A stretch of DNA of 64,000 nucleotides, taken from assembly GCF_015277775.1 (NCBI RefSeq), contig NZ_CP063849.1, forward strand, positions 4,650,001-4,714,000. Reading direction: 5' to 3'. The notes beneath the pieces are model-generated. The model searched no databases. It was not told the origin of the DNA and worked only from the letters and a program-made list of their open reading frames with translations. Below, piece by piece: positions 1 through 64,000 of the stretch (positions are counted from its first letter, which is position 1; the number at the start of each line of letters is the position of its first letter). The stretch is from Paludibaculum fermentans (GTDB lineage Bacteria; Acidobacteriota; Terriglobia; Bryobacterales; Bryobacteraceae). A program made the position numbers and the translations under genes.

Positions 1-33
1 TCTGTAAACAGTGCGGCGGACGCCAGTTCTCAA

Positions 34-74
34 TTGACAGGCTGCCTTCCAGCCTCTAAATTATACCTAGCTAG
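34..74 (+). promoter_or_regulatory. Promoter and operator-like palindrome of padR module 1
   Basis: TTGACA lies at 34-39 and TAAATT at 57-62, separated by exactly 17 bases. The perfect palindrome CTAGCTAG at 67-74 sits between the -10 hexamer and the start codon at 77, over the expected transcription start. No Shine-Dalgarno sequence precedes the start, so the leader is very short or absent. The other two padR genes in the window have the same layout, which suggests autoregulation by a dimeric PadR protein; the operator role is inferred. Confidence 0.6.
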
Positions 75-76
75 TT

Positions 77-412
77 ATGCCAAAGAGCCGGAACGATAAA
101 CTGCAGGGCACCCTGACGCTGCTGGTGCTGCGCACGCTCGCATCGCGCGGGGCGTTGCATGGATATGGTTTGTGCGAGCACATCCACACGGTCTCGGATG
201 AGCTGCTGCAGGTGGAGGAGGGTTCGCTGTATCCCGCTCTGCACCGGATGGAGCAAGACGGGTGGATCACAGCGGAGTGGCTGGTGACCAACAAGGGCCG
301 GAGCGCCAAGTTCTACTCGATTACCGCTCGCGGGCAGCAACAACTCGCCGATGAAGAGGCCACCTGGGATCGATTGACGCGCGGGGTTGGGCGCGTGCTG
401 CGGTACTCGTGA
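77..412 (+). CDS. PadR-family transcriptional regulator
   Basis: This is a 111-residue winged-helix repressor of the PadR type. The family hallmarks are visible: HGY at residues 28-30, the motif GSLYPALHRME at 49-59, and the wing segment around residues 68-84. PadR proteins usually bind palindromic operators as dimers and are released by a ligand or by an unknown cue. The gene is followed after 16 bases by a permease of the acidobacterial orphan type, the usual pairing in Acidobacteria, so it probably controls that permease and itself. The promoter is directly upstream and contains a palindrome. The effector is unknown. Family assignment is firm and the regulatory target is inferred. Confidence 0.93.
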   Translation: MPKSRNDKLQGTLTLLVLRTLASRGALHGYGLCEHIHTVSDELLQVEEGSLYPALHRMEQDGWITAEWLVTNKGRSAKFYSITARGQQQLADEEATWDRLTRGVGRVLRYS

Positions 413-428
413 ATCTGGAGGCCTGGAG

Positions 429-3143
429 ATGCCCTGGTACCGGCGTTGGCGCAATGTGTTTCGGGCGGAACGGCTCGATGACGAGTTGGAACGAGAGCTG
501 CAGTATCACCTGGCCGAGACGGTCGGCCGGCTGACGGAGGCTGGTTGGCCCGAGCGTGAAGCGATGCGTGAGGCGCGGCGGCGACTGGGCAATTACACCC
601 TGCAGAAGGAGAGGACCCGGGCTATGAATGTGGCCGGATGGCTGGATGAAACGCGCGCCGATGTGGTGTTCGGCTTGCGGCAGTTGAGGCGGAATCCCGG
701 ATTTGCGGCGGTGGCGATTCTCTCGCTGGCGCTGGGGATTGGGGCGAATACGGCGATTTTCCAACTGGTGAATGCGATCCGGTTGAAGACGCTGCCGGTG
801 CAGCAACCGGAGCAACTGGTGACGATTGGATTCCAGGAGGGGGCGACGCGCGCGGGGTGGTGGCCGACTCGCGACGCGGTGATGACCCATACGGTGTGGT
901 CAGAGATCCGAGGCCGGCAACAGGCGTTTTCCGAACTGCTGGGGTGGAGCGCGGCCCGGTTCAACCTGGCCGACGGCGGCGAACCGCGCATGGCGGAAGG
1001 GCTCTTTGTGAGCGGCAACTTCTTCCGCCTGTTGGGCGTGGACGCGATGCTGGGGCGTACGTTCACGGCTGAGGACGACAGCGCGGCCTGCCCGGCGGGG
1101 GCGGTGGTGAGCTATGCGTTCTGGCAGCGGGAACTGGGCGGTGACGCGGGCGTGCTGGGCCGGAGTGTGCGGCTGGACGGACATGCGGTGCCGGTGATTG
1201 GCGTGACGCCGCCGGCGTTCTTCGGCGTGGAGGTGGGCCGGCGGTATGACGTGGCCGTGCCGCTGTGTGAGGACCGGGTGATGTCGGAGGATGGACGGGG
1301 GCGCGCTCCGGATTTGGCCGCCTGGTGGATGTCGGCGATGGGCCGGTTGAAGCCGGGCTGGACGGTGCAGAAGGCCGATGCGCACCTGCGCGCACTCTCT
1401 GCAGAGGTGATGCGGGCGTCGCTGCCGACGGGCTACCAGGCTGAACTGGCGAAGCGCTTCCTGGCGAATCGACTGACGGCGGTGGCGGCGGAGAAGGGCA
1501 CGTCGGGACTGCGGGCCGAGTATGAACGCCCGTTGTGGCTGCTGATGGCGGCAACGGGGCTGGTGTTGTTGATTGCCTGCGCGAACCTGGCGAACCTGCT
1601 GCTGGCGCGGGCGACGGTGCGGGCGCAGGAGATCGCGGTGCGGCTGGCGATTGGGGCTTCGCGGTGGAGGCTGATCCGGCAACTGCTGGCGGAGAGCCTG
1701 CTGCTGGCCGTGTCGGGCGCGGTGCTGGGTGCCGGGCTGGCGTTGGGGCTGAGCCGCGGGCTGATTAGTTTCCTGAGCACAGCGGGCAATCCGGTGTTTG
1801 TGGATGTGGCGCTGGACTGGCAGGTGCTGTCGTTTGCGGCGATGCTGTCGCTGATCACGTGTGTGCTGTTTGGGCTGCTGCCGGCGTGGCGGGGGACGCG
1901 CCTGGCTCCGGCGTCGGCGATGCGCGGCGGAGGGGCTCGGGGGGCGACGGCGGGCCGGGAGCAGTTCGCGCTGCGCCGGGCACTGCTGGCGGCCCAGGTG
2001 GCGTTGTCGCTGGTGCTGCTGGTGGGGGCGCTGCTGTTTGTGCGAAGCCTGCACAATCTGATGACGGTCGATACGGGCTTCCAGTCGCAGGGGATCCTGG
2101 CGGTTTTCGTGGATTACAACCGGGCGCACTATCCGCTGGAGCGGCGGGCGTCGATTGCGAAGGAGTTGTCGAACCGGCTGGCGGGCGTGCCGGGGGTGCT
2201 GTCGGCGGCGCACGTGGACATGATTCCGTTGGGTGGAGGCACCTGGGACAACCTGGTGGGTGTCCAGAATGCGGCGGTGGCGGGGGGCGGGCGTACGGCC
2301 TTTTTCAACCGGGTGAGTCCGGGGTATTTCCGAACGCTGGGCACGCGGCTGGCGGCGGGCCGGGATTTCAACGAGCAAGACACGCTGACGGCGCCGAAGG
2401 TGGCGATTGTGAACGAGGTCTTCGCGAAGCGGCTGTTTGGCGGCGCGAATCCGGTGGGGCGGACCTTCCACATGGCCGCGGGTGCGGGTCAGGCGGAACC
2501 GGTGTTCGAGATCGTGGGGCTCGCGGCGAACACCAAGTACGAGTCGTTGAAAGAGGAGTTCCGGCCGATTGCGTACTTTCCGATCGCGCAGAATGCGCGG
2601 CCCGGCGGCAACGCCACGTTCCTGTTGCGGGTGACGGGGCCGGTGGGGCGCGTGATGGGCGCGGCGCAGGCGGCGGTGGTGTCGATGAATGCGGCGATGG
2701 GCGTCGAATGCCGGCCGCTGTCGAGGCAGTTGGAGGAGTCGCTGCTGCGCGAAAAGCTGCTGGCGATGCTTTCAGGGGCCTTCGGGTTCCTGGCGGCGCT
2801 GCTGGCGACGCTGGGCTTGTACGGAGTGATCGCCTACATGGTGGCCCGGCGGCGGAACGAGATCGGGGTGCGGATGGCGCTGGGCGCAAACCGGGTCCAG
2901 GTGATCCGGCTGGTGCTGCGAGAGGCGTTTGTGCTGCTGGGCATCGGGCTACCGATTGGACTTGTGCTTTCCATGTGGGCCGGGAAGGCGGCGGCCTCGT
3001 TGTTGTACGGGCTGCCGGCCCAGGATTATGTGTCGCTGGCGGCGGCGAGCCTGCTGCTGGGATTGATCGCATTTGTTGCGAGTTATGTGCCGGCGAGAAG
3101 GGCGGCGGCGCTGGATCCGGTGAGTACGTTGCGCGGGGAGTGA
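429..3143 (+). CDS. ADOP-family ABC transporter permease (MacB/FtsX type)
   Basis: This 904-residue membrane protein belongs to the acidobacterial duplicated orphan permease (ADOP) family, which resembles MacB permeases but lacks an adjacent ATPase gene. The start at 429 (MPWYRRW) is chosen because GGAGG-like sequence precedes it and earlier residues are not family-like. In order it has an N-terminal helical domain (about 1-70), a first membrane helix (about 91-110), a periplasmic MacB-type domain, FtsX block 1 (about 368-470, ACANLANLLLARA), a second periplasmic domain and FtsX block 2 (about 778-890). The C-terminal ARRAAALDPVSTLR is typical. It is co-transcribed with padR. The substrate and the ATPase partner are unknown. 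Confidence 0.93.
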   Translation: MPWYRRWRNVFRAERLDDELERELQYHLAETVGRLTEAGWPEREAMREARRRLGNYTLQKERTRAMNVAGWLDETRADVVFGLRQLRRNPGFAAVAILSLALGIGANTAIFQLVNAIRLKTLPVQQPEQLVTIGFQEGATRAGWWPTRDAVMTHTVWSEIRGRQQAFSELLGWSAARFNLADGGEPRMAEGLFVSGNFFRLLGVDAMLGRTFTAEDDSAACPAGAVVSYAFWQRELGGDAGVLGRSVRLDGHAVPVIGVTPPAFFGVEVGRRYDVAVPLCEDRVMSEDGRGRAPDLAAWWMSAMGRLKPGWTVQKADAHLRALSAEVMRASLPTGYQAELAKRFLANRLTAVAAEKGTSGLRAEYERPLWLLMAATGLVLLIACANLANLLLARATVRAQEIAVRLAIGASRWRLIRQLLAESLLLAVSGAVLGAGLALGLSRGLISFLSTAGNPVFVDVALDWQVLSFAAMLSLITCVLFGLLPAWRGTRLAPASAMRGGGARGATAGREQFALRRALLAAQVALSLVLLVGALLFVRSLHNLMTVDTGFQSQGILAVFVDYNRAHYPLERRASIAKELSNRLAGVPGVLSAAHVDMIPLGGGTWDNLVGVQNAAVAGGGRTAFFNRVSPGYFRTLGTRLAAGRDFNEQDTLTAPKVAIVNEVFAKRLFGGANPVGRTFHMAAGAGQAEPVFEIVGLAANTKYESLKEEFRPIAYFPIAQNARPGGNATFLLRVTGPVGRVMGAAQAAVVSMNAAMGVECRPLSRQLEESLLREKLLAMLSGAFGFLAALLATLGLYGVIAYMVARRRNEIGVRMALGANRVQVIRLVLREAFVLLGIGLPIGLVLSMWAGKAAASLLYGLPAQDYVSLAAASLLLGLIAFVASYVPARRAAALDPVSTLRGE

Positions 3144-3231
3144 GCATGGGGGCGGGTCCGGGCCGGCTGCGGGCCCCAAGGCTGCCGGTCGGCGCGATAT
3201 CCTTTACTCAGGATTAGAGGGACCTGGACGC

Positions 3232-3744
3232 ATGAAACTCAACTGGATGATTGCTACTTTTGCGGCCGTACTGATGAGCACTGCCGCTTATTCCGCGGAA
3301 ATCCCGCAGGTGGGCCAGCCGGCTCCGGAGTTTTCGCTGCCTTCCCAGGAAGGCTCGAACGTCGCGCTGAAGGCGCTGCGCGGGAAATGGGTGGTGTTGT
3401 ATTTCTACCCTAAGGACATGACTCAGGGGTGCACCATCGAGGCGCACAACTTCCAACGGGATCTCGCCAAATACGAAGAGAAGAATGCCGCGATTCTCGG
3501 CGTCAGCGTCGATTCCGTCGATAGCCACAAGGAGTTCTGCACGAAGGAGAGCTTGACGTTCAAGTTGTTGGCGGATTCGGGCAAGAAGGTCACTGAGGAG
3601 TATGGCTCGCTGAACCAGCGCGGGATGGCGTCGCGGAACACCTTTCTCATCGATCCGAAGGGCAAGATCGCCAAGGTTTGGACGGGGGTGAGCCCGGCGA
3701 AGCATAGCGAAGAGGTTTTGGCGGCCCTGGGGGAGATGAAGTAG
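3232..3744 (+). CDS. Exported peroxiredoxin (Bcp/AhpC-TSA family)
   Basis: This 170-residue thiol peroxidase reduces peroxides. A signal peptide is clear (residues 1-22, ending AYSA), so it acts outside the cytoplasm. The thioredoxin-fold peroxidase motif FYPKDMTQGCT places the peroxidatic cysteine at Cys67. Bcp proteins often carry a resolving cysteine five residues later; here that position is His72. The only other cysteine is Cys103, in EFCTKE, which could serve as a displaced resolving residue, or the enzyme may be of the 1-Cys type. The gene stands alone with its own Shine-Dalgarno-like AGAGGGA and a terminator-like hairpin after it. Confidence 0.93.
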   Translation: MKLNWMIATFAAVLMSTAAYSAEIPQVGQPAPEFSLPSQEGSNVALKALRGKWVVLYFYPKDMTQGCTIEAHNFQRDLAKYEEKNAAILGVSVDSVDSHKEFCTKESLTFKLLADSGKKVTEEYGSLNQRGMASRNTFLIDPKGKIAKVWTGVSPAKHSEEVLAALGEMK

Positions 3745-3755
3745 ACGCGGGGGAC

Positions 3756-3793
3756 GGGCTCGCCGGATTGTTGACGAGTCCAGTGTTTTCTTG
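3756..3793 (+). terminator. Probable intrinsic terminator after the peroxiredoxin gene
   Basis: GGGCTCG at 3756-3762 pairs with CGAGTCC at 3775-3781 (seven pairs, one of them G-U) around a 12-base loop. It is followed by a T-rich stretch, agtgttttcttg. It lies 11 bases after the peroxiredoxin stop codon. No folding energy was calculated. Confidence 0.5.
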
Positions 3794-4049
3794 ATTTGTT
3801 GGAGGCCGGGGAGCACGCGCTTCCCGGCTTGTTTGCTTGTTGGCTGGGGAGTTTGGGTGGCTCCCCCTCTCCTTGCAGTGGCGGCTCTGAGCGCGGGGGA
3901 GGACGGGGTTGCCTCGGTTGCTCGTTGGGTTGCGGAGCTGCGTTGGGGTATCCGCTCACTCACGTTCGCGGCTCCGTTTGGGTGCGGCTCGGTTGCGGGT
4001 GCGGGGCGGTTGGCGAACTGGGATATCTTTGGGAGCAGAGGATATTCGC
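3794..4049. other. G-rich intergenic stretch with a dispersed-repeat copy
   Basis: No credible gene is seen here. Positions 3951-3980 closely resemble the core of a 50-base repeat found twice at 31851-32000 (shared end TCGCGGCTCCGTTTG). The strongly G/T-biased composition of the plus strand is like the other repeat-bearing gaps in the window. The promoter of the downstream glycosidase must lie here but none is obvious. Confidence 0.45.
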
Positions 4050-5072
4050 ATGCCAAATGGATGGTGGGCGGCGCTGCTGCTGGTGGCTCCGCTGCTGGCG
4101 CAGACGCCCGTGAAGACCGGGCTGACGTTCGGCGAGTTCTACCTGCACGACCCGTTCATTCTCGCCCACAAAGCGACCCAGACCTACTACCTGTACTGCG
4201 GCGCGGGCGCCCGGCAGTTGGGCGGTCAACGGGCCGGCGTCGTCACCTATAAGAGCAAAGACATGCTGCACTGGGACGGCCCCTTCAAGGTCTTCGAAGT
4301 GCCCGACGGGCTGTGGGCCGATCCGGCCGAGGGCGTTTGGGCTCCGGAGGTCCATCTGTACAAGGGCAAGTACTACCTGATGGCCACGCTGCACAACAGC
4401 AAGAAGCTGCTGCCTTATGCCGATGAGGAGAAGCTGCCCATCTATAACGGCAAGCCGGCGAAGCCGCACCTGCGCGGGACACAGATCTTCGTGGCGGACT
4501 CGCCGGAAGGCCCGTTCGCGCCGCTGGGCAACAGCCCGGCTCCTCCGGCGGAACTGATGACGCTGGATGGCACGCTGTATGTCGAGGGCGGAGTGCCGTA
4601 CATGGTCTACGCACACGAGTGGATCCAGGTGCTGGACGGGACGATGGAAGCCGTGCCGCTGAAGAAGGACCTGTCGGCGCAGGCGGGGGCTCCGTTTCTA
4701 CTGTTCCAGGCGTCGGAGGCTCCGTGGGTGAGCGAGCAGGCGAAGAAGGCGGAGAAGCCGCGGAACTATGTCACCGATGGCCCGTGCCTGTACAAGACCA
4801 AGAAAGGCAAGCTGCTGATGCTGTGGTCGAGCTACCGGGACGGACTGTATGTGGAGACGGTGGCGTATTCCACCAGCGGCAAGCTGCGCGGACCCTGGAA
4901 GCAGGGTGAGGTGCTGGTGGGCAACGACAGCGGGCACGGCATGCTGTTCGAGTCATTCGACGGGAAGCTGATGCTGGTGCTGCACCAGCCGTTCCGGCAG
5001 GCCCGGGGGAAGCTGTTCGAGATGGAAGATACCGGCGCCACGGTGCGAATCGTCAAACAGATCGTGCGGTGA
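4050..5072 (+). CDS. Secreted glycoside hydrolase, GH43-like five-bladed propeller
   Basis: The product has 340 residues if translation starts at 4050 (MPNGWW), which gives a signal peptide ending near LLLVAPLLAQ; an AGCAGAGGA-like ribosome site precedes it. Features of the GH43/GH32/DUF377 propeller superfamily are visible: HDPFI near residue 31 (candidate catalytic Asp), YYLYCG, WAPEVH with a candidate acid Glu, YYLMAT, and TDGPCLYK with LLMLWSS in a late blade. GH43 enzymes act on arabinan and xylan side chains. The protein is somewhat shorter and more divergent than classic members, so the substrate cannot be predicted. No transporter or other glycosidase is adjacent. Confidence 0.8.
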   Translation: MPNGWWAALLLVAPLLAQTPVKTGLTFGEFYLHDPFILAHKATQTYYLYCGAGARQLGGQRAGVVTYKSKDMLHWDGPFKVFEVPDGLWADPAEGVWAPEVHLYKGKYYLMATLHNSKKLLPYADEEKLPIYNGKPAKPHLRGTQIFVADSPEGPFAPLGNSPAPPAELMTLDGTLYVEGGVPYMVYAHEWIQVLDGTMEAVPLKKDLSAQAGAPFLLFQASEAPWVSEQAKKAEKPRNYVTDGPCLYKTKKGKLLMLWSSYRDGLYVETVAYSTSGKLRGPWKQGEVLVGNDSGHGMLFESFDGKLMLVLHQPFRQARGKLFEMEDTGATVRIVKQIVR

Positions 5073-5099
5073 TCGGGGCGCGCGCCAGACAGAGCCGGG

Positions 5100-5777
5100 C
5101 TAAATGGGGATCGTCTGCATCGCGCCTGGCGGCCGGGCCGGCTTGCGGATTCCGGCGAAGTCGAGCATGAGGTCGGAGCGGGCAAGGACTTCGCGCACTC
5201 GGGTCCCGAAGCTGCCGAAGACGGTGACTTCAGCGGCATTGAAGCCGATGGCGTCGATGCCCTGCTGCCGGGCGAACCAGATGGCGCGCTGGTTGTGGAA
5301 CTCCTGGGAGACGACCGTGAGGCGGGTCTGGCCGTAGATCCAGCGGGCGCGGAGGATGGATTCGCGGGTGGAGAAGCCGGCGTCGTCGCGATAGATGCGG
5401 TCGGCCGGGACTCCGGCGCGAATGAGGCTGTCGCGCATGTCGGCGGGCTCATCGTAGGCGGGCCCGTGTTTGTCGCCGCTCACCAGGAGATAGCTCACCT
5501 TGCCGGCGCGGTAGAGCTGGGCGGCGGCCTGGATTCGGTGGGTGAAGAAGGCGTTGGTGCGGCCGTCGGGGAGTTTGCGGGAGCAGCCCAGAACCAGGCC
5601 GACACTGCGCGGCGGAACGGCTTCGGCGGTGTTGTAAGTGCGGCCCGCGGCGTTGCGATTCACCATCCACCAGGCGGAGACGGCCCACACGAGGGCGATG
5701 GCCGCGAAGGTGAGAGCCAACCGGGGGAGGCGGCGTTTCCCGCGGATCCCAGAGAGGGCCCGGAGTGGGCGGAACAT
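5100..5777 (-). CDS. SanA/YdcF-like DUF218 envelope protein
   Basis: This protein has a single N-terminal membrane segment (LTFAAIALVWAVSAWWMV) and a DUF218 domain like SanA of enteric bacteria, which is linked to envelope barrier function and vancomycin exclusion. Typical elements are VGLVLGCSRK, FFTHRIQAA, LLVSGDK with a following acidic loop, and STRESILRA. The start at 5777 (MFRPLRAL) gives 225 residues and places the membrane helix correctly; an upstream ATG at 5819 would add 14 residues of low-complexity sequence. Neither start has a clear Shine-Dalgarno site. It runs opposite to its neighbours and is probably monocistronic. The biochemical activity of the family is not settled. Confidence 0.82.
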   Translation of the reverse strand: MFRPLRALSGIRGKRRLPRLALTFAAIALVWAVSAWWMVNRNAAGRTYNTAEAVPPRSVGLVLGCSRKLPDGRTNAFFTHRIQAAAQLYRAGKVSYLLVSGDKHGPAYDEPADMRDSLIRAGVPADRIYRDDAGFSTRESILRARWIYGQTRLTVVSQEFHNQRAIWFARQQGIDAIGFNAAEVTVFGSFGTRVREVLARSDLMLDFAGIRKPARPPGAMQTIPI

Positions 5778-5860
5778 GGAACCAGTGTACGAGGAGGCGG
5801 GGGCAGGCGGCTCGGGCAAAGGGGCGGAGCAAGATGTTAGGTTGACCTCGGAGGGTGATT

Positions 5861-6685
5861 ATGAACGATGCACTGAAGGAAAAGGCGCTGCGGTTCCAGG
5901 CCCTGCACGAGGGGCCGGGCGCGTTTGTGATTCCGAATCCGTGGGATGCCGGCTCGGCCCGGCTGCTGGCGGGCCTGGGCTTCCCTGCCCTGGCTACTTC
6001 GAGCGCGGCCTGCGCCGTGGGGCTGGGCCGGCGGGATGGCGGCATCACGCGCGATGAGGCGCTGGCGCATGCGGCGTCGATTGCGGCTGCGACAGACCTG
6101 CCGGTTTCGGCGGACCTGGAGAACGGGTTTGGCGACGCTCCGGAGGAGGTGGCGGAGACGATCCGGCGGGCGGCCGAGGCGGGCGTAGTGGGCTGCACGA
6201 TTGAAGACACGACGAAGCGGGCGGAGGCTCCGTTGTATGAGTTTTCGCTGGCGGTGGAGCGGATTGCGGCGGCGGCCGAGGCGGCCCGCAGCCTGGGTTT
6301 TCCCTTCGTCCTGACGGCCCGGACGCACAACCTGTTGTTCGCGGAGCCGAGGCTGGAAGAGACGCTGCGACGTCTGCAGGCGTTTGAAGCGGCCGGGGCG
6401 GAGGTGTTGTTTGCTCCGGGGCTGCCGGACCTGGCGGCGGTGCGGACGGTGTGTTCATCGCTATCAAAGCCCTTCAACTTCATGGTGGGCATTCCCGGAA
6501 AGTCGTTCTCCGCCGAGGAGCTGGCGGCGGCGGGGGTGCGGCGCATCAGCCTGGCGACTTCGCTGTGGCGGGCGGCGATGTCGGCGTTGATCGAGACGGC
6601 GCGCGGGGTGCGAGCCACGGGAGAGTTCGGGTTTGTCGATAAGGTGGCGAGTACGGGCGAGATCTGCCGGATTATGGGGATTTGA
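5861..6685 (+). CDS. Isocitrate lyase/PEP mutase superfamily protein
   Basis: This 274-residue TIM-barrel protein belongs to the isocitrate lyase/phosphoenolpyruvate mutase superfamily, whose members break or rearrange bonds next to a carboxylate using Mg2+. The metal-binding signature DLENGFGD is present at about residue 85, followed by GCTIEDTT and LTARTHN. The catalytic cysteine loop of true isocitrate lyases (KKCGH) is absent, so it is not an isocitrate lyase and the substrate is unknown. ATG at 5861 is preferred over the in-frame GTG at 5855 because GGAGG at 5850-5854 is spaced correctly only for the ATG. It is followed on the same strand by a sigma-factor gene with its own promoter-like signal. 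Confidence 0.88.
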   Translation: MNDALKEKALRFQALHEGPGAFVIPNPWDAGSARLLAGLGFPALATSSAACAVGLGRRDGGITRDEALAHAASIAAATDLPVSADLENGFGDAPEEVAETIRRAAEAGVVGCTIEDTTKRAEAPLYEFSLAVERIAAAAEAARSLGFPFVLTARTHNLLFAEPRLEETLRRLQAFEAAGAEVLFAPGLPDLAAVRTVCSSLSKPFNFMVGIPGKSFSAEELAAAGVRRISLATSLWRAAMSALIETARGVRATGEFGFVDKVASTGEICRIMGI

Positions 6686-6743
6686 GGCGCCGGGGCGGGC
6701 CTTCTTGTAGAGGACGCCCGGGCGCATCGCCTAAACTTGACAG

Positions 6744-7640
6744 ATGGAACCTACCCTGGCCGAGAACCCGCTGCCAGCCTTTGTGAGTGCGCGGCCGCGC
6801 CTGTTCGGCATCGCCTACCGCATGCTGGGCAGCGCGGCGGAGGCGGAGGACATCGTGCAGGACGTGTGGCTGCGGTGGCAGTCGTGCGACCGCAGCGCGG
6901 TGCTGGACGCGGGCGCTTACCTGGCGACGATGACGACGCGGATGGCGATCAACCTGGCGCAGTCGGCGCGGTCGAGGCGGGAGAAGTACGTGGGGCCTTG
7001 GCTGCCTGAGCCAGTCGATACGAGCGCGGATCCTGGCTTGGGCGCCGAACGCGGGCAGGCCCTGGAACTGGCGGTGCTGGTGCTGCTGGAGAAGCTGTCT
7101 CCGGTGGAGCGGGCGGCGTATGTGCTGCGCGAGGCGTTCGATTACCCATACCGGCAGATTGCGGAGATCCTGCGGCTGAGTGAAGAGAATACGCGGCAAT
7201 TGGTGACGCGGGCGCGGAAGCATATTGCAGACGGGCGGCGGGTGCCGGTGGCTCCGGCGGAGCAGCGGCGATTGCTGGACGCGTTTCTGGCGGCCGCGCA
7301 GAAGGGCGACCTGGCGGCGCTGGAAGGGCTGCTGGCGGCGGATGTGGTGTCCTATTCCGATGGCGGCGGCGTGGTGAGAGCGGCAGGCGTGCCGGTAATG
7401 GGACGCACGGCGGTGGCGAAGTTCATTGCAGCGTTCTCGGGGCATTACTGGAAGGGCGTCACGCTGGAGTGGATCGAGGCGAATGGACAGGCGTGCGTAC
7501 TGCTGTGCCGGGATGGAGCGGCGGTGGCCCTGGCGACGGTGGATGCTTCGGCGGAAGGGATCGAACAGGTGCTGTGGGTGATGCGGCCCAGCAAGTTGAG
7601 CGGGGTGGTGCGAGGGGACGCTCGGCCCCAGGCTGGTTGA
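6744..7640 (+). CDS. ECF41-type RNA polymerase sigma factor with SnoaL-like C-terminal domain
   Basis: The 298-residue protein has sigma region 2 (about 12-80, EAEDIVQDVWLRW), region 4 (about 117-163, LSPVERAAYVLRE then QIAEILRLSEENTRQLV) and a roughly 130-residue SnoaL-like extension. It carries the ECF41 hallmarks: WLPEP at 86-90 in the linker, DGGG at 206-209 (followed by V rather than the usual K), and a C-terminal RPSKL resembling NPDKL. In ECF41 sigmas the extension replaces a separate anti-sigma factor. Members are usually encoded beside an oxidoreductase, epimerase or carboxymuconolactone decarboxylase gene; here a convergent SDR gene bears a matching promoter. TAAACT at 6732-6737 lies six bases before the ATG, suggesting leaderless expression. 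Confidence 0.93.
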   Translation: MEPTLAENPLPAFVSARPRLFGIAYRMLGSAAEAEDIVQDVWLRWQSCDRSAVLDAGAYLATMTTRMAINLAQSARSRREKYVGPWLPEPVDTSADPGLGAERGQALELAVLVLLEKLSPVERAAYVLREAFDYPYRQIAEILRLSEENTRQLVTRARKHIADGRRVPVAPAEQRRLLDAFLAAAQKGDLAALEGLLAADVVSYSDGGGVVRAAGVPVMGRTAVAKFIAAFSGHYWKGVTLEWIEANGQACVLLCRDGAAVALATVDASAEGIEQVLWVMRPSKLSGVVRGDARPQAG

Positions 7641-7665
7641 GCCGGGGAGGAACGTCCCCGGTCGA

Positions 7666-8430
7666 TCAGGCCGCAGTGACCGTCTGGCGGAGCCAATCCT
7701 CGAAGTGCGTCGCGCCCAGTTGGGCGGAGGCGTCGAGGGGGACGATCCCGGTTTCGCTGATTCCAGCTCCGAAGTAGCCGGCCTTGGGGTCGACAACGAT
7801 CTCGCGCGCGTCGTGGCGGGCGTTCAGGTCCATCCCGATCGCCGCTTCGAAGGTGTAACGATCGGGGCCGGCGATTTCGAGGGTTCCGTTGAGGGGGGCG
7901 GCTTCGGCGACACGGGCGAGGGTTGCGGTGACATCGTCAGCCGCGATGGGTTGGATTAGAGCCGCCGGAACCACGACCTTCCCGTCGACGGTGGAATAGT
8001 CCGCGATGCCCTTCACAAACTCGAAGAACTGCGTGGCCTGCACGATGGAGTAGGGGATGGAGGAGTCGCGGATGAGTTGCTCCTGCGCAATCTTCGCGCG
8101 GAAGTAGGGCACCTGCGAGCTACGGTGGATGCCGACGATGGAGAGGGCGATGTGGTGTCCGACTCCAGCAACCGCCTCATAGGCAAGAAGGTTCCGCGTG
8201 CTGGTGGTGAAGAAGTCCAGGACAGCCTTTTCCTCGTAGGAAGGGGCGTTGGTGACGTCGACCACGACGGAGGCACCCTGAAGCGCCTCGGCCAGGCCTT
8301 CTCCAGTGAGGGCGTTGACGCCGGTGCGGGGCGAGGCGGGCGTAACCTCGTGGCCGGCTGCGCGCAAGAGGGCGACGAGCCTGGTGCCGATGAGCCCGCC
8401 GCCTCCGACGACTACGATCTTCTTTGACAT
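7666..8430 (-). CDS. Atypical SDR / NAD(P)-binding epimerase-like oxidoreductase, probable ECF41 target
   Basis: The 254-residue Rossmann protein has an N-terminal nucleotide-binding motif (VVVGGGGLIGTRL, about residues 6-18) and a YxxxK pair at Tyr109 and Lys113. It resembles NmrA-like and atypical SDR proteins, so an NAD(P)-dependent reduction or a redox-sensing role is likely; the substrate is unknown. AAGGAG precedes the ATG. A promoter with the ECF41-type -35 sequence TGTCACA is located about 70 bases upstream of the start. The gene converges on the ECF41 sigma gene with 25 bases between stops. This matches the known association of ECF41 sigmas with such enzymes. Confidence 0.88.
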   Translation of the reverse strand: MSKKIVVVGGGGLIGTRLVALLRAAGHEVTPASPRTGVNALTGEGLAEALQGASVVVDVTNAPSYEEKAVLDFFTTSTRNLLAYEAVAGVGHHIALSIVGIHRSSQVPYFRAKIAQEQLIRDSSIPYSIVQATQFFEFVKGIADYSTVDGKVVVPAALIQPIAADDVTATLARVAEAAPLNGTLEIAGPDRYTFEAAIGMDLNARHDAREIVVDPKAGYFGAGISETGIVPLDASAQLGATHFEDWLRQTVTAA

Positions 8431-8478
8431 GGTGAAACTCCTTGTTCCGTCTGTTGTGTGAGCTGCTTCTCCAGCAAA

Positions 8479-8505
8479 GACCGGATAGCGGGGCGAGTTG
8501 TGACA
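8479..8505 (-). promoter_or_regulatory. Candidate ECF41-dependent promoter of the SDR gene
   Basis: Reading the minus strand, TGTCACA (8505 to 8499) is followed by exactly 16 bases and then GGTC (8482 to 8479). The ECF41 consensus, as known from characterised members, is a TGTCACA-type -35 with a CGTC-type -10; the match differs by one base in the -10. It lies between the araC-like stop at 8535 and the SDR start at 8430. This leaves a leader of about 40 bases that contains AAGGAG. Direct control by the neighbouring sigma factor is inferred. Confidence 0.65.
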
Positions 8506-8534
8506 GGAATCTTCGGGGAGCAGGCAGCAGGCGA

Positions 8535-9518
8535 TCAGGTGGCGGGTTGTTCGGCGGCAGCGCCCCGTCGTTCGCGCCGGTAGCGGGCCGGCGGCAAGCC
8601 GAACTCCCGTTTGAACGCACGATTGAAGGCGGCCTCCGATTCGTACCCAACCTCGGACGCGATTTCCGCCACGCCCTTCGGCGTGCGCTCCAGCGAGCGA
8701 GCCGCCAGTTGCAGGCGCCAGCGGGTGAGGTAGGTCATGGGCGGTTCGGAGAGATAGCGCGTGAAGCGCTCGACCAGGGCGGAGCGGGAGATGCCCACTT
8801 CGCGGGCGAGATCGGCGAGGGTCCAGGGATGATGGGCCCGGCGGTGCATGAGACCGAGGCTGCGGCCGACCACAGGGTCGCGAGCGCCGGAGAGCCAGCC
8901 CGTCTGCTCCTGCGGCAGGCTGGCAATGTAGCGGCGCAGGATGTCGACAAACAGTGCCTCTGAGAGCTTGGCCAGCATCGCTTCGCTGCCCACCCGGCCG
9001 GAGGATGCTTCCTCGACAAGCTGCAGGATGGAGTTTTCAAGCCATTGCCCGGAGGCGCCGGTGCGGACATTCACTTTCAGGATCGGCGGGAGGCTACTGA
9101 GGATGGGGCGGCTGAGTTGCGGGTCGCAGCCCATGAAGCCGCAGACAAGCCGGGTGCGTGAGCCGCCTCCGCCGGCCTGCAGCCGGGTGAGGTCGCGCGC
9201 CTGCACTTTGCGCTGAACCTCGGCGGTTTCGCGGGTCTCGAAGGATTCCGGCTCACTGGTAAGGACGTGAGGGTGGCCGTGGGGGAAGACCACGACATCG
9301 CCGGGCACGAGGGGGAGAGTGGAGCCGTCCATGTGGGCAAACGCTCCACCTTCCAGGACAAGGTGGTAGATGACGAGATGCGGGGATCCCGGCGACAGCA
9401 TGGCCGTGAGGTGCTGGGAGGCCGGAGTGTTGACGCCCCAGGGCGCGGAGAACTCCGCATTGAAATAGAATGCGCCGTTCAGCTTGACCCCGCTCAGGAT
9501 ATCCGAAAAAGCGTCCAT
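8535..9518 (-). CDS. AraC-family regulator with N-terminal cupin domain
   Basis: The 327-residue protein has an N-terminal cupin-type sensor domain (about 1-190; LVLEGGAFAHMDG, PGDVVVFPHGHPH) and a C-terminal double helix-turn-helix of the AraC type (about 215-315; TLADLAREVGISRSALVERF and VAEIASEVGYESEAAFNRAF). This architecture is common in regulators that sit next to SDR or oxidoreductase genes. GAGGGG lies seven bases before the ATG. It is upstream of the SDR gene on the same strand with a 104-base gap that contains a separate promoter, so the two may be co-regulated or read through. The ligand is unknown. Confidence 0.9.
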   Translation of the reverse strand: MDAFSDILSGVKLNGAFYFNAEFSAPWGVNTPASQHLTAMLSPGSPHLVIYHLVLEGGAFAHMDGSTLPLVPGDVVVFPHGHPHVLTSEPESFETRETAEVQRKVQARDLTRLQAGGGGSRTRLVCGFMGCDPQLSRPILSSLPPILKVNVRTGASGQWLENSILQLVEEASSGRVGSEAMLAKLSEALFVDILRRYIASLPQEQTGWLSGARDPVVGRSLGLMHRRAHHPWTLADLAREVGISRSALVERFTRYLSEPPMTYLTRWRLQLAARSLERTPKGVAEIASEVGYESEAAFNRAFKREFGLPPARYRRERRGAAAEQPAT

Positions 9519-10062
9519 GATCCCCTCTGGACTCTCTGCAAATTTACGCGGATGACCGGCAAATCAATTAGTAGGTTGCGGATTCCCGAGCAAAAACTGG
9601 CGACGCCGGAGCATGGTTGAATCCGCCTCGGACCTGCACAATTGTATCCAGGCGCACCGAGACCGGGCAACTTTCCATATGCAGAGGTGATCAGTATCGA
9701 CTGAGGTCCGAGGCAATCGCTTTGCCTGGAAATGCCCGCGCCGGCGAGCGCATTGAATAGTCCCAACTTCCGCGAAATGGAATAAACGGGAAAGGCCACG
9801 GCTTTTCACCTGTTTCCATTTGCGGAGAGGTTCCCGCGGGGCGTGCCCCCCGGGTCCTCAAGGCGGCCTGCCGCCCATGGCCGCAGGCGCATCCGGTGGC
9901 GCCCTGGTGGGGGTTCTACCCACAACACCGTTTTCATCTCCAGAGGGCGAAGGCCCCGGACCGCGAATATGCGGCCCGCGGCCGACGCACCCCTGGCCAC
10001 CAGCAGCAGGCCCAACGTTCGGAGGAGCGTTGGCTTCATTACACACGGAGGAGAGGAGATCG
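9519..10062. other. Long intergenic region upstream of the haloperoxidase gene
   Basis: No convincing gene is seen in this 544-base gap. The left 300 bases are comparatively A/T-rich and should hold the promoters of the divergent araC-like and haloperoxidase genes. The right part (about 9834-10040) is very G/C-rich and contains a small hairpin, CCAACG / CGTTGG, around 10010-10032. GGAGGAGAGGA at about 10047-10057 is the ribosome site of the next gene. An open frame continues upstream of 10063 but has no family-like residues. Confidence 0.4.
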
Positions 10063-11439
10063 ATGTCTAGAGCAATTTGGATTCACGGTGCGCTGATGAT
10101 ACTCAGCGCGGCAACAGTCACGGTGATGGCCCAGGATGCAACGAAAGCGGGCCAGTGGAAGACCTGGGTGATCTCGTCGGGCAACGATCATGGAGTGCCC
10201 GCGCCGCCGGAGGCCGCGGAAACGCGCGGTGAACTGGACTGGCTGCGCGAGGTCTCGAAGGAATCGGACGCCCGGATTGTGGAGCAGATCCGGTTTTGGG
10301 ATTCGGGTCCGGCGTCATACCGCTGGATGGACCTGATCACGAAGCGGCAGAGCGCGGCGCAGCCTGTGGGGCGGTCGATGGTGCATGCGTATACGTATGT
10401 TTCGTTGGCCATCTACGATGCGACGGTGGCGGCGTGGAATGCGAAATACGCCTACAATCGCGCCCGGCCTTCGCACGTGGATCCGGCAATCCTTCCCAGG
10501 GTCCCCGTGCCGCAGAGCCCCTCGTACCCTTCCGACTACGCGGCCACGGCAGCGGCGGCGTCCGCGGTGCTGGCGTATCTGGTGCCCTCCGAGGCGGTCT
10601 ATTTCCAGGGCCTGGCCGAAGAGGCGGGCAAATCGCGTTTGTACGCGGGCGTGGAATACCCGTCGGACTATCTGGCCGGTTGGGAACTGGGGATGCGGGT
10701 GGCGGAACAGGTGATAGCCAAGATTCGCGCCGACGGGTCCGACATGGTGTGGTCGGGCACGGTGCCCACGGGCGCATGCCTGTGGACTGGCACGAATCCC
10801 GGCAACATCGCGGCCATGAACTGGAAGCCGCTGCTGCTCAGTTCGCCTGCTGAGTTTCGCCCTCAGCCGCCACCGGCGTGTACGTCCCCGGAAGTACAGG
10901 CGGACCTGGCGGCCGTGAAGAACTTTCCGCGCGCCTTGACCACCGCAAACCTCAACACCAACGCCCGCGCTCTCTATTGGCAGACTCCGGAGGGCGTCTT
11001 CCCCTGGGCGTTCGTCCAACTGAACCGGTGGGTTCTGGAGGACAAACTCGAGTTGAATCCGCCGGCGGCGGCGCGGGCCTACGCACTGTTGGGCGCGGTG
11101 GGGTTCGATGCGTTCATCGCCAGCCAGGACGGCAAATTCGCCTACTGGTACTTGCGCCCGGCGCAGTTGGATCCATCACTGGCTCCACTGTTCCCGGCGC
11201 CAAACTTCCCTTCTTATCCGTCGAACCATTCCACGTTCTCGACGGCGCGTTCCGAGGTGCTGGCGTATCTGTTCCCTGACCGGTCTGGCATGATCCGCGC
11301 AATGGGCAAAGAGGCGGGTGATTCCCGCATCTGGGCCGGAATCCATTTCGAGATGGACAATCAGGCCGGCGTGACACTCGGCAGGAACATCGCCCACAAA
11401 TTCATTGCCTGGGCCGAGAACGACGGTTCCCAGCAGTAA
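10063..11439 (+). CDS. Exported vanadium-dependent haloperoxidase/PAP2-like protein, internally duplicated
   Basis: The start at 10063 has a strong ribosome site and gives 458 residues with a signal peptide (about 1-23, ending TVMAQ). The fold is that of vanadium haloperoxidases and PAP2 phosphatases. The C-terminal half has the full set: Lys358, Arg365-Pro366, PSNHST with His389, and SRIWAGIH with Arg422 and His428, then Asp432. The N-terminal half repeats the pattern: Lys128, Arg135-Pro136, PSDY with Tyr159 replacing the His, and SRLYAGVE with Glu198 replacing the second His. So one half keeps the vanadate/phosphate site and the other has decayed. It likely oxidises halide with peroxide or cleaves phosphate esters. 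A methyltransferase gene follows 30 bases later. Confidence 0.87.
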   Translation: MSRAIWIHGALMILSAATVTVMAQDATKAGQWKTWVISSGNDHGVPAPPEAAETRGELDWLREVSKESDARIVEQIRFWDSGPASYRWMDLITKRQSAAQPVGRSMVHAYTYVSLAIYDATVAAWNAKYAYNRARPSHVDPAILPRVPVPQSPSYPSDYAATAAAASAVLAYLVPSEAVYFQGLAEEAGKSRLYAGVEYPSDYLAGWELGMRVAEQVIAKIRADGSDMVWSGTVPTGACLWTGTNPGNIAAMNWKPLLLSSPAEFRPQPPPACTSPEVQADLAAVKNFPRALTTANLNTNARALYWQTPEGVFPWAFVQLNRWVLEDKLELNPPAAARAYALLGAVGFDAFIASQDGKFAYWYLRPAQLDPSLAPLFPAPNFPSYPSNHSTFSTARSEVLAYLFPDRSGMIRAMGKEAGDSRIWAGIHFEMDNQAGVTLGRNIAHKFIAWAENDGSQQ

Positions 11440-11469
11440 TCGACTTCAGATCAAAAGGAAACAAACAAT

Positions 11470-12303
11470 ATGCACACTACCGCTACACAACCTCAGAACA
11501 CTCCCGAATTTGAGGCTTTGAAAGCTCGCTTGAAGACCACCTGGATGACCGGGAACTATGACGTCTTCTCGCGCTTCATGCAGAAGGGCGCGGAGGACTT
11601 CTTCAGCCGTCTGCGAGTGGCGCCCGGTTCGCGCCTGCTGGACGTCGGCTGCGGATCGGGCCAGTTGGCGCTGATCGCGGCCAGGGCCGGCGCGCAGGTG
11701 ACCGGCTGCGACATCGCGACGAACTGGCTGGAACAGGCCAGTTTGCGCGCCATGGCCGAAGACCTGGATGCCGTCTTCGAGGAGGGCGATGCCGAGGCTC
11801 TGCCATACCGCGATGGGCAGTTCGACGTCGTGGTGAGCCTCATCGGCGCCATGTTCGCGCCCAGGCCGGAGCGAGTCGCGGCCGAACTCACCCGCGTGTG
11901 CTGGCCTGGCGGGCTGATCGCGATGGCCAATTGGACGCCCGGCGGCTTCATCGGCCAGATGTTCAAGACCATTGCGCGGCACATCGCCCCGTCCGGCATG
12001 CCTTCGCCAGTCCTGTGGGGCGACGAGGCAATCGTTCACGAACGGCTGCGGGACGGCATCTCCGACGTGCAATGCGCGCGCCGCATGTATCGCTTCGAGT
12101 ATCCGTTCCCGCCCGCCCAGGTGGTGGAGTTCTTCCGGGAGAACTACGGGCCGATGACACGGGCGTTTGCTTCCCTGGACGTGGAGGGGCAGCGGATACT
12201 CCGGAATGAGCTGGTTCAACTCTGGTCGGCGCATAACAACACCAAAAGCGGTGGCACGAGTGTCGATGCTGAGTATCTGGAGGTCATTGCCACCCGAGCC
12301 TGA
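11470..12303 (+). CDS. Class I SAM-dependent methyltransferase
   Basis: The 277-residue protein has a standard Rossmann methyltransferase core: motif [13 protein letters not shown] (about residues 54-65), an acidic residue after strand 2 (GCDIATNWL), GDAEALPY, and [12 protein letters not shown] as motif IV. The C-terminal helices form a putative substrate cap. AAAAGGAA lies before the ATG. The 30-base gap after the haloperoxidase stop indicates one transcript. The closest look-alikes are small-molecule methyltransferases of the UbiE/Methyltransf_11 kind. The substrate is unknown; the pairing with a haloperoxidase could mean joint tailoring of a small molecule, which is speculative. Confidence 0.88.
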
Positions 12304-12311
12304 TGATCGGG

Positions 12312-12327
12312 CTGCCTGAACAGGCAG
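12312..12327 (+). terminator. Hairpin after the methyltransferase gene
   Basis: CTGCCT and AGGCAG form a perfect six-base stem with a GAAC loop, nine bases after the stop codon. No T-tract follows, so termination by this element alone is uncertain. Confidence 0.3.
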
Positions 12328-12480
12328 GGCGGGCGTTGCGGGCCCGATTGCGTGGTTCAGTCGGGGGATCCGCCTGGGCCGGCAACGGGTCCGCAACGGA
12401 GATGGAGAGCAAACGGGCGCCACCGCCGGATTTTGCAAATTCCCGCAACAGTGAGATGATTTAGGACGGTGAGCGCTGAA

Positions 12481-15400
12481 ATGCGCAGGTGGGCAAGCGG
12501 GCCGGACCCGTTGCCCCTGCGACAGCCGGGATCGCATAGCCTTGCGATTTTCCTGGCGGTGTCGAGCTTCCTGCTTCCCTCTTTTTCCGAAGTCACGGCC
12601 GCACAGACGTTGCCCAGGTCGCTGCCGGTCGCGATCTCCGCGCCGGACACACCGCCTGGCGCTTTGGCCCAGATTCGCCTCACGCTACGCGCGCCCCGCG
12701 CGATCGCCAGCGGCCATCTTGCGCTGGACCTGGATCCGGCTGTATTCGGGCCCGCCGTGGCGGCCGATGTGTTCAGCGCGAATGGGGACCAGATGGGCCT
12801 GGCCCGGTTGAACGGGCGTCACGTGGAGGTCTACTTCCGTTCGGCCATGGGCGGAATTGGGCGGATCCCCGGAATGCCCGTGCTTACGATCGTGGCTCCG
12901 GTGCTGGATGGCACCCCAACCGGTACGCGCGGCTCGATCGCGGTGAGCTTTGCCGGGAGGCCGTGGAAGGATGTCCAGGGCTATCAGTATTTGCCGCAGG
13001 CCGAGGCTGGCGAAATCAAGGTCGGGGGGCATCTGTTGATCGAGGCTGTGAGCCCAGGGGGAGGAGTGCTGCCCGCGGGTTCGAAGGTTCGGATCGACGG
13101 GCAGGGCTTCACTGCACAAACGAAAATTGAGATCGAGGGAGTAGCGGTGCGGGCCGCCTCCTTCGATGGAGTCCATGCGATGGCCGTGACGCTGGAGGCT
13201 CCGGCTGAACTGACAGGGAAACGGGTGGTTGCGCGGAATCCTGACGGGATGTGGGCGGACTTCTATCCGGCGCTCCGCGGCGTGGGCAGTCCGGCTTTTC
13301 AGGGTGCCGCATTTCAGCCCGTATTTCCTTCGCAGCCCGCGTGGGCGGCTGACGGATGGCCGATGGTGCAAAACGCATCCGCTGGGCCGATTGATGTGAC
13401 CTATCTGGCGCGCATCGGTGCAGGTCCGTATCTGCAGTACCCGACCGCGACCGGCAGGCTCGAACCGGGCGAGATCGCAGGCGGTCCGCCGGTATCCCTG
13501 GCCAATCGCGTATCGTCCTCCTCAGCCCTGTCGATCTCGGCTTCGAAACCGGTGAGGATGGTGATGTTCCGGACGCCGGGCCAGGATGAGGACGCAGCCC
13601 CGGGAGAGCTGATTCCTGTGACCGCCGGGACCATTGCCCCGGCCCTGACCGAAACCTGGACGGAGGGAAAGCCGGTTTGCTCGGAGGACATCTCTGTGGG
13701 CGCGACGGAGGATCCGGCTTGTGTGGTGTGGCTGACCGGCTCGACCCGGACCAGTTCGCTGGCTTTGAATCTGCGGGCCTCGGCCTTGTCGATTCCGGTC
13801 ACGGCATCGACGTCGACAACGGACGGAGTGCCATGGCTTTCCGTCTCGCCGGAACACGCTACCGTCTGCGGCGGCTCCTCCGATTGCCAGGGGACCACAT
13901 TCAGTGTGAGGGTGAACCCGTCGGGGCTGGCGGTGGGCGAGTATCGCGGCAGCCTCGTGTTTGCGTCCAGCAACGCGATGTGCCCGCCGCGTGTGGTGCC
14001 GCTGGTCCTGCGTGTCGCGGAGAGCATCATCTCAGTAAAGCCGGCCGGCGGCTTGTCATTCATCTCCAAAGCGGACGGCAGCGTTGCGGCTCCCATCGAA
14101 TTGAAGGTGAGCAGCACGGGGGCGCAGGCGCGGATCTCCGCCAGCATACTGAAGGAGCAGACGCACGGTGCGTGGCTGTCCATCACGCCGGAAGAGGCGA
14201 CGACCCCCGCGACGTTCACTGTCACCGCTGATGCCACCGCGCTCACCGGCGATGTCTACACATCGGTGAACTACATCCGGTTTGCGGGGCCGGCGAACAG
14301 CGTGACCAAGCTGGTGAGCCTGTATCGGCCGGTTCAGACGCCTCCTCCGGCGATCAGCACCGGCGCGGGCAACAATCCGATCCTGCTTTGGGCGCAGTCC
14401 GGCAGCCACACACCGTCCACGCGGTTTCTGAGCGGAGGGCTGTATCCCGCCGATGAGGCCACGGTCACGACCGAAGGTGGCGGCGACTGGCTCACCGCGA
14501 CGTTTACGAAAGACTCCAGCGGCGCCCCTGGTGTCCTGATTGCCGCGAACGCAGGAAACCTGCCCGCGGGCGTCTATCGAGGGAACATCACCCTGTCTTC
14601 GACAACCCACCCGGAGTACATGCCGGCCCAGGCCGCTGTGACGTTGGTGACCTGGAAGGACTCGCTGCCGTTGACGGTCTCGCCGGAGAGTCTCAGGTTG
14701 TCCATCCCGAGCGGAGGCTCCACCGGGAGCTCGTGTAGCCAGGACTACAGAGTTCGGGTCAGCAGTGATGGTCTGCCGGTCGGCTCCACCGGCATGGCCG
14801 CCACTACGGACGGCCATGCATGGCTGAAAGCAATGAAATGGTCGGAGGGGGCTGTATGCATCGTGGTGGACGCCCGGGAACTGCAGCCGGGCGAATACGA
14901 GGGCAGCATTCTGATCACCGCCACGGCGGATTCGCAGAGCTCGATTACTGTGCCGGTATCGCTGAGCGTCACCGAGGCTGCCTTGCCTGTATCGAACGGA
15001 GGTCCGCCCTTTGGATTCACGATGGTCCACGGCGCATCGCAGACCGTTCAGCCGGTTGCGCCGGGCGAGGTCATCACTGTCCGTGGTGTGAATCTAGGAC
15101 CAGCCGGCGGCACGGCTGTGGGCATCGATGTCGAGGGTAGGCAGTTGACTGAAGCGGGCGGCGCGCGGCTTTACTTTGACGGCGTGGCCGCACCGCTGCT
15201 TTTCGTGTCACCGGGGGAAGTGCAGGCGGTGGCGCCTTATGAGGTCGAGGGCCGGCTGTTTAGTGAGATTGTGGTGGAGTTCCAAGGCGCGCGCAGCCTG
15301 CTCGGCGGAGTGCCGGTCGTGACGGCAGCGCCCGGCATCTACACGGCCGATGGCTCCGGACAGGGGCAGGCGGAGGTTCTGAATGAGGACGGCTCCGGGA

Positions 15401-15717
15401 ATAGCGCTGAGAACCCGGCCGATCGAGGGACGGCTCTCTCCTTCGTGGCCACAGGGTTGGGACAGACGGCGCCCGCAGGCATGACAGGCGGGACCACCGA
15501 GGATGAGCGGAAGCGGCCGCTGCTAAGTATGGCGGTCACGCTGGGCGGAATCGAGGCAGTGGTCGTGGAGGCGAGCCCGGTGGTGGGGCAGGTGGAGGGC
15601 GTGTTTCGGGTGAAGATTCGCTTGCCGGAGGAGGTGCCGTCGGGGCCGGCTGTGCCCATGGTACTGCGAGTGGGCGGAACCTCAAGCGCCCCGGGCATAA
15701 CGATAGCGGTGAAGTAG
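12481..15717 (+). CDS. Large secreted protein with BACON/Ig-like repeats and Solibacter C-terminal domain
   Basis: About 1078 residues are encoded if ATG at 12481 is used; an in-frame GTG at 12469 is also possible. A signal peptide is seen (hydrophobic LAIFLAVSSFLLP, cleavage near VTAAQ). A cohesin-like beta domain follows (about 45-170), then an IPT/TIG-like domain, then at least three BACON-like repeats with WLSVSPE, WLSITPEE or WLTATFT motifs and GxYRGxxxF strands. The last 230 residues (from about 850, APGEVITVRGVNLGP to the end) match the Solibacter uncharacterised C-terminal domain (TIGR03437 type), which is abundant in Bryobacterales. It is probably an extracellular or surface binding protein. 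No catalytic motif is seen. Confidence 0.83.
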   Translation: MRRWASGPDPLPLRQPGSHSLAIFLAVSSFLLPSFSEVTAAQTLPRSLPVAISAPDTPPGALAQIRLTLRAPRAIASGHLALDLDPAVFGPAVAADVFSANGDQMGLARLNGRHVEVYFRSAMGGIGRIPGMPVLTIVAPVLDGTPTGTRGSIAVSFAGRPWKDVQGYQYLPQAEAGEIKVGGHLLIEAVSPGGGVLPAGSKVRIDGQGFTAQTKIEIEGVAVRAASFDGVHAMAVTLEAPAELTGKRVVARNPDGMWADFYPALRGVGSPAFQGAAFQPVFPSQPAWAADGWPMVQNASAGPIDVTYLARIGAGPYLQYPTATGRLEPGEIAGGPPVSLANRVSSSSALSISASKPVRMVMFRTPGQDEDAAPGELIPVTAGTIAPALTETWTEGKPVCSEDISVGATEDPACVVWLTGSTRTSSLALNLRASALSIPVTASTSTTDGVPWLSVSPEHATVCGGSSDCQGTTFSVRVNPSGLAVGEYRGSLVFASSNAMCPPRVVPLVLRVAESIISVKPAGGLSFISKADGSVAAPIELKVSSTGAQARISASILKEQTHGAWLSITPEEATTPATFTVTADATALTGDVYTSVNYIRFAGPANSVTKLVSLYRPVQTPPPAISTGAGNNPILLWAQSGSHTPSTRFLSGGLYPADEATVTTEGGGDWLTATFTKDSSGAPGVLIAANAGNLPAGVYRGNITLSSTTHPEYMPAQAAVTLVTWKDSLPLTVSPESLRLSIPSGGSTGSSCSQDYRVRVSSDGLPVGSTGMAATTDGHAWLKAMKWSEGAVCIVVDARELQPGEYEGSILITATADSQSSITVPVSLSVTEAALPVSNGGPPFGFTMVHGASQTVQPVAPGEVITVRGVNLGPAGGTAVGIDVEGRQLTEAGGARLYFDGVAAPLLFVSPGEVQAVAPYEVEGRLFSEIVVEFQGARSLLGGVPVVTAAPGIYTADGSGQGQAEVLNEDGSGNSAENPADRGTALSFVATGLGQTAPAGMTGGTTEDERKRPLLSMAVTLGGIEAVVVEASPVVGQVEGVFRVKIRLPEEVPSGPAVPMVLRVGGTSSAPGITIAVK

Positions 15718-15800
15718 TGGCAGTTGGCAGGGGGGCGAGACGGCGCCAGGGCAGGAGCGTTTCCCCGGCCGCGGTGTCCAAGCATAGTAGGCACGAGTGC

Positions 15801-16898
15801 ATGCGTCAGATGAATTGCCATCCGTCCAGGCGTTGGAACCGGCTCCCCTTGAGTCTTCTGTTATTGCTCTTCGCCGCGCAGCATCCGGCTTCGGCCTGTT
15901 TCTGTTTTCCCCGCCCCCTCTGCAGCGAATTGTCGGCATCAGGCGGGCAGCGGGCGATTTTCGTCGGTACCGTCTCTGAGATCTACCCGGAGGTGGAAGG
16001 CGCGAAGGATGCGGGCCTTGCCGAGGGCGGTGGAATGACGCTCCGGCAGGCAAAGACCCTGCTTCAGGAGCGCTGGCGGGGCGTTCTGTCCGCGAAGGAA
16101 ATTGTTCAGATTCAGCGCGCCCGTTCGATCAATGAATTGCTGCTTTGGAACGCCCGCATTACCCTGGCGACCCGCCGCGTGCGGTTCCGAGTGGCCGAGT
16201 GGCTGCAGGGCGGACGCGGACGCTCCTTTGAACTCTTCACTGACATATCGAGCTGCGGCTATCGGTTTGCGAGCGGCGGGACTTATCTGGTGGTCGCCAC
16301 ACTGGAAGCCGAATCGGGCCGATGGCAGACTGGGGCCTGCATGAGGAACGCTCCGGCCGATACCAGGCTGGCGCGAGAGGACTTGAAGGCTCTGCGAGCC
16401 GCGCGAGACGGGCGCCCACTGTTGCCTCGTGTTTATGGTGAGGTTCTGGATTGGCGCGAAGGCTCGGCTGGATTCAAGTCTGCATCTGGCCCGCCCCACG
16501 CGGTGTTGCGCTTGACCGGGCCGGCCTCAAGAAGCGAAACAGCCTCTGACGATCAAGGCTGGTTCAGCTTTGATGATCTCCCACGAGGCACGTACCGGCT
16601 GGAACTCCTGCGACCACCGCTAGGCGGCGGGGGCACGACCATTGACTTGAGTCGCACAGGATGTTCCGAAGCATCCGTGCTTCTGGAAAAGGGAAGCGAA
16701 CGTGGCACCTACACGGTTCTCGTCTCGCCAGCCGGTGAACAGCCACCGCCCAGTGCGATCCCATTGGAGGAACCCCAAGTGGAACTCCCGCCAAACATTC
16801 CCTTGCAACTGCCGGATGCGCTGCGGCAGGGATTGTTTGCGCCGGAGCATGACCTGCTCCACAGGGCGCCCTCGTACACACCGCCACTGCAACTCTAA
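15801..16898 (+). CDS. Secreted cysteine-containing NTR-like protein with a carboxypeptidase-regulatory-like domain
   Basis: From ATG 15801 the product has 365 residues. It starts with a signal peptide (LPLSLLLLLFAAQHPASA) followed at once by CFCFPRPLC, the type of cysteine-rich start seen in netrin/TIMP-like (NTR) domains. DISSCGYRF, GGTYLVVAT and TGACMRN at about residues 150-200 supply the other NTR-like cysteines. A transthyretin-like or carboxypeptidase-regulatory domain follows (about 215-290, DDQGWFSFDDLPRGTYRLEL). The tail is proline-rich. Function is unknown; the fold assignments are pattern-based. It follows the preceding secreted protein gene on the same strand and its stop overlaps the convergent DinB-like gene. 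Confidence 0.72.
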   Translation: MRQMNCHPSRRWNRLPLSLLLLLFAAQHPASACFCFPRPLCSELSASGGQRAIFVGTVSEIYPEVEGAKDAGLAEGGGMTLRQAKTLLQERWRGVLSAKEIVQIQRARSINELLLWNARITLATRRVRFRVAEWLQGGRGRSFELFTDISSCGYRFASGGTYLVVATLEAESGRWQTGACMRNAPADTRLAREDLKALRAARDGRPLLPRVYGEVLDWREGSAGFKSASGPPHAVLRLTGPASRSETASDDQGWFSFDDLPRGTYRLELLRPPLGGGGTTIDLSRTGCSEASVLLEKGSERGTYTVLVSPAGEQPPPSAIPLEEPQVELPPNIPLQLPDALRQGLFAPEHDLLHRAPSYTPPLQL

Positions 16899-17446
16899 CC
16901 CGTGGCCGCGTGTTCCGCAGGTATGTCCACGGGCATGTTTTCGAGGCCCGCCAGTGGATCGGGCCACGGCAACTGCATGCCGAAGGCTCGAGCATAGGCG
17001 ACGGCCTGGCCCATGTGTTCATGGGTGTGCACCAGCGCCCGCAGGAGCAGGCGGCGGCGCGTAGTCTCCTCTTCCACGAAACTCCGTGATTCCTCCAGGG
17101 TCTCGGCGCTGGCGTCTGTCATGGAAAGCTGGACGGCCTCCAGTGAGCGCCGCAGGAAATCGATGACGGCTGGCTGGCCGGTGAGGGTACGTTCCATGGC
17201 CAGATTCTTGCGGACCATGGCCAGGCGTTGTACTGGGCTGTCCGGCTCCAACTCGCCATACAACTCAAGGCTGTCGGGGGTTCGGACTCCGGAAAGGTGG
17301 AGCAGGCAGAAATTGGCAACGGCGATGTGAACCAGGACGGCGGAGAAGCTACGGGTGCCCGGAGCCGGGCAGCCGGTCAAAGTTGCTGGGCGAAAGCCGG
17401 CAAGCAGTGCCTGGCGGGAGAAAGGGAACGCATGATCAAACTCCAT
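16895..17446 (-). CDS. DinB/DfsB-family putative metal-dependent protein
   Basis: The 183-residue protein looks like a four-helix DinB-superfamily protein: an early FSAVLVHIAVANF helix and a late ALVHTHEHMGQAVAYAR helix supply histidines at the places where the family binds a metal. Family members include thiol-dependent transferases and DNA-damage-inducible proteins of unclear role. The gene stands alone. Its stop codon overlaps that of the convergent secreted-protein gene by two bases. The start at 17446 has no strong ribosome site, so it may be slightly different. Confidence 0.75.
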   Translation of the reverse strand: MEFDHAFPFSRQALLAGFRPATLTGCPAPGTRSFSAVLVHIAVANFCLLHLSGVRTPDSLELYGELEPDSPVQRLAMVRKNLAMERTLTGQPAVIDFLRRSLEAVQLSMTDASAETLEESRSFVEEETTRRRLLLRALVHTHEHMGQAVAYARAFGMQLPWPDPLAGLENMPVDIPAEHAATG

Positions 17447-17571
17447 TATCTTCTGCGCAAGGCGATGGGCAAAAGCTTACGTGGCGCAGTGCGGCCGAGA
17501 TCATAGGCGTGAGGCCCGGACACTGCGGCGCACCTGGATGAATTTTGTCGAACGGGCGAACCAAAGTGCGT

Positions 17572-20154
17572 CTATTGCTGCCGCAACGCCATGACTGGAT
17601 CCAGCCGCGCTGCGCGTCGCCCCGGAAACCACGCCGCCACCAACGCAACAATCAACAGAAGAATCGCTACGCCGAGATAAATCGCAGGTTCCGTCGTCGT
17701 GACGCCATACACCTGCGACTGTAGGAACCGTGTCAGCCACAGAGCGAAAACGATGCCAGTAACAACTCCGGCACCGGTCAAAGTAAGCACGTCCCGGACC
17801 ACCAACCGCAGCACGTCGGCTGGCGTAGCGCCCACCGCCATGCGGATGCCCAATTCGGCTGTGCGCTGATTCACGGTGTACGAAAGAAGCCCATACAGCC
17901 CGAGGGCAGCCAACAGCAGCGCCAGCGCGGCGAAAGCAACCGTCGCCCAAGTGATATACCGGAGGAAGTTGTAGGAACGGTCAACCAGGTACTCGAGGGT
18001 CCGAACCTTCCATACAGACTGCTGTCTCTCGACAGCCCAGATGGCCTGCTTCACGCTTTTCGCCAGTTCCATAGGATCGCCTTTCGTACGCACGACCAGC
18101 GTCGCAAAGTCGTACGGATCCTGCGCATACGGTCTGTACAACTGGGGTTCGTTACCTTCGGCGAGACCGAACTGTTTTACATCGCCGACGATGCCAACGA
18201 TTGTTACGGGAGTGGAAGCCGATGCACCTGTGGATATCCTGATCTGACGCCCAAGAACGTCTTTCCCTGCCCAGAAGCGGTCGGCAAAAGTCCGGTTCAC
18301 CAGCACGACCGCTTGCGAATTCTCCGCATCGGCAAATGAGAAGTCGCGCCCTTTGAGCAACGGTATGCCTGCTGTCCGGAAGTACCCCGGCGAGATGGGG
18401 TTGTAGCCGATCGCCAGGGGCTCTGGGCGATCGGGCAAGGTGATCGAAATCCGGTTTGCATTTCCGCTGAACGGCAGGGCGCCCACCAAGGCTGCTGAGG
18501 CAACTCCCGGAACCGAGGCCACACTCTCGACGATGCGATACTGCATCGTTGCCTGGCGGCTTGCACTCGCGTACTTACCCGGCGCCAGACGATACTCCAT
18601 CGTGAGCACCCGCTCGGCGCGGAAGCCCGGCTCGATGGCGGCCACGTTCCGCAGGCTGGCTCCCATCAGCCCTGCGCCGATCAGCAGTATCAGCGCTAGC
18701 GCAACCTGCCCGGCGACCAGCGCGTTCTGGAACCTGCGCCTTCTCGTGTCCCCCCGCTGCCGCAATGAGGCGGTTGCCTGTGTTCGGGCGTTGAATGCCG
18801 GCGCTAGTCCGAACAAAATGCCGGTTAGAATCGCTACGACTGCAAGATAGGCCAGCACCTGTGGATTCAGGCGCAACTCCGTCGATCCGACCAGATCTGG
18901 ACTGTAGACGCGAAGCATCGTCACTCCGAGATCCGCGAATATCATCCCGACGACGCCGCCTGCTCCGGCCAGCAACAGAGATTCGGTCAGGAGTTGGCGC
19001 ATCAGCCGGCCCGTCTTGGCGCCCAGTGAAGCACGAATCGCGATCTCCTGTTTGCGCCCCACTGCTTTCGCCAGCAGCAGCCCCGCGATGTTCGCGCATC
19101 CCAGCAGCAGGATACACGCCGCGGCCGCGCTCAGGACCAGCAACGGGTTGCGCCTGGCCCCCACCGCAATCTCACTCAGCGCGCTCACGGCAACTCCACG
19201 GTCACGATTGGTTTTCGGGTATTCCTGCGCAAGCCGCAGCATGACACCCCCCAGTTCCGCACGCGCCTGCTGAATGGTTGCGCCGGGCGCCAGTCGCGCC
19301 AGCGCGAATACCGGCGTACGGGCACGATCCCGTGAATACCCGGGATAGTCGCGTACCGGCATCCATGCCTCGGCATTGGTGTGGCGCGGTCTGAAACTCT
19401 CAGGCAGGATTCCGACCACGGTGTGCGCTGCATTGTTCAGAATCAGCGATCGCCCGAGGACACTCGGGTCCGAGCCGAATCGGTCGCGCCATACGGCGTA
19501 ATTCAGGACGCAAACACCCGGTCCATTCGGCTTCTCGTCTTCCGCATTGATGCCGCGGCCCAACACTGGAGTAACACCAAGGATTCCGAAATATGAGCTG
19601 CTGACGAATCCGCCGATCAGCCGGCCAGGCTCCTCAACTCCGGTAAGATTCACACTCTGGGTCTGTTCTGCGGCGATGCCGGCGAGCGAAGGCACCGACG
19701 CCAGAGCTTCCAAATCTGCGATTGAGATTCCGTCCTGACTTGAGTCCTTTGTCGTCCCGTAGAGTTGAAGCAGACGATCCGGCTCCGGGTAGGACAGTGG
19801 GCGCAGAAGCACGGCTTCCACCGCGCTGAAAATCGCGCCGTTGACGCCGATGACCAAACCCAAAGTCACAACCACCGCGGCCGTGATGCCGGGCTCGCGG
19901 CGCAACCGCCTGAGACCGTACCGGATGTCCTGAAAAATGCTTTCGATCCCGGTAAAGACGTGAAGTTCGCGCGTGCTCTCCGCCACAAGAGTCACATTTC
20001 CGAAACGCCGTCGTGCTTCAAGAAGAGCTTCGTCTCGCGGAATGCCGTTCGCTTCAAGCTCCTCCGCTTTCAGTTCGATATGCGAACGCAGTTCATCTTG
20101 CAGGTCTTCATCCAGGCGCCGGTTCCACATGGATCGCAGCTTCATCCGTAGCAT
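17572..20154 (-). CDS. ADOP-family ABC transporter permease, module 2
   Basis: This 860-residue protein has the complete ADOP layout: N-terminal helical domain (about 1-65, RRLDEDLQDELRSHIE), first membrane helix near 90-110, periplasmic MacB domain, FtsX block 1 around CANIAGLLLAKAVGRKQEIAIR, second periplasmic domain, and FtsX block 2 ending PGRRAARLDPVMALRQQ. It begins 13 bases inside the 3' end of the upstream padR gene, so the two are translationally coupled. Sampled lines of this gene have lower G+C (about 55-60%) than most neighbours, which may mean a different origin from module 1. Substrate and ATPase are unknown. Confidence 0.93.
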   Translation of the reverse strand: MLRMKLRSMWNRRLDEDLQDELRSHIELKAEELEANGIPRDEALLEARRRFGNVTLVAESTRELHVFTGIESIFQDIRYGLRRLRREPGITAAVVVTLGLVIGVNGAIFSAVEAVLLRPLSYPEPDRLLQLYGTTKDSSQDGISIADLEALASVPSLAGIAAEQTQSVNLTGVEEPGRLIGGFVSSSYFGILGVTPVLGRGINAEDEKPNGPGVCVLNYAVWRDRFGSDPSVLGRSLILNNAAHTVVGILPESFRPRHTNAEAWMPVRDYPGYSRDRARTPVFALARLAPGATIQQARAELGGVMLRLAQEYPKTNRDRGVAVSALSEIAVGARRNPLLVLSAAAACILLLGCANIAGLLLAKAVGRKQEIAIRASLGAKTGRLMRQLLTESLLLAGAGGVVGMIFADLGVTMLRVYSPDLVGSTELRLNPQVLAYLAVVAILTGILFGLAPAFNARTQATASLRQRGDTRRRRFQNALVAGQVALALILLIGAGLMGASLRNVAAIEPGFRAERVLTMEYRLAPGKYASASRQATMQYRIVESVASVPGVASAALVGALPFSGNANRISITLPDRPEPLAIGYNPISPGYFRTAGIPLLKGRDFSFADAENSQAVVLVNRTFADRFWAGKDVLGRQIRISTGASASTPVTIVGIVGDVKQFGLAEGNEPQLYRPYAQDPYDFATLVVRTKGDPMELAKSVKQAIWAVERQQSVWKVRTLEYLVDRSYNFLRYITWATVAFAALALLLAALGLYGLLSYTVNQRTAELGIRMAVGATPADVLRLVVRDVLTLTGAGVVTGIVFALWLTRFLQSQVYGVTTTEPAIYLGVAILLLIVALVAAWFPGRRAARLDPVMALRQQ

Positions 20155-20483
20155 TCCAGCACCTTTTTCACCGCCAGTGTCAGTTCATCCCAGCGCTTCT
20201 GCTCAATCTCGAGCTGTCGCCGCCCCGCCGCCGTGAGGCTGTACAACTTGACTCGACGGTTCGTCGACGACGTGCTCCACTCCGAAGAGATCCATCCCAA
20301 TCCCTCAATACGATGCAGCGCCGGATAGAGTGATCCTTCCTCTACCCGTAGAAAATCGTCCGATACCTGCTGAATGTGTGTCGAGATGGCATAACCATGC
20401 AGGGCACCACGCGCCGCGAGAGTTTTGAGCACCAGAAGATCGAGCGTGCCTTGCAGGTTCTCGCTTCTTAGAGGTCTAGGCAT
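20142..20483 (-). CDS. PadR-family transcriptional regulator, module 2
   Basis: The 113-residue winged-helix protein has ALHGY near residue 30 and EEGSLYPALHRIE near residue 50, closely similar to the regulator of module 1. It is followed by, and overlaps, an ADOP permease gene, so it probably represses that operon. The inverted repeat TTCTA-CACA-TAGAA lies between its -10 region and start codon and could be the operator. Confidence 0.93.
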   Translation of the reverse strand: MPRPLRSENLQGTLDLLVLKTLAARGALHGYAISTHIQQVSDDFLRVEEGSLYPALHRIEGLGWISSEWSTSSTNRRVKLYSLTAAGRRQLEIEQKRWDELTLAVKKVLECYG

Positions 20484-20487
20484 AGGC

Positions 20488-20526
20488 TTCTATGTGTAGA
20501 ATGCCGCCACCCGAACAAGATGTCAA
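20488..20526 (-). promoter_or_regulatory. Promoter and inverted repeat of padR module 2
   Basis: On the minus strand TTGACA (20526-20521) is followed by 17 bases and CATTCT (20503-20498), a weak -10. The perfect inverted repeat TTCTA/TAGAA with a CACA centre occupies 20488-20501. The distance from TTGACA to the ATG is 37 bases, the same as in module 1 and one more than in module 3. The conserved geometry supports the promoter call although this -10 is poor. Confidence 0.5.
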
Positions 20527-20695
20527 TAGAGAAATCCGATAGGGGACCGGGACGTGCTTATGCTAGAGCCCGGGAACGGGGGCCGTGGGACAGGCGACGG
20601 CGCAAGCCTGGGCCAGTCCTGTTGGCGGAAGCTTAAAGGTCAGGTCGAAGTTGGTTTGAAGCGGCACGTTGGCCGAACAGGAACATCCAAACCTC

Positions 20696-21238
20696 TCAAG
20701 GGTCGTTGAGATTTAGCCTCGTGAAATGCCGTCCAAACGGAGACTCTTCACTTGACTGGCCGCCGACCGCAACGAACTTTTGCCCGATCCGTTCGATGAC
20801 CTCGATGGCTTGCGCCTCGTCGACGAACGGGAGTACGCATGTGGCCGAGTACTTCCCCTTGGCGCATACGCCGCCGAAGGTGTTGGATTCGGGCCCCCGC
20901 TCGTCCTCTCGATACTCCAGCCAGCGCACGCTGGCGCGCGGGACGCGGCTCTCTGATTGAAACCAGGTCACGGTATGCGCTCCGCGTGATATGAACTCAA
21001 GATTCGTCACTTGAAGCTCAGCATGGCTCGGGCTCATTGTTGCCCGGAAGGCAATTAGAGCCGCAATTCCAGCCACTGGCAGAAGTAGCAGCATGGAAGC
21101 CCCTAACCAGTGAGCGGCCCAGGCTACAGCTCCGCCCGTCGCTATGGCCGCGATGGCGGCCTGATGCCATGGTGGCGTCTCTTCCACTCGGAAGAGGAGT
21201 GTATGTTCTTGCTCTTCCACCTCTAACCGGCAGGCCAT
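20696..21238 (-). CDS. Small membrane protein of unknown function
   Basis: The 180-residue protein has two adjacent hydrophobic segments (about residues 26-62, AAIAAIATGGAVAWAAHW then LLLLPVAGIAALIAF) followed by a soluble domain of alternating strands. This layout resembles small membrane proteins with a PH-like cytoplasmic domain. I do not recognise a family. It is isolated between the padR module and the sulfatase gene, on the same strand as both. The start has only a weak AAGAAG ribosome-like site. Confidence 0.6.
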   Translation of the reverse strand: MACRLEVEEQEHTLLFRVEETPPWHQAAIAAIATGGAVAWAAHWLGASMLLLLPVAGIAALIAFRATMSPSHAELQVTNLEFISRGAHTVTWFQSESRVPRASVRWLEYREDERGPESNTFGGVCAKGKYSATCVLPFVDEAQAIEVIERIGQKFVAVGGQSSEESPFGRHFTRLNLNDP

Positions 21239-21347
21239 TGAATCTGTTCTTCTTGTCTTGAATAGAGCGTTTCGGTCACCCTGCCTGGAGATGCATCTGG
21301 CCCTCAGCTGTCCGGCGATGCGGGACTTGCGGCGCGCGACGCCTATG

Positions 21348-22970
21348 CTACCGCGCCGTCTGCTGCCTGCTGACCTGCTCCCACGGCAGGACGCCGGCGC
21401 GATCCGCCCAGCGGCCCCAGTCGGCGGCCATGTCCCGGACTCGCTTCGGCTCCGTTGCGGCCAGGTTGCGGAGCTCGCTGCGATCCTCGTCGATGTTGTA
21501 GAGCTCCCAGTCGCCCGGATGCTTGCCTACCAGCTTCCAGGGTCCGCGGCGCATGGCCCGGTTTCCTTCGTGCTCCCAGAAGAGGCTGCGCTCCTCATGG
21601 TGGCCTCCGGCCGGAACCAGAGGGCGGCCTTCCAACGGAAGCGCCGAATCCGGACCGCCGTTTGGCGCTGGATAGGGGGCACGGGCGGCGTCGACGCACG
21701 TCGCCATGACATCGATGAAATGGGCCGGGGTGTGGTCGAAGCGCGGAGCCGCGGGGACGTGGCCGGGCCAGCGGACGATCAGCGGCGTCGAGATTCCACC
21801 CTCGTGCACCCAGTGCTTATACAGGCGAAACGGCGTATTGCTCGCGTTGGCCCAGGGCAGCCCGTAGCTCTGGTAGGTGTCGTCCGGACCCGGCATCACG
21901 GAGGGCTTGTTGCCGACGCTCACCGGGCGGCCGTCGCGAGTGCCGGCTGGAATGTGGCGTCCCTTCCAGGTGGGCTGGATCTCCTCGGCGCAGCCGCCGT
22001 TGTCCGACATGAACAGGACCAGCGTATTGCGGTCGCGGCCCGTGGCGCTGAGTTTGTCGAAGATGCGGCCGATGTTCACGTCGAGGCGGTCGACCATGGC
22101 GGCGTAGACTTCCATGCGGCGGGCCTGCCAGGCATGGTCCGGCGCATCCCGCCACGCGGGCACCTGGCTGTCGCGAGTGGTGAGGGGCCAGCGCTTAGGC
22201 AGCAGGCCGAGCTGTAGCTGCTTCTCGTGCCGGGCCTGGCGGAGCGCGTCCCAGCCCTGGTTGTAACGGCCCGCATATTTGCGGATGTCTTCCGGACGGG
22301 CGTGCAAAGGCCAGTGCGGCGCGGTGAAGGCGGTGTAGAGGAAGAAGGGATCGGGCCTTTGGGCGAACTCGTCGAGGAAGCGAACGGCGTGGTCGCCGAT
22401 GGCATCGGTGAAGTAGTAGTTCGGGCCAGGGGCAACGGGCTCGTTGCCGAAGGTCAGGGTGGGCGGATTGTAGTAGTCGGCCGCTCCGTGGATGATGCCG
22501 TAGTAGCGATCGAAGCCGCGCTGCAGCGGCCAGTTGTGGCGCGACTGATTCACCGGCGTGACGTGCCACTTGCCGGCCATGCCAGTCTGGTAGCCGGAGG
22601 CCTTCAGGACCTGCGCGATCGTACGGCTGCGCGGGCTGAGGTCGTTGGCGTAACCGGGCTGGGGTCCGGCCTGATCGACCATGTGGCCGATGCCGGCCTG
22701 ATGCGGGTAGAGGCCTGTGAGCAGGGACGCGCGGGAGGGGCAGCAGCGGGCGCAATTGTAGAACTGCGTAAACCGGACGCCTTGCGCGGCGAGGCGATCC
22801 AGATTGGGCGTGGCGATCTCTGAGCCGTAGCAGCCGATGTCGGAGAAGCCCATATCGTCGGCGAGGATCAGGAGGATGTTCGGGCGCTCCCCCTGGGCGC
22901 CCGTCAAACGGCCAACACTGGCCGCGGCTGTGGCCGCCGTGTGGAGGAACGATCTGCGGGTAAGGCTCAT
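21348..22970 (-). CDS. Tat-exported sulfatase (arylsulfatase family)
   Basis: The start at 22970 gives 540 residues and a twin-arginine signal (LTRRSFL, residues 3-9, then a hydrophobic stretch to about 27). The alkaline phosphatase-like sulfatase core is complete: metal-binding LADDMGFSD (Asp38, Asp39), the sulfatase signature CCPSRASLLTG with formylglycine-forming Cys76 (C-x-P-S-R), GKWH, and FMSDNGG. Sulfatases hydrolyse sulfate esters of polysaccharides or small molecules. A maturase (FGE or anSME) is required and none is in this window. An upstream ATG at 22985 is also possible. The many aromatic and charged loops are like those of carbohydrate sulfatases, but the substrate is not predictable. 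Confidence 0.93.
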   Translation of the reverse strand: MSLTRRSFLHTAATAAASVGRLTGAQGERPNILLILADDMGFSDIGCYGSEIATPNLDRLAAQGVRFTQFYNCARCCPSRASLLTGLYPHQAGIGHMVDQAGPQPGYANDLSPRSRTIAQVLKASGYQTGMAGKWHVTPVNQSRHNWPLQRGFDRYYGIIHGAADYYNPPTLTFGNEPVAPGPNYYFTDAIGDHAVRFLDEFAQRPDPFFLYTAFTAPHWPLHARPEDIRKYAGRYNQGWDALRQARHEKQLQLGLLPKRWPLTTRDSQVPAWRDAPDHAWQARRMEVYAAMVDRLDVNIGRIFDKLSATGRDRNTLVLFMSDNGGCAEEIQPTWKGRHIPAGTRDGRPVSVGNKPSVMPGPDDTYQSYGLPWANASNTPFRLYKHWVHEGGISTPLIVRWPGHVPAAPRFDHTPAHFIDVMATCVDAARAPYPAPNGGPDSALPLEGRPLVPAGGHHEERSLFWEHEGNRAMRRGPWKLVGKHPGDWELYNIDEDRSELRNLAATEPKRVRDMAADWGRWADRAGVLPWEQVSRQQTAR

Positions 22971-23207
22971 GCTGGATTCCGGCATCGCCACGGGACGCGC
23001 GATGTGATCGCATTCTATGACAAGCAGGGCGGCAGCGCTGGCGCGAGCGAGCCAGCGAATCAGGGGGCTGGCGTAAGACATTGAAAACGGGCAGCATCGA
23101 TCGCTGGGGGCGTCTTCCCACTCCATTCGGGACGGTCAGCCGGAATCAGGTTGCCGACTAGTACAATCCCAGGGACTTCCGACTAAAGCGGTGTACTGGT
23201 TCGGCCG

Positions 23208-24422
23208 ATGAATCAGATGGATGTATTTGGGATGGACCCGCACGACAGCGCAGTACCGCCGGTAGATGTCGAAGCCCCGGCCGCGACGCCAGAGGCGCCG
23301 CGTCTGTTTCTGCCCGCCAGCGCGCTGGTGAGCGAGACCCTGGGGCGGGCGACGATCCTGCTTGTCGACAGCGTGGACATCAACCGCCAGCTGATCAAAG
23401 GGATCCTGAAAGCGGGCCCGTACCGCCTGCTGGATGCCCGCAACCCGGTGGACGCCTTCCACATCCTGCAGCGCGAACCGGTGGACCTGATCATCGCGGA
23501 TATGATGATGCCGGCCCAGGGTCACCCGATGTACGGCGGCTTTGAGTTCTGCCGGCAGGTGAAGGCCAACCGGCGCACCCGCCTGATTCCCATCCTGATC
23601 CTGACCAGCGTCCAAGGCATTGATAATGAAGTGGCGGGGCTGGAGTCTGGGGCAGACGAATTCCTGATCAAGCCCTTGCAGCCGGCCGTCGTCCGGACGC
23701 GGATCCGGACGATGTTGCGCAACAAGCGGACCATCGACTCCCTGGAAGAGGCCGAGACCATCCTCTTCGCCCTGGCGCAGACGGTGGAGCAGAGGGACAA
23801 AGAGACCGGGAACCACTGCCAGAGGCTAGCCGCCCTGAGCGTGGCATTGGGCACGGCGTTGGGATTACCGGAAGAGGACCTGGTGGCGTTGTACCGGGGC
23901 GGCTTCCTGCACGACATCGGCAAGATCGCCATTCCGGACGCGATCCTCTTCAAGCGGGGCGTACTGACGGAAGCGGAGTGGACCATCATGCGGTCGCACA
24001 CCTGGAAGGGTGAGGAGATCTGCCGCCGCATGCGGTCGTTGTCGCCGGTGCTGCCGGTCATCCGCAACCACCACGAGAAGTGGGATGGAACCGGCTATCC
24101 GGATGGGTTGGGTGGAGAGCAGATCCCGCTGCTGGCGCGCATTCTGCAACTGGCGGACATCTACGACGCGCTCACCTCGCGCCGCAGCTACAAGTCGGCG
24201 TTTGCGCCGGAAGAGGCGATGAAGATCCTGGGCAAGGAGTCGGAGATGGGCTGGCGCGATCCGGAGCTCGTTTCGGTCTTTGTCGAGATGGTCAGGCAGC
24301 CCAACTTCGTGGCGCGCTCGGCGGCACTCTTCGCACCGGAAGACGACGGCTCGGAAGAGGGCATGGAGTTGCAGTCGATGCGCGACTCGCTGGCCCGCAT
24401 GTCGCGGGAAGTCCTGAAATAG
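23208..24422 (+). CDS. Response regulator with HD-GYP cyclic-di-GMP phosphodiesterase domain
   Basis: The 404-residue protein has a proline- and alanine-rich leader (1-45), a receiver domain (about 48-170) with phospho-acceptor Asp98, Thr133 and Lys155, and an HD-GYP domain (about 183-370) with His235-Asp236 in HDIGKIAIPD and GYP at 296-298 in GTGYPDGLGG. All key residues of an active c-di-GMP phosphodiesterase are present. No histidine kinase gene is adjacent, so it is an orphan regulator. A TACAAT hexamer at 23162-23167 could be its -10. The gene converges on feoB with six bases between stops. Confidence 0.95.
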   Translation: MNQMDVFGMDPHDSAVPPVDVEAPAATPEAPRLFLPASALVSETLGRATILLVDSVDINRQLIKGILKAGPYRLLDARNPVDAFHILQREPVDLIIADMMMPAQGHPMYGGFEFCRQVKANRRTRLIPILILTSVQGIDNEVAGLESGADEFLIKPLQPAVVRTRIRTMLRNKRTIDSLEEAETILFALAQTVEQRDKETGNHCQRLAALSVALGTALGLPEEDLVALYRGGFLHDIGKIAIPDAILFKRGVLTEAEWTIMRSHTWKGEEICRRMRSLSPVLPVIRNHHEKWDGTGYPDGLGGEQIPLLARILQLADIYDALTSRRSYKSAFAPEEAMKILGKESEMGWRDPELVSVFVEMVRQPNFVARSAALFAPEDDGSEEGMELQSMRDSLARMSREVLK

Positions 24423-24428
24423 CGGGGC

Positions 24429-26324
24429 TTAGCTCCAGATGCGGTTGACGACGAAGCCACAGATGTAAGCCAGAACACCCATATAGGTGAACTGGATGAT
24501 GGGCCACTTCCAACCACCTGTCTCCCGCCGGACGACGGCCAGCGTCGACATGCACTGCATGGAGAAGGCGAAGAACACGAGCAGGGCGAGCGCGCCACCA
24601 AACGTCAGGTCGCGATGCAGGGCGGCCTGCAGACCCGCGGCATCCCGGTCGGGCTCCATTCCGTAGATGGTGCCGAGCGTACCGACGATCACCTCTCGGG
24701 CGGCCAGCGACGTGATGAGGCCGATGCCGATCTTCCAATTGAAACCAAGGGGCTTGATGAGCGGCTCGATCGCACGGCCCAGTGTCCCGGCGAGGCTTTG
24801 CTCGATGGGCGGGGCCTTGCCATCAATCATGGGCACGCTGCAAAGGATCCACAGGATGACCGAGACGCCGAGGATGACCGTGCCGGCACGCTTCAGAAAC
24901 GCCTTGCTGCGGTCCAGCAGCCGCAACCCGATGGAGTTCCAGGTGGGCATGCGGTAAGCGGGCATCTCGAGCACGAAGGGTGTCCGTTCGCTCTTGAGAA
25001 TAGAGGACTTAAGGACGCGGGCGGTGAAGACGGCGGCGGCGAAACCGAGGACGTACAGGCCCATCATGGCGGCGGCGCGGGTGTAGATGAACGGGCCGAT
25101 GAAGGGCTTATCGGGCACGAAGGCGGCGATGATCAGCGTGTAGACCGGCAGGCGCGCCGAGCACGTCATGAAGGGGGCCACCAGGATGGTGGCGATGCGG
25201 TCGCGTTTGCTCTCGATGGTGCGTGTCGCCATGATGGCCGGAACGGCACAGGCGTAGGCCGAGAGCAGCGGGATAAAGCTCTTGCCCTGCAAGCCGGCGC
25301 GGGCCATGGTGCGATCGGCAATGAGGGCGGCGCGGGCCAGATAGCCGGAGTCTTCCAGGACGGCAATGAACAGGAAGAGCAGCAGGATCTGGGGCAGGAA
25401 GACCAGGACGGCTCCGACGCCGCTCCAGATGCCGTCGATGAGCAGCGACCGCAGCATGTTGTCGGGCATCAGGGCGCGGAGCCACTGGCCGGAGTTGCCG
25501 ATGGCGGCCTGGACGCCCTCCATCAGGGGACGGGCTCCAGTGAAGATGGTCTGGAAGACGGCGCCGACGACGAGGATGAAGACCAACGGACCCCAGAAGG
25601 GGTGGAGGAAGACGCTGTCCAAGCGGCGCGTCCAGACAGGAGGCGCGGGCCGGGTGTAGCCCGAATCGTTCGAAACGCGGCGCGCCCACTGGCGGCAGGC
25701 CGGCAAGTCGTTCAAAACAGGGAGCTCCACCGGCTTGGGGATGGCGATGCCACCGGTCAGGAAGCGCAGAACGGAACTGACGCCCTCTCCGGTGCTGGCA
25801 CTAATGAGAGCTACCGGAGTGCCCAATTCGTTGGCGAGCGACTCGACCTCGACGCTGCCGCCGCGCTGGCGGAGGTCGTCGGCCATATTCAGGACAACGA
25901 AGGTGGGCAGGCGCAGGCTGAGGATGGAGGCGACCAGCGGCAGGTGCCGGCCGAGGTTGGTGGAGTCCAGCACCACCACGACGGCGTCGGGCGCGCGGAG
26001 GCCGGACTTCTTGCCGTTGAGGACATCAAAGGTAACGCGTTCGTCCTCGGAGCGGGGCTGGAGGCTGTATACGCCCGGCAGGTCGATGAGGTCGACGTCG
26101 TGGTGGCCGGGGAGGTGGGCTTTGCCGAGGCGGTGCTCGACGGTGACACCGGGGAAGTTGGCGACTTTCTGGCGCAGGCCGGTAAGTCTATTAAAAAGTG
26201 TTGATTTACCCGAATTGGGTGGACCAACGATGGCCACCAGACGCTGGACGGTGGCTTTGGGCGGAGGTACTACACCGAGAGCGGAAGCTGTTTTCGCGTG
26301 CCCGCAATCGTGGCAGTCGCTCAT
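24429..26324 (-). CDS. feoB: Ferrous iron transporter FeoB
   Basis: The 631-residue protein has an N-terminal G domain with G1 GPPNSGKS (34-41), the switch region FPGVTVEH, G3 DLPG and G4 NMAD, a helical GDI-like region, and a polytopic membrane domain with two Gate motifs. FeoB imports Fe2+ across the inner membrane. It is shorter than E. coli FeoB (773 residues) and lacks a long C-terminal tail. The extreme N-terminus carries CHDCGH (Cys4, Cys7, with nearby His), a possible metal site not part of the core family. The gene follows feoA by four bases. The start at 26324 is fixed by that spacing. Confidence 0.96.
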   Translation of the reverse strand: MSDCHDCGHAKTASALGVVPPPKATVQRLVAIVGPPNSGKSTLFNRLTGLRQKVANFPGVTVEHRLGKAHLPGHHDVDLIDLPGVYSLQPRSEDERVTFDVLNGKKSGLRAPDAVVVVLDSTNLGRHLPLVASILSLRLPTFVVLNMADDLRQRGGSVEVESLANELGTPVALISASTGEGVSSVLRFLTGGIAIPKPVELPVLNDLPACRQWARRVSNDSGYTRPAPPVWTRRLDSVFLHPFWGPLVFILVVGAVFQTIFTGARPLMEGVQAAIGNSGQWLRALMPDNMLRSLLIDGIWSGVGAVLVFLPQILLLFLFIAVLEDSGYLARAALIADRTMARAGLQGKSFIPLLSAYACAVPAIMATRTIESKRDRIATILVAPFMTCSARLPVYTLIIAAFVPDKPFIGPFIYTRAAAMMGLYVLGFAAAVFTARVLKSSILKSERTPFVLEMPAYRMPTWNSIGLRLLDRSKAFLKRAGTVILGVSVILWILCSVPMIDGKAPPIEQSLAGTLGRAIEPLIKPLGFNWKIGIGLITSLAAREVIVGTLGTIYGMEPDRDAAGLQAALHRDLTFGGALALLVFFAFSMQCMSTLAVVRRETGGWKWPIIQFTYMGVLAYICGFVVNRIWS

Positions 26325-26328
26325 GGAA

Positions 26329-26595
26329 TCAGTGCTTTCTCAGGAAGATATGCCTGGCAGTTTCGCGGCGCAGGGCGATTTCGCCGCCGTCGACCCGAAA
26401 AACCCGAGGATCGCCACCAGGCGCGGAGTGAGCGGCGGACACCGGATGACCAGGGAGGAAGCCCAGTTCCATGAGGCGGAGAGCGAAGTCGGTGGGCAGC
26501 TCGATGTGGTCGAGCATGGCTTCTTCGTTATCCCGAAGGTCGGCCAGGGTCCAAGCGCTGATTCCTACAGCGCCATCTTTGACACTGAGTTGCAT
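26329..26595 (-). CDS. feoA: FeoA-domain protein
   Basis: An SH3-like FeoA protein of 88 residues is encoded from the ATG at 26595. The core LRLMELGFLPGHPV and the late ETARHIFL strand match the family. FeoA is a small cytoplasmic partner of FeoB. The ATG at 26595 is preferred over one at 26631 because a good -10 hexamer, TATACT on the minus strand (26610-26605), lies only nine bases before it and would fall inside a longer gene. It is divergently arranged with the MerR-TPR gene. Confidence 0.9.
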   Translation of the reverse strand: MQLSVKDGAVGISAWTLADLRDNEEAMLDHIELPTDFALRLMELGFLPGHPVSAAHSAPGGDPRVFRVDGGEIALRRETARHIFLRKH

Positions 26596-26657
26596 TTCGA
26601 TTCCAGTATACTCCCGAACGGCGCGCCGCACCTAATGATCGTTGCGCCGATGCTACA

Positions 26658-27587
26658 ATGGCGCACGTGTCCGATCCCGCTCCGAAACGCACGTATTCCC
26701 GAGACGAGGTTTGCCGTCTGCTGGGCGTACAGGAGCGGGTGCTGGCCGATTGGGAGTCCCACGGATTTGTACAACCGCTGGATCCTTATCAGTTTCAAGA
26801 CCTTGTCGCGCTGAAGACGCTGCGGCAGTTGCGCAGCAAGCGCCTGCGTCCCGAGCGTATCCGGCTGATCCTGGATTCGTTGCGGGAGAAGCTGGCGCAT
26901 GTACGGGATCCGCTGAGCGAATTAAAAATCTTTACTGATGGGAAGCGTCTATCCGTGCAGGTGGATGGACGCCGCATGGAGCCGCTGACCGGGCAACTGC
27001 TGCTGGATTTCGATCAGGCTGAAATTCGCCGGCTTCTGCAATTCCCTGGCAACAGGGCCGAGCAGACGCTGGCCGACAACCTGGCTTCGAAGCAGCGCGA
27101 GGCGGAGAAGTGGTTCGAAAAGGCGATCGAACTGGAGCAGACGGGCGGTCCACCGGAACACATCGTGGCCGCCTATCTAAAGGCGATTGAGTACAATCCG
27201 GAGGCTCCGGGGCCGCATGCGAACCTGGGCACGGTGTACTTCCACCTGAAGAAGTGGCAGGACGCGGAGCGGGAATACCGGGCGGCCATTGAGTTGCAGC
27301 CCCAGTATGCGCTGGCGCACTTCAACCTGGGCAACCTGCACGATGAGCTGAACCAGTGGCCGGCGGCGCTGGAGTGCTACAAAAAAGCGCTCGAGATCCA
27401 ACCGGACTACGCCGATGCTCACTACAACATCGCCCTGCTGTATCAGGGCCGCGGGGAGCTGTTGCAGGCGGTTCGCCACTGGCGGACCTATTTGAAGATC
27501 GACCCGGCCGGATACTGGGCCGGCATCGCCCGGCGGGAGCTGACCCGGTTGCGGCAGGAAGCCGTCGTGGGCGGCGTGCAGGCCTGA
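26658..27587 (+). CDS. MerR-type DNA-binding domain fused to TPR repeats
   Basis: The 309-residue protein starts with a MerR-like winged helix (about residues 10-75; YSRDEVCRLLGVQERVLADWE, with Tyr/Gln-rich turn and LRQLRSKRLRPERI). A linker follows, then at least three tetratricopeptide repeats (about 160-290; HANLGTVYFHLKKWQDAE, AHFNLGNLHDELNQWPAAL, AHYNIALLYQGRGELLQA). It is divergent from feoAB, so it could regulate iron uptake, but no metal-binding cysteines of the classical MerR kind are present and the TPR part suggests protein interaction. TACAAT at 26654-26659 overlaps the annotated ATG; if it is a real -10, translation would start at GTG 26667 without a leader. Confidence 0.83.
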   Translation: MAHVSDPAPKRTYSRDEVCRLLGVQERVLADWESHGFVQPLDPYQFQDLVALKTLRQLRSKRLRPERIRLILDSLREKLAHVRDPLSELKIFTDGKRLSVQVDGRRMEPLTGQLLLDFDQAEIRRLLQFPGNRAEQTLADNLASKQREAEKWFEKAIELEQTGGPPEHIVAAYLKAIEYNPEAPGPHANLGTVYFHLKKWQDAEREYRAAIELQPQYALAHFNLGNLHDELNQWPAALECYKKALEIQPDYADAHYNIALLYQGRGELLQAVRHWRTYLKIDPAGYWAGIARRELTRLRQEAVVGGVQA

Positions 27588-27639
27588 TCGCAAAGCCCTT
27601 CTCTTTTCAGACAAAGTCACCTGATATGATGGCTGCGCC

Positions 27640-29022
27640 ATGCCCGGCCCCATCCTACGGCCCGTCTCCGTCACTACCCAACCGATCCAGGTGAACCTGG
27701 TTTATGTCTACCTGGCGTCCCTGGTGGCGGCGACCTCCGGCCTGTTGTTCGGGTTCGACATCGCGGTGATCAACGGCGCGCTGCTGTTCCTGAAGCAGCA
27801 GTTCGCGCTGTCTGAACTGCAGACTGAGTTCGCCGCCTCGAGCCTGCTGGTGGGCTGTGTCGTTGGCGCGGCCTGCGGCGGCGGGTGGAGCGACCGGTTG
27901 GGCCGGAAGAAGGTGCTGATCTTCTGCGCGGTGCTGTTCGCGTTGTCCTCGATTGGGGCGGCGCTGCCGCGAAATCTGACGGAGTTCGTCATGGCGCGCG
28001 TAGCGGGCGGCGTTGCGATCGGCATGGCCTCGTTGCTGGCTCCGCTGTATATCGCGGAGGTGGCTCCGGCGCACATGCGCGGGCGGCTGGTTTCGCTGAA
28101 CCAGATGGCAATTGTTACGGGCATCCTGCTGGCCTATCTGGTGAACTGGATGCTCTCCTCGATGGGCGCCGAAGCCTGGCGCTGGATGTTCGCGGTGGCG
28201 GCGATCCCTTCGCTGTTCTTCCTGCTGGCCCTGTTTTTCGTGCCGGAGAGCCCGCGCTGGCTGTGCGAAAAGGGCCGGGACGAGGAGGCTCACCGTGTAC
28301 TGGCGAAGGTGAGCGGGCGGGCGCAAGCCGATATCGAACTGGCGGCGATCCGCGCAGCGATCCAGGAGGAGAGCGGGACGCTGTCGGAGCTGTTTGCTCC
28401 GGGGTACCGGCGGGCGTTGGTGCTGGCGATCGGACTGGCGATCCTGCAGCAATGGACGGGCGTGAACACGGTGCTGTTCTACGGGTCAGTGATCCTGAAG
28501 GAGCAGGTGGGCGGGCATTCGCAGTCGGCCGCGATCGGGGCGAACGTCTTCATTGGGCTGGTGAACTGCCTGTCGACGATTGTGGCGCTGTGGCTGATCG
28601 ACAAACTGGGCCGGCGGCCGCTGCTCATGTTTTCGGCCGGGGGCATGGTGATTGCCCATGCGGGGTTGGCCCTGGCCTTCCTGCAGACTCCTCCGAACGC
28701 CACAGTGGTGATGGCGTTGATGATTCTGTGTACGGCGTCGTTCGCGGTGGGCCTCGGGCCGGGCGTTTGGGTGGTGTTGAGCGAGATCTTTCCGACGAGG
28801 ATCCGGGGCCGGGCGATGTCGATCGCGACCGTGGCGCTTTGGGTGGCCTGCGTGATTCTCACCTTTACTTACTTGTCGATTGCCTCCGCGCTGGGGCCAA
28901 CGGGCGCGTTCCTCATCTATGGAGGGATGTGCGTGCTGACGATTTGGGTGGTGGCCAGGTTCACTCCGGAGACGAAGGGGCACACGTTGGAAGAGATTGA
29001 GAAGCTGTGGCGGCCTGAGTAG
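27640..29022 (+). CDS. Sugar porter family MFS transporter
   Basis: The 460-residue protein has twelve predicted membrane helices and the full set of sugar-porter signatures: GFDIAVINGA in helix 1, GGGWSDRLGRKK in loop 2-3, PESPRWL after helix 6, QQWTGVNT in helix 7, DKLGRRPLL in loop 8-9, and PETKGHTLEEIE at the end. It should import a monosaccharide with protons, like XylE, GalP or AraE; the sugar is not predictable. TATGAT at 27625-27630 lies nine bases before the ATG and there is no Shine-Dalgarno site, suggesting leaderless expression. No catabolic gene adjoins it. Confidence 0.95.
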   Translation: MPGPILRPVSVTTQPIQVNLVYVYLASLVAATSGLLFGFDIAVINGALLFLKQQFALSELQTEFAASSLLVGCVVGAACGGGWSDRLGRKKVLIFCAVLFALSSIGAALPRNLTEFVMARVAGGVAIGMASLLAPLYIAEVAPAHMRGRLVSLNQMAIVTGILLAYLVNWMLSSMGAEAWRWMFAVAAIPSLFFLLALFFVPESPRWLCEKGRDEEAHRVLAKVSGRAQADIELAAIRAAIQEESGTLSELFAPGYRRALVLAIGLAILQQWTGVNTVLFYGSVILKEQVGGHSQSAAIGANVFIGLVNCLSTIVALWLIDKLGRRPLLMFSAGGMVIAHAGLALAFLQTPPNATVVMALMILCTASFAVGLGPGVWVVLSEIFPTRIRGRAMSIATVALWVACVILTFTYLSIASALGPTGAFLIYGGMCVLTIWVVARFTPETKGHTLEEIEKLWRPE

Positions 29023-29096
29023 GGATTGGAGCGGTTGGCGTTCCGGGGGCGCCGCGCGGTGTCTCGGGAGCGGTGGGGTTATTGGGGCGGAGGGTA

Positions 29097-29590
29097 GGAC
29101 TTTCGCCTGGGGGCGAAGAGATGGGTTTGATCCCTCAGGTGCCGTTGGTGTTGCGGCGGGCCCCCGGCTCACGCCGGGGGTGGTAAGGCTGGGGGAGGCG
29201 GTTTCGTTTGTTGGAGTTGGCCGTCGTTGAGATGGCGGGACTGGCGTTGGTGTTGCGGCGGGCCCCCGGCTCACGCCGGGGGTAAGGCTGGGGGAGGCGG
29301 TGAGGTTGTTGCAGCGGAGTGGGGGGACTTTCGCCTGGGGCGAAGAGGTGGGTTTGATCCCTCAGGTGCCGTTGTTGTTGGGATGGGCCGCCGGCTCGCG
29401 CCGGGGGTGAGGCTGGGGGCGGCGGTTTGGTTGTTGGAGCTGGGCCGTCGTTGGGATGGTGGGGCTGGCGTTGGTGTTGCGGCGGGCCCCCGGCTCACGC
29501 CGGGGGTAAGGCTGGGGGCGCTTTGGAGGTTGTTGCGGCGGAGTGGGGGACTTTCGCCTGGGGGCGAAGAGATGGGTTTGATGCCTCAGG
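29097..29590. repeat. Nested hairpin-bearing repeat array downstream of the MFS gene
   Basis: Two units alternate. Unit A (ggactttcgcctggg and following bases to ctcaggtgccg) occurs at 29097, 29325 and 29548, spaced 228 and 223 bases apart, each with a small TTCGCC/GGCGAA-type hairpin. Unit B (gttggtgttgcggcggg and on) occurs at 29144, 29246, 29470 and as a variant at 29371. Each typical B copy has a perfect eight-base stem CCCCCGGC-tcac-GCCGGGGG (29161-29180, 29263-29282, 29487-29506). The plus strand is strongly G-rich. No coding sequence is apparent. The hairpins could end transcription of the sugar-porter gene or be dispersed genomic repeats. Confidence 0.75.
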
Positions 29591-29627
29591 CACGGTGGAT
29601 TCCGGTGACCTGGTTCACCTGAATCTC

Positions 29628-29793
29628 CTGGGCGGCAGTGCAGTCCCCTGGCTCTGGCGGCCTCCGGATGAGGGATGGCCGCTGCCGGCGGCGGTTCTCG
29701 AATCAAAGATCTGGGCGGCAGTGCAGTCCCCTGGCTCTGGCGGCCTCCGGATGAGGGATGGCCGCTGCCGGCGGCGGTTCTCGAATCAAAGAT
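29628..29793. repeat. Perfect 83-base tandem duplication
   Basis: The block 29628-29710 is repeated without a single change at 29711-29793, and a third copy begins (ctggg) before diverging. The unit starts ctgggcggcagtgcagtccc and ends ctcgaatcaaagat. It lies in the 956-base gap between the sugar-porter gene and the next minus-strand gene. The remaining gap sequence (29794-29978) shows no gene. Perfect identity indicates recent duplication or an assembly artefact. Confidence 0.85.
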
Positions 29794-29978
29794 CTGGGGG
29801 AGCGTGCGGCCTGACCGCTCGCTCCGGCGGCCCCATTGTGCACGGTGAGCCGAAGGAAATGCGGGGTATTCGCGCCAAGTTATTGCTAGGAAAAGAGAAA
29901 TAAACTCGCATCGACGGTGACGCCATCTCTTCCTGCTTGGGATTCGTGCGACCTGGGGGCCGGCTGCCTGACGGCAGG

Positions 29979-30701
29979 CTACCGATTGCCGGCTAGGAGG
30001 GCATCGGTCCACTGTTCCAGCTCCTTGCCGAGGCCCTGGACCGTTTGAGGCGACTCGTACCTTTGATAGAGATAGGCAAAGAGGACGCGTTGTTTCACGC
30101 GGAGGACGCCGATGCACGTCACCATGGTGAGTGTCCGCTCCCCCTGTTTGAAGGCCAATAGCATGGCGAAGCCGGAGGAGCCGGAGGAGCCGGTCTTCTT
30201 GAAGAGCCCGCCCAGCGGCTCCGGCCGACCGACTTCCAGTGGTTTCGAGCCCAGGCTCTTGAGGCGGATGTTCAGTTCCTCCGTCGCATCCCCCAGGGTT
30301 TTGGAGTCGAACTTGCCCATGGCCGCTTCCATGCTTTCCTGGACCTGGGTAAAGGCCTCGGGGGTGCAATCGACATACTCTCCCTGGCGGGGCACTTCGA
30401 GCATCGCGTAGTGGCGCATCCCGTCGCCGAACTTGCCGCTCGAAAACTCCGCCAGGGTTTCCGCGGGCACGTAGGCGGTCAGCAGGCGGTTGCTGGCGGG
30501 GGTGAGCACTTCAAAGACGGTCGTCCTGAGGCGATCGCCGACCTCGGGAAAGCCGCCTGGACCGGGGACGGCGAGATCCACGCCACCCGCCTTCGCATGA
30601 GGAGCTTCCACGGGTTTGGCGGCCGCTGGAGCGGCAGGCCCCTGCCCGAAGGCAGCAAGGCAACTCAATACGATAGCGGCTAGCAGACGGCAGAATCGCA
30701 T
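29979..30701 (-). CDS. Secreted protein of unknown function
   Basis: From ATG 30701 (MRFCRLLAAIVLSCLAAFG) the protein has 240 residues with a clear signal peptide cleaved near FGQG. The mature part is mixed alpha/beta with conserved-looking segments (VPAETLAEFSSGKFGDGMRH, FAMLLAFKQG, LFAYLYQRY). I recognise no family. It is a plausible periplasmic protein of a type common in Acidobacteria. It is divergent from the glycosyltransferase-like gene and followed by the repeat-rich gap. Confidence 0.65.
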   Translation of the reverse strand: MRFCRLLAAIVLSCLAAFGQGPAAPAAAKPVEAPHAKAGGVDLAVPGPGGFPEVGDRLRTTVFEVLTPASNRLLTAYVPAETLAEFSSGKFGDGMRHYAMLEVPRQGEYVDCTPEAFTQVQESMEAAMGKFDSKTLGDATEELNIRLKSLGSKPLEVGRPEPLGGLFKKTGSSGSSGFAMLLAFKQGERTLTMVTCIGVLRVKQRVLFAYLYQRYESPQTVQGLGKELEQWTDALLAGNR

Positions 30702-30832
30702 GGGGCCAGTGTAGCGAGTCGGCCGGATGGAGGCGGGCCGCCCGGGGGCGAAGATATGCCGGTGCCGGGACCCTCCTGAGGGATGGGCGCGGCGGGCCCC
30801 CTGGGCTATACTTATCGGCACTGGGCTCCCTC

Positions 30833-31807
30833 ATGGAAAACCTCGTTCCGAGATTCTCGCTGGCAGGACCTTCCCGCTTTCCACACCATCGCAGCGGATG
30901 GGGCTATGCCATGGAAGCGTTGACGCCCCTGCTGACGACGGACGGCATCCTGCTCGACAGCTTTGTGGAAGACACGTTCTGCTGGAGTCTGGCCCGGCAT
31001 GAGACTTCCGAGTTTGTGCCCTACCGGCAGCCTTGGACCGGCTTCGTACACAACCCGCCGGGGATTCCGGAGTGGCACGAGACGACCTCGGCTCCGCAGC
31101 ACATTCTGTCCCTGCCCGCGTGGCAGGACAGCCTGCCGCAATGCCGCGGGCTGTTCACGTTTTCCGCCGCGATGCGGGATTGGCTGGCGGCTCGGGTGGC
31201 GGTGCCGGTGGAGGCGCTGATCCATCCCACCGAGTGTCCCGCACAGGTCTTTGACTGGGAGCGCTTCCTCGCTCTTCAGAGGCCGAGGATTGTCCAGGTG
31301 GGCGCGTGGTTGCGGCGCATCCACTCCATCGCCCGGCTGGACGTGAGCAGGCTGCGGAAATCGTGCCTGATCCCCAGGCAGGACGGAGCGGCGTACCTGG
31401 AGGCGCTGGCCAGCAAGGAGCGGGCGCACGAGCCGGCGGCCGGCGGCGCGGATTGGGGGACCGTCGAGGTGTTGCCGTATCACGATGCCGCGGCGTTCGA
31501 TGAGTTGCTGAGCGAGAGTGTCGTGTTTCTGGATCTCTACGATACGGTGGTGAACAATACCGTGGTCGAGTGCATCGTGCGGGGTACGCCGCTGGTGTGC
31601 AACCGGCTGCCGGCGTTGGTGGAGCTGCTGGGTGAGGAGTATCCGTTGTACTTCAGCACGCTGGAAGAGGCGGGCCGGAAGGCGGATGACTTCGATTTGA
31701 TCCGGGCGGCGGCGGAGTATTTGCGGGCGATTCCCAAGGATGTGTTTACGGGCGAGGCGTTTCTGCGGTCAGTGGCGCGGAGCGGGATTTACCGGAGCCT
31801 TGCGTGA
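30833..31807 (+). CDS. Putative glycosyltransferase (GT-B like)
   Basis: The 324-residue protein resembles the glycosyltransferase group 1 fold. The C-terminal half contains VEVLPYHDAAAFDELLSESV and NNTVVECIVRGTPLVC, which correspond to the nucleotide-sugar-binding region (an E in a helix followed by GTP/L). The N-terminal half has FVHNPPGIPEWH and LFTFSAAMRDWLA, which look like an acceptor domain. Similar proteins occur in polysaccharide gene clusters. A TATACT hexamer at about 30806-30811 may be its -10. It is not in an operon; the sugars involved are unknown. Confidence 0.65.
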   Translation: MENLVPRFSLAGPSRFPHHRSGWGYAMEALTPLLTTDGILLDSFVEDTFCWSLARHETSEFVPYRQPWTGFVHNPPGIPEWHETTSAPQHILSLPAWQDSLPQCRGLFTFSAAMRDWLAARVAVPVEALIHPTECPAQVFDWERFLALQRPRIVQVGAWLRRIHSIARLDVSRLRKSCLIPRQDGAAYLEALASKERAHEPAAGGADWGTVEVLPYHDAAAFDELLSESVVFLDLYDTVVNNTVVECIVRGTPLVCNRLPALVELLGEEYPLYFSTLEEAGRKADDFDLIRAAAEYLRAIPKDVFTGEAFLRSVARSGIYRSLA

Positions 31808-31850
31808 TGGGGGAGGGCGGGGGGGCCTCGGGGGCATCGTTGGGGTTGGT

Positions 31851-32000
31851 TGGGGGCTTTCGGTTCGTCCCCCGCTCGTTGACACTCGCGGCTCTGTTCG
31901 CGGCGGTTCGACTTCGGGGGGTGGGGTTGGCGGCGCCTCGGCGGGGTGGCTGGGGGTTTTCGGTTCGTCCTCCGCTCGTTGACACTCGCGGCTCCGTTTG
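31851..32000. repeat. Two 50-base direct repeats with a 100-base period
   Basis: Positions 31851-31900 and 31951-32000 are identical at 46 of 50 positions and lie exactly 100 bases apart. Their core (ccgctcgttgacactcgcgg) is related to sequence at 3951-3980. They fill the gap between the glycosyltransferase-like gene and the convergent unknown gene. Nothing else is seen in 31808-32024. Confidence 0.75.
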
Positions 32001-32024
32001 CACTCGTGGCTCTGCGTCCGCGTA

Positions 32025-32942
32025 TTAGTTGGGCAGGAGAGTGGGGATGTATTGGCCGGCGGCCTCGCCCAGCATGTCGCGGTGCATCCGCATGGGCTCT
32101 CCGAAGAAGGCTTCCCCGACACTGCCGTCGAGCACGTGAGTGGCTAACAGGTCGAGGGCTTTCGGTTCCTCCCAGAGGGCCTCGGCATAGACCACGCGGC
32201 CCCCTTCGGCCGTCTCATGCAATAGACGCAAGAAGTACTGAATCACCGTGAGGTTCTCCCGCGGCATGTGGGGGCCGACGATCACCACGTGAAGCCGGCT
32301 CCATTCCTGGGGGCTCAGGTCGCGGCGCCAGGCCGAAACCAGGGCATGGATCGCATCGAGTTGGGCGCGGGCCGCCTCCCTGGAGTTCTCCAGTACGGGC
32401 TGAGCCATGGCGTGGGTGAACGCCAGCAGGTGGGCGCGCTCCACCCGGCGACTGGCGGCCACTTCGTCCAGAAATGCAAGAGACGCGGACAGGATCTTCT
32501 TCTGACGGGCGAGTGAGGCGGCGGAGAGGGCCAGGGTGTCGAGGCTGGCTTCCGCGGGCGGGATGAGTTTGCGCAGGGTGGTGATGGTCTGGAGGCGGGC
32601 CTCGTCGAGGGCTCCGTCGCCTGGCGTGAGGGTCACATAGATGGCGAGCGGGATGTGGGCGATGGACTTCACCGGGTCGTAGATGGGGACGGCGGTGTTT
32701 GCCTCGACACGCCGGCCGTCGCGCAGCAAGGCGAAATTGTCGCCATTGACGAAGATGGTGGGACTCGTGGCGGCGAGAACCCTGATTTTTGCCTCGGCGT
32801 AGGCGGCGCGAAACGCGTTGTTGAGGGCGGTGAGGGCTGGCGGCTGCACCGGACCGGCGGGGGTGATCGTCGACTGGGCGGGGAGGCCGGCGGCGGAGAG
32901 CAGTACGACCAGGACTGCCCGAATCGGGTTTCGCAGAGGCAT
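32025..32942 (-). CDS. Secreted protein of unknown function
   Basis: The 305-residue protein starts with a good signal peptide (MPLRNPIRAVLVVLLSAAG, cleavage near LPAQS). The mature chain is mainly helical. Segments such as FVNGDNFALLRDGRR, HVVIVGPHMPRENLTVIQYF and VVYAEALWEEPKALDLLATH look structured, but I recognise no family. It is monocistronic, convergent with the glycosyltransferase-like gene and divergent from the acetyltransferase gene. Confidence 0.65.
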   Translation of the reverse strand: MPLRNPIRAVLVVLLSAAGLPAQSTITPAGPVQPPALTALNNAFRAAYAEAKIRVLAATSPTIFVNGDNFALLRDGRRVEANTAVPIYDPVKSIAHIPLAIYVTLTPGDGALDEARLQTITTLRKLIPPAEASLDTLALSAASLARQKKILSASLAFLDEVAASRRVERAHLLAFTHAMAQPVLENSREAARAQLDAIHALVSAWRRDLSPQEWSRLHVVIVGPHMPRENLTVIQYFLRLLHETAEGGRVVYAEALWEEPKALDLLATHVLDGSVGEAFFGEPMRMHRDMLGEAAGQYIPTLLPN

Positions 32943-33018
32943 GGTTGATTATGGACCAACGCGGCAAGATTAAGGGCCGCAGGCGATTCGCAAGATGGGT
33001 CGATTGTTAAAATATGGC

Positions 33019-33585
33019 ATGGGCGCCATCCCCTGCCTCGAAACGCCGCGTCTTGCGTTGCGGCCCCTGGAACTGCGGGATGCGGCCCAGGTACAAGTGC
33101 TGTTTCCACAGTGGGCGGTGGTGCGTTATCTGGCCAACGTTGTGCCCTGGCCGTATCCCGAGGACGGAGCGCTGGTTCACTACCGCGATCGGGCTTTGCC
33201 GGCCATGGCGCGTGGCGACGAATGGCATTGGTCGCTGCGGTTGAAGACGGATCCGGAGCAACTTATCGGCAGCATCTGCCTGATGCGCGGCGAGGAGAAC
33301 AATCGCGGGTTCTGGCTGGGCGTGCCCTGGCAGGGGCAGGGCCTGATGACGGAAGCCGTGGAGGTGGTCACCGACTACTGGTTCGACGTCTTGGGATTCC
33401 CGGTGCTGCGAGTACCCAAAGCGATCGCGAATACAGCGTCGCGGCGGATTTCGGAAAAGAGCGGGATGCGGGTGGTGGCGGTGGAAGACCGGGACTATGT
33501 CAGCGGGCGGTTGCCAACTGAGATATGGGCGATCCGGGCGGAGGAGTGGCGGGCACGGCGGGGGGCCTTGCGGCATAAGCGCTAA
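33019..33585 (+). CDS. GNAT-family N-acetyltransferase (RimJ/RimL type)
   Basis: The protein has 188 residues if it starts at ATG 33019. The GNAT fold is supported by TPRLALRPLELRDAAQV at the N-terminus, LIGSICLMRGEENNRGFWLG, the acetyl-CoA motif WQGQGLMTEAVEVV, and NTASRRISEKSGM near the end. It acetylates an amino group; the target is unknown. TAAAAT at 33008-33013 lies five bases before this ATG, which argues against the ATG at 32995 (that would put the promoter inside the gene) and suggests leaderless expression. Confidence 0.87.
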   Translation: MGAIPCLETPRLALRPLELRDAAQVQVLFPQWAVVRYLANVVPWPYPEDGALVHYRDRALPAMARGDEWHWSLRLKTDPEQLIGSICLMRGEENNRGFWLGVPWQGQGLMTEAVEVVTDYWFDVLGFPVLRVPKAIANTASRRISEKSGMRVVAVEDRDYVSGRLPTEIWAIRAEEWRARRGALRHKR

Positions 33586-33877
33586 CTTAACGATCTGTGG
33601 ATGCTGAGCCGGGATGACGATTCCTGTTGGCGCGCCGGCATCCTCTCCAGGCCGAACTTCTGGACCACATCCGATGTTGCGGGACTATGTACGAGTGGCG
33701 CGTGATCCGCTCGGAACCGGCTCAAGCGAACCGACTTCCCGTTCCTGATCTGGGTCGGCGCTTCTCCGTGTTGGGGACTACGTAGCCAGATGCTTTCAAT
33801 CGTTGACCCGGCCATGTCGACTTGGCCGCGCGACCTCCCGTGCGTTTGCAGGCTATTGATTCTTCGACAAAATTCAT
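33586..33877. other. Intergenic region left of the LexA-like operon
   Basis: No complete gene is recognised in these 292 bases. A short open stretch on the plus strand that reads PLQAELLDHI could be a gene remnant, but it has no start or family. Base composition falls towards the right end. It is the likely left boundary of the lower-G+C segment that follows. Confidence 0.35.
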
Positions 33878-33899
33878 ATACTGTAAATTTTGACAGTAT
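33878..33899 (+). promoter_or_regulatory. SOS (LexA) box overlapping the promoter of the repressor-methyltransferase-nuclease operon
   Basis: ATACTGT (33878-33884) and ACAGTAT (33893-33899) form a perfect inverted repeat around eight bases, i.e. TACTGT-N8-ACAGTA, the E. coli-type LexA box core CTGT-N8-ACAG. TATACT at 33877-33882, a good -10, overlaps its left arm, so bound repressor would block RNA polymerase. The start codon of the lexA-like gene is 12 bases downstream. The only binding protein in view is that gene product, implying autoregulation and induction by DNA damage. Confidence 0.85.
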
Positions 33900-33911
33900 C
33901 AGTTTCGTGCC

Positions 33912-34541
33912 ATGATCCGTTCAGCGACTTTGACAGCTCGGCAGATGCAAGTGCTAGCGTTCGTGAAGGATCGACAGCGGGACACGGGCATGGTCCCGAC
34001 AATCCAGGAAACGGCGACGCACTTCGGTTTCAAAAGCTTAAACTCCGCGCGTGAGCATTTTCGCCTTATCGAAAAGAAGGGCTTCATCCACCGTGTTCCG
34101 GGACGTTCCCGTGGACTGGTGGTGGTCCGACCCGAGGGTGCGGGTGATCAGGATTCGGCCCGCGTGCCACTGCTTGGCAGGATTCCCGCTGGGCATCCCG
34201 TTCTTGCGCACGAAGACACTGAAGCACTGCTCACTCTACCGGCCGGCATGTTCCACGGAGGCGGCCTTTTCGCGCTCCGCGTACGCGGAACCAGCATGGA
34301 GGGAGTCGGCATCCTCGACGGAGACATCGCGGTTCTTGATTCGATGAAGGAGGTGAAAGATGGAGCGATTGCGGCTATTCTGATTGAGGATGAGGCAACG
34401 CTCAAGCACGTGTATCGTCGGCCGGAAGGACTTCTTTTAAAAGCAGAGAACCCGATGTTCCGCGATATTGAGGTTCCCCCCGCCGCCGCTGAGCGAGCGC
34501 GGGTGCTGGGTGCGTTGGTCGGGGTTGTTAGGAAGGTCTGA
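33912..34541 (+). CDS. lexA: LexA-like SOS repressor (S24 autopeptidase)
   Basis: The 209-residue protein matches LexA throughout. Its winged helix (1-72) keeps Ser42, Asn44 and Glu48, equivalent to E. coli Ser39, Asn41 and Glu45, which read the CTGT half-site. The scissile Ala93-Gly94 bond lies in LLGRIPAGHP, and the catalytic dyad is Ser128 (RGTSMEGVG) and Lys165 (EATLKHV). All catalytic parts are intact, so RecA-stimulated self-cleavage is expected. It is the first gene of a three-gene operon with a DNA methyltransferase (three-base gap) and a nuclease. Whether it is the cell's main LexA or a dedicated copy cannot be told from this window. No Shine-Dalgarno site is seen. Confidence 0.93.
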   Translation: MIRSATLTARQMQVLAFVKDRQRDTGMVPTIQETATHFGFKSLNSAREHFRLIEKKGFIHRVPGRSRGLVVVRPEGAGDQDSARVPLLGRIPAGHPVLAHEDTEALLTLPAGMFHGGGLFALRVRGTSMEGVGILDGDIAVLDSMKEVKDGAIAAILIEDEATLKHVYRRPEGLLLKAENPMFRDIEVPPAAAERARVLGALVGVVRKV

Positions 34542-34544
34542 CCC

Positions 34545-37500
34545 ATGCCAGACACTCACACCTCCCCGAAGGTCGGTCGCCTGAAAAGGCTCGCGAACGC
34601 GTTGGGGTGTCCAGAACTGATCCTGCTGGACTCCGAGGTTAACGCATCTCAGTTGGAGTACTTGGACCTGGTGCCCGCCAAAACCGGTGCTCTCCTGCTG
34701 CCAGATGCAGTAGCGGAGTTTCAGGGCCGACCGCTACTGTATCTGGTCGACGACGCCGGTGAAGCAGGCAAATCGCCGCTGCAAGTCGCGCAGGTTCAAG
34801 GACTGCAAACACTGCTCGCGAACCGCAGCGAACATGCCTGCCTGGGCGTAGTGAGGCCCGGGTCACTCGACGTTTATCCCATCAATCTTGATCGCAAGGC
34901 TCTGACTGAAGCGAATTTCAAGACGATTCAGATATCCGACCCGGATGCGCCGGCATTCTTCCAAAGCCTCGCGACGGGGACCTTCGATCTGCCGGGACGT
35001 CCAGATCAAGCAGACTACGTGTACGAGAGTATCTACGGACTCCTCACCGCGGCGTCCACGCAACTTGCTGGGGGAAAGGATAAGGCCGGCCCGATGCGTG
35101 GTTTGGAAGTGCTCTCCACGACAGGCCGCGCGCTGTTTTTTCGCTTCTTGATCGACCGCCGCATCGTCTTACCCTCAGAAGTTGCCGAGATCTCCCCCGG
35201 AGCCGACGGCTTGAAGGACGCCTTTTCGAATGCGGAGAATGCGGCCGCCACCTCCTGCTGGCTCGATGAGACGTTTAACGGCGACCTTCTTCCGTTGGTC
35301 CAGGGGTTGACGCCAGAGACCAGTTCGGAGGAGCGACTCCGCATATACCTACGTTTCTATCGCGATGCAGGCGTGGCAACAGGTCAACAACTGTTCAGGC
35401 ACTTGGAGGCAATTCTTCAAGGCTGGAAGCACGTTGGCGGCACTCAGTTTCAGACTGCGTTGGATTGGGACGACTTTGACTTTGCCCACATTCCAATTGG
35501 CGTCCTCAGCCAGGTCTATGAAACATTCAGCCACCAGTGGGATGAGGAGCATGCAGAAGAAACTAGTGTGTATTACACCCCGAGACACCTCGCCAGGATC
35601 CTGGTGGAAGAGGCGTTCGCAGGGCTAGAACAGCCGGCTGATGCAGTTGTGCTCGACCCGGCATGTGGTGCCGGCGTGTTTCTCGTTCTTGCTTTCCGCC
35701 AACTTGTCCGGAGGAATTGGGAGAAACAGGGCGCTAGACCGGACACACGCACGATCCAGAGGATCCTCTACAAGCAACTTCGGGGCTTTGAGGTAAGTGA
35801 GTCTGCCCTAAGATTGACCGCTCTGGCGCTCTACATATCCGCGATCGAACTGAATTCCACACAGCGGCCGCCGCGCAGTCTCAAGTTTCCACGGCCACTG
35901 CGAGATGAAGTATTGTTCAATTTTGGCCGCCATGAATTGGAGCAACAGCACGGATTTGCGATGGGCAGCCTTGGTCCCGAGGTGCCGGTGGCTTTCAACA
36001 ATTTCTTCGATATCGTAGTGACGAACCCTCCCTGGACTCGCTTGCGAGCCACGGCTAAGGACGCGAAGGCCAGGACAGAAGATAAGAAGCGGGTCGCTGA
36101 GACCAATGCTGCATTCACCGCTTTGACGCGTCGCGCTCTCGCCGCGCGTGGCCTTGAAGCGGTCGCCAGTGGCTACACAAACCCGGACAACAACCCCGAC
36201 CTGCCGTTTCTGTGGCGTGCGACCGAATGGTCGAAACAGGGAGGCATCATCGCGATGGCGTTGCCGGGCCGCGTCATCCTTAAGCAAAGCGCCAAAGGCA
36301 AAGCTGCTCGTGATGCCATCATGCTCGGACTGGCGGTGACCGGAATCCTAAACGGCTCGGATCTGGAGAAGACGCCAGTATGGCCCAAGATGGACCTGCC
36401 GTTCATCCTCCTGTTCGCTCGGAACACTCTCCCGCGGCCAGACCACCGTTTTCATTTTGCAACGCCAGTTCGTGAAAACCGTCTTAGCAGTCGCGGCCAG
36501 TTTCGGCTCGACTACCAAGCCGCAGAATCTCTGGCTGTGCAGGCCGTTATTGAAAAGCCATGGATGTTTAAGGCACTCGCAGTGGGCACGGTACTCGACG
36601 TCGACATAGTTGACAGACTCACTCAGAGGTCTGTACGCGATTTCTGGACAGCCAACGGATTGTACTCTGGCGAGGGGTACAACTTGTCGCCGGGGTTAGA
36701 ACAGCGGCCAGCTGACCATCTGTTTAATCTCCCTGATTTCGAAGTCCCCGAGAGTGGTTTTTCTATCCGGCCAGAGGAGCTAACCACCTGGCGGGAAGTA
36801 CACAAACGGGAGACCGCTCATTTCCCTCGCAATGAGCGATTGTACGCCGCCCCGCTTGTCATTGTTCCACAGACTCCGCACGAATCGAGGGAGCAACCCA
36901 AGGCGTTTGTATCAAGGCTAGCTGCGCTCGCATTTTCAAAAAGCAACTATGGTTTCTCAGCAGCCACGTCCCCTGATGGGCAGGTAATTGCATCCGCCCT
37001 TTACCTCGCCTTACACAGTAGCCTGTATCAGCATTTTTGCTTGATGAGGAGCTCACGCCAAGGAGCGAGCTTCCGAACAATACTTAAAGAAGACGTAGAG
37101 GCATTCCCATTCCCCGATCCAACTCGGCTTTCCGACGCGGATAAGCGTCGCACAATTGAGCTTGCCCAGGCTTTGGAAACGCGAGTCACAAAGCCCTGGG
37201 ACGAAATTGATGATTTCATCTTCAGACTCTATGGACTTGATGAACATGATGCCACCGTCGTACGGGACACCGTTGCTTTCTGCGGCCCATATCGCTCTAT
37301 TCGTCAACCCGCAGAGCTGCCGGCTGGCCCCGACGACCTAGAAGTGTTCCGCGGTTATCTGGAGGACATGCTGCAACCGCTGTTCCAGGTCGCGGACCAA
37401 AAATGCGCCGTCCGGGTGCTCGGCGCGGGCGAGTGGTATCCGCCTTGGAGGTTCGTGTCCGTGATTCTCGCCGGCGACAAATTGGGCGACACCCAGAAAC

Positions 37501-37688
37501 TACTGAAGCGCTTGATGGTCGAAGCTGGCAAGACTGGAGCGAGCCGAATTGTGCTTCGAGTGCCGAACGGCGGGCTCCTCGTCGGAATCGTCAATCAGCG
37601 CAGGTTTTGGACTCGGAGCCGGGCGCGACTGTGCAGCCTGAACATCGAGCGGCACCATTTGGATGCTTTTCCTCTCCCTGCGCAATGA
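34545..37688 (+). CDS. Large Eco57I-like DNA adenine methyltransferase (restriction-modification type)
   Basis: This 1047-residue protein is an N6-adenine DNA methyltransferase. SAM motif I is VLDPACGAGVF (369-379) and catalytic motif IV is NPPW (494-497), the form found in Eco57I/type IIG and BREX PglX-like enzymes. About 300 residues precede the core; they contain no obvious PD-(D/E)xK set. The roughly 500 residues after it probably include a target-recognition domain and spacer helices. GGAAGG precedes the start, three bases after the lexA-like stop. The stop overlaps the start of the nuclease gene as ATGA. Sampled lines have about 55-57% G+C against about 75% in a line of the sugar-porter gene, which suggests acquisition. 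It could be a modification enzyme or a bifunctional enzyme. Confidence 0.88.
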   Translation: MPDTHTSPKVGRLKRLANALGCPELILLDSEVNASQLEYLDLVPAKTGALLLPDAVAEFQGRPLLYLVDDAGEAGKSPLQVAQVQGLQTLLANRSEHACLGVVRPGSLDVYPINLDRKALTEANFKTIQISDPDAPAFFQSLATGTFDLPGRPDQADYVYESIYGLLTAASTQLAGGKDKAGPMRGLEVLSTTGRALFFRFLIDRRIVLPSEVAEISPGADGLKDAFSNAENAAATSCWLDETFNGDLLPLVQGLTPETSSEERLRIYLRFYRDAGVATGQQLFRHLEAILQGWKHVGGTQFQTALDWDDFDFAHIPIGVLSQVYETFSHQWDEEHAEETSVYYTPRHLARILVEEAFAGLEQPADAVVLDPACGAGVFLVLAFRQLVRRNWEKQGARPDTRTIQRILYKQLRGFEVSESALRLTALALYISAIELNSTQRPPRSLKFPRPLRDEVLFNFGRHELEQQHGFAMGSLGPEVPVAFNNFFDIVVTNPPWTRLRATAKDAKARTEDKKRVAETNAAFTALTRRALAARGLEAVASGYTNPDNNPDLPFLWRATEWSKQGGIIAMALPGRVILKQSAKGKAARDAIMLGLAVTGILNGSDLEKTPVWPKMDLPFILLFARNTLPRPDHRFHFATPVRENRLSSRGQFRLDYQAAESLAVQAVIEKPWMFKALAVGTVLDVDIVDRLTQRSVRDFWTANGLYSGEGYNLSPGLEQRPADHLFNLPDFEVPESGFSIRPEELTTWREVHKRETAHFPRNERLYAAPLVIVPQTPHESREQPKAFVSRLAALAFSKSNYGFSAATSPDGQVIASALYLALHSSLYQHFCLMRSSRQGASFRTILKEDVEAFPFPDPTRLSDADKRRTIELAQALETRVTKPWDEIDDFIFRLYGLDEHDATVVRDTVAFCGPYRSIRQPAELPAGPDDLEVFRGYLEDMLQPLFQVADQKCAVRVLGAGEWYPPWRFVSVILAGDKLGDTQKLLKRLMVEAGKTGASRIVLRVPNGGLLVGIVNQRRFWTRSRARLCSLNIERHHLDAFPLPAQ

Positions 37689-38416
37689 GTGTATTCGGCT
37701 TCTTCACTGCAATTCCGGACTACGAGCTGCCGCACCCCCAGATCCCGCTGCGCGTCATTCTCACCACACATCGGGCACTTGTAAAGGCATTTGAGTTACT
37801 TCGCGCGAAGCCGCCTATGGGCTTCGGCCTCGCTCAGGCCAAAGAAGACGAAATCACGAGGCAACTGCATTGGATACTCGAGAATAGACTGCTCCGTAGC
37901 CGGGAAGTTGCTGGGTTCGACCGTCGCCGCATTAGAAATGTCATCCGGGCGCCGGAAGTTACCAATTACGACGGTACGCATCCGGCAAAGAAGCCTGACC
38001 TGGTTTTATTCCTCTTGGAACGCGAGTCTCTTCCGGTCTTGCCATCTCACGATGGCCTTTTCGCGGAATGCAAGCCGGTAGACGATGATCATCCCATAGG
38101 CAAGCACTATTGCGATGGCGGAATTAAGCGGTTCGTCAATGGCGACTATGCTTGGGCTATGCAGGAAGGTATGCTCGTTGCATATGTTCGCGGCCGACGC
38201 AACATAGGCACGGATCTTGCGCCCGCACTTGCGTCCGATAGTCGGCATGACGGTCTCGGCTCTCCGACGGCACCTGTAGTCGTTGGCGCCTCGGGCACGG
38301 CCAAGGAAAGTGTTGTACTTCAGGCCACGTTGCACCAGCGGCTCTTCTCTTGGCCTGATGGCCGGGGCGCTGCTTGCGCGATTCGCATTTTTCACTCCTG
38401 GCATGATTGCTCCTGA
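37685..38416 (+). CDS. Putative PD-(D/E)xK restriction nuclease
   Basis: The ATG at 37685 overlaps the methyltransferase stop by four bases (ATGA), so the genes are translationally coupled; the product has 243 residues. I recognise no named family, but the centre fits the PD-(D/E)xK nuclease fold: an early helix with Glu56, Pro104-Asp105 at the start of a hydrophobic strand (PDLVLFLL), and Glu128-x-Lys130 in LFAECKPVD. The loop between Asp105 and Glu128 is long. WAMQEGMLVAYVRG then gives the next helix and strand. With a methyltransferase directly upstream, a restriction endonuclease is the natural reading. This is inferred, not shown by homology to a known enzyme. Confidence 0.72.
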   Translation: MSVFGFFTAIPDYELPHPQIPLRVILTTHRALVKAFELLRAKPPMGFGLAQAKEDEITRQLHWILENRLLRSREVAGFDRRRIRNVIRAPEVTNYDGTHPAKKPDLVLFLLERESLPVLPSHDGLFAECKPVDDDHPIGKHYCDGGIKRFVNGDYAWAMQEGMLVAYVRGRRNIGTDLAPALASDSRHDGLGSPTAPVVVGASGTAKESVVLQATLHQRLFSWPDGRGAACAIRIFHSWHDCS

Positions 38417-38781
38417 GTTTGGACAGGTCCACCTCGCAGAGCGTCGGGCCGAGGATGGTTCGGTTCACTTCCCCTGGGCGGTGCCTAATCCAAGTGGCCG
38501 TATAACGCCCTACTCGCGGAAGTGCTTCTGGCCTGGACCGGGCGTATTGCCACTCGGAGATTGGTCAGGCACGGGGGCGCTCGCGCGTCGGCAGGAAGAT
38601 GCTCTCTAGCGCTCTTTACGTTAAAGTTGGCGCTCATGGGGCCTTGCGGCAAGCTGAGGTCCAGTAGGAAGCCGGGACTCCACGCCAAAGCCTTGGTCCC
38701 AGCGGCGGCCCGCGCTGAATGGGTCGCGGGTTGAATGGGCCGTGCGGGTTTGCCAAAATCACGCTGAGAGGAGCGCGGCGC
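38417..38781. other. Intergenic region right of the LexA-like operon
   Basis: No gene is recognised in 365 bases. Short open stretches on both strands have no family features. G+C content rises again towards the right. It probably contains the right boundary of the acquired segment, but no direct repeat with the left flank, tRNA end or integrase gene was found by eye. Confidence 0.35.
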
Positions 38782-39042
38782 ATGGATTACGACCAGGATA
38801 AGGTCGACGAGGCAGTGCTGGCGTTGTTGAGCCTGACGATTCACGACGAGGATGAATGGGGCGCTTCCACTTGGAAGTCCCACGACTGGGCTGTCATGGA
38901 CCGCCTGCACGCCAAGGGGTACATTTCGAACCCGAGAGGCAAGGCGAAATCGGTGGTCCTGACTCCAGAGGCAGCGGCATTGTCGCGTGCCCTCTTCGAG
39001 CGGTATTTTGCGAAGACGACGCAGAAGGCGGGGGCCGACTGA
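38782..39042 (+). CDS. DUF6429 family protein
   Basis: This small 86-residue protein starts MDYDQDKVDEAVLALL and contains WKSHDWAVMDRLHAKGYISN and AKSVVLT, the pattern of the DUF6429 family, followed by LFERYFAK at the end. The fold looks like a winged helix, but the function of the family is unknown. GAGAGGAG lies 9 bases before the ATG. It stands alone between the LexA-like operon and an inverted-repeat element. Confidence 0.8.
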   Translation: MDYDQDKVDEAVLALLSLTIHDEDEWGASTWKSHDWAVMDRLHAKGYISNPRGKAKSVVLTPEAAALSRALFERYFAKTTQKAGAD

Positions 39043-39046
39043 ACTG

Positions 39047-39318
39047 ACAGCCTGTGGCGGAAGTCGCGCAGCCGCGTTCGCACCGCCGCCAGTGCAAGAA
39101 TGGCAGCTTAAGTGCAATCTCGAAGCCTCTCTGAAGAGAGCCGCCAATTTCTGGGCGGAGGGCCGGCGCCGGAGCGAACCCAAAGGGCGACAAGGGGTTG
39201 CGGCCCATGGCAGTGTCGAGCCGGCCTCCGAGTGGCCGGCCCTAGTTCGGCCGGCTCTTCGCGCCCTGGGCTCGCAAGCCCTTGCCGCGCGGCTTGCGGG
39301 ACTTCCGCCACAGACTGT
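39047..39318. mobile_element. MITE-like 272-base element with about 30-base terminal inverted repeats
   Basis: The left end ACAGCCTGTGGCGGAAGTC (from 39047) and the right end read on the other strand, ACAGTCTGTGGCGGAAGTC (from 39318), differ by one base. Similarity continues inward (CGCA-GCCGCG on both sides) to about 30 bases. The interior has no gene. The element lies between two convergent genes, and its right end supplies the first base of the stop codon of the methyltransferase gene. No target-site duplication is obvious. A very widely spaced terminator is an alternative reading. Confidence 0.55.
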
Positions 39319-40088
39319 TACGCTTCGGCCGCGCGCCGCAGCCAGGTGTTGCCGAAGTAGCTGAGGCCGGAGAAGTCGACGGGCTCTCCAAAGGCAGGGA
39401 CGAAGCGTTCACGCTGGAACTCCGGGTGATCCACGAGGAAATCAGCCACCGCGGCGCCGGGATTGTCGAACTCCCAGGATTTGTCTCCATCCGGCAGATG
39501 GGCCAGTTCCGGCATGTTGCTGTCGGCGACGACGACGTAGGAGCCGCCCGTGACCAGCGGCGCGAAGTTCCGCAGTTCGGCGGCGACGTGCTGTTTTCGA
39601 TGGTCGCTGTCCAGGAAGACGAAGGCGGTCTCTCCGGGCGGCACCAGCGAGCGCACAGCGGCAGCGGTGGCAGGGGCGCTGGAATCGCCTTCCACCAAAG
39701 TGACGAGCCCGGCGGCGTGTTCTTCGATCGCCTGGCGCACGGGCGGCCGGATCTCGGATTCCACGGAGATCACGCGGCCGTGCCCCATCAGCCGGCAGAG
39801 CGAGGCGAACCAGAGGGTGCTGCCACCGTCATAGATGCCCGTCTCCACGATCACAGCGGGCCGGAGCCGCCAGATCGCCTCAGCCAGGCGCAACATGTCG
39901 TCCGGCAATTGCAGGAATTGCCGCCCCATCCAGGAGAAGGTGGTCCAATGGCCGAGATTCCAGCCGAGTTTCAACCACTCGCGCGACAATAGATGAAAGG
40001 CATCCGGGCTGTACAGGGGATGCGTGGCCTGATGCCCGCCTTCAGTGACGGTGAGCACCGCGGCTTCCGTATCAATTGTGATGAGCAT
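39318..40088 (-). CDS. CmcI-like / rhamnosyl O-methyltransferase family protein
   Basis: The 256-residue protein resembles the cephalosporin hydroxylase (CmcI) and rhamnosyl O-methyltransferase family. It has VIVETGIYDGGSTLWFA as the SAM-binding motif I, an acidic residue in VISVESE, AFVFLDSDHRKQHV with a metal-binding-type Asp-x-Asp-His, and GGSYVVVADSNMPE. Such enzymes methylate sugar hydroxyls on glycolipids or surface polysaccharides. GGGAGG lies six bases before the ATG, which fixes the start. It is divergent from another methyltransferase gene whose earliest start overlaps this one by two bases. Confidence 0.85.
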   Translation of the reverse strand: MLITIDTEAAVLTVTEGGHQATHPLYSPDAFHLLSREWLKLGWNLGHWTTFSWMGRQFLQLPDDMLRLAEAIWRLRPAVIVETGIYDGGSTLWFASLCRLMGHGRVISVESEIRPPVRQAIEEHAAGLVTLVEGDSSAPATAAAVRSLVPPGETAFVFLDSDHRKQHVAAELRNFAPLVTGGSYVVVADSNMPELAHLPDGDKSWEFDNPGAAVADFLVDHPEFQRERFVPAFGEPVDFSGLSYFGNTWLRRAAEA

Positions 40089-40818
40089 GAATTCCTCCCG
40101 ATGGAGCCGCGAAGAGATGGAGCGGCACGATGCCGAGGCGGCGGAACGGTTCCCCGGACCGGACTACCGCCAGGCTTTGCAATGGCTGCACGAGATCGTG
40201 AAGCCGCGAGTGTATGTGGAGATCGGGGTGCATTGCGGAGACTCGCTGCGCCTGGCTGCCCACGCGGAAGTGGCCGTGGGTGTCGACCCGGCCGCGGAGA
40301 TTGCGCAGGAGGTTCCCGGGCCTATGCACGTCTTCCGCATGACCAGCGATGAGTTCTTCCGGAGGTCCCTGCTGGAGGGGCTCTGCGCGGAGAGGCCGAT
40401 CGACCTGGCGTTCATTGATGGCCTGCACCTCTTTGAACAGGTGATGAGGGATATTCACGGGCTGGAGCGGTACGCGGGCCCGGACACCATCATCGCTTTG
40501 CACGACACCATCCCGCTGAACGCAGAGACGTCGGAGCGGATTCGGCGCACGGAGTTCCATACGGGCGACGTGTGGAAGGCCGTGGCCTGGCTGCATACCC
40601 ACCGGCCCGAACTGCGCATCGTGACGATTCCGGCGGCACCCACGGGCCTTACCCTGATCCGCGGTTTCGGCAGTGGGCGTGCGCATCCGCCCGCACCCGA
40701 CGAGCAGGTGCTGCGGCGCTTTGCCGACCTGGACTGGGCGCACTTCCAGGCGCACAGCGGGCAGTTCCTCCAACTGGCGCCTCATGCACGGTCCACGATT
40801 CAGTCTTTCTGCCAATAG
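40087..40818 (+). CDS. Class I SAM-dependent methyltransferase (Methyltransf_24 type)
   Basis: From ATG 40087 the product has 243 residues. Motif I is YVEIGVHCGDSLRLA, followed by GVDPAAE, DLAFIDGLHLFEQ (Asp and His for metal or substrate) and IIALHDTIP. This belongs to the same methyltransferase group often found in polysaccharide and glycan loci. The start is uncertain: ATG 40087 overlaps the divergent gene's start codon and has no ribosome site, while ATG 40117 (MERHDAEAAE) follows GAAGAG and may be correct. The 3' end overlaps the convergent TylF-like gene by 19 bases. Confidence 0.82.
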   Translation: MNSSRWSREEMERHDAEAAERFPGPDYRQALQWLHEIVKPRVYVEIGVHCGDSLRLAAHAEVAVGVDPAAEIAQEVPGPMHVFRMTSDEFFRRSLLEGLCAERPIDLAFIDGLHLFEQVMRDIHGLERYAGPDTIIALHDTIPLNAETSERIRRTEFHTGDVWKAVAWLHTHRPELRIVTIPAAPTGLTLIRGFGSGRAHPPAPDEQVLRRFADLDWAHFQAHSGQFLQLAPHARSTIQSFCQ

Positions 40819-41624
40819 ATACCGGTCCAATCGATTGTGTGCACTTTCGGGCTGAGCCCGTGCCGGGCCAGATACTCCTCGACAGCCAAACGGCAGCCGG
40901 GGATGCAGCCGTAGTCGTCGACAATGACAAAGCCGCCGCGAGCGACCTTCGGATAGAGGAACGTGAGGACGTCGCGGGTGGATTCGTAGAGATCGGCGTC
41001 GATGCGGAGCAGCGCCAGCGTGTGGATGGGCGCCGTGGGCAACGTCTCGCTGAACAGGCCTTCCAGGAAATGAACCTGGCCGTCCAGGAGGCCATAGCGG
41101 GCAAAGTGGTCCTTAACGCGGGCGAGCGAGATGGCCAGGTTGGGAAAGCGGTCCGCGCTGAGGTCCTCGTCTTCGTCCTGCGGCAGGCGGGAAGCGGGCA
41201 CTCCGGCGAAGGAATCGGCGGCCCAGACGTGGCGGCTGGTGATGCCATGGGCGCGCAGGAAGCCGCGCAGGAAGATGGGGACGCCGCCCTGCCAGACGCC
41301 GCACTCCATGAGATCGCCGGGCGTCTGGTCCCGGAGGATCTGCTCCAGGCACTGCTCGACATTGGACAGGCGCAAGCGGCCCACCATGGTGTGCTGATAA
41401 CCGAGGTTTTCGACGCGATCGTCGAGAAAGCGGCCCACCGAGGCCAGTTCGCGAAAGGTGCGGCAGAACTCGGGCATGCGCTCTTCGATGCGGAGCTCGG
41501 TGTGCCAGTCGTATGGGCGCAGGCCTTGCGCGCTCTCCCGCAGATAGAGGATGCGAGCCTCGTTCTCCCAGTACAACTCGCCCAGGAGGCTTTTCTTCAA
41601 CAGGTCGAGATATAGCGTCTCCAC
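40800..41624 (-). CDS. TylF/MycF-family O-methyltransferase
   Basis: A GTG start at 41624 is chosen because GAGGAGG lies ten bases upstream; it gives 274 residues and a 28-base overlap with the upstream gene. TylF/MycF features are DLMECGVWQGGVPIFL (motif I), VWAADSFAGVP, LLRIDADLYESTRDVL and GGFVIVDDYG (metal-binding aspartates). The family performs Mg2+-dependent O-methylation of sugars in macrolides and in glycans. Overlap with the radical SAM-glycosyltransferase gene suggests that the two act on the same glycan. Confidence 0.87.
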   Translation of the reverse strand: METLYLDLLKKSLLGELYWENEARILYLRESAQGLRPYDWHTELRIEERMPEFCRTFRELASVGRFLDDRVENLGYQHTMVGRLRLSNVEQCLEQILRDQTPGDLMECGVWQGGVPIFLRGFLRAHGITSRHVWAADSFAGVPASRLPQDEDEDLSADRFPNLAISLARVKDHFARYGLLDGQVHFLEGLFSETLPTAPIHTLALLRIDADLYESTRDVLTFLYPKVARGGFVIVDDYGCIPGCRLAVEEYLARHGLSPKVHTIDWTGIYWQKD

Positions 41625-44086
41625 GAACCCAGAACCTCCTCGTCGGAGAGAGCGGTGCGATGGCTCCACCATCGTCCGCGGGCAATCCGCCACTTCATGC
41701 GCGGGCTGGTGAAGCTCCGCGCCACGTCTTCCGGCGCGCGAGCCAGCAGGTCCAGGACGCCTTCGAGTGTGCCCGCAGTCACCCAGTTTCTCAACTGGAA
41801 TAGAGCCTGGTTGCGCAGCCACATCGCCTCGATCTGGTCGCGGGTGAAGTAGCGCTTCACGGTGACGCCCTGCTCGTGATGGACGATGGAATCGGGACTG
41901 AACAGGATGCGGTAGCCGAGCTTGCGGGCGCGCCAGCCCCATTCGACGTCTTCCCAATAAAAGTCCGGGTAGGACTCGAAGTCGAGCAGATCGAGGAGGA
42001 CGCGCCGCTGGAAGAGAGAGGCGCCTCCGCCGGCGTAGAACCCTTCCACGGTGGCGGCGGAGTGGGGAATGCGGTCAGCCAGGGCCACCAGGCCATTGTC
42101 GTCGCTGATGTCGCACCAATTGGTCTCTTCGCGGAACCGGGTGGCGTCGCCGAGGATGATCTGCGAGGCGATGGCGAAGGTGTTGGCATCGCGGTGGGCA
42201 GCGGCGGCGGCGAGCGCCTCGGGCTCCAGGATCGCATCGCTGTTGAGGAGGTAGACCCAGGCGTGCCGGGCCGCCCGCAGGCCAGCGAAGACGGCCCGCG
42301 AGAAACCCAGGGGCCGGCGGTGAAACAGCCACTGTGCTTCGGGAGCTTGAGAGCGAAGCTGGGCATAGGCTTCGGGCGGCGTGCCGTTCACCACCACCAC
42401 GGCCTGCACCGGCTCGCTGAGAAGAGAGGCTGCGATGCCGACGCTGCGCAGGCATTCGGCGAGTCCGGCGGGATTGCCGCGTTCCGGAATGACGACGGTG
42501 AGGCCGGGTTGGGCTTCCAGACGAGCGGATGTCCTCCGTGCTGGGAGCGCGCGGGCTGCCAGCTGCGCAAACCGGTCCACGCGGTGAATCCATTCTTCCA
42601 CGGGGGCCAGAAATTGACGGGACCTGCGATAGAGGTCGGGGTCGAGATGCGGCTTGGAGGCGAGCAGGACCATGGCGAACCCGAGGTCGCGCTGATCGCT
42701 GCCCGCTGCGTGTTCGCTGGGCCGGTAGATCTGGGTGGTACGGAAATCGAGCACCCAGGGACCGAGGCCGGGCTGGACAGGAGAGAAGTCCAGGCCAAAC
42801 GGCATGATCTCGTCATACGGATTCGAGACGACGCCGACCGGCCGGCCGTTGCACTGGATCGCCAGTTCATTCGGCTGGCCGTCGCGGCCCGGCGGAAGCA
42901 GACCGGACACATGGAAGGACTGCGAGGAACGGAGCGGCGCGAGGACGGCCGAAGCGCGCTGGGTGGACCAGATATGCTCCTGGCCTTCCGGATCGTGCCA
43001 GCCGTGGACGAGTTGCGCGCTGCCGCCGCGTTCGGCGTGAATCGCGGAGTGCCATTCCGAAGGGCGGTAGGCCGTCTTCCACGCGCAATTCCGGCACTCG
43101 GCCCCTTCCGCGCGCAGGTAACGGGCGCGAAACTCGCGGTAGAGCGGACCATTCCAGATCTCCGCGATGTCCTGGGTGAGCAGATTGCCCAGGGACTTCC
43201 GGTCCAACACCTCGCAGGCGACCACGTCTCCGTTGGCCAGCACGTGCGCCGTGTCCCAGGGATTCTGTTCGCAGCTATGGATCGCCCCGCCGGCGGGCAA
43301 CGGCCAGGGATAAGAGATGGGGACCTGTCCGAGGCGCGGCGGATCACCCCCGGGAAGTGGATTGCAAAGCGTCAGGCTGATCTCCGGCCGTGCCCTTTGC
43401 GTGGCTGCCAACTGCTGGTCGAGGCGGGCGCGGAAACCTGGCTTCGCGATGCCGGAGGGATCCAGTTCAACGGTGAACGTCTCAGGAATGGGATCGCGGC
43501 GCTGGATGGGGAAGACCATGACGTCGCGCAGACCCAGGTCATGGGCCAGTTCGGCGACGGCGGTGAGTTCGGCGAGGTTGCGATCCATGGCCACGAAGGC
43601 CAGGTCGACGATGGGCGGGTTGGGCAACCCACTGCAGATGGCGAGGAAGCGCTCGAGCCGGGAACGCAAGGCGGCAAAGGAGCCGTAGCGGTAGATCCCG
43701 AAGTAAAGCGCTGGATCGGTCGCGTGGACGGAGACGGTCAACCGGTTCAAGCCGCTGGCTGCCAGGCGGGGCAGCATTTCCTCAGAAAGCGGCGTGAGAA
43801 CCGAAACCAATTCGACATACGCACCGGTGGAACGAGCCAGTTGAATTGCGGGAATCAGGTCAGGGTAATGAGTGGATTCCCCGGAATAATTGAGCATCAG
43901 ACGGCGCGGATCCACCAGGGACCGCAGCAGCCTCTCGAACACGGGAAAGGGCAGATGCTGACCGGCGCCGCGCCGCAGTTTTCGTGAGCAGAATACGCAG
44001 TCGAGGGCGCACTTGGACGTGAGCTCGATCCACAACGACCTCGGAGTCGGAGCAGCCTGCGCCGGCAGAATCTTCAGATCCGTCAT
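41597..44086 (-). CDS. Radical SAM / SPASM-like protein fused to a family 2 glycosyltransferase
   Basis: From ATG 44086 (MTDLKILP) the protein has 829 residues. Residues 15-220 form a radical SAM domain with C26-x3-C30-x2-C33 in SKCALDCVFCSRK and the NYSGESTHYPD segment. A SPASM-like cysteine region follows (about 270-335; CEQNPWDT to CRNCAWK). A middle beta-rich domain (about 340-500) precedes a GT2 domain (about 525-780) with LTVVIPERGN, VVVVNGTP, LLNSDAILEP in the DxD position and FYWEDVEWGWRARKLGY. The fusion suggests that one protein both modifies and glycosylates a peptide or glycan. A longer start at 44287 is less likely. Confidence 0.85.
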   Translation of the reverse strand: MTDLKILPAQAAPTPRSLWIELTSKCALDCVFCSRKLRRGAGQHLPFPVFERLLRSLVDPRRLMLNYSGESTHYPDLIPAIQLARSTGAYVELVSVLTPLSEEMLPRLAASGLNRLTVSVHATDPALYFGIYRYGSFAALRSRLERFLAICSGLPNPPIVDLAFVAMDRNLAELTAVAELAHDLGLRDVMVFPIQRRDPIPETFTVELDPSGIAKPGFRARLDQQLAATQRARPEISLTLCNPLPGGDPPRLGQVPISYPWPLPAGGAIHSCEQNPWDTAHVLANGDVVACEVLDRKSLGNLLTQDIAEIWNGPLYREFRARYLRAEGAECRNCAWKTAYRPSEWHSAIHAERGGSAQLVHGWHDPEGQEHIWSTQRASAVLAPLRSSQSFHVSGLLPPGRDGQPNELAIQCNGRPVGVVSNPYDEIMPFGLDFSPVQPGLGPWVLDFRTTQIYRPSEHAAGSDQRDLGFAMVLLASKPHLDPDLYRRSRQFLAPVEEWIHRVDRFAQLAARALPARRTSARLEAQPGLTVVIPERGNPAGLAECLRSVGIAASLLSEPVQAVVVVNGTPPEAYAQLRSQAPEAQWLFHRRPLGFSRAVFAGLRAARHAWVYLLNSDAILEPEALAAAAAHRDANTFAIASQIILGDATRFREETNWCDISDDNGLVALADRIPHSAATVEGFYAGGGASLFQRRVLLDLLDFESYPDFYWEDVEWGWRARKLGYRILFSPDSIVHHEQGVTVKRYFTRDQIEAMWLRNQALFQLRNWVTAGTLEGVLDLLARAPEDVARSFTSPRMKWRIARGRWWSHRTALSDEEVLGSWRRYISTC

Positions 44087-44264
44087 CCCTGGCCCCAGTG
44101 TAGCGCGCGCGTGGGAATAACCGGCTCGATTTGGGAGAAGCAGTAAATCCAAGTTAAGAATCTCGGATTCTGCCATATGGAATAGAAGGTATTTCAGAGG
44201 AGGAGACGGGGCGGCTCTCAGTCCAGAGATGGAGCTGCATTGCCCGCCGGATGGAGAATGTTGC

Positions 44265-44301
44265 TTGACATCGCAAGGCAAGCCCATTATCCTCCATCGA
44301 T
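44265..44301 (+). promoter_or_regulatory. Promoter and palindrome of padR module 3
   Basis: TTGACA (44265-44270) and TATCCT (44288-44293) are 17 bases apart. ATCGAT at 44296-44301 is the centre of a near-palindrome that lies between the -10 and the ATG at 44307. The layout copies that of the other two padR promoters. An autoregulatory operator is inferred. Confidence 0.6.
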
Positions 44302-44306
44302 AGACG

Positions 44307-44645
44307 ATGGGAACGACAAAGAAACCCTCCGAGCTCCTGCCCGGGACCCTCGACCTGCTGATCCTGAGGGCGCTGGTGCCGGGTGAAATGCATGGTTATG
44401 GAATTGCTTCGCGCCTGAAGCGTGTATCCGACGATGTCCTGCAAGTGGGCGAAAGCTCGCTCTATCCGGCGTTGCAGCGGCTGCTGCTGAATGGCTGGGT
44501 GAAGGCGGAGTGGGGCGCGTCGGAGAACAATCGCAGGGCGCGATTTTACTCATTGACGGCCGCGGGCAAGAAGCAACTCGCGGCGGAGCGCGAAGAGTTC
44601 TCGCGCGTGATTGAGGCGATCCAGAAAGTCCTGAACATGGCATGA
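44307..44645 (+). CDS. PadR-family transcriptional regulator, module 3
   Basis: The 112-residue winged-helix protein has EMHGYGIA near residue 30 and GESSLYPALQRL near residue 50, with a C-terminal helical dimerisation part. Its stop codon overlaps the start of the ADOP permease gene as ATGA. It should control the downstream pair of permeases. There is no Shine-Dalgarno site; the -10 is only 13 bases before the ATG. Confidence 0.93.
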   Translation: MGTTKKPSELLPGTLDLLILRALVPGEMHGYGIASRLKRVSDDVLQVGESSLYPALQRLLLNGWVKAEWGASENNRRARFYSLTAAGKKQLAAEREEFSRVIEAIQKVLNMA

Positions 44646-47302
44646 ACGGCTCCTTCCAGACACTGCTCACCCGCGCCTGGAACCGGCTGTTGTTTCGATG
44701 GCGGCGCGACCGGCTTGAGGATGAATTGCAGGAAGAGATCTCATTTCATCTGGCCCAGATACAGTCGGAGCTTCACGGGGCCGGGCTGGACCAGAGATCG
44801 GCCTGGGACCAGAGCCGCCGGCAGCTTGGGAATCTCACATTGGCGAAGGAGGAATGCCGCGGCATGTGGAGCTTCATGGGTCTCGAGCGATTCGTGCAGG
44901 ACTTGCGGTATGCGGTCCGCATGTACGCGCGCACACCGGTGTTTACGGTGATTTCCGTGGTCTCGCTGGCGCTCGGCATCGGCGGAAATACGGCCATGTT
45001 CAGCCTGGTGAATGCACTGCTGGTTCGCCCATTGCCGTACGCCCAACCGGAAGAGCTGGTTCGGATCACGGGAACGTATCCTCGCGCGGCAGTGCCCATG
45101 TTTCGGGAGCGGTCGCGGGCCATGCAGATTGCGGCGGTCAGCATCGGGTCGGAGCTCAACCTCGCGGGCCAGGGGCCGGCGATCCGGGTGACGGGCAGCA
45201 GCGCTTCTCCGAATTTTCTTTCCGTGCTGGGGGCATCGGTTGCCAGGGGGAGAAACTTCCAGGCGGAAGAGGAGTCACCGGGGCGGGACAACGTCGTCAT
45301 CCTGAGCCACTCCCTCTGGAAGAGCCTGTTTGGAGGCGACCCATCGACGGTGGGCCGGATGATCCGATTGAACGGCGTCGACCGCGAGATTGTGGGCATC
45401 ATGCCGGCGGGATTCAGCTACCCTTCCACCCGCGTCCAGCTATGGATCCCCATGCGGCTGGATTCCACGAACTTCGTGGAGTACTGGGGCACGGAATACA
45501 TGCCGCTAGTGGCGCGCCTGCGCCCGGGCGCCACGATCAGCCAGGCCCAAGGAGAGGTCCGGAGGCTGGTCTCTGAACTGAGAGGCGTGTTTCCGTTCGC
45601 CATGGCGCGCGACTGGAATGCCGATTCGACAGCCATCCCGCTGCAGCAGGACATCATCGGCAATGTTCGCGGCAAGCTGATCATTCTGCTTTCGGCCGTG
45701 GGGCTCGTGTTGCTGATCGCCTGCGCCAATGTGGCCAGCCTGCTGCTGGCGCGGGCAACGACACGCCGCAAGGAGATGGCGCTGCGGGCCGCTTTGGGCG
45801 CCAGCCGCGGGCGGATCGTCCGGCAGTTGCTCACCGAGAGTGTCGGACTGGCACTAACAGGCGCGGCGCTGGGGATCCTGGTGGGCGCGGGCGGACTGAG
45901 TGTCTTCAAGGCATTGCTGCCGGCGTCGCTGCCGGGGTTGGCAGAGGCGGTGATCGATTGGCCAATCGTGGCCGCCATCAGTGCGCTGGCGCTGGTGACG
46001 GGCCTGGCGTCAGGCATCGCCCCCGCCTTGAGCGCCTACGAAGTCAACGTCACGGAGACGATCAAGACGGGGAGCCAGCGTTCCACCTCGGGCTTCTGGA
46101 CGCGGATGAGAGGCGTGATCATCGCAGGCGAAGTCGCGCTGACGCTCGTGCTGCTGGTGAGTGCCGGGCTCATGATGCGGAGCCTCTACAAGCTGTCGGA
46201 GGTGAAACCGGGGTTTGATCCGGGGCGGGTACTGACGGTGCAGATCAGCCCCAATGAGTCCTTATGCGCGCAACGAGCGTTGTGCGTTGCGCTGTACGAC
46301 CAACTGCTGCAGCGGTCGGGCGAAGTGGCCGGGGTGAGGGAAGCGGCTATTGCCAATTCGGTCCCCCTGGATGGGCAACTCCCCACGATTCCTGTTGTCG
46401 TGGACGGTCAACCCAACACGAGCGATCATCCCTCGGACATGCTTCTGCTGGGGGCTGCGAGCGCTGGTTATCTGGAGCTGATGCGCGTCCCGCTGCTGGC
46501 CGGGCGCTATCTGATGCAGTCTGACGGCGCGAATTCCGCGGGTGTGGCGGTCCTTTCCGCGGGCGCGGCGCAACATTTCTGGCCAGCGGACCACGCCATT
46601 GGCAAGCACATCAGGCCGGCGGGCGGCAAGCAGTGGTACACGGTGGTGGGCGTTGTGGGCGATGTGCGTCACGCGACGCTGAGCAAGGGGCTTCCAGATT
46701 GGGTCCACGGGGCGATCTACCTGCCCTACCCACAGGCGGTGACGGAGGACGGCAAGCTGCCGGCGGCGATGACGCTGGTGGCCAAGGTGGACACGAATGA
46801 TGGCCGGACGCGATCCGAGCTCCGCCAACTGGCGGTGGCCCTGGACCCCAATGTGCCCGTGGGCCAGGTTCACGTCCTGGAAGAGATGGTCTCGGGATCG
46901 ATATCGGACTTCCGTTCGATGATGCAGGTCTTCCTCAGTTTCGCGGGCGCGGCCATTGTGCTGGCCGCAGTGGGCATCTACGGCCTGATGTCCTATTGGG
47001 TGAGCCAGCGGACCTACGAGATCGGTTTGCGTGTGGCCATCGGCGCCACCCGAGGACAGATTGTTTCGATGATCCTGGCACAAGGGCTGAGAGTCTCGCT
47101 GTACGGCGTCCTGGGCGGAATCCTCACGGCGATCGCGCTTACCCGCTTCCTGGGCACATTGCTTTATGGGGTGGCGGCCACTGACTCGCTGACCTTCGCC
47201 CTGGTCACGGCACTCGTGCTGAGCGTGGCTGTGCTGGCCGCGGCGTTTCCGGCGTGGAGAGCGGCGCGGATCGATCCGGTGAAGTCGCTGCGAGCAGATT
47301 AA
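44642..47302 (+). CDS. ADOP-family ABC transporter permease, module 3, first copy
   Basis: The 886-residue protein has the full ADOP order: N-terminal helical domain (about 10-70; RDRLEDELQEEISFHLAQ), first membrane helix near 95-115, periplasmic MacB domain, FtsX block 1 around LIACANVASLLLARATTRRKEM, second periplasmic domain, and FtsX block 2 (GAAIVLAAVGIYGLMSYW) ending ARIDPVKSLRAD. It is coupled to padR by an ATGA overlap and followed after 87 bases by a second permease. Substrate and ATPase are unknown. Confidence 0.93.
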   Translation: MNGSFQTLLTRAWNRLLFRWRRDRLEDELQEEISFHLAQIQSELHGAGLDQRSAWDQSRRQLGNLTLAKEECRGMWSFMGLERFVQDLRYAVRMYARTPVFTVISVVSLALGIGGNTAMFSLVNALLVRPLPYAQPEELVRITGTYPRAAVPMFRERSRAMQIAAVSIGSELNLAGQGPAIRVTGSSASPNFLSVLGASVARGRNFQAEEESPGRDNVVILSHSLWKSLFGGDPSTVGRMIRLNGVDREIVGIMPAGFSYPSTRVQLWIPMRLDSTNFVEYWGTEYMPLVARLRPGATISQAQGEVRRLVSELRGVFPFAMARDWNADSTAIPLQQDIIGNVRGKLIILLSAVGLVLLIACANVASLLLARATTRRKEMALRAALGASRGRIVRQLLTESVGLALTGAALGILVGAGGLSVFKALLPASLPGLAEAVIDWPIVAAISALALVTGLASGIAPALSAYEVNVTETIKTGSQRSTSGFWTRMRGVIIAGEVALTLVLLVSAGLMMRSLYKLSEVKPGFDPGRVLTVQISPNESLCAQRALCVALYDQLLQRSGEVAGVREAAIANSVPLDGQLPTIPVVVDGQPNTSDHPSDMLLLGAASAGYLELMRVPLLAGRYLMQSDGANSAGVAVLSAGAAQHFWPADHAIGKHIRPAGGKQWYTVVGVVGDVRHATLSKGLPDWVHGAIYLPYPQAVTEDGKLPAAMTLVAKVDTNDGRTRSELRQLAVALDPNVPVGQVHVLEEMVSGSISDFRSMMQVFLSFAGAAIVLAAVGIYGLMSYWVSQRTYEIGLRVAIGATRGQIVSMILAQGLRVSLYGVLGGILTAIALTRFLGTLLYGVAATDSLTFALVTALVLSVAVLAAAFPAWRAARIDPVKSLRAD

Positions 47303-47389
47303 CGGCTTACCAAGCCGGCCGGTTTTTTGGGGATCCGCTGCAATAAACGGGCTCCGGCTCCGTCTTGCTGACTTGACGGGAACCACGCC

Positions 47390-49945
47390 ATGACCTTACC
47401 TGAAACGATCCTCCACGATGTGCGGTACGGCTTCCGGATGCTGCGGCGCTCGCCCGGCACCACCCTCGTCACCATTCTTGTGCTGGCCGCGGGCATTGGA
47501 GTGAGTACGGCGGTCTTTACGGGGTACAAGGCGATGGTGGCGCGGCCGCTGGACGCCCATGCGCCCGAAGAGATGGTGAACCTGGGGTTGAAGCGGGACT
47601 CTGCCGCGCCGCAATACTCCTTCAGCTACCCCGATTACGAGGTACTGCGGGACTCGCTGCACTGCTTCAACGGCCTGATCGCGTTCCGGCCGGCGCAACT
47701 GGTGTATTCGGCGGTGAGCGGCGTCCGGAAGGAGCGGGCGCCCAGTCCGGGGGGCGCGTTAGGGCAGCTCGGACTGCTGCGGCAGGGCGTCGGGAGCGCC
47801 GAGACGGCCTCGGTTTTCATGGTTTCCGAGAATTACTTCCGCGTCCTGGGCGTCAGCATGATTCAGGGGCGAGGGTTCGAGGCGATGGGGCCGGCCGAAC
47901 TGGCCGCGGCTCCACCGGTGCTGCTGAGCGAGAACTACTGGCAGAGACGGTTCGGCGGAGATGTGGCGGCCATTGGAAAGACCATCTACCTCAACGGGGC
48001 AGCCTTCACGATCAGCGGCATCACGCCGCATAATTTCGTGGGCACGGGCGTGGGGGCGCCCGCCTTCTGGCTGCCGCTGAGCGCCGAGCCGCTGGTGCAT
48101 GGCGACCCGCAGTGGCTGCGCAATCGGGAAGAGCAGCCCTACCGGCTATTCGGACGACTGGCGCCGGGCGTAAGCGCAGCCGGGGCGCGGGCCGAAGTGA
48201 ACGCCGCCGCCGAACACCTCCGTTCGTTGCATGCTCCGCGTTCGGCCTGGTCGAAACAAGCAAGCGCGCTCGTCTGGCCGGGCTCTCCGTTTCCGCTGCC
48301 GCTGACGGAGTATGGCGGGTTGATGCTGGCGACCATCCTCGTACTGGCGGCGGCCGGCATGGTGCTGGTGGTGGCCAGCGCCAACGTGGGGAGCCTGCAG
48401 TTGGCCCGTTCGCGGGCGCGGGAGAACGAGATGCGGACGCGCCTGTCGCTGGGCGCGAGCAGATCGCGGCTGGTGCGCCAGTTGATCACGGAGAGCGCCC
48501 TGATCGGGGTGCTGGCGGGCGCGCTGGCGCTGCTGCTGACGCAGGCGATGCTCCACCAGGCAGCGGCGATGATGGCCAACGCGGTGCCTGGCGAATACGG
48601 CGGGCTGGTGTTCGACGTCGCCCCGGATCTGGAGATCTTTGCCTTTGTTTGCGCGATTTCGCTGATAGCGGGGCTGCTGTCCGGGTTGGCGCCGGCCATG
48701 GAGGGTTCGCGCTTCAGCCTCAGCTCGGGTTCGCGAGGCGGAACGGCCTCAGCGCGGAGCCGCCGCCTGCAGGATGCGCTCGTGATCGCGCAGGTCGCGT
48801 TATCACTGGTCCTGGTCGCGGCCGCCAACACGGCGATCCGGAGCTCCGTCCGCTCCGTCTCGATCGACACCGGGTATGAGACCCAGCAGGTTCTCGCGCT
48901 GTCCGTGCAGTTCCCCGAGACCTTGAAGTACTCGGCTCCGCAGAAACGAAATCTCATTGAGGAGTTGCGCACGCGGCTGGCCGCGCTGCCGGGTGTAGGG
49001 GGCGTCACGAGCGCGCGGCCGCCTGTCGACGCCGGCTCGCGGACGATTGCCGCCACGCTGGAGGCCGCTCCGACCCAGTCTGTGCTGCACTACACGCGGG
49101 TCGAGCCGAACTACTTTGAAACGCTGGCGATCCCCTTCCAGCGCGGCGGCAGCTTCCCGCAGCATGGCTCGCGCGGGGTGGTGTTGAGCGAGTCCGCCGC
49201 AGCGGCACTATGGCCCGGCCAGAACCCGGTGGGCCGCAGCCTGCGTCCTGGCCCGGTGGATGACCGCCGTCACGAATTGAACGACATGGTGGCGGATGGC
49301 CCAGCGTATACGGTGCTGGGCGTGGTGCGCGACACGCGGGCGGTGGAGTTCCATCCGACCGACTCGCAACGCATCTACCTTTCTCTTCCAGCCGACGAGC
49401 TCAGGAATTATCCAATTCTGGTGCGGACGCGGACGGATCCGGAACAGTTGGTCCGCGCGATCGATGCCCTGCTGGCTTCCGTGGACCCGAACCTGATGGC
49501 GGACTGCTCGACCCTGGCACAGTTGCAGCACCAGACGGCCCCGTTCATCGTGGCGGCCCTGACCGCGCTGATCGCTTCCTCCATCGGGCTGGTTGCGCTG
49601 CTGTTGGCGCTGTTGGGGATCTGGAGCACGGTGAGTTACATCGTGGTGCTGCGCACGCGAGAGGTGGGGATCCGGATGGCGATGGGCGCCCAGAGGAGCG
49701 ATGTGCTGCAACTGATCCTGAAGGAGAGCGTGCGGCCGATCCTGGGCGGGCTGGTGGCCGGGGGCGTGCTGGCGGCAGGGGGCTCTTATTCGGCGCGCGG
49801 GGTGCTGTACGGAATGAACGGCATCGACTGGTTGAGCCTGGCAGTGGACTCGGTGGGCTTCCTGATCATCGGGCTGCTGGCGTGCTACCCGCCGGCGTGG
49901 CGGGCGACGCGCGTGGATCCGCAGGTGGCGCTGCGGCATGAGTGA
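47390..49945 (+). CDS. ADOP-like ABC permease lacking the N-terminal helical domain, module 3, second copy
   Basis: The 851-residue protein begins directly at the first membrane region (ILHDVRYGFRMLRRSPGTTLVTILVLAAGIG) and so lacks the roughly 70-residue helical domain of the other ADOP proteins here. The rest is typical: MacB periplasmic domain, FtsX block 1 (VVASANVGSLQLARSRARENEMR), second periplasmic domain and FtsX block 2 ending ATRVDPQVALRHE. Its position after a complete ADOP gene suggests a heteromeric permease. No separate promoter or padR is evident. Confidence 0.9.
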   Translation: MTLPETILHDVRYGFRMLRRSPGTTLVTILVLAAGIGVSTAVFTGYKAMVARPLDAHAPEEMVNLGLKRDSAAPQYSFSYPDYEVLRDSLHCFNGLIAFRPAQLVYSAVSGVRKERAPSPGGALGQLGLLRQGVGSAETASVFMVSENYFRVLGVSMIQGRGFEAMGPAELAAAPPVLLSENYWQRRFGGDVAAIGKTIYLNGAAFTISGITPHNFVGTGVGAPAFWLPLSAEPLVHGDPQWLRNREEQPYRLFGRLAPGVSAAGARAEVNAAAEHLRSLHAPRSAWSKQASALVWPGSPFPLPLTEYGGLMLATILVLAAAGMVLVVASANVGSLQLARSRARENEMRTRLSLGASRSRLVRQLITESALIGVLAGALALLLTQAMLHQAAAMMANAVPGEYGGLVFDVAPDLEIFAFVCAISLIAGLLSGLAPAMEGSRFSLSSGSRGGTASARSRRLQDALVIAQVALSLVLVAAANTAIRSSVRSVSIDTGYETQQVLALSVQFPETLKYSAPQKRNLIEELRTRLAALPGVGGVTSARPPVDAGSRTIAATLEAAPTQSVLHYTRVEPNYFETLAIPFQRGGSFPQHGSRGVVLSESAAAALWPGQNPVGRSLRPGPVDDRRHELNDMVADGPAYTVLGVVRDTRAVEFHPTDSQRIYLSLPADELRNYPILVRTRTDPEQLVRAIDALLASVDPNLMADCSTLAQLQHQTAPFIVAALTALIASSIGLVALLLALLGIWSTVSYIVVLRTREVGIRMAMGAQRSDVLQLILKESVRPILGGLVAGGVLAAGGSYSARGVLYGMNGIDWLSLAVDSVGFLIIGLLACYPPAWRATRVDPQVALRHE

Positions 49946-49962
49946 GCTCGGCCCGGCTGGGA

Positions 49963-50661
49963 TCAATAGTGCGGGCGGCCGAGCAGATCCCGTTCCATTG
50001 AGCCGGTAGCCGGCTCGCAGGTCGTGTCCTTCGTGCGTTCCGCGCGGATTCGATAGGGGCCGTAGCATAGGAGCCCCAGCACGGCGCCGGGCCGCAGGTA
50101 CCAACTCGCCCAGGACAGGGGCGAATCTCCGTTGGCGTCCAAGGCGTCGACCTTGGCGCCGGCGCCCAGCAGGCTGCGGATGTCCTCCTCGTTGCCGAAG
50201 GCGGCCGCACGGTGCAGGGCTGTTTCCCCTTTGGTCCGGCAGTCCCGCATGAAGCCGCCGGTTTCGCGGCCCGGGATTGTCGTGCGGCTCGGATCAGCAC
50301 CGCGCGCCAGCAGGAGTTTCACAACTGGCGTGTATTTCCAGCGGTTGGACTTCGAGAGGGCGGCATGCAGCGGGGTTTCACCCGTCTCCGGCAGTGCCTG
50401 ATTGACGTCGGCTCCGTTCTCGATGAGGTATTCGCAGAGCCGCCAGTGACCGTGAAAGGCGGCGCCATTCAGGTCGAAGTTGTCGCCGAGCGAGGCAAGG
50501 GGCTCGCCATTCGCGAGGAGAAAGCGGATGGCGCTGACGTCGCCGTAGTAGGCACACCACTGCAGGAGGGAATGCCCATCCGCCAGGGATGCGGGTGAGT
50601 TGCCCGCGGCGACATGCTCAAACACCAGGTCCGTGCGGCCGTCGGCGATGCGCTGCAGCAT
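49963..50661 (-). CDS. Ankyrin repeat protein
   Basis: From ATG 50661 (MLQRIADGRTDLVFE) the protein has 232 residues with at least four ankyrin repeats, for example SLLQWCAYYGDVSAIRFLL, GAAFHGHWRLCEYLIENGAD, TPLHAALSKSNR and TALHRAAAFGNEEDIRSLL. Ankyrin proteins mediate protein-protein binding. No signal peptide or membrane segment is seen. An open frame extends upstream to 50919, but the added residues do not look like ankyrin sequence. It converges on the ADOP gene with 17 bases between stops. Confidence 0.86.
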   Translation of the reverse strand: MLQRIADGRTDLVFEHVAAGNSPASLADGHSLLQWCAYYGDVSAIRFLLANGEPLASLGDNFDLNGAAFHGHWRLCEYLIENGADVNQALPETGETPLHAALSKSNRWKYTPVVKLLLARGADPSRTTIPGRETGGFMRDCRTKGETALHRAAAFGNEEDIRSLLGAGAKVDALDANGDSPLSWASWYLRPGAVLGLLCYGPYRIRAERTKDTTCEPATGSMERDLLGRPHY

Positions 50662-50983
50662 GGGGACAGGATAACCGACTGTGCGGGCGGCCCGGCCGGC
50701 ACCAGAAGAAGCCCATCCAACAAACCTGCGGCGGTTGAGGCGGATCTTGAGGTGGGCAGGATTCGCTGTCCGGCGCCAGGCTGGCGAAAATAAGGGCCGC
50801 AGAAAGAGGTTGAAAAGAGCGCGGGCGGGTGTATACTCTCTCCAAAATCCGTACACCGCAATCATGATTCGTGGCCTGTGAGGAGCAGCCTGCGGAAAAT
50901 CACGGTTGGGGTATGTCACATGGCCGCATCACGCGGCCTGTATCCAGGCTCGAACAGCGCGATGGCTCTATAAGGGGGTACCT
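50662..50983. other. Divergent intergenic region between ankyrin and metzincin genes
   Basis: These 322 bases contain no recognisable gene. A perfect six-base stem GGCCGC/GCGGCC with an ATCAC loop sits at 50922-50938 in the leader of the plus-strand gene, and AAGGGGG just before 50984 is its ribosome site. No clear promoter hexamers stand out. Confidence 0.35.
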
Positions 50984-52084
50984 ATGATCGCGTTTGCTCG
51001 TATCCGTCCACTTTGCGTCCTGGCTCTGTTGCTGCTGGCGGCAACGGTTGCCAGCGCGCAGAAAAAGATCAAGGTCAACTTTGATTCCACTGACAATTAC
51101 ACGGAGAGTGACAACGTCAAGGGAAAGGCCCAGAAGAGCGGCCTGACCCCCGCCCAGAAGGCGATTGTCATCAAGAAAATCCAGGAGGAGTACGACACCG
51201 CGCTGGGCGGTGGCAAGGTGAAGGTGGAGGAGGGTTCCGGAGGCGATGCCGAGATCATCATCAACGGCGGCAGGGCGCCCGGAAAGAATCAAGGCAAGGA
51301 GTACGGAGACGCGGGCCAGCCGGGCAAACCGGGGGTGGTCCACGAAGGAGAGTTCAAGAACAACGGCTTCACCGGTGATGAGCTGGCCACGGCGATTGGA
51401 GAAAGCGCGGCGCATGAAGCGGGCCACAAGTTCGGCCTGAAGCATAACAAGGACAACCCGCCCAGCAAGATGACCGAGGGCGGCAAGGTCACCACGCCGC
51501 AGCGCAAGGCGGACAGCCGCAACTTCACGCCCAGCGATATCACGACGTTGAAAAAGTCGCTGGGGCTTGCCAGTGCGGAGCAGAAGAACTCCTTCATGAT
51601 GGCCGACCTGGGTGTCTACGTAGGGGATCCGAACGGATTCCTCTGGACGCCGGACGACACCTATCTGAATGCCGCCTCCTCCTTCTTCAGTTCCAGCATT
51701 ACGGCGCAATTCGGCTATATCACCGGCACGGGCGAGTTTGTTCCAGTGGGCGGCGACCAGTTCACCGACACGGGGATGACCTTCCTCTACACCGCGGGCG
51801 CGGATCTGGCCGTGCAGGATGGCGCGAACCTCTACACGCTGGAACAGGGCCAGGGCAACTTCACGTTGACGAGCCCGAACCCATTCAACCCCAACGTCTT
51901 CCTGATCGCCGATGTGTTCCTGGGTGGCGGGCAGTACCACATCCATCTCGATGCCACGAACGCATTCGACGACCCGGACTACTACACCACAGGCGGCTTC
52001 TTCACGGCTCCTGAGCCGGGCACGCTGCTGCTGCTTGGCTCGGGCCTGATGCTGATCTTTGCCGCCCGTCTGCGCAGAAAGTGA
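50984..52084 (+). CDS. PEP-CTERM-anchored putative metzincin metalloprotease
   Basis: The 366-residue protein has a signal peptide (cleavage near VASAQ, residue 26), a full metzincin zinc site HEAGHKFGLKH (144-154, HExxHxxGxxH) and a following methionine at 163 that could be the Met-turn. The C-terminus (from APEPGTLLLLG to ARLRRK, residues 342-366) is a typical PEP-CTERM sorting signal: PEP, a hydrophobic helix and a basic tail. Such proteins are processed by an exosortase and exported to the surface; no exosortase gene is in the window. The region 165-340 is beta-rich and unrecognised. Protease activity is inferred from the motif. Confidence 0.82.
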   Translation: MIAFARIRPLCVLALLLLAATVASAQKKIKVNFDSTDNYTESDNVKGKAQKSGLTPAQKAIVIKKIQEEYDTALGGGKVKVEEGSGGDAEIIINGGRAPGKNQGKEYGDAGQPGKPGVVHEGEFKNNGFTGDELATAIGESAAHEAGHKFGLKHNKDNPPSKMTEGGKVTTPQRKADSRNFTPSDITTLKKSLGLASAEQKNSFMMADLGVYVGDPNGFLWTPDDTYLNAASSFFSSSITAQFGYITGTGEFVPVGGDQFTDTGMTFLYTAGADLAVQDGANLYTLEQGQGNFTLTSPNPFNPNVFLIADVFLGGGQYHIHLDATNAFDDPDYYTTGGFFTAPEPGTLLLLGSGLMLIFAARLRRK

Positions 52085-52088
52085 CCAC

Positions 52089-52123
52089 AGGCCGCGCCGG
52101 AGACAGGAGACCGCGCGCGGCCT
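52089..52123 (+). terminator. Hairpin after the PEP-CTERM gene
   Basis: AGGCCGCGC (52089-52097) and GCGCGGCCT (52115-52123) form a perfect nine-base stem with a 17-base loop, five bases after the stop. There is no T-tract, so it may stabilise the transcript end rather than terminate alone. Confidence 0.4.
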
Positions 52124-52212
52124 ACCGCCCCATAGAAGTTTGCGCGGCGCTCGACTACCATGACTGGGTGACCTGAGATAGCATAGATCTAATTGTTCCC
52201 AGGAGTAACAAA

Positions 52213-53562
52213 ATGTCCGAGCGCGAATTCTCAAGACGTCATTTCTTCTATGGATCCTTACTCGCTGGAGCCGTGCCCGCCGCTGGCTTTGGCAGCACAG
52301 CCTCCCTGTCGAGGGCCGGTTTCAAGTCCCCGAACGAGAAACTGAACATCGCCGCCATCGGTGCCGGCGGCAAGGGCCGCAGCGACATCGCGGGCTGCAA
52401 CACCGAGAACATTGTGGCCTTTGCCGACCCCGACGACAAACGCGCCGCGCAGACCTTCCAGCAGTATCCGAACGTGCCGAAGTACAAAGACTTCCGGCGC
52501 ATGTTCGACAAGGAAGAGAAGAACATCGACGCGGTGCTGGTGTCGTGCCCGGACCACGTGCACGCCAGTGCGTCGATGTGGGCGATGACGCGCGGGAAGC
52601 ACGTCTACTGCCAGAAGCCGCTGGTGCGCACCGTATGGGAAGCGCAGCAGGTGACGGCGGCGGCCGCGAAGTATGGCGTAGCGACGCAGATGGGCAACCA
52701 GGGTTACTCCAACCTGGGCGCGCGGCAGTGCGCGGAGATCATCTGGAACGGCGACATCGGCGGCGTGACGGAAGTGCACGCGTTCACAGACCGGCCGGGC
52801 CACTATTGGCCGCAGGGTCCGGAAGTGGCGCCGAAGGAAGAGGCGGTGCCCTCGACGCTCGACTGGGATGCCTGGCTGGCGGATGCGGAACCCCGTCCTT
52901 ACAGCCCCGCCTATGTCCCGCACAACTGGCGCGCGTTCCCCGACTTCGGGTGCGGCGCCATCGGCGACATGGCCTGCCACATCCTGGGTACTCCCAACAT
53001 GGCGTTGATGCTGACCGCGCCCACCAGCGTGGAGTGCATCAAGAAGGAAGGCGCCAACAAGTACACCTTCCCGCACCAGGCCGTGATCCGCTTCGACTTC
53101 CCTGCTCGCGGCACGATGCCGGCCCTGAAGCTGTTCTGGTACGACAGCCTGAAGGAGCAGCCCAAGATTCCGGGTGTGCCTGAAGGAGAACTATTGGGCG
53201 ACAAGGATATCAACGGCAGCGTGTTCATCGGTGAGAAGGGCATTGTGACGACGGGTTGCTATGGCGAGCGTACTCGTCTGCTGCCCGATGCCAAGATGAA
53301 GGATTATACGATGCCGCCTCCGCTGCTGACGCGGTCGCCCGGCCACTATCGCGACTGGCTCCGCGCCTGTAAGGGCGGCGCTCCGGCGTGCTCGAACTTC
53401 AGCGTGGCCGGCCCGTTCGTGGAATGGATGCTGCTGGGCACCATCGCCATGCGCGTGGAAGGCAAGCTGGAGTGGGACGCCAAGAAGGGCCGCATCACCA
53501 GCCACCCCGAAGCGAACCAGTATCTGAAGCCGAAGTTCCGCAAGGGCTGGAAGTTCGCCTAA
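52213..53562 (+). CDS. Tat-exported Gfo/Idh/MocA-family oxidoreductase
   Basis: The 449-residue protein carries a twin-arginine signal (SRRHFFYGS, Arg8-Arg9) and a Rossmann domain with IAAIGAGGKG (47-55), followed by the Gfo/Idh C-terminal domain. The family lysine is present in YCQKPL (Lys135-Pro136), with Gln in place of the usual Glu, as in many Tat-dependent members. It probably oxidises or reduces a sugar or sugar acid with a tightly bound NAD(P), outside the cytoplasm. AGGAG precedes the ATG. It is monocistronic and followed by a strong terminator. Confidence 0.93.
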   Translation: MSEREFSRRHFFYGSLLAGAVPAAGFGSTASLSRAGFKSPNEKLNIAAIGAGGKGRSDIAGCNTENIVAFADPDDKRAAQTFQQYPNVPKYKDFRRMFDKEEKNIDAVLVSCPDHVHASASMWAMTRGKHVYCQKPLVRTVWEAQQVTAAAAKYGVATQMGNQGYSNLGARQCAEIIWNGDIGGVTEVHAFTDRPGHYWPQGPEVAPKEEAVPSTLDWDAWLADAEPRPYSPAYVPHNWRAFPDFGCGAIGDMACHILGTPNMALMLTAPTSVECIKKEGANKYTFPHQAVIRFDFPARGTMPALKLFWYDSLKEQPKIPGVPEGELLGDKDINGSVFIGEKGIVTTGCYGERTRLLPDAKMKDYTMPPPLLTRSPGHYRDWLRACKGGAPACSNFSVAGPFVEWMLLGTIAMRVEGKLEWDAKKGRITSHPEANQYLKPKFRKGWKFA

Positions 53563-53589
53563 GCCTGTAGTTTTTCCGCTGACACGAGA

Positions 53590-53643
53590 CGGCCCGTTCC
53601 GCAGACACTCCCAAGGTGTTGAGGAACGGGCCGCTTTCGTTTT
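53590..53643 (+). terminator. Strong intrinsic terminator after the Gfo/Idh gene
   Basis: CGGCCCGTTCC (53590-53600) and GGAACGGGCCG (53623-53633) form a perfect eleven-base stem; the loop can add an ACAC/GTGT stem. It is followed by ctttcgtttt. The position, 27 bases after the stop codon, and the T-rich tail fit a Rho-independent terminator. Confidence 0.85.
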
Positions 53644-53720
53644 GCCTTCGCCGCTGACTGGTGAGGTCCCGGCCAGGACCTTTTCGGAACAGGTGAGCCT
53701 AAACGCCTTTGCCGATTTTG

Positions 53721-53732
53721 GAAACGCGTTTC
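53721..53732 (+). promoter_or_regulatory. Perfect 12-base palindrome upstream of the secreted-protein gene
   Basis: GAAACGCGTTTC is fully self-complementary and lies 42 bases before the ATG at 53775. It could be an operator for a dimeric regulator. No companion promoter hexamers are certain, so the role is inferred from position only. Confidence 0.35.
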
Positions 53733-53774
53733 GTCCGGCACACATCTTTCGGGGTGTCCGGTAAGGAGGCCCAT

Positions 53775-54587
53775 ATGAAATCGGCAAAGTGGTTGGTTCC
53801 CGCGATGATGGCGGTTGTAGCGCTCCCGGGATGGGGCCGATGGGAAGAGACCAGACGCGCCTCGATGCGTGGGGGCGGGGATCATGGCAAATGCACCATT
53901 GAGGTGGAAGTCGATCAGGCGGCGGAGATCGCTGTGTCGGGCGACACCGGCATTTTGCGCACGCTTTCCGGATCGCCCGCGCACTGGCGCAGGCTGGAGT
54001 GCAACGCACCGCTGCCGAGCAATCCGTATGATTTCCGCTTCCGCGGGATCGACGGGCGAGGCGATGTGAGCCTGGTGCAGCAGCCGGGCCGGGGACGGCC
54101 GGCGGTGGTCCGGATCGTCGATCGGAAGGGTGGACGGGAAGGCTATACGTTTGACCTGGAATGGCGGGGGGGCGACTATGACAACCGTGGCCGGGGCCGC
54201 GGGTTCTGGGATGGGGGCGATCGTGACATCGACCGCCGGGACGACCGCCGCTATGACCGGGACGACTTTTCGTGGAACAACGACCTGCGGTATCGCGGGC
54301 GCGGCGACGGCTACTTTGCCGATGGCGGGGGCGGCCGGAACCGTGTGTATAACTGCGATGTGAACATCGCACGGGGCGGAAACGTGTTCGTGTCGTTCGA
54401 CTCCGACCGGCGCGGCCGGCTGGCTCTGAATGGACGCATCGTCCGCATGGAAGGTGACCGCGTGGTGGCTCGCATGACCGGTAACGGATTTGCCGGCCTG
54501 ATGTACCTCGAGACCAACCGGCGCGATCGCGTCAAAGAGATCCGCATGGACCTGGACGGCCGCGGCGAACTGCGCTGGCGCGATTAG
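53775..54587 (+). CDS. Secreted arginine/glycine/aspartate-rich protein of unknown function
   Basis: A strong AAGGAGG precedes the ATG at 53775. The 270-residue product has a short signal-like N-terminus (VPAMMAVVALPGWG), a beta-rich domain (about 40-145), a low-complexity segment very rich in Arg, Gly and Asp (about 145-195), and a second beta-rich domain (about 200-270, NVFVSFDSDRRGRLALNG). I recognise no family. A cell-surface or periplasmic role is likely from the signal sequence. Confidence 0.7.
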   Translation: MKSAKWLVPAMMAVVALPGWGRWEETRRASMRGGGDHGKCTIEVEVDQAAEIAVSGDTGILRTLSGSPAHWRRLECNAPLPSNPYDFRFRGIDGRGDVSLVQQPGRGRPAVVRIVDRKGGREGYTFDLEWRGGDYDNRGRGRGFWDGGDRDIDRRDDRRYDRDDFSWNNDLRYRGRGDGYFADGGGGRNRVYNCDVNIARGGNVFVSFDSDRRGRLALNGRIVRMEGDRVVARMTGNGFAGLMYLETNRRDRVKEIRMDLDGRGELRWRD

Positions 54588-54596
54588 ACTAGGGGC

Positions 54597-54995
54597 ATGT
54601 CCGTTGTTTCATTGATCGAATACGCGGATGCGTCCGCGGAAGTCAGGGCCGTCTTTGATGACATCATGACCACCCGCAAGGTGGACAGCGTCAACAATTT
54701 CTGGAAGGCCCTGGCGAACCATCCGGCCACGCTCCGGCAGGTGTGGGAAGAAGTGAAGGCCGTGATGGCGCCCGGCGCGCTGGATCCCCTGGTGAAGGAG
54801 ATGATCTACGTCGCCGTCAGCGCCACCAACGGCTGCGAGTATTGCACGTACTCCCATACAGCCGGAGCGCGGGCGAAGGGTATGACCGAGGAGATGCTGG
54901 GCGAGGTGCTGGCCGTGGCGTCGCTGGCGAACAAGACGAACCGGCTGGCGAATGGGTACCGGGTTCCGGTGGACGAGCAGTTCCGGCGGTCCTGA
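54597..54995 (+). CDS. Carboxymuconolactone decarboxylase/AhpD-like protein
   Basis: The 132-residue all-helical protein has the AhpD-type active-site motif CEYCTYSH (Cys80, Cys83, His87), with an upstream acidic residue in VKEMIYVAV. AhpD-like proteins are thiol-disulfide oxidoreductases in peroxide defence; other CMD members lack the cysteines. Both cysteines are present here, so a redox role is likely. It follows the secreted-protein gene by nine bases. Confidence 0.88.
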   Translation: MSVVSLIEYADASAEVRAVFDDIMTTRKVDSVNNFWKALANHPATLRQVWEEVKAVMAPGALDPLVKEMIYVAVSATNGCEYCTYSHTAGARAKGMTEEMLGEVLAVASLANKTNRLANGYRVPVDEQFRRS

Positions 54996-55069
54996 ATCGG
55001 GGTTCCCCTGTGTTGGGCGGAACCGGCGGCGGAGTTGGTGCGTCGATTCAGGCTGGAGGCCGGCTGGCG

Positions 55070-55879
55070 ATGGTCCTACGCCCGTTTGGAGTCTTGATGA
55101 TTGCCGGCGGAGTGCTGTTCGCGCAGGCGCCGGCGGGATCTGTTGCAGACATGGCCCGTGCTCGCCAGACGGCGATGGGCCGGGAGTACGCGCGGCAATT
55201 GCGTGGCGAGACGGTCGCCCTCGAAAACGAAGCCGTGCGAAGTTATGTAGACCGCGTGGGCCGGATGCTGGCGGCGCAGATGCCGGGTCCCCAGCCATCG
55301 TGGGAGTTCACGGTGGCGGAGATGCCCGCGTGTCCAGCGGCCCAGGAACCGGCGGCCCTGCCTGGCGGATTTGTGTTCTTCCCTGCCCGCCTGCTGGCTG
55401 CCTCTCGTAACGAGAGCGAATTCGCGGCGGTGGTGGCGCATGCGGTCGCGCATGAGGTGCTGCACCGGATGCCGGTGGCTGCCCCGGAAGGGAGCCCCGC
55501 GATTCCGCTGGTGATGCTGGGCGGATGGACCAGCGACTGCCGGGGCCGGCAGAGCGTTCCTATCGGGTTTGCGGCGGCCCTGAAGAAGCAGGAACAGGAC
55601 GCTGATGCGTTGGCCTGGAAGGCTCTGGAAGCGGCCGGGTTTGATCCACGGGCGGTCACGAGCTCCGTGCAGCGGAGGGTGGACTCGGCCGCCACGGATG
55701 CTCAACGTGGGGAGCAGGAAGAGCGGCTGGCGGCGCTGCGAGCATTGGAGACGGCCGCGTCTCCCGCACGGCAGGACAGCGTGGAGGTCGAAGCCGCGCG
55801 AGCGGAGATTCGGCGATTCGTTGAGGCGCAGAGTCCGGCACGGCGGGCACCCTCATTGGTGCGGGCGAAGCAGCCGTAG
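55070..55879 (+). CDS. M48-like peptidase with altered zinc-binding motif
   Basis: From ATG 55070 the protein has 269 residues with an N-terminal hydrophobic signal. The order of features is that of M48 (HtpX/BepA-like) peptidases: GGFVFFPARLLAASRNESEFAAVV, then the position of HExxH, then EQDADALAWKALEAAGFDP, which supplies the third ligand Glu175. The expected HExxH reads HAVAH (124-128, Glu replaced by Ala125), but an overlapping HEVLH (128-132) is present four residues later. It may be an inactive homologue or one with a shifted site. GGAGG lies 11 bases before the start. Confidence 0.78.
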   Translation: MVLRPFGVLMIAGGVLFAQAPAGSVADMARARQTAMGREYARQLRGETVALENEAVRSYVDRVGRMLAAQMPGPQPSWEFTVAEMPACPAAQEPAALPGGFVFFPARLLAASRNESEFAAVVAHAVAHEVLHRMPVAAPEGSPAIPLVMLGGWTSDCRGRQSVPIGFAAALKKQEQDADALAWKALEAAGFDPRAVTSSVQRRVDSAATDAQRGEQEERLAALRALETAASPARQDSVEVEAARAEIRRFVEAQSPARRAPSLVRAKQP

Positions 55880-55891
55880 AGCCGGCGAAGC

Positions 55892-58123
55892 TCAGGGGGC
55901 GAGGTACACGGCTGGTAGCGAGCAGGCGACATCTTCCAGGCGGGCTGGCTTCGCCCGGAAGCGGTGCGCGTTGGTTTCGATGTATTTGGCGATCGCCTGA
56001 ATGGCCGCGTTGCGTTCGGACGCGGGCCAGTCGAGCATGAACTTGGGTGCACCCTGAACCCCGGTCAGCTCCCAAGCCAGCAGGTCCTTCATCCGCAGCT
56101 TCTGGCTTCTGCCGCGCGCAAGGCGTCCGGCATCCTCCTCCCGGTCCAGTTTGTCCTCGTCAGTCACGCCGTGGTACGCGTACCGGTAGCCCAGGGCGCC
56201 GGCTGCGTCTCTCGTCACACGTCCAATGACAGTGGAATCCGCCAGTTTCTTCAGTGCAACTCGGCGAATCGCGGGAACGGCCAGGAGTGCCGCATCCGTC
56301 CCGGCCAGCTTGATGGCTGGTGAGAGTGGGAACCCGGAGCGATCCGCGAGCCACTGGGCGGTTTGAGCGATCACCGGGTTGTCAGGATACATCCAAAGCG
56401 GGGCCAGATCCCACAAACCGCCCGGCAACTGGCGGGCGACCGTAACCCTGATGCTGTCAGCCCACTCTTTGAGGGCCAGCGGATCGTGCAACGCGATCCG
56501 TGCGGCGAGGATGAGGGGGTAACGGGCGCAACCTCGGTTGCGAGAAGCGAACTGGAGCGACGGCAGCGCACTCTCCGGCTCCCAGAGATAGGCAGCGAAT
56601 GCGATTCTGCACGCTTCATCGGGGTGATTCGATTCCGCCAAAGTCCGAACCCGCCGAGGCATCAGTTCCGCCACCTCGCGTCCATGCAGCCGGCGCATCG
56701 CTTCACCCGCCAGCGGCGGGCGGGGCTGACTCGGGTCGCAGGCCGGAAGCGACGGACCGTCGATCCACCCGGGCATGGGGACCACATCAGATCGCCGGGC
56801 GAGAAACTCAGCGCTCTTCACCCAGGTTTCGGGCGAAGCAGCGTCGTCAGCCAGGCGTTCGAATCGCCGGCTTCCACGTCCCTTCGCCTTGTTCTGCTCC
56901 CACCATTGGCGCAGCTCTGTTGGGGAAGAACGCGCAACGACATCAGGTGCATCCAGGAGGATCCCAAGGAGCCGCTTCACCACGTCGTAGACCCAAACAG
57001 GACGCACGTGAATGGACCATTCCCGGTCGGACTCCAGGCTCCGTGTGAGGCGCCGATCGTTTTGCAGGGCATCCAACAACGGTTCGACGGCCTCCTCGCC
57101 CAGCTTGAGAAGCTCCACGGCCACAGGCTGAGTGGAGCAATCCTCCGAGCCCGGATTGGTGCCCTTCCGGATCGCTATGTCTTCGAGCCTGTCGATCAGT
57201 TCGGCAACCGCGACACGGGGTGGCGAGGGCTGGAATGGGTCATGGATCTGGACTCCACCGGCTTCGATCGCGATGGATGAGGGCCTGCCTGATTTCGCAG
57301 GCACGCCCAGCCGACGTCGCGCATCCGAGAGGAATTCGGGGACAGGATTCAGGAAATCAATGTCGGAGAGGCGTGCGATCCCCCTCGGACCGTCCTTCCG
57401 CATGGAGGCGCGCAGGCGGTCGCCCCAGGCAACCAGAGACTCGCCCACCTCCACGGCATCCCGATCGTCCGCGTTCAGAAAATGGCCGGCCAAGCGATGA
57501 AAGGCGGTAATGAGCCAGTCCCTGGATGCTGTACGAAACCAGAATGACTGCGCCTCGGCTGGATGGATCTGAGGACTTTCCGAGTCACCCCCCTGATAGG
57601 CCCGCCATAGGGCCCCGGCCAAGTCTGGCCGGTTCAGCCGCAGCAGCAGGGCAGTCGAGGCCGGCACCATGGATCCTCGCAGTTCGAGGTCGAACCAGAA
57701 CGAGACTTCGGGCGGTGTCGTGGCATCCTTGGTGAAATCTCCGTTCTTTTTGGGATCCGAGGCAATGATCCGCTGGACGTCCATGTCGAGATCACCCGGC
57801 TCGCCCACGCTCAAAGTCCGGTAGACCAGGCCGTTCCAGCAAACGGCAAATCCTTCCGGAAACACCCAGCCGCGAGTCTTCACTCGACGATTGCTCCAGT
57901 CGCCGCTGAGCACTTCAATCTCCCGGTACACGCCGCCCCTCGGGTCGGCCAGGCCCGCCTCAAATAGAGCCGCGACCGCGGCGGACATATACTCCGGAAG
58001 CTGCTTGCTCTCGGGCGGTGTCCAGGGCTTGTGCTGATTGGGCGGCTCGGGTAGCGCGGCCCGGGTAATGGGCGCCGCGGCCAATCCCAGAATTACAACG
58101 AAAGGCCACACGCCAATTCGCAC
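55892..58123 (-). CDS. Large secreted protein of unknown function
   Basis: A GTG start at 58123 is preferred because CGGAG lies seven bases upstream and it is followed by a signal peptide (FVVILGLAAAPITRA); an open frame runs further to 58267 without family-like residues. The product has 743 residues, mostly helical, with many tryptophans and repeated short helices, perhaps alpha-alpha or HEAT-like. I recognise no family. It converges on the M48-like gene with 12 bases between stops. Confidence 0.65.
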   Translation of the reverse strand: MRIGVWPFVVILGLAAAPITRAALPEPPNQHKPWTPPESKQLPEYMSAAVAALFEAGLADPRGGVYREIEVLSGDWSNRRVKTRGWVFPEGFAVCWNGLVYRTLSVGEPGDLDMDVQRIIASDPKKNGDFTKDATTPPEVSFWFDLELRGSMVPASTALLLRLNRPDLAGALWRAYQGGDSESPQIHPAEAQSFWFRTASRDWLITAFHRLAGHFLNADDRDAVEVGESLVAWGDRLRASMRKDGPRGIARLSDIDFLNPVPEFLSDARRRLGVPAKSGRPSSIAIEAGGVQIHDPFQPSPPRVAVAELIDRLEDIAIRKGTNPGSEDCSTQPVAVELLKLGEEAVEPLLDALQNDRRLTRSLESDREWSIHVRPVWVYDVVKRLLGILLDAPDVVARSSPTELRQWWEQNKAKGRGSRRFERLADDAASPETWVKSAEFLARRSDVVPMPGWIDGPSLPACDPSQPRPPLAGEAMRRLHGREVAELMPRRVRTLAESNHPDEACRIAFAAYLWEPESALPSLQFASRNRGCARYPLILAARIALHDPLALKEWADSIRVTVARQLPGGLWDLAPLWMYPDNPVIAQTAQWLADRSGFPLSPAIKLAGTDAALLAVPAIRRVALKKLADSTVIGRVTRDAAGALGYRYAYHGVTDEDKLDREEDAGRLARGRSQKLRMKDLLAWELTGVQGAPKFMLDWPASERNAAIQAIAKYIETNAHRFRAKPARLEDVACSLPAVYLAP

Positions 58124-58350
58124 GGTATTGCTCCGAAGGAAGTGTAACGTAGCCAGACGCGGAGCATCCGCTTCGCGTTTCAGCGGCCAATTCCAGGGCG
58201 GCGGGGCCGCTGCTTCGTCATACGGCTTCGGCCGCCTTCGCGTCTCGCAAACGGCAGAACTGAACAAAAAGTACAGATTGTGGAATCCAGGCGAGACGAG
58301 TCCCCATCCTAGATAGGCATCGACGATCCGTCATTTCAAAAGGAGAATGA

Positions 58351-59091
58351 ATGTCGCAGTTATCAGGCAAGGTCGCCCTCGTCACCGGGGCCTCCCGAGG
58401 AATTGGAGCGGCCATTGCGAAGCGGCTCGCTCAGGACGGCGCGACCGTTGCCATCACCTACGCCTCCTCGCCCGGGAAAGCGGAAGAGGTGGTGAAAGCC
58501 ATTGAAGCGGCCGGCGGCCAGGCTCTGGCGATCCAGGCGGATAGCGGAGATCCCGCAGCCGTGAAACGCGCGGTGGCCTCCACGGCAGAAAAGTTCGGGC
58601 GGTTGGATATCCTCGTGAACAATGCCGGCTTGGCGCATATGGCTCCGATTGGCGAGTTCCCGGAGGAGCAATTTGAACGGCTGCTGGCGGTGAATGTCCG
58701 CGGTGTTTTCAGCGCAACCCGGGAAGCGGTCCAGCACATGGGCGACGGCGGCCGGATCATCATGATCGGCAGCATCAACGGCGATTTCGTGCCATTCATA
58801 GGCGGGTCCGTCTATGCGCTGACCAAAGCGGCCATTTCGGGGTTTACTCGCGGCCTGGCACGGGATCTCGGCTCGCGCGGAATCACGGTGAATAACCTGC
58901 AGCCTGGACCGGTGGATACGGACCTGAACCCGGCGGGCGGGCCCAATGCGGCGGGACTGAAGGCCATGATGGCGCTGCAGCGCTTCGGCCAGCCGAGCGA
59001 AATCGCCGCATTGGTCTCCCTGCTGGCGGGTCCCGAGGGCGGCTACATCACCGGAGCCAGCCTGAATATCGACGGCGGCTTCAGCGCCTGA
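58351..59091 (+). CDS. SDR-family NAD(P)-dependent oxidoreductase (FabG-like)
   Basis: The 246-residue protein is a classical short-chain dehydrogenase/reductase. TGASRGIG (12-19) binds NAD(P), NNAG is at 90-93, and the catalytic Ser141, Tyr155 and Lys159 are present. The C-terminus (GGYITGASLNIDGGF) is typical. It could reduce a 3-ketoacyl or other carbonyl substrate; the specificity is unknown because no fatty-acid genes adjoin it. AAAGGAG precedes the ATG. Confidence 0.94.
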   Translation: MSQLSGKVALVTGASRGIGAAIAKRLAQDGATVAITYASSPGKAEEVVKAIEAAGGQALAIQADSGDPAAVKRAVASTAEKFGRLDILVNNAGLAHMAPIGEFPEEQFERLLAVNVRGVFSATREAVQHMGDGGRIIMIGSINGDFVPFIGGSVYALTKAAISGFTRGLARDLGSRGITVNNLQPGPVDTDLNPAGGPNAAGLKAMMALQRFGQPSEIAALVSLLAGPEGGYITGASLNIDGGFSA

Positions 59092-59190
59092 GCCTCCGGC
59101 GCCGGCGGGCTCTTCTCAGCTGAATATTTCAACGATACACAGGTCCGATTCTCCCCTCTACGCGATAATGTGAGGCGGAGGATTCGAAGT

Positions 59191-59913
59191 ATGACCGGCA
59201 ATGCCGAGGCGGCGCCGCAGGCTCCTCAAGACAGTAATCCCCTGCGAGGCGCGCTCGTAAAGTACTGCGTCATGGCGCTCGTCCTGTTTTGCGTGTTGCG
59301 ATTCGTGTCTGGCCGGAGTGACTGGTACCGGGCCTGGGTCTATGTGGACCTGATGCTGGGCGCCCAGATCGTTGTCGGCGTGGTGCTCAGGCGTGTGAAC
59401 CCTGCCCTGCTGGCCGAGCGGTCGCGCCTACAGAAGGGCACGAAGGCCTGGGACAAGTGGCTGGCGCCGATTGTGGCGCTGGCCGGCCCCCTGGCAATGT
59501 GGATCACAGCGGCGCTGGAGGCGCGTTGGACCTGGCCGCCGAAGGTCGGCCTGGCGTACAGCGCGGCAGCCCTCGCGGTCTGCCTGCTGGGGATTCTCCT
59601 GACGGCGTGGGCAATGGTATCGAACCCGTTCTTTGCAGCCACGGTGCGCATCCAGGACGAGCGTGGGCAGGTCGTGGTCGATACGGGCCCGTACCGGCTG
59701 ATCCGTCATCCGGGCTACACCGGAGCGCTGGCCTTCACTCTGGCGACGCCTTTCGCGCTGGGCTCGTGGTACGCGCTGATTCCCGCCCTGCTGACAGGGG
59801 CCGTCCTGGCGCTACGCACGGCGCTGGAGGATCGTACTTTGCAGGCGGAACTACCCGGCTATGCGGATTACACCCGCCGCGTCAGGGACCGGCTGCTTCC
59901 GGCCGTCTGGTAG
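59191..59913 (+). CDS. Isoprenylcysteine methyltransferase (ICMT)-like membrane protein
   Basis: From ATG 59191 the protein has 240 residues with about five membrane helices and the C-terminal ICMT/PEMT signature GPYRLIRHPGYTG and ALEDRTLQAELPGYADYTRRV. The family methylates carboxyl or amine groups of lipophilic substrates using SAM. In bacteria the substrate is usually unknown. An in-frame GTG at 59170 is an alternative start. It converges on the FAD protein gene with three bases between stops. Confidence 0.86.
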   Translation: MTGNAEAAPQAPQDSNPLRGALVKYCVMALVLFCVLRFVSGRSDWYRAWVYVDLMLGAQIVVGVVLRRVNPALLAERSRLQKGTKAWDKWLAPIVALAGPLAMWITAALEARWTWPPKVGLAYSAAALAVCLLGILLTAWAMVSNPFFAATVRIQDERGQVVVDTGPYRLIRHPGYTGALAFTLATPFALGSWYALIPALLTGAVLALRTALEDRTLQAELPGYADYTRRVRDRLLPAVW

Positions 59914-59916
59914 CGG

Positions 59917-61428
59917 TCAGCCCACCAGGCGCAGGACGTGCTCCGCGGCCTTCACTCCGCGGTACTGCGCTTCTTCAAACAGCGACAACGAGCTCAGGTC
60001 GCAGTTCGCGTAGACAAGCGATCCGGCGGGCTTCGCGCGGCGCTGCCGCTCGGGATGGAAGATCGTGCCAGGCAGCGGCCGGGGCATGGCGTGGCCGATG
60101 CGGAAGATGTCCATGCGCTTCACACACTGGCGGATGTCGGGATGGGCGCGCTCCAGGTCAGCGAAGATCTTCTCTTTCCACCAGTTCCAATCACCGCCCA
60201 GCAGGATGCGCCGCTGGTCGGCTGCATTGCCGTCGGCCAGGGCCCAGTAGAAGGTCCAGACCGTCTCCGGTCTGTGCATCGCCACGCTTTGATGGGTGGC
60301 GATGACGTAGCCCAGCGCCGGCGAATTGTAGATCACGTTGTCCCACGCGTACTCCAGCCCCTTGTTAGCGGGCCACCGGTCCAGCGTGAGGTTCGCAGTG
60401 AGCCACGGCGCGGAGTCGATGGGCCAGCGCGGCGGAGCTGGATCGATCAGCCACGACGCCAGGAACGTGGGCGCGGCGTAGATCACGAAGTCCGATTCGT
60501 AGAGCGTCTTTTCGGTGAGGATCTCCCAGCGGCGGCCCGCGGGCTGGATCTTGTAGACCATCGAGCCCGTGCGCACATACTTGCCGAGCTTCGCCAGCAA
60601 CTTCTTAACGATCCACCCATTGCCCTCCGGCCAGGTGAGCGGACCCTTGTCTTCAGGCGCACGCGCGGCAAAGTAGTGCAGCCCTGCCCAGGCGGAGATG
60701 TCCTCGGCATGAGTGCCGTAGTCGTCGCGCGTGGAGTAGTCGATGAACCACTTCAGATAGGGCGAGTACAGCCCTTCGCGCCGCATCCACTCACCCATGG
60801 TGACGCGGTCCAACTGGCGTTCCCGATCTGTCGATTTAGCCATCCCCTCTTCCATGGGGATGCGGAAGGCACCAGAGGCGTGGAACTCGGCGATGCGCTC
60901 TTCAAAGTGTTTGAACTGGCGGGCGTCGTCCGTCGTCAGGCCGATGGAGGGCTCGATGCTGTCCTGCCACCGGCCGTGCAGAAACAGGCGCTCCTGCGGG
61001 GAGTGGCAAAGCCAGCGTTCGCTCCAGACCCCATCCTGCAGGAGGCCGAGCTCTTCGCACAACTCGCGAACCAGCGTCTCGTTCTTGTCGGGCACGGGCA
61101 GGTAGTGGGCCGCCCAGGGATACGCGGAGATCTCATTCTGGCCGGACCGCGCATTGCCGCCTGCCTGCTGTTCCATCTCGAGCAGGACGAAGTTGTGGAA
61201 GCCGCGCTTGTCCATGCGCCAGGCCGCCGAAAGACCGGCCACGCCACCGCCGACAATGACCACCGGCACCTTCACGCGTTCGCGGGGCGCCGCCATGCGG
61301 GCATGATCGCGCAGCAGGTGGCCGCGCTCCTGCGATTCGAAGACGAAGCCGCCCTCGGTCTTGCGGTCGGTCTTGGGAGCCAGGCCAACCAGGGCGGACG
61401 CACCGAATTCGCGCCGGGTCGGCTTCAT
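59917..61428 (-). CDS. FAD-dependent amine oxidase-like protein
   Basis: The start at 61428 is fixed by an ATGA overlap with the upstream gene; the product has 503 residues. An N-terminal TRREFGASA segment hints at a Tat signal, though the hydrophobic part is short. The FAD-binding motif VVIVGGGVAGLSAAWRM lies at about residues 56-72, with acidic LLEMEQQAGGNA after it and the late FEEAQYRGVKAAEHVL helix typical of amine oxidases and related flavoproteins. Coupling to a spermidine synthase-like gene suggests a polyamine-derived substrate. The exact reaction is unknown. Confidence 0.86.
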   Translation of the reverse strand: MKPTRREFGASALVGLAPKTDRKTEGGFVFESQERGHLLRDHARMAAPRERVKVPVVIVGGGVAGLSAAWRMDKRGFHNFVLLEMEQQAGGNARSGQNEISAYPWAAHYLPVPDKNETLVRELCEELGLLQDGVWSERWLCHSPQERLFLHGRWQDSIEPSIGLTTDDARQFKHFEERIAEFHASGAFRIPMEEGMAKSTDRERQLDRVTMGEWMRREGLYSPYLKWFIDYSTRDDYGTHAEDISAWAGLHYFAARAPEDKGPLTWPEGNGWIVKKLLAKLGKYVRTGSMVYKIQPAGRRWEILTEKTLYESDFVIYAAPTFLASWLIDPAPPRWPIDSAPWLTANLTLDRWPANKGLEYAWDNVIYNSPALGYVIATHQSVAMHRPETVWTFYWALADGNAADQRRILLGGDWNWWKEKIFADLERAHPDIRQCVKRMDIFRIGHAMPRPLPGTIFHPERQRRAKPAGSLVYANCDLSSLSLFEEAQYRGVKAAEHVLRLVG

Positions 61429-62921
61429 CGCACGATTTCGCGCCACTCACGATCGTAGTAGCGCACCAGGCTCTGATCGTTCAGGCGATTGGGTTCCACC
61501 GGGACAGGCGCCAGATCCGGCGGGAAATCGAACAACCCCGCCACATTCTTCAACGTGAGGAACTTCAACCCAGAAGGCAGTTGCGTCGGCGGCCGCCAAT
61601 CGCCCTGCGTCCCGATGACGTAGCCCCATTCGCCGAACGAAGGCACGTAGACGTGATACGCGTGGACGTTGAATCCCGCCTGCTTCATCGTCTCGTTGAT
61701 GCACCAGAACGACTGCCGCGCAAACATGGGCGATGTGGATTGGACCACGGCCACTCCATTCTGCGACAGGTGGTGCCTCACCAAGCGGTAGAACGCCGTC
61801 GTGTACAGCTTGCCCAGCGAGTAGTTGTTGGGGTCGGGGAAGTCGATGGCGATGAAGTCGTAGAGGTCATCGTTCTTCTCGAGCCACGGAAACGCGTCGG
61901 CGTTCACGATGTGGACCTTGGGATTCTTGAAAGAACCGCCGTTCAACTGCACCAGCAGCGGGTGCGTGGAGAACTGGCGCGTCATCTCGGGATCGAGGTC
62001 CACCAGGGTGATAGATTCCAGACCCGGATACTTCAACATCTCGCGGACAGCCAGTCCGTCTCCGCCGCCCAGCACCAGCGCGCGTTTCGCGCCGGGGATG
62101 GAGGCCAGGCCCGGGTGCACCAGGCACTCGTGATAGCGGTACTCGTCCCGTGAGCTGAACTGCAGGTGCGAGTTCAGGTAGAGCCGGTAGTCCTGCTTCC
62201 ACTTGGTCAGCACGATGCGCTGGTAGGGCGTGGTTTTCGAGAAGATCACGTCATCGGCATAGAGGGCGGCATCGGCGGTGTCGGTGATGCGGTCAGCGGC
62301 CACCATGCCGCCGCCCAGGATCAGCACAACCACGGCACAGACGGCCCGTTGGAGCAGCGGCGACGGCAAGTGCTCCTTGAACAGGAAGGTTGACCACAGC
62401 GCCACGCCGGCGTTCACCAGGCCGAACAGGACGGCGCTGCGGACCATGCCCAGCTTCGGCACCAGGAACAGCGGGAACAGCAGGGACGCGCCCAGCGCGC
62501 CCATATAGTCGAAGGTAAGGACGTTCGCCACCAGTTCCTTGAACTGGAAGCGCTCGCGCAGGATGCGCATGAGCAGCGGGATTTCCAGGCCCACCAGAAT
62601 GCCGATGCCGATCACCAGGGCGTAGAGCAGGAACCGGAAGCCGGTGGTGTAGGTGAAAGAGAGGAAGAGGATGGTCGACGAGAAGCCGCCCAGCAGCCCC
62701 ACCATGAGTTCAATGGTGATGAACCGCGACACCAGGGCGCGGTCGATGAACCTCGACAGCCAACTGCCGATGCCCATGGCAAACAGGTAGCTGCCGATGA
62801 TCGTGCTGAACTGAAGCACGCTGTCGCCCAGCAGGTAACTGGCGAGCGTGCCGGCAATCAGTTCATAAATCAGACCGCAGGCCGCGATCAGGAAAACGGA
62901 AAGGAAGAGAACCAGCGCCAT
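61425..62921 (-). CDS. Membrane-bound spermidine synthase-like protein
   Basis: The 498-residue protein has about seven membrane helices in its first 220 residues and a C-terminal aminopropyltransferase-like domain. The latter has the SAM/dcSAM-binding motif ALVLGGGDGLAVREML, the acidic LVDLDPEM, and DFPDPNNYSLGKLYT where SpeE enzymes have a DSTDP-type gatekeeper and catalytic Asp. The family would transfer an aminopropyl group to an amine, or act on a related substrate. It overlaps the FAD gene and is preceded by DUF350 and DUF4178-like genes, a known cluster. Confidence 0.9.
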   Translation of the reverse strand: MALVLFLSVFLIAACGLIYELIAGTLASYLLGDSVLQFSTIIGSYLFAMGIGSWLSRFIDRALVSRFITIELMVGLLGGFSSTILFLSFTYTTGFRFLLYALVIGIGILVGLEIPLLMRILRERFQFKELVANVLTFDYMGALGASLLFPLFLVPKLGMVRSAVLFGLVNAGVALWSTFLFKEHLPSPLLQRAVCAVVVLILGGGMVAADRITDTADAALYADDVIFSKTTPYQRIVLTKWKQDYRLYLNSHLQFSSRDEYRYHECLVHPGLASIPGAKRALVLGGGDGLAVREMLKYPGLESITLVDLDPEMTRQFSTHPLLVQLNGGSFKNPKVHIVNADAFPWLEKNDDLYDFIAIDFPDPNNYSLGKLYTTAFYRLVRHHLSQNGVAVVQSTSPMFARQSFWCINETMKQAGFNVHAYHVYVPSFGEWGYVIGTQGDWRPPTQLPSGLKFLTLKNVAGLFDFPPDLAPVPVEPNRLNDQSLVRYYDREWREIVR

Positions 62922-62960
62922 GAAGGGACGTGTGCCCGGCCCGCAGGCACGGGCCTCCGT

Positions 62961-63176
62961 TTAGTGGACAGCCGAAGCGACGATAATCGCGATACCCAGC
63001 GCCATCAGCCCCGCGAAGATCGCGAGCGCCGTGTTCTGCTTCTCCACAATCTCTCTCCAGAGATCGTAGGGTGTGATCTTGTCCCAAGTGATGAAGCTCA
63101 CCACCAGAATCACCACGCCGACCACGGCATAGATGAGCGCGTTGATCAACGAACCGAGATGGAATTCAATGCCCAT
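62961..63176 (-). CDS. DUF350 small membrane protein
   Basis: The ATG at 63176 (MGIEFHLGSL) follows AGGAAAGGAAACAC and gives 71 residues with two membrane helices: LINALIYAVVGVVILVVSF and LAIFAGLMALGIAIIVASA. The pattern, with an acidic residue between the helices, matches DUF350 (YjfL-like). It is the third gene of the operon in reading direction, 39 bases before the spermidine synthase-like gene. The function of DUF350 is unknown. Confidence 0.85.
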   Translation of the reverse strand: MGIEFHLGSLINALIYAVVGVVILVVSFITWDKITPYDLWREIVEKQNTALAIFAGLMALGIAIIVASAVH

Positions 63177-63207
63177 GTGTTTCCTTTCCTCATTCTCCAG
63201 CGATGCT

Positions 63208-63393
63208 CTACTTGCCGCCAAACCAGTGTGGCAGATAGCCGTAGTGCGAGCGGTAAACCCCGGGGTTCTCGCGAACGGACTTGGGGATGTTCTTCACTTC
63301 GTTGATGGAGGACATGCTCAGGCCTGTCCACTGTCCCACGGAGACCATCCCCAGCAGGACAATCCCGTACAGAGTGTAAAGAGGGCTTTTCAT
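63208..63393 (-). CDS. Small conserved protein of the DUF4178/DUF350 operon
   Basis: The 61-residue protein has one N-terminal membrane helix (LYTLYGIVLLGMVSVG) and a short C-terminal tail with tyrosines and tryptophan (YRSHYGYLPHWFGGK). The ATG at 63393 overlaps the stop codon of the upstream gene by one base (TGATG), so translation is coupled. It is probably a periplasmically exposed or cytoplasm-anchored small component of the operon. I recognise no named family. Confidence 0.75.
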   Translation of the reverse strand: MKSPLYTLYGIVLLGMVSVGQWTGLSMSSINEVKNIPKSVRENPGVYRSHYGYLPHWFGGK

Positions 63394-64000
63394 CAGTCGT
63401 CGTCTCCACTCGAAGAGGAGGATCCCGGAGCATAGTCGCTCTCCGACCACCGTCTCCCCTCAAAAGCCATGGCCCGGATGCTGGTTACAATCGGCGGAAT
63501 CAGCAGCAGTGGCAGGGCCAGCCAGAAGAGCCAGGTGGTGGGCACGTCCCGCCGCACCGTTACCTCATAGTTCATCGTCATGCCGGAGGCCGCCGTGGCG
63601 GAGGCCTGCGCGTCCATCTCCGGCTCGATCCGCAGGTAGTACCGGCCCGCCGGAACCCGCGGCAGGATCACGCTATCCTTCGCCTTGCCTTCCGACCAGG
63701 AACCGTCGCTATCCCGGCCGCTGTAGTAACTCACTTCCCGGCCGAAATCAAAACCCTGGGCGCCATCCTCGCGCAGCAGCGCCAGGCTGAAGTAGGCCCA
63801 GTTGTTCTTCAGATCCGTAGTCAATTCAATCTCGACATTGCCTTTTCCAGGCACCTCGAACGGCTGGGTAACGAAGGAATGCTCTCCGGGCACAGCCTGT
63901 GCGAAATGGAAATTCTGATCGAAGATCACCCGGTTGCTGGCGCTGAACGTGAAGAACGCCATCAGCGCGGCCCATCCCAAGCACAGCAGCATGAACGTGC
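63393..64000 (-). CDS. Partial gene: C-terminal part of a DUF4178-like protein
   Basis: The frame is open to the window edge, so the true start lies beyond it. The visible 200 residues contain a membrane helix (LLCLGWAALMAFFTF), a beta-rich extracytoplasmic domain (NNWAYFSLALLRED, FDFGREVSYYSGRDSDG, GRYYLRIEPE) and a second membrane helix (LFWLALPLLLIPPIV), ending in an Asp/Ser-rich tail. This is the typical C-terminal part of DUF4178-containing proteins, though the DUF4178 domain itself is outside the window. It leads the polyamine-type operon. Confidence 0.75.
   Translation of the reverse strand, partial: TFMLLCLGWAALMAFFTFSASNRVIFDQNFHFAQAVPGEHSFVTQPFEVPGKGNVEIELTTDLKNNWAYFSLALLREDGAQGFDFGREVSYYSGRDSDGSWSEGKAKDSVILPRVPAGRYYLRIEPEMDAQASATAASGMTMNYEVTVRRDVPTTWLFWLALPLLLIPPIVTSIRAMAFEGRRWSESDYAPGSSSSSGDDD

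Follow-up and report, generated by a model that had tools for sequence, protein, structure and literature searches.

A three-gene operon that encodes a LexA-family repressor, a large adenine-type DNA methyltransferase and a PD-(D/E)xK-like putative nuclease was found in the genome of Paludibaculum fermentans, and this gene set suggests a DNA-defence system that is turned on by DNA damage. The operon lies in a stretch of 64,000 nucleotides (contig NZ_CP063849.1, positions 4,650,001 to 4,714,000), hereafter the window, whose numbering is used throughout. We have filed it as a Type II-like restriction-modification system with a LexA-type controller.

Organization of the operon and its products

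All three genes are located on the + strand: the LexA-family gene (ORF 1, 33912–34541, 209 aa), assigned by Pfam and NCBIfam; the adenine-type methyltransferase gene (ORF 2, 34545–37688, 1047 aa), assigned by Pfam, PADLOC and NCBIfam and containing the motifs DPACGAG and NPPW; and the gene for the putative nuclease (ORF 3, 37685–38416, 243 aa). The start of ORF 3 was taken as 37685, where the alignment of its relatives begins, whereas the mechanical ORF table gives 37403. The initial annotation had described three coupled genes of low G+C content, and both statements were confirmed. A gap of 3 bases separates ORFs 1 and 2, ORFs 2 and 3 share an ATGA overlap of 4 bases, and the G+C content of the operon is 57.4% versus 64.4% for the rest. 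Among the 4505-bp stretches listed, the six with the lowest G+C all overlap the operon. A promoter scan for sigma-70-type sites was empty on the + strand, both at the palindrome upstream of ORF 1 and inside the operon; thus, no promoter was seen at the palindrome. No defence genes, and no BREX partners such as PglZ or BrxC, were detected among the eight neighbouring ORFs of the window by the Pfam scan.

The ORF 1 product includes the Pfam domains LexA_DNA_bind and Peptidase_S24 and matches the NCBIfam lexA model with 166 bits (cut-off 111). Its recognition region reads GFKSLNSAREH, versus GFKSPNAAEEH and GFRSPNAAEEH in LexA chains with solved structures. The Ala-Gly cleavage site and the Ser/Lys pair (A93-G94, S128 and K165 in alignment numbering) are invariant in all six operon LexAs, that of the window and those of the five relatives described below, and are also kept in the two further LexAs of the window's genome, which exceed the NCBIfam cut-off. 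One branch splits the operon LexAs from eight further LexAs encoded in these genomes (94/97, slightly below the tool's star). Each of the six carrier genomes (the window's and 5/5 of the relatives') has at least one second full LexA, and the operon genes abut, so the possibility raised earlier that the lexA-like gene is the universal chromosomal LexA was not borne out. The operon repressor seems to be a dedicated, self-cleaving LexA taken on by a restriction-modification-like pair.

ORF 2 showed Pfam matches to N6_Mtase (59.9 bits), MmeI_Mtase (38.4) and Eco57I (25.9), and its top PADLOC match was the REase_MTase_IIG model (64 bits), covering about residues 310–500. Its likeness to Type IIG, MmeI and PglX proteins is weak. 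Both catalytic motifs are kept in the five members aligned; the methyltransferase of one locus (L008) contains one in-frame stop. Residues 1–300 matched no Pfam or NCBIfam nuclease family that would indicate a fused nuclease domain, and the structure model (pLDDT 49.5) was too poor for a reading of the fold. Membership in BREX or MADS was rejected, as the PglX models gave 24–31 bits against NCBIfam cut-offs of 400–900 and the MAD2 methyltransferase gave 33.7 bits against a cut-off of 720. A phage origin was likewise set aside: at E 1e-5, none of 50,697 phage records matched the methyltransferase, and 0 of 52 pattern matches in IMG/VR were confirmed, with distant phage relatives still possible in both cases.

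Neither Pfam nor PADLOC nor NCBIfam assigned ORF 3 to a family. It is likely a PD-(D/E)xK-like nuclease, because D105, E128 and K130 are invariant in all 11 aligned members and the structure model has the helix/strand order expected for this fold. The pLDDT of the model is 65, and ranges from 47 to 74 by ten-residue blocks over residues 101–180, which hold the three invariant positions. A Foldseek search with the model returned nothing at E ≤ 0.001; the best restriction-enzyme match, EcoO109I, was rejected as a fold relative (E 0.92, not significant), and a comparison of the sequence with solved structures gave no relative up to E 1.

The operator-like palindrome and the SOS box of the host

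The palindrome TACTGTAAATTTTGACAGTA (33879–33898, no strand assigned) has the form TACTGT-N8-ACAGTA with fully complementary arms and is located 13 bp 5′ of the first start codon. It fits the E. coli-type SOS consensus. A similar palindrome (≤1 mismatch to TACTGY-N8-RCAGTA) was found 10–18 bp 5′ of the first start in all six LexA-led loci. An equally good site within 150 bp appeared in 0 of 3000 order-1 shuffles, a test that is flattering since the pattern was derived from the same loci.

Without mismatches, the palindrome occurs exactly once in the window's genome. Among the relatives, G399 and G400 each have the mismatch-free operator as a single site, and G398 has three mismatch-free sites, of which the operator is one. 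The operon sites of G396 and G397 carry one mismatch each and belong to sets of seven such sites; elsewhere in its genome, G397 contains a better one. Operator-like sites numbered 47 in the window's genome versus 112 for a reversed-pattern control, and 7, 7, 25, 19 and 9 versus 121, 37, 88, 57 and 45 in the five relatives' genomes. As these sites are rarer than the control, no regulon can be claimed.

Another lexA, recA and the genes for a DnaE-type and a Y-family polymerase in the window's genome have a different box in common, AGTGTAA-N4-TTACACT. With ≤2 mismatches, four of its five sites precede lexA, recA or polymerase genes, and none of the five is the operon box. Given this different host box and the single mismatch-free operon site, we favour reading the palindrome as a predicted operator specific to the operon, and host SOS control as the sole explanation was ruled out. 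The "E. coli-type SOS box" of the initial annotation is therefore upheld as a palindrome in front of the operon and abandoned as a sign of membership in the host SOS regulon. The host LexA might bind the operon box too, because 3 of 14 fixed positions differ between the two boxes (counted by eye).

Related loci and their distribution

Five relatives were confirmed in one genome scan, namely in a Bradyrhizobium, a gammaproteobacterial MAG and three acidobacterial MAGs. All of them keep the LexA–methyltransferase–nuclease order across Alphaproteobacteria, Gammaproteobacteria and Acidobacteriota, so the order is not unique to this genome, a case the initial annotation had allowed for, and chance adjacency of the three genes is ruled out. 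It should be noted that six LexA-led loci, including that of the window, is a lower bound, as a scan by the query's own peptide patterns will have missed relatives. Identity to the window's proteins is 44–53% for the LexA-like protein, 45–57% for the methyltransferase and 46–53% for the nuclease. In the five loci measured, the spacing is −4 to +3 between the LexA and methyltransferase genes and −4 to +6 between the methyltransferase and nuclease genes. The LexA-led copy of L005 adjoins genes for a PtuA-like ATPase, HsdM and HsdS.

The distribution is sporadic: the nuclease was found in none of the three same-genus genomes listed. In one of these (G1236), the two operon flanks align to separate contigs (at 79% and 72% identity), which gives no clean empty site, and in the other two no match to the flanks was obtained. 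No further LexA-led loci were found among 369 genomes of the gammaproteobacterial class, searched with a narrower nuclease profile. The second match of a single-sequence nuclease search in the phylum (L010 in G151) lies opposite a 697-aa ORF and was dropped as chance.

In addition, 21 distant loci contain adjacent methyltransferase and nuclease genes, with the open frames touching in 20 of them and 565 bp apart in L088; together with the LexA-led loci, the adjacency holds in 27 of 27. The proposal that a lexA-like gene always leads the pair failed here, as no LexA was found before it in the 21 loci (the upstream DNA of L091 being outside coverage). Instead, putative MerR-like, XRE-like or other small regulators precede the pair, or none. 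The controller slot of L032 and L033 is filled by small proteins annotated as XRE family, with Pfam HTH matches below the cut-offs. Because no leading regulator was recognised in 7 of the 21 loci, the controller may not be essential to the pair. The methyltransferases of the LexA-led loci form one clade, and in the ten-row nuclease tree the LexA-led group lies on one side of a weakly supported branch (79/86). Since no LexA was found at the distant pairs and the LexA-led methyltransferases are one clade, a restriction-modification-like pair seems to have gained a LexA, which would point to controller exchange on one methyltransferase–nuclease pair.

Proposed mode of action and comparison with known systems

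In our judgement, there is about an even chance that the operon is a self-contained restriction-modification-like unit that answers to a LexA-type repressor of its own and is induced through RecA upon damage, conjugation or phage entry. The repressor would bind the palindrome before its own gene and hold the whole operon low, while basal methyltransferase would mark the host DNA. Phage entry, conjugation or damage would then supply single-stranded DNA, which would activate RecA, and, judging by the conserved residues, the repressor would cut itself at Ala-Gly, so that all three genes rise together. The methyltransferase, encoded first, would protect the host DNA, the nuclease would cut unmarked DNA, and fresh repressor would reset the circuit. 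More tentatively, and at somewhat less than even likelihood, a restriction-modification-like clade acquired a LexA and an operator of its own; RecA filaments on damaged or invading DNA would then set free both enzymes together, and in each phylum that the clade enters this would happen independently of the host's LexA.

It is possible, but on balance unlikely, that a LexA-type housekeeping controller here replaces the C protein and serves self-safety, not anti-phage defence. This controller would limit expression on entering a new cell, and its self-cleavage would sense nuclease cuts in the cell's own under-methylated DNA and raise the methyltransferase. The repressor gene is indeed the first of its own operon, and at L032 and L033 this position is taken by XRE-annotated proteins, as it is by C proteins in Type II systems. 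PMC12707154 also reports a C-like gene that lies 5′ of hsdM, S and R and appears to repress that operon. However, the nuclease and methyltransferase genes overlap, so both should rise on induction, and the scan of sigma-70-type sites placed no + strand promoter inside the operon. A rather improbable reading is that a PglX-like mark is combined with a suicide or general nuclease freed on severe damage, as abortive defence or an SOS-linked toxin. The weak likeness of the methyltransferase to the Type IIG, MmeI and PglX models and a nuclease outside every family of the libraries scanned would suit it, but the PglX scores are far below the cut-offs, and the constant adjacency of the pair, with one 565-bp gap, is what a cognate modification–cutting pair would be expected to show. 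That the genes are an ordinary host SOS set, a chromosomal LexA followed by two chance neighbours, is hardly credible: NCBIfam does name the ORF 1 protein lexA, but the additional full LexAs of the carrier genomes, the other box at the host lexA, recA and polymerase genes and the three-gene order of the five relatives all speak against it.

If the preferred reading, a LexA-controlled and RecA-induced operon, is true, restriction is not just constitutive or timed by C proteins and can be tied to a RecA/single-stranded-DNA signal, which can arise from phage entry, conjugation and self-cutting. Restriction as an induced response would become directly testable, and the LexA–operator pair would be portable, working beside other LexAs. 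A search of an open-access library that covers few subscription papers and preprints, and that includes PMC3874152, PMC9122589, PMC12707154, PMC9122601 and PMC2701414, yielded no account of restriction-modification operons led by LexA, which is weak evidence of novelty.

As in Type IIG and MmeI-like (Type IIL) enzymes, an NPPW adenine-type core is part of a protein of roughly 1000 aa; in contrast to these enzymes, the likely nuclease is encoded separately and downstream, and the first gene is of LexA type. The adjacent genes for a methyltransferase and, by motif, a putative nuclease, with the catalytic motifs kept, are as in Type II restriction-modification. C proteins hold the leading-gene slot in Type II systems, and here too the unit begins with a gene for a DNA-binding protein, as in those of the PvuII and BamHI type, with XRE-annotated proteins in the slot of two distant relatives. 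However, the controller here is a LexA-family autoprotease, not an XRE-type C protein, and would respond to RecA, whereas a C protein responds to its own level. With the SOS regulon the operon shares the recognition region and catalytic residues of LexA and an operator that fits the E. coli-type consensus, but it has a single mismatch-free site, and the other lexA, recA and the polymerases use a different box. The large methyltransferase with weak PglX likeness and the dedicated repressor of a defence locus resemble BREX, where this role belongs to BrxR (PMC9122601); here LexA replaces the WYL-type BrxR, a likely nuclease is present, and no BREX partner occurs in the eight ORFs scanned. Finally, restriction alleviation of EcoKI also links DNA damage to restriction. 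In E. coli, damage reduces Type I restriction instead of increasing it (PMC12707154), a point against the preferred reading, and alleviation after damage acts by proteolysis (PMC12707154; PMC11109961). Proteolysis lowers restriction there, whereas damage would raise transcription here, which, if true, would be an inducible restriction read out by single-stranded DNA and opposite in direction to restriction alleviation.

Layout and products of the operon

The operon comprises three plus-strand genes: A (33,912–34,541), encoding a LexA-family protein according to family profiles; B (34,545–37,688), assigned by family profiles and motifs to adenine-type methyltransferases; and C (37,685–38,416), encoding a PD-(D/E)xK-like putative nuclease based on conserved residues and a predicted model. 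Upstream of A, a 20-bp palindrome whose arms flank an 8-base spacer (33,879–33,898) is the candidate operator. The tight coupling and low G+C described in the initial annotation were both confirmed: the spacings are 3 bp (A–B) and −4 bp (B–C), the operon has a G+C content of 57.4% vs. 64.4% in the remaining window, and all six of the lowest-G+C 4505-bp stretches listed overlap it.

A scored 166 bits against the NCBIfam lexA model (cut-off 111), and its top match among LexA chains of known structure was 8s7g (E 3e-36). Ala93-Gly94, Ser128 and Lys165 are retained in all six operon members. B contains an N6-adenine-type methyltransferase core at approximately residues 310–540, with DPACGAG and NPPW motifs. 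For C, no family match was obtained in Pfam, PADLOC or NCBIfam; D105, E128 and K130 are conserved in 11 of 11 members. A PD-(D/E)xK core is expected to show a characteristic order of helices and strands, and the predicted model of C (built from six sequences; pLDDT 65, blocks around the motif 47–74) fits it: two helices, three strands (E-x-K on the third), then helix, strand, helix and two strands. A Foldseek search with this model gave no match at E up to 0.001.

Conservation of the gene order and the wider family

A single scan of a genome-contig collection with B as the query gave 22 pattern matches, of which five were confirmed. All five have a LexA-like gene directly 5′ of B and a C relative directly 3′; thus, the gene order is not confined to the window's genome. 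They come from Bradyrhizobium pachyrhizi (L004), a gammaproteobacterial MAG (L005) and acidobacterial MAGs (L006, L007 and L008). In L004–L007, the A–B spacings are −4, 2, −1 and −4, and the B–C spacings are −4, 6, −4 and −4, respectively; the methyltransferase gene of L008 carries a single in-frame stop (8149–8151), reflecting either decay or an assembly error. Among flanking ORFs of at least 80 aa, no cross-homology was found at E 1e-6 in the compared stretches, the only exceptions being DUF1501-/PSD1-type neighbours in L006 and L007. This pattern would fit a unit moving as a block.

B matched 43 plasmid records, covering at least 80% of its length in five; C matched in exactly these five, whereas the remaining 38 gave no match at E 0.01. 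Nuclease-profile searches were positive in 5 of 397 genomes besides G396 (the genome of a LexA-led relative), in 8 of 295 besides G396 (nine places) and, not counting the window's genome, in 2 of 298. A narrower profile of the LexA-clade nucleases found only G397, the gammaproteobacterial MAG, among 369 genomes of that class. All 16 places were analysed together with five plasmid loci (four of the five records with at least 80% coverage, the fifth being a near copy of one of them judging by place and score, plus a single record from the other 38), giving 21 distant loci.

In all 21, C lies 3′ of B on the same strand, the open frames touching in 20 and being separated by 565 bp in L088. A check suggested in the initial annotation was whether a LexA-like gene always leads the unit. 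One does in the five confirmed relatives, but profiles detected no LexA relative in the 21 distant loci, one of which (L091) lies at a contig end without sequence 5′ of B. The leading ORFs, classed by eye, look MerR-like in seven loci: L054 is above the Pfam MerR_1 cut-off, L081 matches below it, and L031, L034, L057 and L084 (no Pfam match) and L085 (outside the Pfam scan) were assigned by eye alone. Those of L032 and L033 are annotated as XRE family (Pfam matches below cut-offs), that of L083 looks like another HTH protein (Pfam E 0.18), that of L056 like HTH_11 (above cut-off), and two look like ribbon-helix-helix proteins (L058, Pfam E 0.0012, below cut-off; L089, by likeness). No regulator was recognised by eye in 7 of the 21 (L035, L055, L082, L086, L087, L088 and L090). 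The controllers ahead of the pair thus appear diverse, which is partly a reading by eye.

In the B tree (24 rows; L008, L034 and L087 omitted), the five LexA-led rows form one clade (100/100), nested in a group of eight that also includes L031 and the XRE-led L032 and L033. Given this clade, LexA control looks to have been gained once by an older methyltransferase–nuclease pair; alternatively, it may have been lost in the other lineages.

The candidate operator palindrome and the host-type box

The best match to TACTGY-N8-RCAGTA within 150 bp upstream of A has one mismatch in L004 and L005 and none in the window and L006–L008, and ends 13, 12, 13, 18, 10 and 12 bp before the chosen A start (window, L004–L008). 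In 3000 order-1 shuffles per locus, an equally good site occurred 0, 0, 1, 0, 0 and 0 times, figures that are flattering since the pattern was derived from the same loci. TACTGT-N8-ACAGTA without mismatch occurs once in the window's genome. With up to two mismatches, 47 operator-like sites were counted there vs. 112 for the reversed control, which gives no support for a regulon of the operon box. In the five relatives' genomes, the totals (7, 7, 25, 19 and 9) were each below the controls (121, 37, 88, 57 and 45). Without mismatch, the operon site stands alone in G399 and in G400 and is accompanied by two others in G398; G396 and G397 each have seven sites with no more than one mismatch, the operon site among them. 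A promoter scan of 33,586–38,760 gave two sigma-70-type sites (shuffle mean 1.7), both on the minus strand; therefore, no promoter is evident at the palindrome.

Outside the operon, contig C49 of G397 (L107) carries a mismatch-free TACTGTACTTTGGAACAGTA at 4427–4446, 57 bp upstream of an M.Eco57I-like methyltransferase gene (2747–4369), which is convergent with a gene of 451 aa that matches no Pfam family. This may be a second methyltransferase controlled from a LexA-type box, unrelated to the first.

The operon lexA-like gene is not the only LexA of its genome, as two more (145.5 and 174.9 bits) are encoded elsewhere, and each of the five relatives' genomes has at least one additional LexA above cut-off. 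A tree of 14 LexAs places the six operon members on one side of a branch with support of 94/97, just below the tool's star. The box upstream of one other lexA (L002) prompted a search for AGTGTAA-N4-TTACACT with up to two mismatches, which gave five sites vs. 20 in the control, so that the evidence lies in the genes preceded and not in the site number. Four sites (L026, L027, L028 and L030; the fifth is L029) precede, respectively, the lexA of L002, a Y-family polymerase (below the cut-offs of the DNA polymerase IV models that it matches), a DnaE-type polymerase (a partial ORF; DNA polymerase III alpha and error-prone models similar, both under cut-offs) and recA (543 bits). The remaining lexA (L003) is absent from the five. 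Judging from these genes, AGTGTAA-N4-TTACACT is a candidate SOS box of this genome. Of the SOS box initially annotated before A, the palindrome itself stands, but recA, the polymerases and another lexA follow a different box.

Genomic setting, proposed working and known systems

The operon, here in a genome of 9.53 Mb and two contigs, is sporadic, with C in none of the three same-genus genomes listed. Among eight neighbouring ORFs, a Pfam scan found no defence genes; an NCBIfam scan placed an ADOP-family permease nearby, which points to Acidobacteriota, the phylum with which this family is associated. The scanned flanking ORFs of L004, L006, L007 and L008 resemble ordinary genes. Downstream of the L005 copy come genes for a PtuA-like ATPase, HsdM and HsdS; the distant plasmid copies have AbiEi/AbiEii, a restriction endonuclease and an integrase (L032) or VapC, an integrase, an HNH gene and a SIR2 gene (L033) nearby.

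Immediately 3′ of the operon is a DUF6429 gene (38,785–39,042; 98 bits); near the Pseudomonas plasmid copy, DUF6429 genes adjoin IS66 elements. Just beyond, 39,048–39,320 is a dispersed repeat of ~273 bp, with 13 more nearly full-length copies in the genome (85–93% identity); a same-genus genome has two complete copies and some partial ones. On the minus strand, the ORFs at 39,318–44,287 include O-methyltransferases of the CmcI and TylF types as well as a radical-SAM/SPASM plus glycosyltransferase protein, and they may form a cluster for the modification of sugars or natural products.

The simplest reading of these parts, whose activities we infer from sequence, is a single autoregulated operon. 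The A repressor would sit on the palindrome, RecA would drive its self-cleavage, and the methyltransferase and putative nuclease would then rise jointly. The same parts also fit a damage-sensing safety controller holding the place of a C protein, and the sequence fits both readings alike.

A 2025 restriction-modification review covers C proteins, antisense RNA, promoter methylation and damage-linked restriction alleviation, and the word lexa does not occur in it (PMC12707154). Another defence island is controlled by BrxR, a WYL-type repressor (PMC9122601). Since searches of an open-access library gave no description of a LexA-led restriction-modification operon, we file the operon as a Type II-like restriction-modification system with, as far as those searches show, a previously undescribed LexA-led form of control.
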